Of a stretch of DNA of 42,862 nucleotides, positions 1-42,862 are shown piece after piece (position 1 is the stretch's first letter; each line of letters opens with the position of its first letter). The stretch comes from an uncultured bacterium (lineage in GTDB: Bacteria; Bacteroidota; Bacteroidia; Chitinophagales; CAIODY01). The stretch is taken from NCBI GenBank assembly GCA_903857255.1, contig CAIODY010000085.1, positions 1-42,862 on the forward strand, written 5' to 3'. The notes beneath the pieces were generated by a model that worked only from the letters and a program-made list of their open reading frames with translations, ran no database searches and was not told the origin of the DNA. The position numbers and the translations under genes were made by a program.

Positions 1-496
1 AATACCAATAAGCACCTGCTCCAAAATTAGGCAGCAACAAGCTTTGATTGCTGTTGCCGCCAAATACTGGGTCGGTATTGCCCGTAGCTGCTGCTGTGGC
101 TACACTAGCTAAGTTATTCAAATAGTTCGTTACAGTAGCTTGTAAGCCTATGGACAGTTTGCTTTTTTTGGTGACTGGCAGGCGATAAGCTACTATGCCT
201 GATACATTGGTGCTGTTCGTTACGCCCAATCTGTCATTCACCACCTGCAAGCCTACGGCGATTCGTTCGTTGCCTATCGGACTGTGGATGCCAAAACTCA
301 AGGTTTGTGGTGCGCCATCTATCCCCGTCCACTGCGTTCGGTAGTGTGCTGTCGCACTCAAACACTCTCTGCTACCTGCATATGCCGGGTTTACAGCCAT
401 CTGATTGAACATATACATCGTATACTGAGGGTCTTGTTGAGCAAACAATTGTAAACTTGTTGCTACCACTACGATTGTTAAAAGAATTTTTTTCAT
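1..496 (-). CDS. PorP/SprF-family type IX secretion outer-membrane protein (C-terminus cut off by window edge)
   Basis: The frame opens at an ATG at 496 and stays open for 165 codons to the left edge, so the gene is 3'-truncated by the window. It begins with a signal peptide (MKKILLTIVVVATSLQLFAQ) followed directly by QDPQYTMYMFNQMAVNPAYA, the hallmark start of PorP/SprF proteins, then AGSRE and a TQW segment. Members of this family are outer-membrane barrels. SprF is needed for secretion of the SprB adhesin in Flavobacterium johnsoniae, and PorP belongs to the T9SS set in Porphyromonas. Here the gene lies 73 bases downstream of, and on the same strand as, the giant type B substrate, so it is probably that protein's dedicated partner. 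The family call is firm. The pairing is inferred from context. Confidence 0.93.
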   Translation of the reverse strand, partial: MKKILLTIVVVATSLQLFAQQDPQYTMYMFNQMAVNPAYAGSRECLSATAHYRTQWTGIDGAPQTLSFGIHSPIGNERIAVGLQVVNDRLGVTNSTNVSGIVAYRLPVTKKSKLSIGLQATVTNYLNNLASVATAAATGNTDPVFGGNSNQSLLLPNFGAGAYWY

Positions 497-523
497 TTTA
501 ATGAATGATTATTTTTAAATAAT

Positions 524-557
524 CTCTGCAAAGCCTATTTGATAATACTTTGCAGAG
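524..557 (-). terminator. Intercistronic hairpin between the giant adhesin gene and porP (attenuator or RNA-stability element)
   Basis: CTCTGCAAAG (524-533) and CTTTGCAGAG (548-557) form a perfect 10-bp inverted repeat with a 14-base loop. It starts 12 bases after the giant gene's stop codon and ends 27 bases before the porP ATG. On the minus strand it is followed by an AT-rich stretch (GATTATTTAAAAAT) rather than a clean T run, so termination would probably be partial. It could lower porP expression relative to the adhesin, or protect the 3' end of the long message. Confidence 0.6.
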
Positions 558-569
558 CTTGATTTACTA

Positions 570-3500
570 TTATCGTTGAATTACTATAAAGCCTGTTTTA
601 TCACTATTTACACCATCATGGTATTTGAAAATGTAATAGTAAGTTCCATCAGGTAATGGCTGACCTTTGTAATTACCATCCCAATTGTTTTTGTATCCGC
701 TTGCGGTATGATAAACTTCATTACCCCAACGATTAAAGATAGTTATCTCAGAAATGGTTGGATTAGCATCTGGACAATTAATTACATAGTAATCATTAGT
801 TCCATCACCATTTGGAGAGAATCCGTTAGGGAAATCGCAAGGACTCTTAGGGCAATTAACATAGAATGATAATGTTGCTGTATCCAGCAATCCATTCACT
901 GTTAATTCGTAAGTGATTTGGTCATTACCAGTATAACCTTCATTCGGTTGATAGCTGATGCCCAAATTCAACACAGTTGCTGTACCATGCAAAGGAGCAG
1001 TAATAATTCTTACCGAAACATGATTGCCCGTTCCGATACTATCATTTGCTGTAACATCATAAGGCGGTTTGAAGCCATCACAATGTACAGAATCTTTAGG
1101 GCTATCGTTATTCGCTTTCGGACGAATTGTAATAACAACCAAAGCTGTATCGCAATAAGCTTGCGTTCCTAAGGTATCGCACAAAGTATAAATCAATGTA
1201 TCACGACCAATATATCCTTTTGCTGGTGTGTAAACCACTTGATTGTTTACAACCGATGCAGCACCATGGTTTGGTGTAGTTGTAATTGAAACCGAAGCAT
1301 GGTTACTTAAATCAATAGAAGAATAATCGTTCGACAATACATGAATGATATTGTTTGTTGAATTTCCGAATACCGAAGCATTATCAGCATTGGCAATTAC
1401 ATGCGGTAATGTATCTGTACAAACTGTTACTATCACAGTATCATAAGCGATACAATTGTTCAATCTAACCGTAAGAATATAAGTGGTTGTTACTAATGGT
1501 GCTGCAATCGGGTTTTGAATATTCGGATTATTCAAACCAGTGCTTGGCGACCAATGGTATGATGAACCACCAGTAGCTGCTTGCAATTGAGTAAAATTAG
1601 TTCCCTGAACTGGGCAGATGGTTACATCAACACCTGCATCAGCAATTGGTGAACTATGCACGATAACAGAACTACCAACACTGTAAATACAACCGTTATC
1701 ATTGTAAATATAAGTGATAGTTAATGGTGTATCGGTTTGAACAATTTGAGGATTGAAGTAATAAACCCCACCTATTAATTGAACACCTGCACCTGTAAAT
1801 ATTCCACCAGCAGGCAATGCTGAAAGTGCAACATTTCCAGCACCTGAACAATACACGGTATCTAAACTTGTAAACGATAATGTAGGTATTGGCTTAGCCA
1901 TAATTGAAACGGTATCAACTGCGATACATCCTGAAACATTATCAGTAACAACAACTGTATAAGTTGTATTCACTTGTGGTGTAACTGTCGGATTAGCAAC
2001 TCCTGGAATCACATCATTGTTTGATGATGACCAATTATAAGTAAAGTTTCCACTTCCGCCTAATGCTGTAGTTGGCGAACCACCAATTGTTACTGAATTA
2101 CCTAAACATACTGATTGGTATTGACCAGCATCTACATGGAAATTACATGGAGGCACCACAATAAATACCCAAGCAGTATCGCAGTAGTTTGGCGTTCCGC
2201 CATCACACACTACATATTGGAATGAATCAACTATTCCTGTACCGAAGAATCCCGGATTACGAACCCAAGTGAATGTAGCATTATTGTTATTTACCAATGT
2301 TCCATTTTGAACTGTTGCTAAACCAACAGGTGTAGAAACAATTTTTGATGGACCATCAGGGTCAGTATCATTCAATGTTACATTTTGAGTTGTAATTGGA
2401 TTAGTGAAATAGCCATAAGCAGTATCATTCACAGCAACAATTGGTTGATTAACATGAATCACTGTAATAATTACCATAGCTGTATCACATGAACTTGCGC
2501 CAGTTGTACAATAAGCATAGTTCAAGGTATCATTGCCATAATAATTATGGTTTGGTGTGTAACTAATTGTACCATTTGAGTTAAGTATAGCACTACCATG
2601 GGTTGGATTTGAAATAATCGTGTTAGTCATGTTTGAAGAGTTAGCCACGTCATTCAAATTGATATTATTAGTTACTAATAAAATATTCTCCAACGTAGTG
2701 TCATAATCCGTATTAGCAATTGGTGCTGAACTGATAGCCACATTTACAAATACCCAAGCAGTATCACACAAACTTGGTGTGCCATTATCGCATATTTTAT
2801 ACTGGAATGAATCTAATCCTAAGAATCCAGTATTTGGTGTGTAAGTGATAGTCCCGTTGCTATTTACCGAAGCAATACCATGCAATGGTTGATTTAAACC
2901 TGACGGCAAACTTGGCGTTAAAATATTTCCTTCTGGGAAATTATTAGTTAAATCTGGGTCGTGGTCATTAGCCAAAACAGCGATTACTTTTGGTGTATTC
3001 GGAGCTGTATTTGTAGTATCATTCACTGCGATTGGTTTGTCGTTTACAGGTGTTACATTAACAAATACAATTGCTGTATCACAAACTGAACTACTTGCAT
3101 AACACAATTGATAGATGAGCGTATCTACACCATTGAAGTTGTGATTTGGCGTATAAGTTACAGTACCATTCGGATTCACAACTGCTGTTCCGTTTGTAGG
3201 ATTATTTGAAATTGTAACATTCACAGCTCCACCATTGGTTGCATCATTGCCTAATACAGGAATTGAAACTGAATTATCTTCTGGTGTTGTCGCTCTATCA
3301 GGTCGTGCTTCTATTGGTGCAGCAGGATTAACTGTGATATAAACCCATCCTTGACTACACAACACATGCGGCATCAAGATAGATGTATCGCAAATAGTGT
3401 AAGGCAATGAATCTGTTCCAATAAATCCGGCATTTGGTGTATAAGTAATTGTTCCGTTTGCATTCAAGACTGCAGTACCTTTTGTTGGAGAACCAATACT

Positions 3501-6500
3501 AGTTGTATGAATCGGATTACCATCAGGGTCAACATCATTTGCAATTTGCGTTACAGTCACCGAATTATTCATGGTAGTTGTAGCATGGTCAGGATTTGCT
3601 TTAGGAGGATTGTTATGTGTGCTATCACTTACCAAAATATACACTACAGTTGTTGAACACAGCGTATGTGGTAACAATACAGATGTATCGCAAATAGTAT
3701 AATGGAATGAATCTAATCCTGTAAAATTAAAGTTTGGCGTATAATTTATCGTTCCATTCGCATTCAACACAATTGAACCATGAATTGGTGTTGTAGTTGA
3801 TGTTACATGAATCGGATTATTATCAGGGTCGTTATCATTTTGTAATACAGCAATCAACTGTGTAACATTTTTCTGTGTTGAAGTAATATCCTTGTTAGCC
3901 ACAGGCGGATGATTTACTGGCGCAACAGAAATATAAACAGTTGCACTTGCACAACAACTTGTCAAGCCTGTTGAAGCGCAAACCGTGTAACTGAATTGGT
4001 CATCGCCACTATAACCACTTGCAGGCGTATATTTAATTGTTCCATTTGCATTGATAATAATTGTACCATGCAATGGTGTAGTCGCTTGCGTTGTAACCAA
4101 TGTGTTGCCATTTGCAATATCATTTGCTTGAACATTGATATTGATAGATGACGTATTCATCGTTACACTATCATTTACGGCTATTGGTGCTGAAGCACAA
4201 GCGTTTACAGTAACGTAAGCCCAAGCCCTAGCACATAATACATGAGGTGCATAAACACTAGTATCACATATTTGGTATAAGAAACTATCCAAACCAGTGA
4301 AGCCTACATTTGGTGTATATTTCACAGTATTACCTGTAATAATTATTGCAGTACCATTCACTGGTGCAGTTAAAATGCTAGTAGTTTTGATAGGATTATT
4401 ATCAGGGTCGCTATCATTATGCTCAACATCTACAATTACTGGAGCACCAGCTACGGTTGAAGCCAAATCATTTTGAGCAACAGGTGGATGATTTACTGGT
4501 GTAACAACAATATAATCGGTTGCAACAGCACACATTACTGGTGTTCCAAAATCACAAACGGTGTACGTGTACACATCAGTGCCTGTGAAGCCAGGGTTTG
4601 GTGTGTAAGTAACTGTTCCATTTGGATTTAACACAATCGTTCCATTTGTTGGTTGACTTACTTGAGTAATATGTATTGAATCACCATCAGGGTCGTAATC
4701 ATTATGTAATGGAGTAACCGTTACAGCAGTATTTACTTGCGTAGTTGCTGTATCGTTTACAGCTACGGGAGGTAATTTTTGTTTAGTTACCAATATATTG
4801 ATGTGGTCCCAAGCTGTGCTACACAATATATGTGGTGTATAAACGCTAGTATCACAAATTTGATATTGGAATGAATCTAAACCAATATACGAACCATTTG
4901 GTGTATAAGTGATTGTTCCATCCGCATTTGCGGTTGCAGTACCATGCTGAGGTTGAATTGTAACACCTGTTGTGTGAATTGGGTCACTATTCGGGTCAGT
5001 ATCATTATGCAACACTGCAATTACAACCGATTGTTTGGTTGTAGTAGTTGTATCATCTGTATTTGCAATTGGTGCATCGTTGTGCAATGTTGGATTAATC
5101 AACACAAACACATAAGCCGTATCACACAAACTTGGGATACCATTATCACAAACCACATACTGGAAACTATCTCTGCCAGTGAAGCCTGAATTTGGAACGT
5201 AAGTAACTGTGCCATTTGCATTCACTATAGGTGTACCATGCGATGCAGGAACAACACCCGAAGGAATACTTGTGGTCAATTTATTTCCGTCAGGGTCTTT
5301 ATCATTTAATTGCACATCCACAATAACAGTTGTATTCACACTTGTTTTCACATTGTCGTTATTGGCAATTGGCGGATGATTAACCAATGAAGGATTAATC
5401 GTGATAAATACTATTGCCGTATCAAAGCACGTTACGCCTGTACTGATAGTGTAAACAAATTCATCAGTACCAACATAATTTCCTGTTGGCGTATAGATAA
5501 TATTTGAACCATTAATCAATGCTGCACCATGAGCTGGTTTACTTGTGTTCACAATTAATGCAGCCGATGGCGCATCGTTTGCTTTTACATGAATGGTATC
5601 AGCAGTACCAGCATTTGTAATTGAATAATCATCGTCGGCAATTGGAGCAATTGAGCAACTTGCACCATCAATTGTAACATATACCCATGCTGAAGAACAT
5701 AATGGATGCGGATTCACAATGGTTACATCACACACTTGATATTTGAAACTATCAGTGCCAGCATAACCTGCGTTTGGTAAATAAGATATTGTTCCATCTG
5801 CATTAATTGTAGCAACCCCATGCACAGGCGATGTAGCAATTGCATTTGTTTTCAATGGATTATTATCAGGGTCAATATCATTTCCTTGTACAGGAATTTT
5901 AACCGTGGTATTTACCGAAGTATGCGCCACATCAGCATTTGCAACTGGTGGATTATTCACTGGTGCAACATTTACGTAAACAACAGCCTGGTCGCATAAT
6001 GATGGAGTTCCATTATCACAAATGGTATAGGTGAATACATCCGTTCCGAAGAAGCCAGGATTTGGGGTGTAAGTAACTGTTCCATTAGGATTCAATACTA
6101 CTGTACCATTCACAGGCGTACCAACATTGGTAACATGAATTGGATTACCATCAGGGTCTGAGTCATTATTCATCACCGCAATAATTGTTGGTATGCCTTC
6201 CGGAGTTAATACTGTGTCATTCACAGCTACAGGTGGATGATTAACTGTTTGGTTTATTAAAGTGATGTGGTCCCAAGCCATGCTGCACAATACATGCGGT
6301 GCATAAATGCTGGTATCACAGATTTGATATTGGAAACTATCAATGCCATAATAAATACCATTTGGAACATAAGTAATTGTTCCGTTGGCATTCAATGTTG
6401 CAGTACCATGTTGTGGTTGAACTGTTACCCCAGTTGTATGAATTTGGTCGCTATTCGGGTCAGTATCATTGTGTAATACTTTTATCACAACAGCCTGTGT

Positions 6501-9500
6501 TGAAGTGGTGGTAGTATCATCAGTATTAGCTACTGGTGCATCATTGTGAACACTTGATGTTACTAATACATTCACCATAGTAGTATCACACAAACTTGGA
6601 ATTCCATTATCACAAATTACATATTGGAAGCTATCTCTGCCCGTATAATTATTGTTCGGTGTGTATTTAACTGTACCATTCAAATTCACAGTAATAGTAC
6701 CATGCAATGGCTGTTGAACACCTGATGGGATACTTGTTGTAATTTGATTACCATCAGGGTCTTTATCATTCAACTGCACGTCAATCACCACTGGCTGGTT
6801 TTTGCCTGTTTGAGCATTATCAGGATTCGCTATTGGTGGATGATTTACTATTGATGTGTTTATCGTTACAAATACTATCGCTGTATCAAAGCAATCAGTT
6901 CCAGTTTGGATGGAATACAAGAATTTATCATTGCCCACATAACCAGTTGCTGGTGTGTAAATGATTGATGCACCACTCACAATTGTTGTTCCGTGAGCAC
7001 CATTGCTTGCACGATGAATAGTTGCTGTATTCGGATTGTCATTCGTTAAAACATTTACAGCAATTGCTACATTTTCAGAAGTTGATGTATAATCATCGTT
7101 AGCAACTGGAGCTGTTGTACAACCACTTCCATTTCCGCTAACTGTTACATAATCCCAAGCTGTAGCACACAATGGATGCGGATTTACAGTAGTTACATCA
7201 CACACTTGGTATTGGAAACTATCTGTTCCGCTAAAGTTATTAGCAGGTGTATAAGTAATTGTTCCATCTGAATTAATTACAACTGAACCATGCGTAGGTG
7301 CTGTATTAATTGCAGAAGTAGTCAACGGATTATTATCAGGGTCATTATCATTACTCAATACATTTATTCTAATTGGTGTATTTAACGAAGTAGTAGAAAC
7401 ATCTGTATTTGCTACTGGCGGGTTGTTCACTGGCAATACATGCACATACACATTTGCTTGGCTGCACAATGGTTGTGGATTGATGATAGTTACATCGCAA
7501 ACTGTATAAGTCAACACATCTGTTCCGAAGAAACCTGGGTTAGGGGTATACGAAATTGTTCCGTTCGTATTCAATACTACTGTTCCATTCACTGGTTGAT
7601 TGATAGCACTCACTTTTAATGGGTCGCCATCAGGGTCAGTGTCATTTGCTAAAATAGTAACGATATTGTTTGAAGAATTTTCAAAAATAGTCGTGGTATC
7701 ATTTACAGCTACTGGCGGATTATTCACAGGCACAACTGTAATGATGCCTTGCGCTGTATCGCACAATCCATCCGTGTTACAGATTTTGTAAGTAAATGTA
7801 TCTGTACCTCTGTAATACGGACTTGGCGTATATGTTATCGTTCCATTCGGATTTAATACCAATGTTCCATGAATTGTAGAATCAATGATAGTAGGCTGAC
7901 CCAATATTTTACCATGAGGGTCGCTATCATTATTTTTCACAGCAACGGTTACAGGTACATTTTCAGGTGTTTTTACAATATCATCTACAGCCAATGGTGG
8001 TTGAGGTTTCAATGTAGTATCATTGGTTACGAAAATCACACCAATAGCAGTATCACACAGTGTTGGAGTTCCATTATCACACACCTTATAAGTAAATGTA
8101 TCCAAACCAACAAAACCATTTGCAGGCGTGTAAGTAACTGTTCCGTTGGCATTCAACACACTTGTACCATGTTTGGTTGAAACAATAATTGTTGGCGTTA
8201 ATGGCAATCCACTAGGGTCATTGTCATTTGCTAAAATTGGCAATGTGCCCGAAGTGTTTTTCTTGATGCTGATATAATCATCAACTGCTACTGGCGGCAA
8301 ATTGTGATGATTAAAATTAGAATCAACCACAATAGTAATAGTTGCTGTATCGCACAATGGTTCTGGGTTTACAGTTGTAATATCACATACAGAATAAGGA
8401 ATTGTGATATTACCAACAAATCCGAACGGAGGTTTTACGTCAATGGTCCCTATACCTGTAATATGAACCGTTGTACCAACAACACTTGGTGTACCATAAT
8501 AGAAATTCAATTTATCTCCATCAGGGTCGCCTGTTGCGCCACCAACATTCACAGCCACTGGCGTATTCGTCAATGTTGAAACCGTGATGTTATCAGCTAC
8601 TGGCGGATGATTCACATGGCATACATTGATGAGGATGATTGATGTATCGCATTGTCCCAAACATTGCGCATTGCAAGCTTGATAAACAATAGTATCTAAA
8701 CCATCTTTGTATAAATCAGGAATGTATGAAAGCGACTGATTTGGATTTACATAAGCAACGCCCAATTTTGGCATTCTTGTAATTGTAACACTCCAACTGT
8801 CGTGTTCAGGGTCGGTATCGTTGTTTAATTCTTTGATATTCAAATTCACTCCCTCACAAGTTGCAACATAATCAGGATTAGCGGTTGGACCAAGGTTTCT
8901 GTGAATGCGAATGGTATCTCTATTCAAGCAACCGAAAATATTTGTAGCCACCACATGATAATAATTATCACCAGCTTGTGGTGTAACTGTTACAGGTAAT
9001 AATGTACTTGCAATTGGCGTATTGCTTGGTTTTCTGAACCAATTGATTCCAATAGTTTGGAAATCGTATAAAGCAACTAATTGCGTTGTTTGCCCCAAAC
9101 AAACTGTATCTGCTGAAGCACTCAAACTAATAGTTGGAACTGGATTAATATTTACATTTAATACAGTTGGCGCACTTGTGCAACCATTCAAAGTTTGTGT
9201 TACCGCATAAGTTCCAGCCATTGATGAATCGGCATTTGCACGATGAATTGAACTTCCAATGGCAGTATATCCATTTGGTCCAGTCCAATTATATGTTGCA
9301 CCTGTTTGTCCACTTGCAGTTAAAGAAATTGTATTTCTTTGACAAACGCCAGTTGTACCTGTAACACTTGGTATGGCTGGCGGATTAGGGTCGAACAACG
9401 ACAAAGAACCCACTGATGCCGATGTACAGCCTTTTGAGTTGACAGAAATATTATTGTAAATACCTGCTTTCAATCCTTTAATAATAATTTGCCCGCCTGT

Positions 9501-12500
9501 TGTTGAAGTATCATTTTCGTTTACTACACCAACTACCGAACTGGTATAAGTAACCGCAAAAGGCGTTACTGGCAACAATCCTGACAAAATTATTGTGCCA
9601 TTATTTGCACCACAACTTGTTGGATTAGTTGAATTAAAACTGGTAATGGTTGGTGTTTGATTTACAGTAACTTTTACACAAGAATCAGCACTCACACAGC
9701 TATTTAAAGTTTGATGCACACAATAATTACCGCTATGCGTTAAAGCTACACCCAGAATTTGTGGATTTTGTTGAACACTTGTAAACCCATTTGGTCCAGT
9801 CCAATTGTATGTTGCTCCTGAATCTCCAACTGCCGATAACGTTAAGGTTCCGCCTGTGCAAATTGGATTAGATGCACTTGCCGCCACTTTTTTAGGTGCT
9901 GTAGGGTTAAGCAATGTGTCATTACCAAATGGTAAACTTGTACAACCATTTTGCGTAGCTGTAATATTATTGTAAATACCAGCACACAACCCTGTCAACG
10001 AAATAACTCCGTTTGTATCAGAATTTAATGTAGCCGATGTTAAGGTAACTGGTGCATTATAACTTACCGTAAAACTTTGCGATTTGATACCCATATTAAT
10101 CACCAATTTGCCATTGCAGACACCACATCCTGTTGGGTTTGTAGCCACAATTGATTTAATAATTGGGCGCTTATTCACCAAAATAGTAAATACCGAACTT
10201 GGGCTGGTACAACCATTTAATGTTTGTGTTACACTATAAGTACCGCTCATCGAATCAGTAGCATTGATTCTCGAAATGCTCGTCCCTGTTGAAGTGTAGC
10301 CATACGGTCCACTCCAATTATAAATTGAACCAACAACTCCGCTGGCAGTTAATGTTAATGTTGTACCACTACAAATTGGGCTCGAACCTGTGATACCTGG
10401 TGCTGCTGGTGGTGTTGGGTCAACCAAAATAACTGGCCCAACCGCAGTTGAATTACAATGTGCAGCACTCACAGAAATTGTATTGTATGTGCCAGCAGAT
10501 AAATTTGGAATTAATACTTGTCCGCCTGCATTACTGGTTATAAATGCAACTTGAAAGCCTGTAATAGACGAAACATAAGTAACCACATAAGTTACATTAG
10601 ATGATAAACCAGTTAAGGTTATCGAACCATTTGTACCACCGCAAGTAGTTGGGTTTGTACCCACTGTTGTTGAAATTACTGGTGTTGGATTAATGATAAC
10701 TGTATCGCCTGCATCACCACTTACACAACCATTTACAATTTGGTGAACATAGTAAACACCAGCATTGGCAATAGTTGCAGCCGTAATTACAGGATTTTGC
10801 AAAGTTGAATTAAAGCCATTTGGACCACTCCAAACATAACTTGCATTATTTGCACCAACGGCAAACAAGGTCAATTTATCACCCGAACACAGTGCGCTAT
10901 TGCTTGTCGCCACTGGTTTTCCTGGCGGGTCGGGTGTTGTTAATGTTACATTCGGAACTAAAGTTCCACAACCATTTAACGAAACCGAAATGTTGCTATA
11001 AGTGCCCACACACAAGTTCGGAATTGTTAATTGTCCGTTGGTATTGGTTGAAATTAAAGAAGTAAATGGACCGCTTGGACCACTATAATTTATCGTGTAT
11101 CCAACACTGGCTTGCAAACCACTAATGGTAATAGAACCATTACACAAGTTACATTTGGTTGGATTAAATCCAGTAACTGTAGTTGGCTGTGGTTGCGGAT
11201 TTACAGTGATTACATAAGTAGTTGTAAATGGTTGACATGGTCCCAATCCATCGGTATCATTTGTGGTAAATGCAATGGTTACAAAGTTTTGAATTTTAAC
11301 CGAAGTATCGGGTGTAAATGTAGTTACACAGCCACTTGCATTGCAATGAATAGTTGCTGTATCTAATTTTCCACTTCCCGAAACGATTGACCACAAACCT
11401 TTTGTAGCATTGATATAATTACAAATCAAGCTCACTGATTGATTTGAACAAGTAGTTGTTAAACCCGAAATGCTTGCTGTTGGAATATGTAAGCATGAAC
11501 AACTTACTACGAATGAGAATGGATTAGATGCACAACTCGAACCTGCCACTCGTGCTGTGGTGAAATGATTTCCCGAAGCCACATTGTTAAATACGTTGCT
11601 GTTTTGATAAGCTCCACCATCTAACGAAAACTCCATCGAGGCATTTGGTGTAACCGAAGCATTTACTGTTACACTTGCCAAATTAGCTGTACATGCGCCT
11701 TGTGAAACACTATTGATAACTGGCACACCAATGATATTGATGTTATCAGTAACCGTGGTGCTACATTGCGTTTTTTGGTTGGTTAATTTTACTTGTACTG
11801 TTGATGCACCTGTACCAGTGAAATTAAATCGTGAGTTGGTGTCGTTTGGCGTTACTGCCACACCCGAATTGCTACCCCAAGCAAAGCCACACGAATCGCA
11901 ATTCGTTAATGAACTAATCGTAAATGGATTTGAAATAGCACCATTACAAACTGGTGTAGGTCCACTCACCAAAGCATTTGGCGCAGTTGGGTCAACCAAA
12001 TTAAATGGTCCTAAAATGGTATTTGCTGGGCAACCAGATGAAGTTACCACAATATTTGAATAAGTACCCGAAGTTAAATTTCCAATAATTAAAATGCCGC
12101 CAACAGCTGTTGCGCTTGCATTTTGAAGTGCTGCATTTTTAGTGTATGAAATCGTGTAATTGCCATTTGGCACCACACCACTCAATTTAATGTATCCATC
12201 AGCACCTAAACAAGTGGTTGGGTTAAACGCTGCAACACTTGCAAATACTGGTGTTGTGGTTATTGTTAAATTGAACAATGCCGTATCAGGCGTACAAGGA
12301 CCAACACCATCTGGGTCATTGGTTACAAATCGAATTACGGCAACGCCCGATGCTGTTGCTTTTGGCGTAAACACAGTTTGGCAACCATTCGTTCCACAAT
12401 TTGTAACGCTGATGCTACCTTTTGCAGTATCCATCAATGTCCAATTGCCACTTGTTGAATTAGTAAATGAACCTGTTAAAGTTACAGGCGTATTGCTACA

Positions 12501-15500
12501 AGTTGTGCCATTGCCCGTAACATTGGCTGATGGCGGATTTGTGCATGAGCAACTGACTGCAAAAGTAAATGGTGGAGTTGAAGTACAAATTGTACCTGTA
12601 TCTCTTGCCACTACATAGTGATTGCCCACATTCAAATTCGTAAACACGTTGGATAATTGGAACGAACCACCATCCACTGCATATTCCATAATCGCTACTG
12701 GTGTAACTGATGCGTTAACCGTTACATTGGCTGTAAAGCCTGTGCAAGAGCCTTGCACAACACTATTGATAACTGGAATGCCATATACTTTTACAATTTT
12801 ATTAGCAGTTGAAGTACAATTAGTAACGCTATTTTTAATTGTTAAATTAATAGTTTGATTACCACCAGTTGTAAATGTGAAATTGGTAATTGGCGAATTC
12901 AAATTACTTGGGCTTCCACCTGCCGAACTCCAAGCGTAAATTCCTGTTGGATAATTAGCCGTTGTGGTATCATAATAAGCACCATTCAACACACCAAAAC
13001 ATGCACTGCTCGGACCGCTGATAACCGCTACTGGCGGAGCTGGGTCGCTAATTACAAACGGACCAACCAATGTATTTGAAATACAATTATGAATTGAAAT
13101 TGCTACGTTGTTGTAAGTTCCTGCCGTTAAACCTGTAATTTCAAAATAACCGCCAGTTACAAAACCTGTGGTAGTTTGCGGCGCACCATTTTTGGTATAA
13201 GTGAAAATGAAATTCCCACTCGAAGGCGTAATCCCTATTAATATTAATTTTCCGTTTGAGCCACCGCAAGCAGTGGTGTTTACCAAGCTATCACCACCAA
13301 TGGTTGGCGGCGTTGGATTGCTCAAAGTTACTGTTGAAATTGGGCTGCTCGAACAACCATTTTGCGAAGCAGTAATATTAGTATAAGTGCCAGCGCACAA
13401 GCCAGTAATAACAACATTTCCTATTACGTTAGAATTAATTGTGGCTGATGCTGCACCACCCGAACCCACATAACTTACGGTATAGGCCTGTGACGGATTT
13501 AATCCTGTTAAAGTTATTTTTCCATCACAACTTCCACACGATGTTGGATTAGAGAATGTTGTGCCAGCGATAACTGGAATTGGATTAGTGGTTACTACAA
13601 AATTGCTGGTTGTAGGCACACATGGACCAGCGCCATCATTATCATTTGTTGTAAATGTGATGATAGTATTTTGAGTGCTGGTAATGGCTGGATTAGGCGT
13701 AAACACTGATGTACAGCCATTGCTACCACAATGTGTTGGGCTAATTGTTCCACCGCCACTGCTAATTGCCCAAGTGCCGCTATCGGCATTGGTTAAGTTG
13801 GCAACTAAAGTGATTGGTTGATTAGCACAAGTAGTATTATTACCATTGATGCTTACAGCTGGTGGCAATAAACATGCACAACTTATTGTAAACGTGAATG
13901 GTGCTGATGTACAAGTTGTTCCTTTAATTTGAACTTGTGCCGAATGTGTTCCATTGCCCACATTCGTAAACACATTTGACAATTGAAATGCGCCGCCATC
14001 AATAGCATACAACATGGTGTCGTTTGGTGCCACATTCGCATTCACGGTTGCAGTGGTAGTAAAGCCCACACATGCACCCAATGAAACATTATTTACCACT
14101 GGAATTCCTTTAACAACAACAGGTTTAGTGATACTGTTGGAACAAAGTGTAGTTGTATTATTTAGCACAACACCAACCGTTTGAGCACCTAACCCTGTGA
14201 AGTTAATAGTTGTTGATGCGGCATTTGGTGCAGTTGGTGTTCCACCCGTTGCACTCCATGAATAGCCGCAAGTGCTACAATTAGCAAGGCTTGTAACCGA
14301 ATATGGCGTTGGTGTTGTAGCTCCGTTACAAACTGGTGTTGGACCACTCACCGTTCCTGTTGGAATGGCTGGGTCGCTTAATGTTATCGGGCCAGCCAAA
14401 GTAGCTGATGTACAGCCATAATTAGTGATATTGAAATTAGCATAAGTACCTGCTGTTAAATTTGAAATGGTTAAAGTTCCTGCTGTTGCAGTAGCCACAA
14501 AGGTTTGCGGCGTTCCATTTTTGGTATAAGTAATCGTATAAGTACCATTTGGCGAAACATTGAATGTTATCGTTCCATCTTGTCCCAAACAAGTTGTTGG
14601 ATTGGTAGATGTATTCGATGCAATAGTTGGTGCTGGCGGATTACTTAATGTAATAGCGTTGAAAGCATTGCTGGTGCAGCCATTCAAGGTTACAGCAATG
14701 TTAGAATAATTGCCTACACACAAATTCGTTACTGTTATTTGTCCATTTGTATTGGATGAAATTAAAGTAGAAACCGAACCCGATGGACTTGTGAAAGTTA
14801 CCGTATAACCCGTGCTGGCATTCAATCCATAAATTGTAAACGAACCATTGCAACCACCACATGAAGTTGGATTGCTTCCTTTCACCGAATCAATTTTTGG
14901 TTGCGGATAGATGGTAATGTTTTGCACAGTTGATGAAGGCGTACAAGGACCAACACCATCAGGGTCGTTAGTAGTAATTTGAATTACTGCATTAATTGGC
15001 GAAGTGATATTAGTTGCAGGCGTATAAACTGTTGCACAACCGCCGCCAGAGCATGTTGTAGTGCTTAACGAACCGCCGCCGCTTACAATACTCCAAGTGC
15101 CGCTTGTAGCATTTACAAAACTTGCTGTTAAAATTACTTGTTGATATTGGCAAGTTGTATTATTGCTTGTAATCGTTGCTGATGGCGGATTTGAACAAGC
15201 ACAAGTTAATGTGAATGTAAATGGATTTGATGCACAAGTTGTGCCTACCACTCTTGCAGTAGCATAGTGATTGCCATTTGCCAAGCCTGGGAAAATGTTG
15301 GATGATTGATATGCACCACCATCAACCGAATATTCTAAAGTTGCATTTGGTGAAACGCTTGCATTAATAGTTGCTGATGAAGTGAAACCGATGCAAGCAC
15401 CTTGATTCACACCATTTACAACAGGAATTCCATTTACTGTTACTGATTGAGAAATGGTATTAACGCATGTTGTTGTGCCACTTGTAATCTGCACTTGAAC

Positions 15501-18500
15501 AGATTGTGTTCCTGTTGAATTAAATGTAAATAATGACGAATCGTTGTTTGGAGTTACCGCCAAACCGCCGCCACTGCTCCATACAAAGCTGCAACCGCTG
15601 CAATTTGATAATCCGCTGATTTTATAATATTGCGATGTTGTTGCGCCGTTGCAAACTGGCGAAGGACCAACCACAGTACCATTTGGAGGTGTTGGGTCGC
15701 TTAATGCAAATGTGCCAGCCAATGATGAACTACATCCCGATTTTGAAATAGAAATATTACCATAAGAACCAGCAGTTAAACCAGTGATGGTTAATGTAGT
15801 GCCAACTGTTGTAATAGTTGCCGTTTGCGGAACACTATTTTTGGTGTAAGAAACTAAATAAGTGCCAGCAGGTGTAACACCATTTATTCTGATACTTCCA
15901 TTGCTGCCCGAGCAAGTGGATGGATTAGTTAATGTAGCGGAAGTAAGTGTTGGCGTTGCATTTACAGTTACTGTAAAGAACGAAGTATCTGCATCACAAG
16001 GACCAGCACCATCAGGGTCATTCGATACAAATCGAATCACATTTACACCTGCAACTGCAGAACTAAATTGAGTTGTGCAACCACTTCCTGAACATGCTGA
16101 AACTGTGATTGAGCCACTACCGCTGGTTACAGCCCAAGTTCCCGATGAAGCATTGCTCAATGTTCCTGTTAAAGTAATTGGCGAATTAGTACATGTGGTG
16201 GTGCTTCCCGAAATATTGGCATTTGGTGGCAATGCACATGAGCAATTTACTGTAAAATTAAATGCCGATGAAACGCAGCTTGTGCCTACAACTCGTGCAT
16301 ACACGGTGTGTGCGCCGTTAGCAACTGATGCAAATGAATTATTGGATGACCATGCACCAGTAGTTGAATCTAATTGAAATTCCATCGCAGCTACTGGGCT
16401 TACTGCTGCATTCACAGTAATTGGCGCAGCAAAACCTACGCAAGCACCTTGTGTAATGCCGCTAATAGAAGGCACTCCAGACACACTCACTACTTTTGTG
16501 ATGATAGAAGTACATTGTGTAACACTGCTGGTTACTTGCACTTGAATAGTTAAATTACCAGTTGAATTAAATGTAAATGATGTTGGATTATTATTTGGTG
16601 ATGATGGCGTTCCATTTGTTGAACTCCAAACATATGAACAACCGCTGCAATTGCTCACCGTTGCTGAATAGAAGCCAGTTACAATGCCATTACAAGCATT
16701 TGACGAACCGCCAATTGTGCCGCTTGGCTTGGTTGGGTCACTAATTATAAACGGACCAGTTACTGGATTTGAAATACAACCATTGATTGAAATAACAAAG
16801 TTGTCGTAAGAACCTGCAACTAAATTCGGAATCGTAATACTTCCTGAAGATGCAGTGCCACTAACTGTTTGCGGATTTCCGTTAAATGTGTAAGTAATCG
16901 TGAAATTACCCGAAGCTGGTGTAATGCCCGATAATACAATGCTTCCATCCGAACCACCACAAGTAGATGTGTTATTTGGTGTAACAGTTGTAAACGCTGG
17001 CGGTGTTGGATTATTTAAAGTAATTGGTCCTTTCGATGCACTTGCACAGCCATTTAGCGTAGCCACAATATTGCTATAAGTGCCTGTGCATAAATTTGAA
17101 ACTGTAATTTGACCATTAACATTGCTTGTTATAAATGCTGATGCTGCGCCGCTTGGTCCAGTGTAGCTAATGGTATAACCTTGCGAAGCTAACAAACCAT
17201 TAATGGTAATTGAACCATTGCAACCGCCGCAAGTTGTAGGATTAGAGCCTGTTACAGTGGTAATTACTGGTTGCGGATTTACTACAATTGTATAAGTAGT
17301 TGATGCTGATGTACATGGTCCAAAGCCATCTGGGTCAAGCGTTGTGAAACCAATCGTTACAGTTCTTTGTGTGGTAATGCCTGTGGCAGGTGTGTAAGTG
17401 GTTGTGCAACCATTCGATGCACAAGCAGTTGTGCTCAATGAGCCACCACCGCTAATTACAGACCATGTTCCGCCGCTTACGTTGGTAAAATTACAAGTTA
17501 AAATAGCTGTCGAATTGCTACAAATAGTTGAATTATTGGCTGCAACGCTTGCTGTTGGCGGATTGGTACAAACGCAAACAATATTAAAGTTGAAAGCATT
17601 AGACGCACAAACTGTTCCCACCACTCTTGCATAAGCATTGTAAGTTCCATTTGCCAAGCTATTAAATACATTGCTCGATTGATAAGTAATTCCATCCAAC
17701 GAATATTCCAATGTTGCTGTTGGATTGATAGAAGCATTGATAGTTGCCGAAGCATTAAATCCTGTGCATGCACCTTGCGCCACACCATTGATAACTGGAA
17801 TTCCATCTACTAAAATAGTTTTGGTGATAGTGCTTGTACAATTTGTTACGCCATTTGTCATCACCACTTGCACCACTTGGTTGCCAGTTGTGTTAAATGT
17901 AAATTGAGTAGAATCGGCACTGGCTGCAAATGGCACACCGCCCAAGCTGCTCCAAGTATAGCTACAACTGTTGCAATTGGTAATGCTGCCTAAAATATAT
18001 TTTTGTGGGGTAATTGTTCCATTACAAGCCACCGCAGGACCAGTAATTACGCCACTTGGCGGCGTTGGGTCAACCAAAGTAATTGGTCCAGCCAATGGAT
18101 TTGAACCACAACCTGTTTGTGTGATTACAAAGTTAGCATACGAACCAGCTGTTAATCCTGTAATTATCAAAGTGCCCGATGATGCTACAAATGAACCCGA
18201 TTGTGGAATACTGTTTTTAGTATAAGTTACTGTGTAGCCACCGCTTGCAGGGCTAACCGCCAATGTAATTTTTCCATCATTGCCCGAGCATGTTGTTGGA
18301 TTAGAAGATGCACTAAATGCAACAGTTGGTGTTTGATTTACTACTAACGAATATTGAATGGTATCTTGCGAACATGGACCAGCACCATCTGGGTCGCTAG
18401 TGATGATTCTAATAACTTTTGTACCTGATGATGTTGGTGTATAAATAGTTGTACAACCGCTGCCAGTGCAGTTTGGCGCACTTAAAGTGCCACCGCCACT

Positions 18501-21500
18501 AACAATTGACCATGTAGCCGTTGCTGCATTGGTTAATGTAGCCGTTAATGTGGCTGTGCCATTGCTGCAAATAGGATTGTTGTTGGATGTAATAGAGGCC
18601 GATGCTGGTGTTGCACAATTACAATTTACTGTAAATGATGAACCTGCTGATGCACATGAAGTGCCCACAACTCTTGCTGTTACTGAATGGCTGCCATTTC
18701 CAACACCACTAAACACATTAGATGATTGATAAGCGCCACCATCTAAAGCATATTCTAAAGTAGCTAGCGGACTAACCGAAGCATTCACAGTAGCTGTGGT
18801 TGTAAATCCAACGCATGTACCTAAAGAAACGCTGTTCACTACTGGAACACCATTTACTGTTACATTTTGAGAAATTGTTGAAGAACAATTATTGCTCGAT
18901 GTAATAGTTACTTGTGCTGTTTGTGTGCCTGTTGATGTAAATGTAAATGTTGAAGTTGCAGCATTTGGTGTTGTTGCTGTTCCGTTTGATGAACTCCATA
19001 AATAAGAACCAGCCGTAAAATTGGTTAAACCAGTAATCGAATAAGCTGTTGTAACCACACCTTGACAAGCAGTTGATGGTCCCGAAACCGTTCCTGATGG
19101 TGGAGTTGGGTCAACTACTGTAAATGGACCAGCAGCAGTATTTGAGGTACAACCATTTAGTGTAACTACAATATTAGTATAAACTCCAGCTGTTAAATTT
19201 GGAATAGTTAAGTTCGTTCCAACCGCTGTTAATGTAGCCGTTTGAGGCACTCCATTTTTATTGTAGTTTACTGTAAATGTAGCATTGGCAGGTGTTACAC
19301 CAGCCACAATTACATAACCATCATTGCCTCCGCAAGTTGATGTATTGTGAGCAGTTGCGCTTGTTATCGTTGGAGTTTGATTTACTGTTATTGTTTTGGT
19401 AGTGGTAAATGGCAAACATGGACCAACACCATCGGGGTCGTTGGTTACAAATTGAATAGTTGCAGTGCCCGAAGTTGCGCCAGCAGTATAAGTTGTAGTG
19501 CAACCAGTTCCGCTACAAACAGTTGGCGAAACCGAGCCACCACCTGTTACACTCCAAGTTCCCGAAGTTGCGTTGGTGATGGTTGATGTTAATGTAATAG
19601 AAGAATTAGTACAAACCACCGCAGGACCAGTAATGGTAGCCGATGGATTATTTACGCAATGACAATTTACTGTAAATGAATAAGGACTTGAAGCGCAAGT
19701 TGTGCCTACAACCCTAACTGTTACTGTATGTGAACCATCAGCCACTGCTGTGAAAATGTTGGATGATTGGTAAGTGCCGCCATCTACTGAATATTCTAAT
19801 GCAGCTGATGGGCTTACAGAAGCATTTACCGTAACATCAGCTGCTGTGCCTGTACAAGCACTTTGCGAAACTGTTGATACTACTGGAATTCCATTTACCG
19901 TTACATTGTAAGATAAATTTGTAGTACAATTTGTAGTTGAATTGGTAATTGCCAAATTCACAGTTTGAGCTCCTAAGCTGCTGAATGTAAATGTTGAAGT
20001 AGTTGCATTTGCTGTTGTAGCCGAGCCACCAGTGCTACTCCATACATAATTACATGATGAGCAATTCAATAAATTATTCACAGAATAAGCCGTTGAAACT
20101 GCGCCATTACAAACTGAAGTTGGTCCTGTAATCGAACCTGATGGCGGAGTTGGGTCAACCAAAATAAATGAACCAAAAGCATTGGAAGGACAACCATTTT
20201 GCGTAATTACAAAATTAGCATAAGTGCCTGCCGTTAATCCTGAAATAACCAACGAGCCTGCGTTGGCAGTAGCTGTTGCACTTTGTGGCGAACCATTTTT
20301 AGTGTAAGAAATATTATAAGAACCAGTTGCTGGCACAACACCAGTTAAAGTTACAGAACCATTTGCACCGCTACAAGTTGTTGGGTTCGAGCCGCTACCA
20401 CCACCAATTGTAGGCGTTGGTGTAACATTAATAGTAAATATTGCTGTGTCGGGAATACAAGGACCAACACCATCTGGGTCATCAGTAATTATTCTAATTG
20501 TTTTAATGCCCGAAGTGCCTGCTGTTGGTGTATAAACTGTTGTGCAGCCACTTCCGCTACATGCAGTTGTACTCAATGAACCGCCACCACTCACAATCGC
20601 CCAAGTGCCAGTTGATGCATTATTAATGGTAGAAGTTAAAGTTACTGGTGTGTTGCTACAAGTTGCGCTATTACCCGAAATGCTTGCTGCTGGCGGTGCC
20701 GAACATGCGCAAGAAACCGAGAATGTAAATGTTGATGAAGTACAAGTAGTATTTAATACTTTAGCAGTAACGGTATGTGAACCATTTACAACTGCCAAGA
20801 AAACATTTGAATTTTGATAAGTGCCTCCATCTAAAGAATATTGTAAAGTAGCGGTTGGCGTTACACTGGCATTAATGGTTACATCAGCCGCATTGCCAAC
20901 GCAAGATGCTTGTGTAGCATTTGAAATAACAGGAATTCCATTTACCAAGAATGAACCATTGATAGTGCTTGAACAAGTTGTTGTAGTATTAGTAATGGTA
21001 ACTGAAACGGTTTGATTGCCTGATGAATTAAATGTGAAGCCTGTTGTTGCTGATGTTGGCGTAGCTGCTGTGCCACCTGTTGAACTCCATGAATAAGAAC
21101 ATGAAGAACAATTTAGCAAATTAGAAATACTAAATGCAGAAGTGGCAACACTTTGGCAAATACCTGTTGGTCCGCTAACTGTTCCTGTTGGAGCAGATGG
21201 GTCAGTAATTGTAAATGGTCCAGCCAATGTAGCCGATATACAACCATTTTGAGAAATTGTAAAGTTAGAATAAGTACCAGCCGTTAATCCTGAAATCACT
21301 AAATTAGTTCCGCTTGCTGTTGCCGTTGTACTTTGGCTTCCAACACTTGCTTTATTATATGTAACTGTAAATGTGCCACCAGCAGGTGTTACACCAGTTA
21401 AAGTAATCGAACCATTCGAGCCACCGCAAGTAGTTGTGTTAGCTACGGTTGCTCCAGTTACAGTTGGAATTGGATTTACTGTAATAGATTTTGTAGTTGT

Positions 21501-24500
21501 TGCAGCCACACAAGGACCAACGCCATCTGGGTCATTTGTAGTAATTGATATCACTGCTGTTCCTGCTGCGCCCGAAGTATATGTAGTTGTGCAACCATTT
21601 CCAGAACAAACTGTTGGGCTTAATGAGCCACCACCGCTTGTTACACTCCATGTACCACTTGTTGCATTAGCGATAGTTGAATTTAAAATAATTGTAGAGC
21701 CATTTGCACAAACCGAACTTGCTCCACCAATAGAAACTGTTGGAACTGCACCGCAAGTACAATTTACATTAAATGAAAATGCTGTTGAAGCACAAGTTGT
21801 ACCCACAACTCTTGCTGTAACTGTATGTGCGCCAGTTGGAACAGCCGATAAAACAGTTGACGATTGATATGTTCCGCCATCTAAAGAGTATTCTAAAGTA
21901 GCAGTTGGATTAACTGCTGCGTTGACTGTAACATCAGCCGCAGTGCCTACGCAGCTTGCTACTGAAACGCCCGATACAGTCGGAATACCAGTAACTGTAA
22001 CTGTTTTTGTTAATGTTGATGAACAATTAGATGAGTTGGTAATTACAACCGAAGCCGTTTGTGCGCCACCTTGTGTAAATGTAATATTTGTAGTGGCTGC
22101 TGTAGGTGTTGATGCTGAGCCACCATTAGAAGCTGACCAAGCATAAGTACAACTGCTGCAATTTGTTAAACCTGTGATAGAGTATGCTCCCAATGAAGCA
22201 TTTGCGCAACCAGTTGATGGTCCTGCAATTGTTCCAGTTGGTCCACTTGGGTCAGTTAAAACTATTGATGTATTGTTTTGTGATGAATTACAACCACCTT
22301 GTGCAATCACAAATGCAGTATAAATTCCAGCTCCCAAACCACTAATGGTAATTACACCACCAGTTGCCGTTGTTGTCAATGATTGATTAGCACCATTTTT
22401 TGTATAAGTTACCGTGTAAGAACCAGTTGATGGTGAAACACCTGAAATAGTAATTGAACCATTCGCTCCACCGCAAGTAGATGGGTTATTTCCACTTACT
22501 GAAGTAAAGGTAGGTGTTGGCAATACAGTTAACGCCTGTGATTTACTACCTGTACAACCTGTTGCAACATCTCTTGCTGTTAATGAATAAGTTACATTGG
22601 CAGAAATAGTTGGTGTAATTGTGCTTGTTGTTAAACCACCCGGACTCCATGACCATGTAAAATTATTTGAACCACCCGAAGCACTTCCTGTTAAAGTTAC
22701 AGCAGTTCCAGAACAAACATTCGTAGTGCTTGGTGTAATATTAACTGTAATAGCTGGGCAATTGAACAACACTAAATAATCTTCAATTTCACCATTGGCT
22801 TGGTCTTTTGTTGCAGATGGACGATTAGTAACAGAAGTATCTGTTGTTAATCGCAATCTTAAAAATGAAGTATCAGATGCTGATGTAATCGTAAAGCCCG
22901 ACCATGTTAAAGTAGCCGATGTAGCGCCATTAGGCACAGTAGCTGATGCCGATTCGCCAGCATCAAAAATTCCATTTCCATTAAAATCAATAAAGCCAAT
23001 CAACTTGGCAGAAACGCCAGTTGTATTTTTTACAGTGATGGATGGCGTAGTATAAGTTGTTGCCAAACGACTGATTGGAATTGATGTTCCGGCAATTCCA
23101 TCTTCATCATCAATGCCTGTGTTATCATCTACATTCGCCAACTTGCCTGGGTTTATAGGATGTTGGTCTTCGCCATCTATTAATGCCCCTATCAAAATAC
23201 TATTCACAATAAAACTTCTAGGTGTGCCATAAGATTTTGGCGCATCACCATATTCAAAATTCAACAACGATTTAATGTTCCATTCATACAATATATGCGA
23301 ATCATTGCTGGTATTTGATTTCACTGTATCAAATAATGGTGCAGTTATCCCTTGTGAAACACCACCAGAGCCTAATCCAATAAATTTAGGGCTAAAAGTA
23401 GATTGGCTATGCGATGTAGTTCCTACTATAATTGATGAATCGCCCATTACTTTAAACTGATTCGACCCCCTCGGAACACCTGTTGCACCTAAATAATCAT
23501 TTCCATTCCCACCAATATAAGTTGAGAAATAATTGGTTTTTAAATCAGCACCAATGGTAAAGAAAATCATGTCCCAACCACCAGCGTTGGCTGCGCTATA
23601 AAAAGAAGTTGGTCCAGTAGTTACATTTTTTGTTGGAAAATTAGTTGATTGCGATTCGCCATACATCATGGCTGCATAAGGCGTATAGGCTCTTAATGAA
23701 TTGCCCACATCATCACCACTGCCACCAATATAAGTTGCTTGCCATGTTCCAGAACCTCCTGTTCGTGGCACTTTACCAATAATCGCATCCCTCACACCGC
23801 CGAATGTATTTTGAAAACGAGTAGTTGCACTAGCACCTGTACCCAATGGAAAATCGCTACTGCATGAATATCCTGTGATTAAAAGTGTATCAAAAAATCC
23901 GATAGAAATTCCATAAAAAGATTCAGCAGCACCCAACGTAGAACCTGTACCAGCAGTAGAACCACCAATTTTACTTAACATACTAAATGCGCCACCAGCA
24001 GCCGGAATTACACCCACTACGCCATCTAAATCAGTTCCAATACTGCCTGAAGCCGCAGCATTAGTGATGTTCGGAAAAGTTGCACTGGCTGATTCACCTG
24101 TGAATGCAACACCACCATCGCTAAATACTTGCAAATCGTGCAATTCTTCATTGCCACTTCCTCCTACATAAGTTCCATAAGCCAACGTCTTGAAATTAGT
24201 AAATTTGGCAATATACATATCCCAACCACCACCATAAGTGCTTTGTGCTGCATTACCTATAAAACCAGAAGCAGTAATTGCACCTTCAACAGTTGCTCCT
24301 ACCACAAAATCTGTATTATTTAAAGCAACAAGCGTATAAACAGCTTCGTTGGAATTATAATCTGAATTGCCCGAAAGTATAGTTCCATTAACACTTCCAA
24401 CCAGTGTATAATATTTTAACGAACTGATAGTTGAAGCATCAAACACTGCCACAAAACCATCATAAGTGCCTCCTTGAAAAGCTGACAAAAGCGGAGTAGT

Positions 24501-25607
24501 TGTTGGTGAAGCACTAATGGCTGCGCCCACCGAACCACCTACAAACAAAGTGCTTTTATCTGGCGAAAGGCTTATCGCATAACCATTGTCATTAGCTGAA
24601 GTACCAAAATACGTTTGTGCCAAAATTACTTTCCCATCATATCTTACTTTGTAAATTATTACATCTCTGTTTCCACCAATAAATGTTTGATTATAACCAG
24701 TGGCACCACTTGTGATATAACCTGATGATAAACCAATATTTGTTTTACCAACGCAATAAATATTTTTTTGATTGTCATAATCTACAGCAAATAAATATTC
24801 ATCAAACACAGTACCACTGGTAATTTTATCGTCAAAATAAATTCCCCAATCCAACACAGGGTCAACAATCAAAGGAAGTGTGTTATCAATTTTATCTTTT
24901 GTAGAAAATTTCAAATGATTATTTTCCAAATTGAAAGCAAATTTTTTGCTTACTTTTTTTCCATTTTGAATTTGATACGATTCTGGTATTTTATAACTCA
25001 AATCAGTAAATTCCAAACCAATTTTCATACTTCCATCTTCCAAAATTTTTACATTATTCACACCCACATATTCCACATCTACTTTGCTGAAATCAGCTCC
25101 TGCTGCTACTATCCAATCAAATTCTAAATCACCTTTTGGTTGACTATAAATACGCAAATCAATACCAGCGTAAATTCCTTTCAACGTCAGTTCATCATAA
25201 CTCAATACATTAGTTTGATGCGTTGAAGCATCGCCCACCATATAATTTCTTACCGTTTCAAAAGCCTTTCCTTTTTCAACTGTAAAATTTCGATTGTGGT
25301 TATGAAAACGCATCGCCCATTTTTGAATAGATTTTGCACCATCTTTTCGCAAATCCAAATCTTCCATTTTATCTGTAATGAAAGTTATTTCATCGCGGCG
25401 AATGGCAGTTTGCCCATAAGTTGAAATACCTGCGAACAAAATGTCGCCCTCTTTCCACTGACCTTTGTTTTCAATAAATTGAACACTTTTTGCAGTTTGT
25501 TTCAGCAAATCTTTTGTAAGCTGCAAATCAGTAGGTTTTTGAGCAGTTGCCTGAAATGCAATGCCCATAAGCATCGAACAAACGAATGCGGTAAAAATTC
25601 TTTTCAT
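570..25607 (-). CDS. Giant SprB-like cell-surface adhesin, multi-repeat, T9SS type B C-terminal sorting domain
   Basis: An uninterrupted frame of about 8,345 codons. I chose the ATG at 25607 because it begins a signal peptide (MKRIFTAFVCSMLMGIAFQ..ATAQ); an in-frame ATG at 25676 would add 23 residues in front of it. Domains, in approximate residues: signal 1-23; DUF7948-like 40-255 (FIENKGQW); SBBP beta-propeller repeats about 305-740 (TYFGTSANDNGYA, TYIGGSGDDVGN); GEVED domain about 785-950 (YGDAPKSYG, GFIDFNGNGIFD); Cys-rich Ig/PKD/SprB-type repeats 950-5570; about 23 cadherin-like/Big_17 modules 5570-7815 (NDxDPDGN, GTVTYTPNPGFxGTD); PKD-like domains 7815-8060; two more modules; C-terminal domain about 8254-8345 (FPNGFSPNGDGTNDYY, FNRWGNEVY, DGTYYY), the T9SS type B signature. 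The product should be exported by Sec and T9SS and displayed on the surface for adhesion or gliding. It is longer than F. johnsoniae SprB (about 6,500 residues). The ligand is unknown. A porP/sprF gene follows. Confidence 0.93.
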   Translation of the reverse strand: MKRIFTAFVCSMLMGIAFQATAQKPTDLQLTKDLLKQTAKSVQFIENKGQWKEGDILFAGISTYGQTAIRRDEITFITDKMEDLDLRKDGAKSIQKWAMRFHNHNRNFTVEKGKAFETVRNYMVGDASTHQTNVLSYDELTLKGIYAGIDLRIYSQPKGDLEFDWIVAAGADFSKVDVEYVGVNNVKILEDGSMKIGLEFTDLSYKIPESYQIQNGKKVSKKFAFNLENNHLKFSTKDKIDNTLPLIVDPVLDWGIYFDDKITSGTVFDEYLFAVDYDNQKNIYCVGKTNIGLSSGYITSGATGYNQTFIGGNRDVIIYKVRYDGKVILAQTYFGTSANDNGYAISLSPDKSTLFVGGSVGAAISASPTTTPLLSAFQGGTYDGFVAVFDASTISSLKYYTLVGSVNGTILSGNSDYNSNEAVYTLVALNNTDFVVGATVEGAITASGFIGNAAQSTYGGGWDMYIAKFTNFKTLAYGTYVGGSGNEELHDLQVFSDGGVAFTGESASATFPNITNAAASGSIGTDLDGVVGVIPAAGGAFSMLSKIGGSTAGTGSTLGAAESFYGISIGFFDTLLITGYSCSSDFPLGTGASATTRFQNTFGGVRDAIIGKVPRTGGSGTWQATYIGGSGDDVGNSLRAYTPYAAMMYGESQSTNFPTKNVTTGPTSFYSAANAGGWDMIFFTIGADLKTNYFSTYIGGNGNDYLGATGVPRGSNQFKVMGDSSIIVGTTSHSQSTFSPKFIGLGSGGVSQGITAPLFDTVKSNTSNDSHILYEWNIKSLLNFEYGDAPKSYGTPRSFIVNSILIGALIDGEDQHPINPGKLANVDDNTGIDDEDGIAGTSIPISRLATTYTTPSITVKNTTGVSAKLIGFIDFNGNGIFDAGESASATVPNGATSATLTWSGFTITSASDTSFLRLRLTTDTSVTNRPSATKDQANGEIEDYLVLFNCPAITVNITPSTTNVCSGTAVTLTGSASGGSNNFTWSWSPGGLTTSTITPTISANVTYSLTARDVATGCTGSKSQALTVLPTPTFTSVSGNNPSTCGGANGSITISGVSPSTGSYTVTYTKNGANQSLTTTATGGVITISGLGAGIYTAFVIAQGGCNSSQNNTSIVLTDPSGPTGTIAGPSTGCANASLGAYSITGLTNCSSCTYAWSASNGGSASTPTAATTNITFTQGGAQTASVVITNSSNCSSTLTKTVTVTGIPTVSGVSVASCVGTAADVTVNAAVNPTATLEYSLDGGTYQSSTVLSAVPTGAHTVTARVVGTTCASTAFSFNVNCTCGAVPTVSIGGASSVCANGSTIILNSTIANATSGTWSVTSGGGSLSPTVCSGNGCTTTYTSGAAGTAVISITTNDPDGVGPCVAATTTKSITVNPIPTVTGATVANTTTCGGSNGSITLTGVTPAGGTFTVTYNKASVGSQSTTATASGTNLVISGLTAGTYSNFTISQNGCISATLAGPFTITDPSAPTGTVSGPTGICQSVATSAFSISNLLNCSSCSYSWSSTGGTAATPTSATTGFTFNSSGNQTVSVTITNTTTTCSSTINGSFLVNGIPVISNATQASCVGNAADVTINASVTPTATLQYSLDGGTYQNSNVFLAVVNGSHTVTAKVLNTTCTSSTFTFSVSCACSAPPAASISGNSATCSNTPVTLTSTINNASTGTWAIVSGGGSLSTTACSGSGCTTVYTPTAGTSGIKTIRIITDDPDGVGPCIPDTAIFTINVTPTPTIGGGSGSNPTTCSGANGSVTLTGVVPATGSYNISYTKNGSPQSATATANAGSLVISGLTAGTYANFVITQNGCPSNAFGSFILVDPTPPSGSITGPTSVCNGAVSTAYSVNNLLNCSSCNYVWSSTGGSATTANATTSTFTFSSLGAQTVNLAITNSTTNCTTNLSYNVTVNGIPVVSTVSQSACTGTAADVTVNASVSPSAALEYSVDGGTYQSSNIFTAVADGSHTVTVRVVGTTCASSPYSFTVNCHCVNNPSATITGPAVVCTNSSITLTSTITNATSGTWSVTGGGSVSPTVCSGTGCTTTYTAGATSGTATIQFVTNDPDGVGPCLPFTTTKTITVNQTPTITSATAHNTSTCGGNDGYVIVAGVTPANATFTVNYNKNGVPQTATLTAVGTNLTIPNLTAGVYTNIVVTLNGCTSNTAAGPFTVVDPTPPSGTVSGPSTACQGVVTTAYSITGLTNFTAGSYLWSSSNGTATTPNAATSTFTFTSTGTQTAQVTITSSNNCSSTISQNVTVNGVPVVNSVSLGTCVGFTTTATVNASVSPLATLEYALDGGAYQSSNVFSGVGNGSHSVTARVVGTSCASAGSSFTVNCNCATPASASITSNNNPICSNGTATLTATLTNAATATWSIVSGGGTLSAPNCTGSGCTTIYTPTSSGTKVIRIITSDPDGAGPCSQDTIQYSLVVNQTPTVAFSASSNPTTCSGNDGKITLAVSPASGGYTVTYTKNSIPQSGSFVASSGTLIITGLTAGSYANFVITQTGCGSNPLAGPITLVDPTPPSGVITGPAVACNGTITPQKYILGSITNCNSCSYTWSSLGGVPFAASADSTQFTFNTTGNQVVQVVMTNGVTNCTSTITKTILVDGIPVINGVAQGACTGFNASATINASINPTATLEYSLDGITYQSSNVFNSLANGTYNAYARVVGTVCASNAFNFNIVCVCTNPPTASVAANNSTICSNSTAILTCNFTNVSGGTWSVISGGGSLSTTACASNGCTTTYTPATGITTQRTVTIGFTTLDPDGFGPCTSASTTYTIVVNPQPVITTVTGSNPTTCGGCNGSITINGLLASQGYTISYTGPSGAASAFITSNVNGQITVSNLCTGTYSNIVATLNGCASASKGPITLNNPTPPAFTTVTPNNTSTCGGSDGSIVLSGITPASGNFTITYTFNGNPQTVSGTASSGSITIPNLVAGSYDNFVISINGCISNPVTGPFIISDPTKPSGTIGGSSNACNGIVTGFYSATVSNCSGCSYVWSSTNGTPSSPNNNPTSFTFNSTGNLTIQVQVTSSVTQCTSIITKVVSVSGVPSISGITQGACVGFAAPITVNAAVSPVAAMEFQLDSTTGAWSSNNSFASVANGAHTVYARVVGTSCVSSAFNFTVNCSCALPPNANISGSTTTCTNSPITLTGTLSNASSGTWAVTSGSGSITVSACSGSGCTTQFSSAVAGVNVIRFVSNDPDGAGPCDADTSFFTVTVNATPTLTSATLTNPSTCSGSNGSIRINGVTPAGTYLVSYTKNSVPQTATITTVGTTLTITGLTAGSYGNISISKSGCSSSLAGTFALSDPTPPNGTVVGPSPVCNGATTSQYYKISGLSNCSGCSFVWSSGGGLAVTPNNDSSLFTFNSTGTQSVQVQITSGTTTCVNTISQSVTVNGIPVVNGVNQGACIGFTSSATINASVSPNATLEYSVDGGAYQSSNIFPGLANGNHYATARVVGTTCASNPFTFTLTCACSNPPSATITSNNTTCQYQQVILTASFVNATSGTWSIVSGGGSLSTTTCSGGGCATVYTPATNITSPINAVIQITTNDPDGVGPCTPSSTVQNITIYPQPKIDSVKGSNPTSCGGCNGSFTIYGLNASTGYTVTFTSPSGSVSTLISSNTNGQITVTNLCVGNYSNIAVTLNGCTSNAFNAITLSNPPAPTIASNTSTNPTTCLGQDGTITFNVSPNGTYTITYTKNGTPQTFVATATAGTLTISNLTAGTYANFNITNYGCTSATLAGPITLSDPAIPTGTVSGPTPVCNGATTPTPYSVTSLANCSTCGYSWSATGGTPTAPNAASTTINFTGLGAQTVGVVLNNTTTLCSNSITKPVVVKGIPVVNNVSLGACVGFTTTATVNANVAPNDTMLYAIDGGAFQLSNVFTNVGNGTHSAQVQIKGTTCTSAPFTFTISCACLLPPAVSINGNNTTCANQPITLVANLTNADSGTWAISSGGGTISPTHCGSNGCTSVFTPNPAITSTQNTIITFTTNDNDGAGPCVPTTSNFVVTTNPIPVIAGTTFSNPTSCGSCDGKITLTGLNPSQAYTVSYVGSGGAASATINSNVIGNVVITGLCAGTYTNITASQNGCSSSPISTVTLSNPTPPTIGGDSLVNTTACGGSNGKLILIGITPSSGNFIFTYTKNGAPQTTTGFVTGGYFEITGLTAGTYNNVAISIHNCISNTLVGPFVISDPAPPVAVISGPSSACFGVLNGAYYDTTTANYPTGIYAWSSAGGSPSNLNSPITNFTFTTGGNQTINLTIKNSVTNCTSTANKIVKVYGIPVINSVVQGSCTGFTANVTVNASVTPVAIMEYAVDGGSFQLSNVFTNLNVGNHYVVARDTGTICTSTPPFTFAVSCSCTNPPSANVTGNGTTCSNTPVTLTGSFTNSTSGNWTLMDTAKGSISVTNCGTNGCQTVFTPKATASGVAVIRFVTNDPDGVGPCTPDTALFNLTITTTPVFASVAAFNPTTCLGADGYIKLSGVVPNGNYTISYTKNAALQNASATAVGGILIIGNLTSGTYSNIVVTSSGCPANTILGPFNLVDPTAPNALVSGPTPVCNGAISNPFTISSLTNCDSCGFAWGSNSGVAVTPNDTNSRFNFTGTGASTVQVKLTNQKTQCSTTVTDNINIIGVPVINSVSQGACTANLASVTVNASVTPNASMEFSLDGGAYQNSNVFNNVASGNHFTTARVAGSSCASNPFSFVVSCSCLHIPTASISGLTTTCSNQSVSLICNYINATKGLWSIVSGSGKLDTATIHCNASGCVTTFTPDTSVKIQNFVTIAFTTNDTDGLGPCQPFTTTYVITVNPQPQPTTVTGFNPTKCNLCNGSITISGLQASVGYTINYSGPSGPFTSLISTNTNGQLTIPNLCVGTYSNISVSLNGCGTLVPNVTLTTPDPPGKPVATSNSALCSGDKLTLFAVGANNASYVWSGPNGFNSTLQNPVITAATIANAGVYYVHQIVNGCVSGDAGDTVIINPTPVISTTVGTNPTTCGGTNGSITLTGLSSNVTYVVTYVSSITGFQVAFITSNAGGQVLIPNLSAGTYNTISVSAAHCNSTAVGPVILVDPTPPAAPGITGSSPICSGTTLTLTASGVVGSIYNWSGPYGYTSTGTSISRINATDSMSGTYSVTQTLNGCTSPSSVFTILVNKRPIIKSIVATNPTGCGVCNGKLVINMGIKSQSFTVSYNAPVTLTSATLNSDTNGVISLTGLCAGIYNNITATQNGCTSLPFGNDTLLNPTAPKKVAASASNPICTGGTLTLSAVGDSGATYNWTGPNGFTSVQQNPQILGVALTHSGNYCVHQTLNSCVSADSCVKVTVNQTPTITSFNSTNPTSCGANNGTIILSGLLPVTPFAVTYTSSVVGVVNENDTSTTGGQIIIKGLKAGIYNNISVNSKGCTSASVGSLSLFDPNPPAIPSVTGTTGVCQRNTISLTASGQTGATYNWTGPNGYTAIGSSIHRANADSSMAGTYAVTQTLNGCTSAPTVLNVNINPVPTISLSASADTVCLGQTTQLVALYDFQTIGINWFRKPSNTPIASTLLPVTVTPQAGDNYYHVVATNIFGCLNRDTIRIHRNLGPTANPDYVATCEGVNLNIKELNNDTDPEHDSWSVTITRMPKLGVAYVNPNQSLSYIPDLYKDGLDTIVYQACNAQCLGQCDTSIILINVCHVNHPPVADNITVSTLTNTPVAVNVGGATGDPDGDKLNFYYGTPSVVGTTVHITGIGTIDVKPPFGFVGNITIPYSVCDITTVNPEPLCDTATITIVVDSNFNHHNLPPVAVDDYISIKKNTSGTLPILANDNDPSGLPLTPTIIVSTKHGTSVLNANGTVTYTPANGFVGLDTFTYKVCDNGTPTLCDTAIGVIFVTNDTTLKPQPPLAVDDIVKTPENVPVTVAVKNNDSDPHGKILGQPTIIDSTIHGTLVLNPNGTITYTPSPYYRGTDTFTYKICNTDGLCDTAQGIITVVPVNNPPVAVNDTTTIFENSSNNIVTILANDTDPDGDPLKVSAINQPVNGTVVLNTNGTISYTPNPGFFGTDVLTYTVCDVTIINPQPLCSQANVYVHVLPVNNPPVANTDVSTTSLNTPIRINVLSNDNDPDNNPLTTSAINTAPTHGSVVINSDGTITYTPANNFSGTDSFQYQVCDVTTVNPHPLCATAWDYVTVSGNGSGCTTAPVANDDYTSTSENVAIAVNVLTNDNPNTATIHRASNGAHGTTIVSGASIIYTPATGYVGNDKFLYSIQTGTDCFDTAIVFVTINTSIVNHPPIANPDNAQTGKNQPVVIDVQLNDKDPDGNQITTSIPSGVQQPLHGTITVNLNGTVKYTPNNNYTGRDSFQYVICDNGIPSLCDTTMVNVLVTSSVHNDAPVANTDDTTTTSTQAVVIKVLHNDTDPNSDQIHTTGVTVQPQHGTATLNANGTITYVPNGIYYGIDSFQYQICDTSIYAPHVLCSMAWDHITLINQTVNHPPVAVNDTVLTPEGIPTIIAVMNNDSDPDGNPIHVTNVGTPVNGTVVLNPNGTVTYTPNPGFFGTDVFTYTICDNGTPSLCDQAVVYVNVAPVNNPPVANADVAHTSVNTTVKIPVQGNDIDPDNNPLKTNAIATSPVHGVATINADGTISYLPNAGYAGTDSFKYQVCDVTIVNPHPLCSSAWVYVTIDGASCSIAPIADDDYSITNAGTADTIHVKANDAPSAALIVNTSKPAHGAALINGSNIIYTPTGNYVGTDEFVYTISTGVTCFDTAIVFITINPSLVNHPPIANNDNVKTSVNTTVIVDVQLNDKDPDGNKLTTSIPSGVVPASHGTPIVNANGTVTYVPNSGFTGRDSFQYVVCDNGIPSLCDTAYVFVLINPTLHNDAPIANTDDTTTTTKQSVVIAVLHNDTDPNSDPIHTTGVTIQPQHGTATANADGTITYTPNGSYIGLDSFQYQICDTSVYTPHILCSTAWDHINILVTKQKLPPVAVNDTATTQVNTAVTVTPLHNDYDPDGDSIHITQVSQPTNGTIVLNPNGTVTYTPNPGFTGTDVYTYTVCDFGTPVMCAVATDYIVVTPVNHPPVAQNDLASTVAGAPVIVDVEHNDSDPDNNPIKTTSILTAPVNGTAIIITGNTVKYTPNVGFTGLDSFLYQICDTSVYAPHVLCARAWAYVTVNACASAPIAVNDSVTMNTSSININVQANDIANGNTLVTTQATTPLHGTIIINANGTIKYTPASGYSGDDQFSYTVCASTGLTSCCASATVYISVAPVNHPPVANKDITSTQKNVTQLIAVLQNDNDPDNNPIHVTSTTTPIHGSIVLNANGTINYTPNFNFTGLDSFHYTICDTSVLLPHTLCSTTVVYILVSDSTHNNPPKANPDHATTTMNNSVTVTQIANDVDPDGNPIHTTSIGSPTKGTAVLNANGTITYTPNAGFIGTDSLPYTICDTSILMPHVLCSQGWVYITVNPAAPIEARPDRATTPEDNSVSIPVLGNDATNGGAVNVTISNNPTNGTAVVNPNGTVTYTPNHNFNGVDTLIYQLCYASSSVCDTAIVFVNVTPVNDKPIAVNDTTNTAPNTPKVIAVLANDHDPDLTNNFPEGNILTPSLPSGLNQPLHGIASVNSNGTITYTPNTGFLGLDSFQYKICDNGTPSLCDTAWVFVNVAISSAPIANTDYDTTLENILLVTNNINLNDVANSSNMTNTIISNPTHGSAILNSNGTISYTPNHNYYGNDTLNYAYCTTGASSCDTAMVIITVIHVNQPIVAVNDTAYGYFTNPITTQNVTLNDTDPDGPSKIVSTPVGLATVQNGTLVNNNNATFTWVRNPGFFGTGIVDSFQYVVCDGGTPNYCDTAWVFIVVPPCNFHVDAGQYQSVCLGNSVTIGGSPTTALGGSGNFTYNWSSSNNDVIPGVANPTVTPQVNTTYTVVVTDNVSGCIAVDTVSIMAKPIPTLSFTSLDTVYCSGAGNVALSALPAGGIFTGAGVQLIGGVYYFNPQIVQTDTPLTITYIYNDNGCIYSVGSSVIVHSSPIADAGVDVTICPVQGTNFTQLQAATGGSSYHWSPSTGLNNPNIQNPIAAPLVTTTYILTVRLNNCIAYDTVIVTVCTDTLPHVIANADNASVFGNSTNNIIHVLSNDYSSIDLSNHASVSITTTPNHGAASVVNNQVVYTPAKGYIGRDTLIYTLCDTLGTQAYCDTALVVITIRPKANNDSPKDSVHCDGFKPPYDVTANDSIGTGNHVSVRIITAPLHGTATVLNLGISYQPNEGYTGNDQITYELTVNGLLDTATLSFYVNCPKSPCDFPNGFSPNGDGTNDYYVINCPDANPTISEITIFNRWGNEVYHTASGYKNNWDGNYKGQPLPDGTYYYIFKYHDGVNSDKTGFIVIQR
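2160..8895 (-). repeat. Tandem cadherin-like/Big_17-type modules (about 23 copies of roughly 95 residues)
   Basis: Inside the giant gene, modules of about 285-300 bp follow each other in frame. Each reads roughly PPVAVNDT, then a ...VLxNDxDPDGN... loop, then HGTxxxNxNGTxxYTPNxGFxGxDSFxYxxCD, then LCDTAxVxVxV. The acidic NDxDPDGN loop resembles calcium-binding loops of extracellular cadherin-like repeats; that role is inferred. Two related modules reappear after the PKD-like interruption, at about 850-1430. Module lengths vary by a few codons and copies are diverged, which suggests an old array with one more recent block duplication. Confidence 0.85.
4773..7718 (-). repeat. Duplicated five-module block inside the adhesin (two copies of about 1.47 kb)
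   Basis: Modules starting at 7718 and at 6236 (PPVAVNDT in each) head two consecutive five-module blocks, 7718-6237 and 6236-4773. Corresponding landmarks match at constant spacing. GTATCAAAGCA occurs at 6883 and 5419 and ATGTGGTCCC at 6265 and 4801, both exactly 1464 bases (488 codons) apart. GTTCCATCTG occurs at 7261 and 5791, 1470 apart. The order of long and short modules is also kept, including the short module with the unusual CFDTAIVF ending. This points to an in-frame duplication of the whole block. Confidence 0.8.
8930..10940 (-). repeat. Alternating Ig/PKD-like and SprB-like repeats in the adhesin
   Basis: This stretch alternates two module types in frame. The first contains YNWTGPNGYTS...GTYxVxQTLNGCTS and looks Ig/PKD-like. 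The second contains NPTTCGGTNGSITLTGL...YTSS...GQxxIxxLxAGTYNxISV and resembles the SprB repeat. There are four of the first kind with SprB-like modules between them. It joins the ten-unit array (higher coordinates) to the cadherin-like array (lower coordinates). Confidence 0.75.
10945..22520 (-). repeat. Higher-order array of ten units of about 1050 or 1325 bp in the adhesin
   Basis: Ten copies of a four-part unit occur: (a) CTGxxADVTVNASVxPxATLEYSLDGG, (b) SCxCxxPPxAxIxG...DPDGVGPC, (c) an SprB-like module with TCxGxNGSITLTGV...LTAGTYxN, (d) a PKD-like module with NCSSCxYxWSS. The DNA segment encoding the GIPVI motif starts at 21982, 20932, 19885, 18844, 17797, 16471, 15424, 14101, 12775 and 11722. 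The spacings are 1050, 1047, 1041, 1047, 1326, 1047, 1323, 1326 and 1053, all multiples of three. The long spacings carry an extra SprB-like module of about 92 codons (TSCGGCNGSITINGL type). Confidence 0.85.
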
Positions 25608-25714
25608 TGTTAAAGTAAAAGTTTTTAGGTTGGGTGTAGATTTCTTTGCAGAATTAGTGAGTAGTGTTTTATCCATATAGCGAAAAATATGTTCTATTCT
25701 TTTTTTATGAATGG

Positions 25715-25746
25715 CAAAATTAACTAAAAAAAGACGAAATACCCAA
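25715..25746 (-). promoter_or_regulatory. Putative promoter of the giant adhesin gene
   Basis: On the minus strand TAATTTTG (25722-25715) matches the Bacteroidota -7 consensus TAnnTTTG exactly. A TTG (25746-25744) lies 21 bases upstream, in the -33 position. Transcription would begin near 25708, giving a leader of about 100 bases to the ATG at 25607, or about 30 bases to the alternative ATG at 25676. Confidence 0.45.
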
Positions 25747-25806
25747 AAATTAGAAATGATAATCTACATTTCATTTTGCGTTGTTTAAATTATTATCCAA
25801 CTATTC

Positions 25807-25830
25807 CTTGTCCCTAATATTGGCGACAAG
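25807..25830 (-). terminator. Weak hairpin after the cytochrome c gene
   Basis: CTTGTC (25807-25812) and GACAAG (25825-25830) can form a 6-bp stem five bases after the stop codon of the small cytochrome gene. There is no clear T run after it on the minus strand, so this is only a possible terminator separating the cytochrome operon from the adhesin gene. Confidence 0.25.
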
Positions 25831-25835
25831 CAAAA

Positions 25836-26192
25836 TCAATGATATTGACGCTTATAATACTGCAAGAATTTAAAAATTGAAGCTAAATCTTCCGCTTGCA
25901 ATTTTCGTGCAGGACGATGAACTAAATTTGATTTGGCTAAAATATTAGCAGTATAAGCATCAAACTGTTTTTTAGAAAAATCAGGAACACTATCTTTTCC
26001 ATTGCCAATAATGCCATGACAAGCCGAACAATGAATTTTGTACAATCGTTTTCCAAAATTTAATTCTGCCAGTAAATTTTTTCGTTGAATTTTGTTGATG
26101 TCGTTTGGCATATTGTATTCCACTTTCGGCTGCTTCGATGCGTTGCAAGCCAAAAGAAAAGTTATCATCAAAAGCAAAAAGCAATTTTTCAT
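25836..26192 (-). CDS. Small mono-haem cytochrome c lipoprotein
   Basis: A 118-residue protein. The N-terminus MKNCFLLLMITFLLAC is a lipoprotein signal peptide with Cys16 as the lipidated residue. One haem-binding CSACH motif lies at residues 55-59, followed by GIIGNGKD as in class I cytochromes c. No methionine follows the haem motif. The only candidate distal ligands there are His92 and the terminal His118, so the usual Met ligand is absent. It is last in a same-strand series after the TonB-dependent receptor and the di-haem peroxidase (74-base gap to the latter) and may pass electrons to or from the peroxidase. The cytochrome fold is sure. The redox partner is inferred. Confidence 0.85.
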   Translation of the reverse strand: MKNCFLLLMITFLLACNASKQPKVEYNMPNDINKIQRKNLLAELNFGKRLYKIHCSACHGIIGNGKDSVPDFSKKQFDAYTANILAKSNLVHRPARKLQAEDLASIFKFLQYYKRQYH

Positions 26193-26266
26193 TTTTTATT
26201 TTTTAGCCACAAATTCACGGATGTTTTTCTTTACAAACTTAATGAACTTAAAACTTCACCAACTCA

Positions 26267-28183
26267 CTAATACGCTCCACCAACTTTTCTTGCGTTCAAT
26301 TTTTCAATTTTTGAAAATGGTAAAACGGGTTGAAAATAAGGAATAGAAATATTTTCATCTATCGTTTTCAAAAACGATTTTAATTGCGAAATTTCTTTTG
26401 TTGAAAGATGCAACGAATCGATTGACAATGTTGGTTCAAAACCTCGAATCCCTTTTCCATAGCCACCGCCAGCGTTGTAAAAATCAATCACTTCATCCAA
26501 AGTTGTAAAAACACCGTTGTGCATGTAAGGTTTTGTTTTCGTTACATTTCTCAAAGTTGGCGTACGAAAAGCAAACAAATTTTCGTTCTCTCTAAAAATT
26601 TTATAACGACCGCTATCATCACTCAATTTTGAATATTTTTTGTCGGTAGGTGTGCCCACAATTTCAAATTCGCTACTCACAAACGGTGGTTTGATGCCGC
26701 TAAACATCGGCACAAAATGACAAGTGCCACATTGCGCTTTTCCCATAAATAAATTGAATCCAGCGACTTCATTTTCATCCAAAATTTCTTTTGATGAATT
26801 CATTGCATCATCCAATTTTGAAGCGGCATAACTGTATTGTGTGTAATAAATCATCAACGCCGAAATGATGTGCTGTGGCTCAATGGAGTTATATTCAGGA
26901 GTGAATTTTAAAAACTTTTTAAACGCTTTTTCGTATTCCTCACAACTCAAAATTTTCTTCATCATCAATTTTAAATCGCCATTCATTTCCACAGGATTTG
27001 TGATGACATCTTTCGCTTGATTCATCAATGAAAAATGTTTTCCATCGTGCATTAGCAACTGATAAAATTGCACGTTTATTAATGATGGAATATTTCGTGG
27101 TAAAAATTGAAAATCGTTGAAATGCAGAGCCGTAGCCAGTTCGGTGTTGGTAAAAAATTCGTTTGGTTTATGACATGATGCACAACTGCGACTGTTATTG
27201 CCACTCAAAATTGGGTCTTGAAATAATTTTTCACCGATGGTTTTTATTTTGTTCAAGTCATTTTCATTCTCCACAAAAGCAAACACACCTTTTGTGTTTT
27301 GCGCCTCAAATAAATGCTTATCAAAAATGGAGTTGGCATCATTATTCAACGAAAAATCATTCGTGCTTTTTGATTGCAAATGATAATCACGAATCATTTT
27401 TTGATTCATCGCAAACAAAGGATTGACGCAAGTTTTGATGAATTGATAATGATTAAATTGCTTCAAATCATACGATTGTTTTTCAACAAAATCAATCATC
27501 AAATTAAATTGCTTCAAATAATTTTCATCCAACTTTTGTTGCGGAAATGATTCATCAAAAGTTGCATAAATTTCTTTTGTTGATGTCAACATTTCAGCCA
27601 ATTCTTGAATGACAGAACTCGAATTATCATTCTCAAAACCAGTTGTGTAAATACTTGCCAAATTGAGCAACATCAAACGATTAGCAAAATAAAATTCGGC
27701 TGGTGAATTTAATTTTTTGGTGGTGGAATCGGCTAAATAAACGTCTAAAGTTTTTCGAGCAGTTTGAATTAATTTCAACAAAGAATCTTTTTTGAAATCA
27801 TTTTGCTGCACATATTGCTGTGCCAAATAAAGCCCAGAACCCAGCCTGCGATAAGGCTTTTCAAACTTTTCAAACACTTCGCTCTCCCACTCTACTGGCA
27901 ATTGTCCGTTGATTTTTTTATAATCATTTGGTTGAAAATATCGCAGCCAAATATCAGCAGATTTCATTTTCACTCTTGCTTCTCTGACTTTGTAATAATA
28001 CTCTACATCCAAAATATTTTTTTGTTGCAAATCATTTTCAAGATTTTGCAATTCATTTTTTAAGCTATGAATCTGTTGGAAATAAAGATTTGAATATGAA
28101 GTTTTATTGTTTTCAAACGACACAAAGCAAAATGCAATCGCCATAATAACGAAAGCCAACAAAATGGTTTTGCGAAAAAACAT
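26267..28183 (-). CDS. Di-haem cytochrome c peroxidase (MauG/CCP family) with long helical N-terminal domain
   Basis: 638 residues. Residues 1-22 form a signal peptide or membrane anchor (MFFRKTILLAFVIMAIAFCF). Residues about 30-300 are charged and helical-looking with no haem motif. The C-terminal half is a typical di-haem peroxidase: CASCH at 334-338, CGTCH at 485-489, and KPYMHNGVF with Met554 in the usual position of a distal ligand, followed by DFYNAGG. Standard bacterial CCPs are about 320-350 residues, so the N-terminal domain roughly doubles the length. The enzyme should act in the periplasm, reducing peroxide or oxidising a protein or ligand as MauG does. It starts 38 bases after a FecA-like receptor gene and precedes a cytochrome c lipoprotein, which fits an operon. 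The substrate is unknown. Confidence 0.88.
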   Translation of the reverse strand: MFFRKTILLAFVIMAIAFCFVSFENNKTSYSNLYFQQIHSLKNELQNLENDLQQKNILDVEYYYKVREARVKMKSADIWLRYFQPNDYKKINGQLPVEWESEVFEKFEKPYRRLGSGLYLAQQYVQQNDFKKDSLLKLIQTARKTLDVYLADSTTKKLNSPAEFYFANRLMLLNLASIYTTGFENDNSSSVIQELAEMLTSTKEIYATFDESFPQQKLDENYLKQFNLMIDFVEKQSYDLKQFNHYQFIKTCVNPLFAMNQKMIRDYHLQSKSTNDFSLNNDANSIFDKHLFEAQNTKGVFAFVENENDLNKIKTIGEKLFQDPILSGNNSRSCASCHKPNEFFTNTELATALHFNDFQFLPRNIPSLINVQFYQLLMHDGKHFSLMNQAKDVITNPVEMNGDLKLMMKKILSCEEYEKAFKKFLKFTPEYNSIEPQHIISALMIYYTQYSYAASKLDDAMNSSKEILDENEVAGFNLFMGKAQCGTCHFVPMFSGIKPPFVSSEFEIVGTPTDKKYSKLSDDSGRYKIFRENENLFAFRTPTLRNVTKTKPYMHNGVFTTLDEVIDFYNAGGGYGKGIRGFEPTLSIDSLHLSTKEISQLKSFLKTIDENISIPYFQPVLPFSKIEKLNARKVGGAY

Positions 28184-28221
28184 TTGACGAAGTTAAAAGA
28201 AAAATCGAATCCCTTTATCGA

Positions 28222-30639
28222 TTAAAACTTCGCTCCAAAGCCCACATACCAAGTTCGGGCAATGGATGGAATGATGCCTGGTCCTGGATATTCATCGGTT
28301 CGCAAAGTGAAATATTTTTTGTCGGCTAAATTATTGATGCCAAATTTGATGTTGTAATTTTTAATTTTTATAGCCGCCGACCAATCTAAAATTTGATACG
28401 CAGGAATTACGCCAACAGTTGCATCATCGCTATAAACCGTGTTGTTCGCATCAGCAAAGGATTTGGAGGTATTGCTCATTAAAAATGTGGTAGAAATATT
28501 TTTGTAAGCATAAGAAATTCCAAAACGATTAATCGTGTTGGGTGCAAATTCTACCCAATTATTTTTGAATGGTCCACTCACATATTTTGCGTTGATGTAG
28601 GCAAAAGAATTGAAGAAACTCAACTCACCAATTTTTGAATGTCGAGTAAAAATTTTCATCAAATTTATTTCTACATAAGTCTCTAAACCTTGATGAACAC
28701 TGTTTGCCACGTTGGTTCTATAAGTGTAAGGATTGCCGCTGGCATCGGTTAAAGTTTCGATGCCAATGCGATTATTGTAAGCCAAATAAAATGCGCCTAC
28801 ATCAAAATTCAAATAATTTTTCACCGTTCCTCTCCAACCAAAATCAGCATTGTAACCGCTGGCATCTTTCAAATTCGGGTCAATTTTAGATGACACACCA
28901 ATCGGCGTTTGATTGCTGTAATCCGTTGGGCGATAGGCTTGCGAAATGTTGCCATACACATTTGTAGTGGCGGTGGTTTTGTATTGCAAACCGATGCCAG
29001 CTAAAGCAATATTTCTATTTTTCGAACGGTCGATATTTACTATCAAACCGCTGTCATCATCAGTAATATAGCCCTTTGCAGCCGAATGCAAATATTCATA
29101 TCGAAAGCCTGGAGTAACCGAAAATCGTTTTGTAATTCTAAAAGTATTTTCAAAAAAGAAAGCCAAATTGGAAGTGTGAAAATCTAAATCATTTTCATAA
29201 TTGCCACCATACAAATTCAAATCAAAATTGCTTGCAGTGGAGCCTGGTCCGCCTTCTTGGCGTTTCATGTAGCCATTAAAATAGCGCATGCCTACGGCTA
29301 AAGTTTGATTCAATTTTCCAATTTTATAGTTAGTGAGCAATCGCAATTCGTTGGTGATGCTTCTAAATCCTTCATGCTCCACTTCACGTGGCACATAATG
29401 GTTTGTTGTTGGGTCAATACTGTCAGGCGTTTGAATTCCGCCATCTTCATTGCGCCAAACTAAATTTCTTTGACTCACATTCAACGCCGATTTAAAAGTG
29501 AGTAAAGTGCTGTTGGAAATTTTATAAGACGAAGTAAAAGCTAAAATATTCCATGGTGAACTCAACCAATTTCTTGCTCGAACCGATTGACTGGCATCTG
29601 CTGCAAACTGTGCATCATCCAAGCCTCCAGCCATTTGAATTGTATTTCGTAAGGCAGAATATTCCAACCCAAATTTCAGTTTTTCAGTAGCGTTGTATTC
29701 CACTTTTGCAAAGCCTAAAATTTGTTTTAGTTCTGAATTTGGTCGCCAACCTGTGCTCGTTTTTGTTTGCAGGTAAGCAAAATAATTCCACTTTTTATAA
29801 GTGCCTCCAGCCGAATTAAAACTGTTGTAAAACCCATAGCTGCCGCCAGTTTGCTGCGTTGTAAATTCAAAAGGTTTGTTGGCATTTCCGTTTTTCAAAA
29901 TGTAATTTATCACGCCGCCAAACTGCGGACCAAATTGCAATGATGATGCACCACGTGTTACCTCAATTCTATCCACCGCTTCCAACGGCGGTAGATAGTA
30001 CGATTCAGGATAACCATACAAATCGCCTGTGAGATTATAACCATTTTGTCTTGTGTTGGTTTCGATAGATTGTGTGGGGTTCAAACCTCTGAAACCTATA
30101 CCATTGCTGGGAAATCCGCCACCTTCAGTTTCAGAATAATTGCTGCCTGGCACTCTTCCTAACACTTGCCGAGGATTATTTTGAGCCGTGTTGGCAGCCA
30201 AACTATCCAAAATAATTACTTCATTTTTTTTGCCCGAATAAATAATTCCATCGTTCACTTCATTCATTCGCCCCATGCCGCTAGTGGTTGAAACGCCAGT
30301 AATGGCAATGGTTTTAAGCATTTGCGAAGATGGTTTCAAAATGAAATTCAAATTAATCGTTTGATTAACTTTCACTTCCATCGTTTGCAAAAATGGTTCG
30401 TAGCCCATCAATTGCACAGTAATTTTTTGATTGCCAACGGGCACATTTTTTAATTGAAATTTTCCATCGCCATTGGTGTTGGTTTCGACGTTGGTGTTTT
30501 CAATTTGGATGTGAGCAAATAAAACAGCATTGCCCGAAGAATCAGTTACAGAGCCATCTACATTGCCTATTTGTGCAAATAATGAAAATGAAAAAATAGA
30601 AAAACTGAAAAAAAGTATGGTTCGTAAAGTTGAATTCAT
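28222..30639 (-). CDS. TonB-dependent outer-membrane receptor, FecA-like, with N-terminal carboxypeptidase-regulatory-like domain
   Basis: 805 residues. Signal peptide about 1-23 (ending SLFAQ); CarboxypepD_reg-like beta-sandwich about 25-110 (DGSVTDSSGNAVLFAHI, GYEPF), usual in Bacteroidota receptors; plug about 125-255 with RVPGSNYSE, GIGFRGLNPTQS, RIEVTRGASSLQFGPQFGG; then a beta-barrel ending in WYVGFGAKF with the terminal Phe typical of outer-membrane barrels. The plug motifs resemble FecA-type ferric citrate/siderophore receptors. It would import a metal chelate using TonB energy. It heads the receptor, di-haem peroxidase, cytochrome c cluster, and a terminator separates it from the upstream sigma-factor operon. 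The ligand cannot be read from the sequence. Confidence 0.9.
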   Translation of the reverse strand: MNSTLRTILFFSFSIFSFSLFAQIGNVDGSVTDSSGNAVLFAHIQIENTNVETNTNGDGKFQLKNVPVGNQKITVQLMGYEPFLQTMEVKVNQTINLNFILKPSSQMLKTIAITGVSTTSGMGRMNEVNDGIIYSGKKNEVIILDSLAANTAQNNPRQVLGRVPGSNYSETEGGGFPSNGIGFRGLNPTQSIETNTRQNGYNLTGDLYGYPESYYLPPLEAVDRIEVTRGASSLQFGPQFGGVINYILKNGNANKPFEFTTQQTGGSYGFYNSFNSAGGTYKKWNYFAYLQTKTSTGWRPNSELKQILGFAKVEYNATEKLKFGLEYSALRNTIQMAGGLDDAQFAADASQSVRARNWLSSPWNILAFTSSYKISNSTLLTFKSALNVSQRNLVWRNEDGGIQTPDSIDPTTNHYVPREVEHEGFRSITNELRLLTNYKIGKLNQTLAVGMRYFNGYMKRQEGGPGSTASNFDLNLYGGNYENDLDFHTSNLAFFFENTFRITKRFSVTPGFRYEYLHSAAKGYITDDDSGLIVNIDRSKNRNIALAGIGLQYKTTATTNVYGNISQAYRPTDYSNQTPIGVSSKIDPNLKDASGYNADFGWRGTVKNYLNFDVGAFYLAYNNRIGIETLTDASGNPYTYRTNVANSVHQGLETYVEINLMKIFTRHSKIGELSFFNSFAYINAKYVSGPFKNNWVEFAPNTINRFGISYAYKNISTTFLMSNTSKSFADANNTVYSDDATVGVIPAYQILDWSAAIKIKNYNIKFGINNLADKKYFTLRTDEYPGPGIIPSIARTWYVGFGAKF

Positions 30640-30718
30640 GTCATTGGAAATTAGCCCACAAAAGTCTTTCCTTTCAAACTTGAAAACTAACCCAAAAAGG
30701 AAATAAAAATGCCGAAAA

Positions 30719-30754
30719 CGAAAAAAGAGAAAACATTGCTGCTTTCTCTTTTCG
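30719..30754 (-). terminator. Intrinsic terminator of the sigma/anti-sigma operon
   Basis: On the minus strand AAAAGAGAAA and TTTCTCTTTT pair as a 10-bp stem with a loop of about 10 bases. The 3' arm runs into TTTTTTCGTTTTCGG, giving a U-rich tail. It lies 24 bases beyond the stop codon of the membrane protein at 30778 and before the TonB-dependent receptor gene, so it should separate the two transcription units. Confidence 0.55.
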
Positions 30755-30777
30755 CTATTTGAATTATAATTTGAACC

Positions 30778-31437
30778 TTAAAAACTCACTGGCTTTATGT
30801 TGCGTTCCTTGATATCATTAGGATTTTCATGTTCCATTTCTTTCTTAGAAATTTTTTGCAAATCAGCTTTTGAAAAAACGTTTTCACCTAATTTAGTTGA
30901 AGCATCTGAATCAACATTGTCAATAACTGAACTACTATATTTATTCACAGTTTTGCTGTATCCGAAAGATTGCTCAATAGCATTCGCCCCTTCAACAGTT
31001 TTATTGTTAGAATATTTTTCATCTGCATTTGATATACGATTTAAATTGATAGAAATAATATTGCTGCTTTCATCTTTTGCAACATCATTCTTATTCAATT
31101 CTTTTACTGATTTATTGTTGTCTTTAGACAATTCAACAGCAGATTGATTGTGAGAAACATTGCCTGATTCTACATTTAAATTGGAAGTTTTATTAGCATT
31201 GAAATAAAACATAGTTCCGCTGCCTACTAAAACCACAGCAGGAATTAAAATATTCAACATCCAATTACTCAAAAATGAAGAACTTGCTCCACTTGCCAAA
31301 TTTGAACCTCCTGCGATAATATCTTCTTCCAATTGATTGCTTACTCCTTCCCAAACCTTTGCTGAAGGCTTGATGGAAAAATTTTCGGCTTTGTTTTTCA
31401 ATTGCTCTTCCCACGAATTGTTTAATGGTTTCTGCAT
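30778..31437 (-). CDS. Single-pass membrane protein next to ECF sigma factor (candidate anti-sigma factor)
   Basis: 219 residues. Residues 1-57 are hydrophilic and contain WEEQLKNKAENF and PSAKVWEGVSNQLEE, a pattern I associate with membrane proteins encoded beside Bacteroidota ECF sigma factors. One membrane segment spans about 60-79 (MLNILIPAVVLVGSGTMFYF). The remaining 140 residues are Ser/Asn/Lys-rich, low in complexity and presumably periplasmic. There is no Cys-based zinc-binding motif, so it is not a classical ZAS anti-sigma protein. It begins 35 bases after the sigma-factor gene ends and is surely cotranscribed. The anti-sigma role is inferred from position and topology only. Confidence 0.7.
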   Translation of the reverse strand: MQKPLNNSWEEQLKNKAENFSIKPSAKVWEGVSNQLEEDIIAGGSNLASGASSSFLSNWMLNILIPAVVLVGSGTMFYFNANKTSNLNVESGNVSHNQSAVELSKDNNKSVKELNKNDVAKDESSNIISINLNRISNADEKYSNNKTVEGANAIEQSFGYSKTVNKYSSSVIDNVDSDASTKLGENVFSKADLQKISKKEMEHENPNDIKERNIKPVSF

Positions 31438-31472
31438 ACTTTTTTAATTTTTGTTTCGTCTTTTTAAGGTTA

Positions 31473-32030
31473 TTATTTTACGTAAATTTCATGTTTCTCT
31501 AACATTCTTTGCATCAGCATCTTTGCTCGTAAAAGTTGGCTTCTGCTGGTTCCTTCTGCAATATTCAAATGCTCAGCAATCTCTCTATGGCTGTACCCTT
31601 CAATAGCATACATATTCAATATCACTCGATATCCTTCGGGCAATTGCTGCATGGTGTCCCAAATCAATTTACTATCATAATTATCAATGGTTGACTCCAT
31701 TTCACTTTCAACACCTCGAGCCGAATCAATTTCCATTTCATCATAAACGTGCTTATTCTTCTTAATATTGTTCAAAGCCGTATTGACTACTATCCTACGA
31801 ACCCAACCTTCCAAACTGCCATCTTTTTTAAATGTTGGTAGATAACGAAAAATGCGAATAAAAGCATCTTGCAACACATCTTCAGCCTCCGCTGATGACC
31901 GACTATAACGAAAGCATATCCCTAACATTTTTGGGGAATACCGGTCGAAAAGTTCTTTTTGAGCATTTCTATTACCGGCAACACATTGCTGATATAACTC
32001 TTCTTCGGTTAGCATTGTTTGTATAGACAA
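31473..32030 (-). CDS. ECF-type (sigma-70 family) RNA polymerase sigma factor
   Basis: 185 residues, normal length for an ECF sigma factor. Region 2 covers about 22-92, with YSPKMLGICFRYSR and EAEDVLQDAFIRIFRYL for core binding and -10 recognition, then GWVRRIVVNTALNNIKK. Region 4 covers about 127-175, with LPEGYRVILNMYAIEGYSH, REIAEHLNIAEGTSRSQL (helix-turn-helix) and RAK. A second in-frame ATG gives residue 6 (MLTEEELYQQC) and could be the real start. The next gene encodes a membrane protein likely to regulate it. Its target genes are not known; the nearby TonB receptor lacks an obvious link. Confidence 0.92.
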   Translation of the reverse strand: MSIQTMLTEEELYQQCVAGNRNAQKELFDRYSPKMLGICFRYSRSSAEAEDVLQDAFIRIFRYLPTFKKDGSLEGWVRRIVVNTALNNIKKNKHVYDEMEIDSARGVESEMESTIDNYDSKLIWDTMQQLPEGYRVILNMYAIEGYSHREIAEHLNIAEGTSRSQLLRAKMLMQRMLEKHEIYVK

Positions 32031-32105
32031 AATATTTTAAAAAAGCGTTGCATCGGGTTTGTTAAATAATCGAAAAAACAATCAACATTTCAACATTACT
32101 CAAAG

Positions 32106-32113
32106 CAAATATA
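32106..32113 (-). promoter_or_regulatory. Possible -7 box of the sigma-factor operon
   Basis: TATATTTG on the minus strand matches TAnnTTTG exactly, 75 bases upstream of the sigma-factor start codon. I see no good TTG at the -33 position, so support is limited to the -7 box and its position. Confidence 0.3.
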
Positions 32114-32154
32114 GCTTTTAGGACTTTGATTTCATAACCGTGATTAATTCTTAT

Positions 32155-32189
32155 AAAAAAAGCGACTCAAAAAATTGAATCGCTTTTTT
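32155..32189 (-). terminator. Intrinsic terminator of enolase
   Basis: On the minus strand the RNA reads AAAAAAGCGAUUCAA, a short U-rich loop, UUGAGUCGC, then seven U. The nine-pair stem is complete with one G-U pair in this direction. Read on the plus strand the same position is a C/A mismatch, so the element is built for minus-strand transcripts. It lies 28 bases after the enolase stop codon. Confidence 0.85.
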
Positions 32190-32217
32190 CCAGAAACCAG
32201 TGGCAAATTATCGGCAA

Positions 32218-33540
<1,323 letters not shown>

Positions 33541-33565
33541 TTAATTTTCTGATAAACGAATTTTA

Positions 33566-33573
33566 CAAAAATA
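33566..33573 (-). promoter_or_regulatory. Possible -7 box of enolase
   Basis: TATTTTTG on the minus strand (33573-33566) matches TAnnTTTG exactly, 50 bases upstream of the enolase start. The nearest TTG upstream (33600-33598) leaves a 24-base spacer, longer than usual. A second, imperfect box, TATTTTCG, lies at 33592-33585 inside the inverted repeat. Confidence 0.35.
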
Positions 33574-33582
33574 AATTTCGCA

Positions 33583-33640
33583 GCGAAAATACTTCTTCAA
33601 TTTCACTTTTGATAATTGCTGATGAAAGAAGTATTTTTGC
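33583..33640. promoter_or_regulatory. 15-bp inverted repeat in the enolase/TonB-like divergent promoter region
   Basis: GCGAAAATACTTCTT (33583-33597) and AAGAAGTATTTTTGC (33626-33640) are reverse complements with one mismatch, separated by 28 bases. The right arm contains the -7 box TATTTTTG of the plus-strand gene. The left arm carries TATTTTCG on the minus strand, facing enolase. It may be a duplicated, mirrored promoter or a binding site for a regulator shared by both genes. Confidence 0.55.
33609..33639 (+). promoter_or_regulatory. Promoter of the TonB-like gene
   Basis: TTG (33609-33611, within TTTTG), a 20-base spacer and TATTTTTG (33632-33639) match the Bacteroidota -33/-7 promoter. 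Transcription would begin near 33646, about 10 bases before the ATG at 33657. The TTG that would extend the reading frame upstream is part of this promoter, which excludes it as a start codon. Confidence 0.65.
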
Positions 33641-33656
33641 ACCTCAATTTTTCAAC

Positions 33657-34052
33657 ATGAAAAAAATCATCTTTTTAATTACCGCCCCGATTGTCTTTTG
33701 TATCTCGAATGCAAAAGCACAAAGTGATTCAATCCCAAAAGAAATTTATTCTTTTGTTCAAGAAATGCCACGATTTCCTTTTGGGGAGGATTCAATGAAT
33801 AGATTCATTGCAAACCATTTAATTTATCCCAAAGCTGCTAAAATCAATAAAACAGAAGGAACAGTTGTTATTCAATTTGTCGTAGATAAAGGTGGTTCAT
33901 TGGTCGATTTTAAAATATTGAGAGATATTGGGGATGGCTGTGGACAGGCTGTTCTCGATGTTTTAAAGAAAATGCCATATTGGATTTCTGGCAAACAACG
34001 AGATAAAAAAGTTGCAGTATTTGTTACATTACCCGTCGTATTTACTCTTTAA
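33657..34052 (+). CDS. Small periplasmic TonB C-terminal domain protein
   Basis: 131 residues. The ATG at 33657 begins a cleavable-looking signal peptide (MKKIIFLITAPIVFCISNAKAQ). The rest is a TonB C-terminal domain: MPRFPFGEDSMNRFIANHL, YPKAAKINKTEGTVVIQFVV, DKGGSLVDFKILRDIG, QAVLDVLKKMPYWISGKQ, VFVTLPVVFTL. These motifs match energy-transducer TonB proteins of Bacteroidota. However, it lacks the proline-rich linker, and its only hydrophobic segment looks like a signal peptide rather than an ExbB/ExbD-binding anchor. It may be a free periplasmic TonB-like domain, perhaps competing with or assisting TonB. The ALDH gene begins 10 bases later. Confidence 0.85.
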   Translation: MKKIIFLITAPIVFCISNAKAQSDSIPKEIYSFVQEMPRFPFGEDSMNRFIANHLIYPKAAKINKTEGTVVIQFVVDKGGSLVDFKILRDIGDGCGQAVLDVLKKMPYWISGKQRDKKVAVFVTLPVVFTL

Positions 34053-34062
34053 AAATAAGAAA

Positions 34063-35517
34063 ATGACTTTCTCATCCACCATACTCAACTACATCAACGG
34101 CGAATTAGTAAAACCACAAAACAATAAGTGGTTAGATAATTACAATCCAGCCATCGGCAAAGTGTATTCTCAAATTCCTGATTCGGATGAAGCTGATGTG
34201 AATGCGGCTGTAACTGCCGCCGATGCTGCATTTCCAGCATGGAGCAATTTGAGCCGAGCCGAACGAAGCAAAATTTTATTTCGCATTGCCGATTTGATTG
34301 ACGAAAATAAAACAGCACTTGCCGAAGCCGAAAGTGTGGATAATGGCAAACCCGTTTGGTTGGCTACACGAGTTGATATTCCACGAGCTTCCGACAATTT
34401 TAGATTTTATGCCAACGCCATTTTAAATTTTCAAGATGAAAGTTTTCCGATGGATGGTAAACACTTCAATTACACTGTTCATCAGCCTTTGGGCGTTGTA
34501 GGTTGTATTTCTCCATGGAATTTACCGTTGTATTTATTCACTTGGAAGATAGCACCAGCTTTGGTTACAGGCAATTGTGTGGTGGCAAAACCAAGTGAAG
34601 TTACACCGATGACAGCTTTTCTTTTATCACAGATTTGCATTGAAGCAGGTTTGCCAAAAGGCGTTTTAAATATCGTTCATGGCTTGGGTCATAGTGCTGG
34701 GATGAACATCGTGAAGCACAAAAATGTAAAAGCAATTTCTTTCACTGGCGGCACCAAAACAGGCGCTGTGATAGCAGCAGAGGTTGCTCCGAAATTTAAA
34801 AAAATGAGTTTGGAATTGGGCGGAAAAAATCCAAACATCATTTTTGCTGATTGCGATTTTGAAAAAATGTTGAAGACAACTTTACGTTCTTCATTCGAAA
34901 ATCAAGGACAAATTTGTTTGTGTGGCAGCAGAATTTTAGTGGAGAAATCTATCTACGAAAAATTCAAACCACGATTTGTAGAGGAAGTAAAAAAACTAAA
35001 AGTTGGCAATCCGAAAAATGATGATTCTCGTTTAGGAGCAATAGTTTCCAAACCACATTTTGAGAAAATATTGAGCTGCATCGAATTAGCAAAACAAGAA
35101 GGTGGCAAAATTTTATGTGGTGGAAATGCCATAAAAATGGAAGGTGAACTTTCTGATGGTTGGTTTATAGAACCCACTGTTATAGAGGGTTTGACGCAAT
35201 ATTGCAAAACTAATCAAGAAGAAATTTTCGGACCTGTTGTTACCATTCAATCTTTTGAAACCGAAGAAGAAGCCTTGCAATTTGCCAACGCCACCGAGTA
35301 TGGTTTAGCTGCAACTATTTGGACAGAAAATATTTCCAAAGCACATCGCATAGCAGCAAAAGTTGAAAGCGGCATCATTTGGATAAATTGTTGGTTAGTT
35401 CGTGATTTACGTACACCATTCGGTGGTATGAAACAAAGCGGCGTTGGTCGTGAAGGCGGCATGCATGCGTTGGAATTTTTTATGGAAGTGAAAAATATTT
35501 GTGTGGCAACGCACTGA
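34063..35517 (+). CDS. Aldehyde dehydrogenase, ALDH8A1-like (2-aminomuconate/2-hydroxymuconate semialdehyde dehydrogenase type)
   Basis: 484 residues from the ATG at 34063; an in-frame TTG at 34012 lies inside the preceding gene and is unlikely to be used. Signatures: SPWNLPLYLFTWKIAPAL, NCVVAKPSE, SFTGGTKTG (NAD site), LELGGKNPN with general base Glu251, FENQGQICLCGSR with nucleophile Cys285, EEIFGPVV, and PFGGMKQSGVGREGG. The C-terminal WINCWLVRDLRTPFGG and SSFENQGQICLC closely recall human ALDH8A1, which oxidises 2-aminomuconate semialdehyde in tryptophan (kynurenine) breakdown with NAD+. No other kynurenine-pathway gene is in the window, so the substrate is an inference. It is probably cotranscribed with the TonB-like gene 10 bases upstream. 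Confidence 0.88.
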   Translation: MTFSSTILNYINGELVKPQNNKWLDNYNPAIGKVYSQIPDSDEADVNAAVTAADAAFPAWSNLSRAERSKILFRIADLIDENKTALAEAESVDNGKPVWLATRVDIPRASDNFRFYANAILNFQDESFPMDGKHFNYTVHQPLGVVGCISPWNLPLYLFTWKIAPALVTGNCVVAKPSEVTPMTAFLLSQICIEAGLPKGVLNIVHGLGHSAGMNIVKHKNVKAISFTGGTKTGAVIAAEVAPKFKKMSLELGGKNPNIIFADCDFEKMLKTTLRSSFENQGQICLCGSRILVEKSIYEKFKPRFVEEVKKLKVGNPKNDDSRLGAIVSKPHFEKILSCIELAKQEGGKILCGGNAIKMEGELSDGWFIEPTVIEGLTQYCKTNQEEIFGPVVTIQSFETEEEALQFANATEYGLAATIWTENISKAHRIAAKVESGIIWINCWLVRDLRTPFGGMKQSGVGREGGMHALEFFMEVKNICVATH

Positions 35518-35583
35518 TATTTTTTTGCTAATGAGTAGAATAATAATTAATGGTAAGTATTTTTTTCCATCTATTTTAGCCAC

Positions 35584-36729
35584 ATGATAATTGTAATGCT
35601 GTTGGCAATTGCGCTAACATTTTTTTATGGTGGCTTAATGCTCAATTATCTAATGGGTTGGAAACGATTGCCCAGTAAGACTTTGCAAAATATTACACCA
35701 ACCACTTCAGTCAGCATTATTGTTCCTGCTCGAAATGAAGCGACCAATATCAGCCAATTATTGAACGATATTTTGCAACAAAATTATCCGAGTAATTTAC
35801 TCGAAATTATTCTGGTTGATGACCATTCAAGCGATAACACTTCGGCAGTTGCTGATTCAATTTTATCAAAACAAAACAGAATTGCTTATCGAATTTTGCA
35901 TTTAGCTGATGCAGGAAATATTGAAAATGCTTACAAGAAAAAAGCGATTGAATTTGCCATTCAAAATGCTAATGGTAATTTTGTAATTACTACCGACGCT
36001 GATTGCAGCATGACTGCAAACTGGCTACACAGCTTGGTTTCACACTATGAAATCACAAATCATAAAATGATTGCGGCACCCGTGAAATATTATTTTGATG
36101 ATTCTTTTTTTCAAAAATTTCAAGCGTTAGATTTTATTGGCTTAATTGGAATTACAGGCGCATCTATTCAGCAACAATTCTACAACATGTGTAATGGCGC
36201 AAATTTGTGTTACGAACGAAAAGCTTTTTTTGAGGTGAATGGTTTTAAAGGCAATGACAATATCAGCAGTGGTGATGATATGTTTTTAATGCATAAAATT
36301 GCCGAAAAATTTCCACAACAGATTTCTTTTTTAAAAAGCAATGATGCTTGCGTTATCACTCACCCAAAAGAAAATGTGAAAGAGTTTCTGCATCAGCGTT
36401 TGCGGTGGACCAGCAAAAGCACATCGTATGCTGATAAACGAATCACAGCGATTTTAGTGATGGCGTATTTATTCAATTGCTCGATTGTTATAAATTTTTT
36501 ATTGGGCTTTTTCAATCATCAATTTTTCGTTGTTGCGTTGGTGCAATTCGTTATAAAATCAATCACCGAATTTTTATTTTTAAAAACTATCACTTCGTTT
36601 TTCAATCAAAAAAAACTGATGAAGATTTTTTTACCAGCACAAGTGGTGCATATATTTTATGTCATTGCAGTAGGCTTGGCTGGTCAGTTTGGGAGTTTTG
36701 ATTGGAAAGGAAGAAATTTGAAAAAATGA
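35584..36729 (+). CDS. Membrane-bound family 2 glycosyltransferase
   Basis: 381 residues. An N-terminal membrane segment (about 3-25) is followed by a GT-A fold: IIVPARNEA (45-53), EIILVDDHSSDN with Asp79/Asp80, TTDADCS with the DxD-type Asp138/Asp140, GDDMF, and QRLRW (271-275), the Q-x-x-R-W motif of processive and membrane GT2 enzymes. Two or three further membrane segments follow, about 285-370. It transfers a sugar from a nucleotide donor to a lipid or polysaccharide acceptor at the inner membrane. Donor and acceptor cannot be told. It stands alone between the ALDH and dihydroorotase-like genes, with no other envelope-sugar gene except the acyltransferase about 4 kb away. Confidence 0.88.
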   Translation: MIIVMLLAIALTFFYGGLMLNYLMGWKRLPSKTLQNITPTTSVSIIVPARNEATNISQLLNDILQQNYPSNLLEIILVDDHSSDNTSAVADSILSKQNRIAYRILHLADAGNIENAYKKKAIEFAIQNANGNFVITTDADCSMTANWLHSLVSHYEITNHKMIAAPVKYYFDDSFFQKFQALDFIGLIGITGASIQQQFYNMCNGANLCYERKAFFEVNGFKGNDNISSGDDMFLMHKIAEKFPQQISFLKSNDACVITHPKENVKEFLHQRLRWTSKSTSYADKRITAILVMAYLFNCSIVINFLLGFFNHQFFVVALVQFVIKSITEFLFLKTITSFFNQKKLMKIFLPAQVVHIFYVIAVGLAGQFGSFDWKGRNLKK

Positions 36730-36744
36730 TTCCAAAAAACAAAC

Positions 36745-36752
36745 TATTTTTG
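36745..36752 (+). promoter_or_regulatory. Possible -7 box of the dihydroorotase-like gene
   Basis: TATTTTTG matches TAnnTTTG exactly and lies 15 bases after the glycosyltransferase stop and 37 bases before the next ATG. The nearest upstream TTG (36718-36720) leaves a 24-base spacer, a little long. Confidence 0.4.
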
Positions 36753-36789
36753 TGAGCCGCCAAGTACAACAATTTTCAAAATTTCACTT

Positions 36790-38055
36790 ATGAATTTGCT
36801 TATCAAACAAGCCCAAATTATTGACCCTGCTTCAAAATTCAACAATCAGGTAAAAGATATTTTAATTGAAAACGGGCAAGTGAAAAAGATTGACGACGAA
36901 ATCGTTGCTAAAAATGCGGAAGTATTTGAAGCGGAAAATTTACACATTGCACCTGGTTTTTTTGATATTGGCACACATACATGCGACCCTGGTTTTGAAT
37001 TCAGAGAAGATATTGCAACAGCTTCAAAGGCTGCATTGGCTGGTGGTTTCACTGGCTTGGCAGTTTTACCCAACAACAATCCGGTGGCAGATAATAAATC
37101 GGCGATTGAATATATTTTGCAGCAAGGAAAAAATAATTTAGTCGAAATTTTTCCCTTGGGTTCTATTTCACCAAAAGCAAAAGGTGAAACTTTAGCCGAG
37201 TTGTATGACATGCATCAAAACGGTGCTGTAGGCTTTACCGATGGATTAAATGCGATGCAACATTCGGGCGTTTTGTTAAGAGCACTGCGCTATGTTTTGC
37301 CATTTGATGGTTTGATTCTGCAACAACCTAATGATGAAAAATTAAGTGAACATGGTGTGATGAATGAAAGCGAAGCTGCTGTGAAATTGGGCATGTTCAG
37401 CATTCCGCAAATAGCCGAAGCTGCCATGGTTCAACGCGATTTGTTTTTATGCGAATACACCAATTCACGAATTCATTTCTTCAATATCACTACCGAACAA
37501 TCACTGGATTTATTAAAAAATGCAAAAGCAAAAGCGATAAAAGTTACGGCTGGCATCAGCCCGATGTATTTATTGTTGGATGATTCGATGCTGGAAGATT
37601 TTAACACCAATTTGAAATTGATGCCGCCACTTCGTTCAAAATCGGAACAAGAAATTTTGAAAAAAGCGATTAAAGAAAATACGTTGGATGTAATTTGTAG
37701 CTGGCATCAACCACGAGATACCGAAGAAAAACAAGTTGAATTTGACCATGCATTATTTGGTGCAATCAATTTGCAAACCTGCTTCGCAGCCTTGAATACA
37801 GCGATGCACAACGAAATCAGTTTGCATCAAATGATTAATTTGATGAGTATTAATCCGAGAAAAATTTTGAAACTTAATGTGCCAACTGTGGCGGAAAATC
37901 AAACTGCTAATTTCACTTTGTTTAATCCTTCGGCTGAATTTATTTTTGAAGAAAAAAACATTTTATCTAAATCAAAAAATTCACCTTTTATCGGCATGAA
38001 ATTGAAAGGAAAAATTTTGGGTGTTATTCATCAACAACAATTTCATAAAAATTAA
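36790..38055 (+). CDS. Dihydroorotase-like protein lacking most metal ligands (probable non-catalytic paralogue)
   Basis: 421 residues, the length of class I dihydroorotase, with the family framework intact: GFFDIGTHTCDPG, ALAGGFTGLAVLPNNNP, GAVGFTDGL, GVMNES, LGMFSIPQIAE, KVTAGISPMYLLL, NLKLMPPLRS. Catalytic positions are changed. The HxH metal motif is Gly61-Thr-His63; the next conserved Arg is Cys65; the His of HCED is Gln179; the His of HVST is Asn232; and the Asp of TDHAPH is Trp305. Only His63 and Asp151 remain of the usual metal set. It is therefore unlikely to cyclise carbamoyl-aspartate. Inactive dihydroorotase homologues in other bacteria act as structural partners of aspartate transcarbamoylase, and Bacteroidota commonly carry such a second copy. 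No other pyrimidine gene is nearby. Automatic annotation would probably name it pyrC. Confidence 0.85.
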   Translation: MNLLIKQAQIIDPASKFNNQVKDILIENGQVKKIDDEIVAKNAEVFEAENLHIAPGFFDIGTHTCDPGFEFREDIATASKAALAGGFTGLAVLPNNNPVADNKSAIEYILQQGKNNLVEIFPLGSISPKAKGETLAELYDMHQNGAVGFTDGLNAMQHSGVLLRALRYVLPFDGLILQQPNDEKLSEHGVMNESEAAVKLGMFSIPQIAEAAMVQRDLFLCEYTNSRIHFFNITTEQSLDLLKNAKAKAIKVTAGISPMYLLLDDSMLEDFNTNLKLMPPLRSKSEQEILKKAIKENTLDVICSWHQPRDTEEKQVEFDHALFGAINLQTCFAALNTAMHNEISLHQMINLMSINPRKILKLNVPTVAENQTANFTLFNPSAEFIFEEKNILSKSKNSPFIGMKLKGKILGVIHQQQFHKN

Positions 38056-38109
38056 TTCACTGCTCGGGCTGATTTATTAGACAATAATTTTGCAGTAGTG
38101 AATTGCATT

Positions 38110-38141
38110 TTGTTAGAATTGATTTGGTTCAACTATTTTTG
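38110..38141 (+). promoter_or_regulatory. Promoter of the TolC-family gene
   Basis: TTG (38110-38112, within TTTTG), a 21-base spacer and TATTTTTG (38134-38141) match the Bacteroidota promoter pattern. The ATG at 38160 follows 18 bases later. Another TAnnTTTG match, TAATTTTG at 38085-38092, has no clear TTG upstream. Confidence 0.6.
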
Positions 38142-38159
38142 TTAGCAGCAAATATTGCC

Positions 38160-39473
38160 ATGAAAAAATCTATCGTTTTATTTTTCTTATTGATTTCGGT
38201 GTGCGCTTCAAAAGCGCAACAGGTTTACACTTTACAGCAATGCATCACTTATGCAGTTGAACATAATTTGCAATTACAACAAACAAAACTTTCAGAAAAA
38301 ACTGCGAAGATTAACAACACACAAGCCAAGCTGGCTTATCTGCCTAGTATGAACGGCGATGCAACACAATATTATAGTTATGGGCATTCGCTCGATTTCA
38401 CCAACAACACTTATGACATCAGTGTTTCAAGCATTTCTAATCAATTTTCTTTCAATAGTTCGTTACCAATTTTTGCAGGCTTAACAAAGTATCAGCAATT
38501 GATGCAAACCAATTCTGATTGGAATGCTGCAAAATATGATGTGGCAAAAATGGAAAATGATATTGCATTAAATGTGGCAGGATTTTATTTGAACATCTTG
38601 AATGACATGGAACAGTTGCGAATTGCACAACGTCAAAAATTAATTACCCAGCAACAAAAAAACCAAACTGAAAAATTAATTGCTGCTGGCGCAATGGCAG
38701 AAATCAGCATCAACGATATTTTAGCCACCTTAGCAAATGATGAATCTAACATTGTTACAGCGCAAAACAATTTGGATGTTGCCATTTTAAATTTGAAAAA
38801 ATGGTTGAATACCGATGTGAATCAGCCGATTCAAATTGATACAACAGCACCAGCAAATTTGAATGCGAATGATGTTGATTTGAATTTCAATTCCACTTAC
38901 GCTACATCACACAACATGCAACCATCCATCATTAGCAGCCAATGGCGAGTAAAATCAGCCGAAAGAAATGTGTTGTATAATCGAGGTATTTTATTCCCAA
39001 CATTAAGTTTGTTAGGAAGTGTAAGAACCAGTTATTCCAATTTGTATAAAGACATGTTCAACACCCAATTAAATAATAATTTAGGTAAAACATTTGGCTT
39101 CGATTTAAGCATTCCATTTTACAATGGTTTTCAAAATCATGCGGCATTAAACCGAAGTAAAATTTCAGCGATAAATGCAAAGTTAAATTTACAAATTGCC
39201 GAAAAACAATTGCAACAAGATATTGCCAATGCTATTTTAAATGTGAAAGGAGCAGCCGCAAAGCTCGAAGCAACAAAGGCTTCAGCTTTAGCCATGCAAA
39301 CTGCATTTGATGCCAATCAAAAAAAATACGAAGCTGGTGTGATTAATTATTTCGATTTTAATACTTCAAAAAATAATTACGCAAAAGCATTAGGCGATTT
39401 GGCAAATGCGAAATATGATTACTTGTTTAAAATAAAAATCCTGAATTATTATCAAGGAAAGCCCCTGTATTAA
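38160..39473 (+). CDS. TolC-family outer-membrane efflux protein
   Basis: 438 residues from the ATG at 38160, which begins a signal peptide (MKKSIVLFFLLISVCASKAQ). The frame continues upstream to a TTG, but that part overlaps the promoter. The mature protein starts with YTLQQCITYAVEHNLQLQQ, typical of TolC-like outer-membrane efflux proteins, and contains two long alpha-helical/beta halves (about 25-220 and 235-435) with heptad-like Gln/Ala-rich helices, e.g. KLNLQIAEKQLQQDIANAI and KYEAGVINYFDFNTSKNNY. It should form a trimeric channel across outer membrane and periplasm for export. No membrane-fusion or inner-membrane pump gene is adjacent, so its partners are elsewhere. Confidence 0.9.
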   Translation: MKKSIVLFFLLISVCASKAQQVYTLQQCITYAVEHNLQLQQTKLSEKTAKINNTQAKLAYLPSMNGDATQYYSYGHSLDFTNNTYDISVSSISNQFSFNSSLPIFAGLTKYQQLMQTNSDWNAAKYDVAKMENDIALNVAGFYLNILNDMEQLRIAQRQKLITQQQKNQTEKLIAAGAMAEISINDILATLANDESNIVTAQNNLDVAILNLKKWLNTDVNQPIQIDTTAPANLNANDVDLNFNSTYATSHNMQPSIISSQWRVKSAERNVLYNRGILFPTLSLLGSVRTSYSNLYKDMFNTQLNNNLGKTFGFDLSIPFYNGFQNHAALNRSKISAINAKLNLQIAEKQLQQDIANAILNVKGAAAKLEATKASALAMQTAFDANQKKYEAGVINYFDFNTSKNNYAKALGDLANAKYDYLFKIKILNYYQGKPLY

Positions 39474-39536
39474 AAATTCAATTGCATAGTTCATCACTTT
39501 GCTGCTTCGTTTCAGGATTACTCATTAATATTGCGG

Positions 39537-40718
39537 ATGCAATTATTTCAAACGGAAAGCACTATCATCATCACGTGCAGTAAATTTCTTTCTCCTTATT
39601 TAACGCAAGAAGTAGAAGCCCTAGGATACAAGCTCACAAGGACTTTTCAGACAGGTGTTGAATTAAACGGCACATTGAATGATTGTGTTCGATTGAATTT
39701 ACATTTGCGTTGCGCTAGTCAAATTTTATACAGCCTTAAAAAATTCAAAGCTTTTGATGCTGATGAATTGTACAATCATGTCAGCAGAATTAATTGGGAA
39801 AAAATTATTACCCCCAACACTTATTTTTCAATCACTGGCAAAGTAGATAATAACACGATTAATAACCCGTTGTTTGCGAATGTAAAAGTGAAAGATGCCA
39901 TTGCGGATAGATTGCGAAACAAAACTGGCAATCGCCCAAATTCAGGGCCAGAGCTAACTGGCGCAGTGATTCATTTATATTGGAAAGAATACGAAGCCGA
40001 AATTTTCATTGATACTTCAGGCGAAACTTTATCCAAACATGGTTATAGAAAAATGCCTGGGAAAGCACCTATGATGGAATCGTTGGCGGCTGCCACAATT
40101 TTAGCAACCAAATGGAATCGCAATTCTAGTTTCATCAACCCGATGTGTGGCGCAGGCACATTGGCTATTGAAGCTGCTTTGCTGGCAACTAATCGCAAAC
40201 CTGGATTGCTTCGCAGCAATTATGCTTTCATGCACATTGTAGGATATGATGAAGCCTTTTATTTGAAAGAAATGGAATTGCTGAAAAATCAAATTTTGAC
40301 TTCGCTCGATTTTAAAATAATCGCTACCGATATTGATGCCGAAGCCGTGAAAATAGCCAAGCATAATGCTTACAGCGCAGGCGTAGAAATGTTGATTGAT
40401 TTTGCTGTTTGTGATTTTGCTGAAACTGAAATTCCATCAACCAACAAAGGTGTAATTTTTATGAACCCTGAATATGGCGAACGATTGGGCGAAGTGAGCC
40501 AGTTAGAAGGTACTTACAGCCGCATTGGCGATTTTCTAAAACAAAAATGTGGTGGATACATGGGTTATATTTTTACAGGCAATATGAATTTGGCAAAAAA
40601 AATTGGGTTGAAAGCCAACAAAAAATATGAATTTTACAACAGCACAATCGAATGCAGATTGTTGGAATACGAATTGTATGAAGGCTCAAGAAGAGAACCG
40701 AAAAAAGATGCGGAATAA
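39537..40718 (+). CDS. THUMP-domain class I SAM-dependent RNA methyltransferase (RlmL/YcbY N-terminal-like)
   Basis: 393 residues from the ATG at 39537; a TTG six bases upstream is less likely. The N-terminal half (about 1-160) is a ferredoxin-like plus THUMP RNA-binding region. The catalytic half has NPMCGAGTLAIEAAL (SAM motif I, about 201-215), DIDAEAVKIAKHNA (acidic SAM-ribose loop), and FMNPEYGERLGE. Homologues such as E. coli RlmL make N2-methylguanosine in 23S rRNA. The usual NPPY catalytic tetrad reads NPEY (310-313) here. It is slightly longer than a bare THUMP methyltransferase and lacks the RlmK half found in the E. coli fusion. Its end is only 11 bases from the end of the convergent acyltransferase gene. 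Confidence 0.87.
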   Translation: MQLFQTESTIIITCSKFLSPYLTQEVEALGYKLTRTFQTGVELNGTLNDCVRLNLHLRCASQILYSLKKFKAFDADELYNHVSRINWEKIITPNTYFSITGKVDNNTINNPLFANVKVKDAIADRLRNKTGNRPNSGPELTGAVIHLYWKEYEAEIFIDTSGETLSKHGYRKMPGKAPMMESLAAATILATKWNRNSSFINPMCGAGTLAIEAALLATNRKPGLLRSNYAFMHIVGYDEAFYLKEMELLKNQILTSLDFKIIATDIDAEAVKIAKHNAYSAGVEMLIDFAVCDFAETEIPSTNKGVIFMNPEYGERLGEVSQLEGTYSRIGDFLKQKCGGYMGYIFTGNMNLAKKIGLKANKKYEFYNSTIECRLLEYELYEGSRREPKKDAE

Positions 40719-40729
40719 AAGTGTAAGTG

Positions 40730-41881
40730 TTATTTCAATTTCGCTATTAAATTTTTCACCCAATCTTTATTCATTGTTGGCAATTCGATGAAACGATAGA
40801 ATAAAAATCCACCAATTAAAATGATGGGCAACAATAGCAAAATTTGCAAAGCATAATTCAATAAATAATATTCACTTACTTTTAATTGAACGCTGTATTT
40901 ACCCACAAATGAAATGATGATATAGTGCGTTAAATAAAGGCTGTAGCACATTCCACCAATCAACGCTACCCAACGATTGGTGAAAAAATTTGCAAAAATA
41001 TTTTGTGTAAATATCAAAAAGTAAAAAACAAAAATCACAATCGGCATCAAATCAGGTCGGAAATAAGTCGGATAATCGTACCAGTTTATTCCCCACATCA
41101 ATGCAATGCATATCAAAGCAAGCATCATTGATAAGGCTTTCGGAATCGTTAGTTTTTCCATCCATTTTTTTTCGTTGTTCAAAACATCGGCTAACAACAT
41201 ACCTGCTAAGAAATATGGCAATTGATAAAACAAAGTGGTGTGAAAATTAATTGGATTTTTGAAGCCGCTAAATGGAATCAAAAAAATAATTAGCAACGAA
41301 ATAATTCGAGCTAATTTTAGATTTTTTGCGTACAAAAAAAATATAAAAGGCAGCAGCAAATAAAACTGAACTTCCACTTCTAATGTCCATGCAATCTGCA
41401 ATACCATTGGATGTGTATGCGGATAGATGATATTGTTGAGATAAAAAAGTGAAGCTAAAAAATGTGGAAGTAATTCATCGAAACTAAATTTTTTCAAAAC
41501 GAAAACGAACACTAAAAAAGAAAAAATAAGTGTGATAAAATAAGCTGGCTCTAATCGGGTAACACGACGCCAATAATAATTTTTCAGACTAATTTTTTGA
41601 TTGGTGTTTCTTGCCTGAAAAAATGCATTACTTAAAATATAACCACTCAACACAAAAAATAAACAGATGCCTTGAAACAAATTATAAATCCATCTTTCTT
41701 CAAAATCAATAACATGAATTTGATAACTATTCTTATAAGAAGTATAGGAATGAATATGACAAAGTATAACACTGATGATGGCTACAAACCTGATGGCATC
41801 AGCTTTTGGTGAGTAGCTGCCATTTGAAATGATACGTTTGTATTTTTCAGGGAACTGTTGAAACGATTTCAAAAAATCCAT
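40730..41881 (-). CDS. Acyltransferase family 3 (OafA/YrhL-like) integral membrane O-acyltransferase
   Basis: 383 residues with about ten hydrophobic segments. The N-terminal DAIRFVAIISVILCHIHSY holds Arg31 and the catalytic His42 in the R-x10-H arrangement of acyltransferase 3 proteins. LFFVLSGYILS and WRRVTRLEPAYFITL are further family motifs. Such enzymes move acetyl or other acyl groups onto sugars of lipopolysaccharide, exopolysaccharide or other glycans at the inner membrane. No SGNH domain is fused to the C-terminus. The acceptor is unknown. It converges with the RNA methyltransferase gene and no terminator is visible in the 11-base gap. Confidence 0.9.
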   Translation of the reverse strand: MDFLKSFQQFPEKYKRIISNGSYSPKADAIRFVAIISVILCHIHSYTSYKNSYQIHVIDFEERWIYNLFQGICLFFVLSGYILSNAFFQARNTNQKISLKNYYWRRVTRLEPAYFITLIFSFLVFVFVLKKFSFDELLPHFLASLFYLNNIIYPHTHPMVLQIAWTLEVEVQFYLLLPFIFFLYAKNLKLARIISLLIIFLIPFSGFKNPINFHTTLFYQLPYFLAGMLLADVLNNEKKWMEKLTIPKALSMMLALICIALMWGINWYDYPTYFRPDLMPIVIFVFYFLIFTQNIFANFFTNRWVALIGGMCYSLYLTHYIIISFVGKYSVQLKVSEYYLLNYALQILLLLPIILIGGFLFYRFIELPTMNKDWVKNLIAKLK

Positions 41882-42176
41882 TCAATAAATATAGTTGAGA
41901 AAAATGAGTTGGGCAATTTTGATTGTGGGGAAATACAGATTTTGCAAGTTTAAAATCCTTTACTCATTCAACATCAGATTACACACAAGCGAAGCAAACT
42001 GACGAACGACACAAAAATATTTATTCGTGAATAACCCTGCTGGCGCAAGTCTGACGCAGAGCATTTGAGCGTTGATGACTTGTAGCAAAGTTAAATACAC
42101 ATTAAGCACAAGTTCGCTATTGCGAAAATCAATTCTGCAAAATTCCGCTAGCAGGTGTTTTAAGTTGTGTTATATT
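41882..42176. other. Non-coding stretch before the AT-rich terminal gene
   Basis: No convincing gene was found in these 295 bases. They contain an imperfect inverted repeat, CCTGCTGGCG (42036-42045) and CGCTAGCAGG (42146-42155), with one mismatch and about 100 bases between arms. GC content is higher around the first arm (GGCGCAAGTCTGACGCAGAG) than in the gene to the right. This could be a remnant of a mobile element or a dispersed repeat. Close to 41886-41893 TATATTTA on the minus strand resembles a -7 box for the acyltransferase, but it lies only five bases from that gene's ATG. Confidence 0.4.
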
Positions 42177-42862
42177 TTATTTGTTGCTAAACAAATCCAT
42201 ATACTCCATTAATAAATGTTCAATATCTCCTTCTCTGTTCAAAATAAAATATGAATCATTATTGTATTTATTTCCTATTTCACTAATAATTTCTTCATTG
42301 AGCGTTGAGTTATTATTTAAACCAAATTTATTAAGCCTTTCCTTTTTTTCTTTTACTTTATTAATATATTCAATTGCTGCAACATTAAAGGGCAAATTTT
42401 TAATATTGATTTCCTCAAAAAAATTATATAACCTAAAGTTAATCCCTTTTTGTTTAACTCTTTTTATTTCAGTTTCTAGTTCTTTCTTGTTTTTTTCACT
42501 TCCATAATGCCATAAATCATTAACAATTGAATTTAATTGTTTCAAATCTACATCAAGTATTTTTACGTCACCAGAATTAAGAATATTGATACATATATGA
42601 ACCCCTCTTTGTAAATCAGTAGCCATAATTGTAATAAAATCATTATTGAAAATAATTTCGTCTTTTTCAAAACGATAAAATTCATTCTGTAAATTCAGTT
42701 CGTAATATTCTCTTTCCTTGTCAATATAATGATTTTCATTTTTAGTTACTTCTATTATTTCTTGATAGGATTCACTTAATATTGAATAAGCAATAAGAGT
42801 TTCCCCATTTCTATTAATAACCTTTTTAAATTTATTGAATGATTGAAAGAAGAAGTTATTGT
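42177..42862 (-). CDS. Unrecognised protein, 5' end beyond the window
   Basis: The minus-strand frame ends with TAA at 42177 and remains open without a stop to the right edge, giving at least 228 residues. No methionine occurs upstream of the ATG at 42626 (MATDLQRGVHICINILNSG), so that ATG is probably internal and the true start lies outside. Visible features are a hydrophilic, Glu/Lys/Asn-rich composition, a helical stretch about KKELETEIKRVKQKG, and no signal peptide or membrane segment in the visible part. Two sampled 60-base lines have 22% and 25% GC, against about 37% in an enolase line, so the gene is compositionally unlike its neighbours and may be acquired. I do not recognise a family. 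Confidence 0.7.
   Translation of the reverse strand, partial: NNFFFQSFNKFKKVINRNGETLIAYSILSESYQEIIEVTKNENHYIDKEREYYELNLQNEFYRFEKDEIIFNNDFITIMATDLQRGVHICINILNSGDVKILDVDLKQLNSIVNDLWHYGSEKNKKELETEIKRVKQKGINFRLYNFFEEINIKNLPFNVAAIEYINKVKEKKERLNKFGLNNNSTLNEEIISEIGNKYNNDSYFILNREGDIEHLLMEYMDLFSNK

Follow-up and report, generated by a model that had tools for sequence, protein, structure and literature searches.

A widespread, catalytically dead dihydroorotase of Bacteroidia as a probable subunit of aspartate transcarbamoylase

Pairing of aspartate transcarbamoylase (ATCase) with a dihydroorotase (DHO), either active or inactive, is a known type of association (PMC4581275, in the part available). In Aquifex aeolicus, DHO is inactive alone and becomes ordered and active only together with ATCase, and a double mutant of both beta-site histidines is still active (PMC3880350, in excerpt). 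In Pseudomonas aeruginosa, the partner is a pseudo-dihydroorotase (pDHO) that has no activity of its own, and ATCase deprived of it is an inactive monomer; the two proteins form a 6:6 dodecamer (PMC7053772, also in excerpt).

A probable further protein of this kind is described here from an uncultured bacterium of the Chitinophagales (GenBank assembly GCA_903857255.1). The window, i.e., the whole stretch of DNA that was analysed, comprises the 42,862 nucleotides of contig CAIODY010000085.1. The gene order around pDHO in the window is an aldehyde dehydrogenase gene, a GT2 gene, pDHO and a TolC-like gene, and more than half of the window is occupied by a single open reading frame of 8368 amino acids on the minus strand (570..25676). 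The features referred to below are the following:

35584..36729, + strand: GT2-family glycosyltransferase gene, 60 bp upstream of pDHO, a neighbour that is probably not part of the system
36790..38055, + strand: pDHO gene, ATG start, 421 amino acids, type-I DHO fold that has lost its metal centre
36970..36984, + strand: former HxHxR motif, now G61-T-H63-T-C65 (alignment of 65 pDHOs versus 49 intact DHOs)
37240..37242, + strand: D151, retained, equivalent to A. aeolicus D153 (alignment)
37324..37326, + strand: Q179, in place of A. aeolicus His180 (alignment with 3d6n_A and intact DHOs)
37483..37485, + strand: N232, in place of A. aeolicus His232 (alignment with 3d6n_A and intact DHOs)
37702..37716, + strand: former DHAPH motif, now W305-H306-Q307-P308-R309, with H306 and P308 kept and D305, A307 and H309 lost

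A dismantled active site in a conserved fold

The best match of the 421-residue product in the PDB is the A. aeolicus DHO (3d6n_A, E = 3.8e-82). Its score against TIGR00857 (314.7 bits over nearly the whole length, cut-off 279.05) would give it the name dihydroorotase, just as a previous reading of the sequence alone had expected of annotation pipelines, and one public orthologue record bears that name. The ligand positions were defined in A. aeolicus numbering (His61, His63, Asp153, His180, His232 and Asp305; PMC3880350, in the part available) and were read against 3d6n_A and 49 intact DHOs from the same phylum. At these positions the window protein has G61, H63, D151, Q179, N232 and W305, which bears out the earlier claim that only His63 and Asp151 remain. 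The alpha-site set His61/His63/Asp153/Asp305 is incomplete (G61, H63, D151 and W305). In addition, R65 and H309, both invariant across the 49 intact DHOs, have been replaced by C65 and R309; these two residues play a role in substrate binding. Because the Aquifex beta-site double mutant remains active, the telling losses are those of alpha-site H61 and D305. These residue comparisons confirm a DHO-like protein whose metal site has been dismantled.

Chance or an assembly error appears unlikely, as the same six residues are found in two congeneric genomes (L033, 81% identity, and L034, 74%). In a three-way comparison of the window gene with L033 and L034, dN was 0.12-0.20 and dS was near saturation (1.1-1.7), and as judged from these rates the pDHO gene is under purifying selection. 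A local pseudogene was ruled out by the low dN relative to dS, together with the mostly stop-free reading frames of the relatives.

The AlphaFold2 model of pDHO (mean pLDDT 87.6, pTM 0.89) has the two-domain amidohydrolase/DHO fold, in agreement with the earlier view that the fold is kept. By E-value and Z, the top structural match among those listed is the ATCase-bound Aquifex DHO (3d6n_A/4bjh_A; TM 0.90 and Z 50.8 over 411-413 residues), with other type-I DHOs following closely (TM 0.91 for B. anthracis 4yiw, Z 49.3 for T. thermophilus 2z00). This ranking of the predicted model may lend weak support to an ATCase partnership. Fungal pDHO structures were not among the best 50 structural matches listed, which has no bearing either way. 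Moreover, conserved pDHO residues are over-represented where the model is uncertain (15/45, p = 0.013). Such stretches would fit loops that become ordered upon ATCase binding, a point of little weight, with residue 181 of loop A being the only one tied to the available text of PMC3880350.

The window genome (G000; 2.97 Mb, 97% complete) also encodes a second DHO on contig C67. This protein of 457 amino acids has intact ligand motifs and a score of 679 bits against NCBIfam PRK09236 (cut-off 535), and it is the active-type enzyme whose presence elsewhere in the genome the sequence-only reading had proposed to look for; a genome lacking any other DHO, which that reading had named as grounds for refutation, is therefore not the case here. 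The same reading had called the dead gene a paralogue, which needs correction: the gene belongs to a set of orthologues distributed across the class and is no local paralogue of the organism's PyrC. The ATCase catalytic chain (PyrB) is encoded on contig C70 and scores above the PRK00856 cut-off; among solved structures, the closest to it are 6pnz_A, followed by Aquifex 3d6n_B, which is compatible with a DHO-ATCase pairing and not decisive. PyrI was not found in this genome at E<=1e-5. This regulatory chain of E. coli-type ATCase is smaller than pDHO and unrelated to it.

A family of dead dihydroorotases across the class

The pDHO gene was detected in 52 of 60 genomes (the window genome and 59 relatives that range from the same genus to the same order), and the pDHO profile matched 64 of the 73 same-class genomes among 296 sampled from the phylum. 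Profile scoring in this larger sample covered six first-look candidates per genome, on which the absences in family f24 rest. The class was taken to be Bacteroidia from named relatives, namely a Chitinophagales record at 81% identity, Flavobacteriaceae and Rufibacter. The full ligand set is missing in all 52 relatives (three of them fragments) and in 63 of the 64 class-sample matches, the exception (G126) being an intact DHO directly behind pyrB. With overlaps counted once, 107 class genomes carry the dead form, three as judged from fragments only, and none keeps the six ligands. Alignment A1 was built without the fragments L051 and L055 and without a match that has one internal stop (G055), although the G055 match does enter the subsequent counts of ligands. 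L055 is also missing from the entropy set, and an archaeal match at 27% identity (L027) from all later counts.

Variability was analysed in an entropy set of 65 pDHOs, compiled before the last class reads (including G100). Alignment of homologues, which had been suggested as a check on whether the substitutions are fixed, revealed that they differ from family to family, with 44 different six-residue sets among the 65 aligned proteins. The positions of H61, H63, H179, H232 and D305 (window numbering) fall in the 76th-97th percentile of variability in pDHOs and do not vary among the 49 intact DHOs. H61 is kept in 6% and H63 in 15% of the 65 pDHOs and R65 in none, all three being invariant in the intact enzymes, and D151 is Asp in 60 of the 65 (92%). 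Within the former DHAPH motif, H306 is kept in 65/65, P308 in 64/65 and A307 in 0/65. A total of 45 of 415 positions are conserved in pDHOs, including E193, K276, P279, R282, H306, P308, K314, E317, F318 and G324. The low dN relative to dS, and the contrast between hypervariable ligand positions and retained fold and loop residues, agree with the earlier proposal that selection acts on the protein in a role other than that of a DHO.

Could the protein still work as a DHO, either by dispensing with metal or by binding it in a rearranged site? Activity has been attributed to a Zur-regulated PyrC paralogue that lacks conserved zinc residues (Brichta 2004, cited in the available part of PMC2770081). 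However, the alpha-site residues H61 and D305 are lost in the window protein, R65 and E255 are absent from 65/65 pDHOs (G100, outside this set and read later, has Arg at position 65), the replacement residues are unlike one another, and the genome also encodes a canonical DHO, all of which makes retained activity extremely improbable.

The pattern of variability also bears on a regulatory role, in which the emptied site would bind an effector (e.g., a nucleotide or carbamoyl aspartate) and signal to ATCase in PyrI's place. Such a role could explain why the distribution of pDHO is complementary to that of PyrI, and some residues do persist: D151 is found in 92%, N95 in 80% and H306 in 100% of the 65 pDHOs, and the site is fairly constant inside some families (SSDFTD or SSDYTD in many f25 genomes). 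On the other hand, five of the six former ligand positions are hypervariable across the clade, because of which no common effector site is seen, and nucleotide inhibition in P. aeruginosa is read as complex destabilisation, not allostery, in the available part of PMC7053772. This type of regulation is thus considered unlikely.

In the DHO tree (quick method, no bootstrap, midpoint root, without L055 and 24 near-copies), the dead proteins of the class form a single group (55/55 rows, SH-aLRT 100), separate from four alphaproteobacterial dead DHOs, L013 and G060. According to this tree, the class pDHO has an origin separate from that of the sampled alphaproteobacterial dead DHOs. The latter lie on megaplasmids (L258, L259, L260 and L262) that carry pyrB and a dead DHO, named dihydroorotase where annotated. 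L013 (Firmicutes bacterium ZCTH02-B6, 2549-3772) is a dead DHO with Arg and Asp at the HxH positions, located directly behind pyrB, and its place in the tree is apart from the other dead groups.

Gene linkage and co-inheritance with PyrB

Outside the class, 208 genomes match the profile, and the ligand set is intact in 49 of the 50 orthologues read there. The sole exception (L255, from G060 of the same phylum) is a dead DHO on a long branch. In other phyla or in 'bacterium' records, pyrB is upstream in 17 of 18 loci that had not been selected for linkage, the 18th starting at a contig end. Within the phylum, 19 of 19 regions around pyrB contain both pyrB and a DHO gene, which is no measure of linkage frequency because 16 were picked for a DHO listed close by and three on the pyrB place alone (G088, G151 and G292). 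Homology and gene order together place pDHO in the DHO lineage that is encoded beside pyrB in many other groups. In the class itself, no PyrB was found near pDHO in 17 regions containing the pDHO gene. In the window genome, the two genes are on different contigs (pDHO on C85 and pyrB on C70) and hence not adjacent, and in G242 they are 32 kb apart on the same contig, outside the region taken around pyrB. Dead and intact forms alike can lie away from pyrB: intact DHOs and pyrB are also apart in several families outside the class (e.g., G083, G062, G139 and G219). The lack of linkage may be the reason why this family has been overlooked.

A search of 80 genomes found PyrB with at least 58% identity to the window genome's own PyrB in 63 of the 64 pDHO carriers (three as partial matches). 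The 16 genomes without pDHO include three with such a PyrB, six with PyrB at 34-49% identity and seven with none. Among the 60 relatives, 51 have both genes, five neither, three PyrB only and one pDHO only (Fisher p = 6e-5); P values of this kind are too generous, because the genomes are not independent and represent about five or six events. By our own count, the independent swaps or co-losses (~5-6) are those in G282's order, G459, f24, G126, G218 and f12. When only the 40 relatives with at least 95% completeness are considered, 36 have both genes, four neither and none a single one. Native-type PyrB without pDHO is found in G011, G014 and G018 (75-93% complete), and pDHO without PyrB in G015. 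These cases are no refutation, because incompleteness alone predicts similar numbers (about 2.8 PyrB-only-type and 2.5 pDHO-only-type), none of them being explained singly. Moreover, the PyrBs of 22 pDHO genomes form a single clade (99/96), in a tree where the places of G126, G459, G382, G206 and G094 are unsure because of their long branches.

PyrI was found in none of the 59 relatives and in two of the 73 class genomes, both without pDHO, whereas 137 of the 149 genomes in G282's order have it. We take this order to be Bacteroidales, in view of the PyrI of a named control, Bacteroides ihuae. Among matches to the pDHO profile in this order (E<=1e-35), the only strong one is in G459, a genome without PyrI where an intact DHO lies 3.6 kb from pyrB; the PyrB of G459 groups with PyrI-linked PyrBs despite having an intact DHO as its neighbour. 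Matches in the remaining 25 genomes are weak (E 2e-36 to 1e-54), and 29 of 30 such places were read and resemble DHOs or amidohydrolases of other types. PyrB was searched in six of the 12 PyrI-less genomes of the order (G348, G369, G449, G459 and G485 with TIGR00670, and G357 with the window genome's own PyrB). In G485, whose PyrB is of the PyrI-linked type, no PyrI and no pDHO were found. Both partners are also absent from the six f24 genomes, and PyrB there is distant (39-42% identity to the window genome's own). A partnerless PyrB is possible in view of G485 and also f24.

Several further genomes lack pDHO in other contexts. G218 is without both pDHO and PyrB, and its congener G126 (L197) has a divergent-type pair of pyrB and intact DHO. 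The f12 genomes G016, G032, G044 and G056 are nearly complete (4.5-7.6 Mb) and have no pDHO and no match to the window genome's own PyrB at E<=1e-10; these organisms are possibly pyrimidine auxotrophs. Outside the class, G248 has PyrI and an intact DHO together; like G485 and f24, it speaks against a strict rule. Gene content and PyrB phylogeny indicate that, within the class, pDHO follows one PyrB lineage and is absent with PyrI, with a foreign PyrB, with an intact DHO partner or upon loss of PyrB.

The genes around pDHO are partly recurrent as well. In 11 of 24 loci, the gene immediately upstream is BatA-like (named from a reading of its sequence), and DUF4199 and GT2 genes (names from the public record) are downstream in about as many. 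On a Rufibacter tibetensis plasmid (L257, NZ_CP012645.1, 12.5 kb), a dead DHO annotated as dihydroorotase (4001-5281) accompanies DUF4199 and GT2 genes. These surroundings, found even on a plasmid, would suit a moonlighting protein outside pyrimidine synthesis, linked for example to the neighbouring envelope/glycosyltransferase genes. But the BatA/DUF4199/GT2 row was not found around the window's pDHO, and pDHO is missing along with PyrB in all four f12 genomes and G218, as well as where PyrB belongs to another lineage; a moonlighting function is therefore regarded as quite improbable.

Proposed role and comparison with known systems

Considering the comparative evidence and the analogy with characterized complexes, pDHO is likely to be a non-catalytic structural subunit of a class-A2-like ATCase. 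In the proposed arrangement, pDHO dimers would join two PyrB trimers into a dodecamer, as in the Aquifex and Pseudomonas complexes, and pDHO would make or stabilise the active ATCase holoenzyme. From the same analogy we infer physical binding of pDHO to PyrB, a 6:6 stoichiometry and a need of PyrB for pDHO. Of the two roles suggested by the sequence-only reading, scaffolding of ATCase is favoured by the comparative evidence, and nothing found supports a separate regulatory role. A more far-reaching version is rather doubtful: in most Bacteroidia outside Bacteroidales, ATCase, which catalyses the committed step of pyrimidine synthesis, would depend on an unlinked pseudo-enzyme of independent origin, whose emptied pocket, re-tuned per family, would be a lineage-specific effector site replacing PyrI.

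If the proposed subunit role is true, much of a large bacterial class would have an ATCase partnered by a pseudo-enzyme that is named dihydroorotase in databases, a naming that would mislead metabolic models and auxotrophy predictions. It would also indicate a protein-protein contact that is specific to this group of bacteria. Furthermore, intact DHO, dead DHO, PyrI and no partner would form a natural series for understanding how an enzyme subunit becomes a scaffold and is then replaced. No report on the class pDHO family was found among the matches listed in the open-access literature, a scope outside which most subscription papers fall.

A close likeness is to the Pseudomonas ATCase-pDHO complex (class A2), which also contains an inactive DHO homologue, there required for ATCase activity (PMC7053772, in excerpt). 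The class A2 features present here are the missing metal ligands, a separate intact DHO and the lack of PyrI in the genome; the one absent is adjacency to pyrB, which is usual in the known cases and not part of the biochemical definition. Thus, the pDHO gene of the window genome differs from the Pseudomonas one in not being beside pyrB; Pseudomonas is absent from the DHO tree, and binding to PyrB is here a prediction. The alphaproteobacterial dead DHOs (Sinorhizobium meliloti pSymB, Ruegeria, Azospirillum and Methylobacterium) have also lost the ligand set (4/4 read) and are called dihydroorotase in both annotated records, but they have pyrB directly upstream or within 0.7 kb and form a distinct clade (SH-aLRT 100).

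The Aquifex DHO-ATCase dodecamer (3d6n, 4bjh) resembles the present system in providing the top structural match of the pDHO model, whereas its DHO retains the ligands of the alpha site and works as an enzyme within the complex. Fungal Ura2, a protein that contains ATCase, likewise has a pseudo-DHO domain devoid of zinc ligands (PMC7053772, in the part available), but this is part of a fused protein, and the likeness noted is one of description. PyrI, whose distribution in the class is complementary to that of pDHO, was used as a marker only. What differs in comparison with these systems is an origin apart from the sampled alphaproteobacterial dead DHOs, the lack of linkage to pyrB, the wide spread within one class, and the replacement by PyrI, a foreign PyrB or a pyrB-DHO operon.
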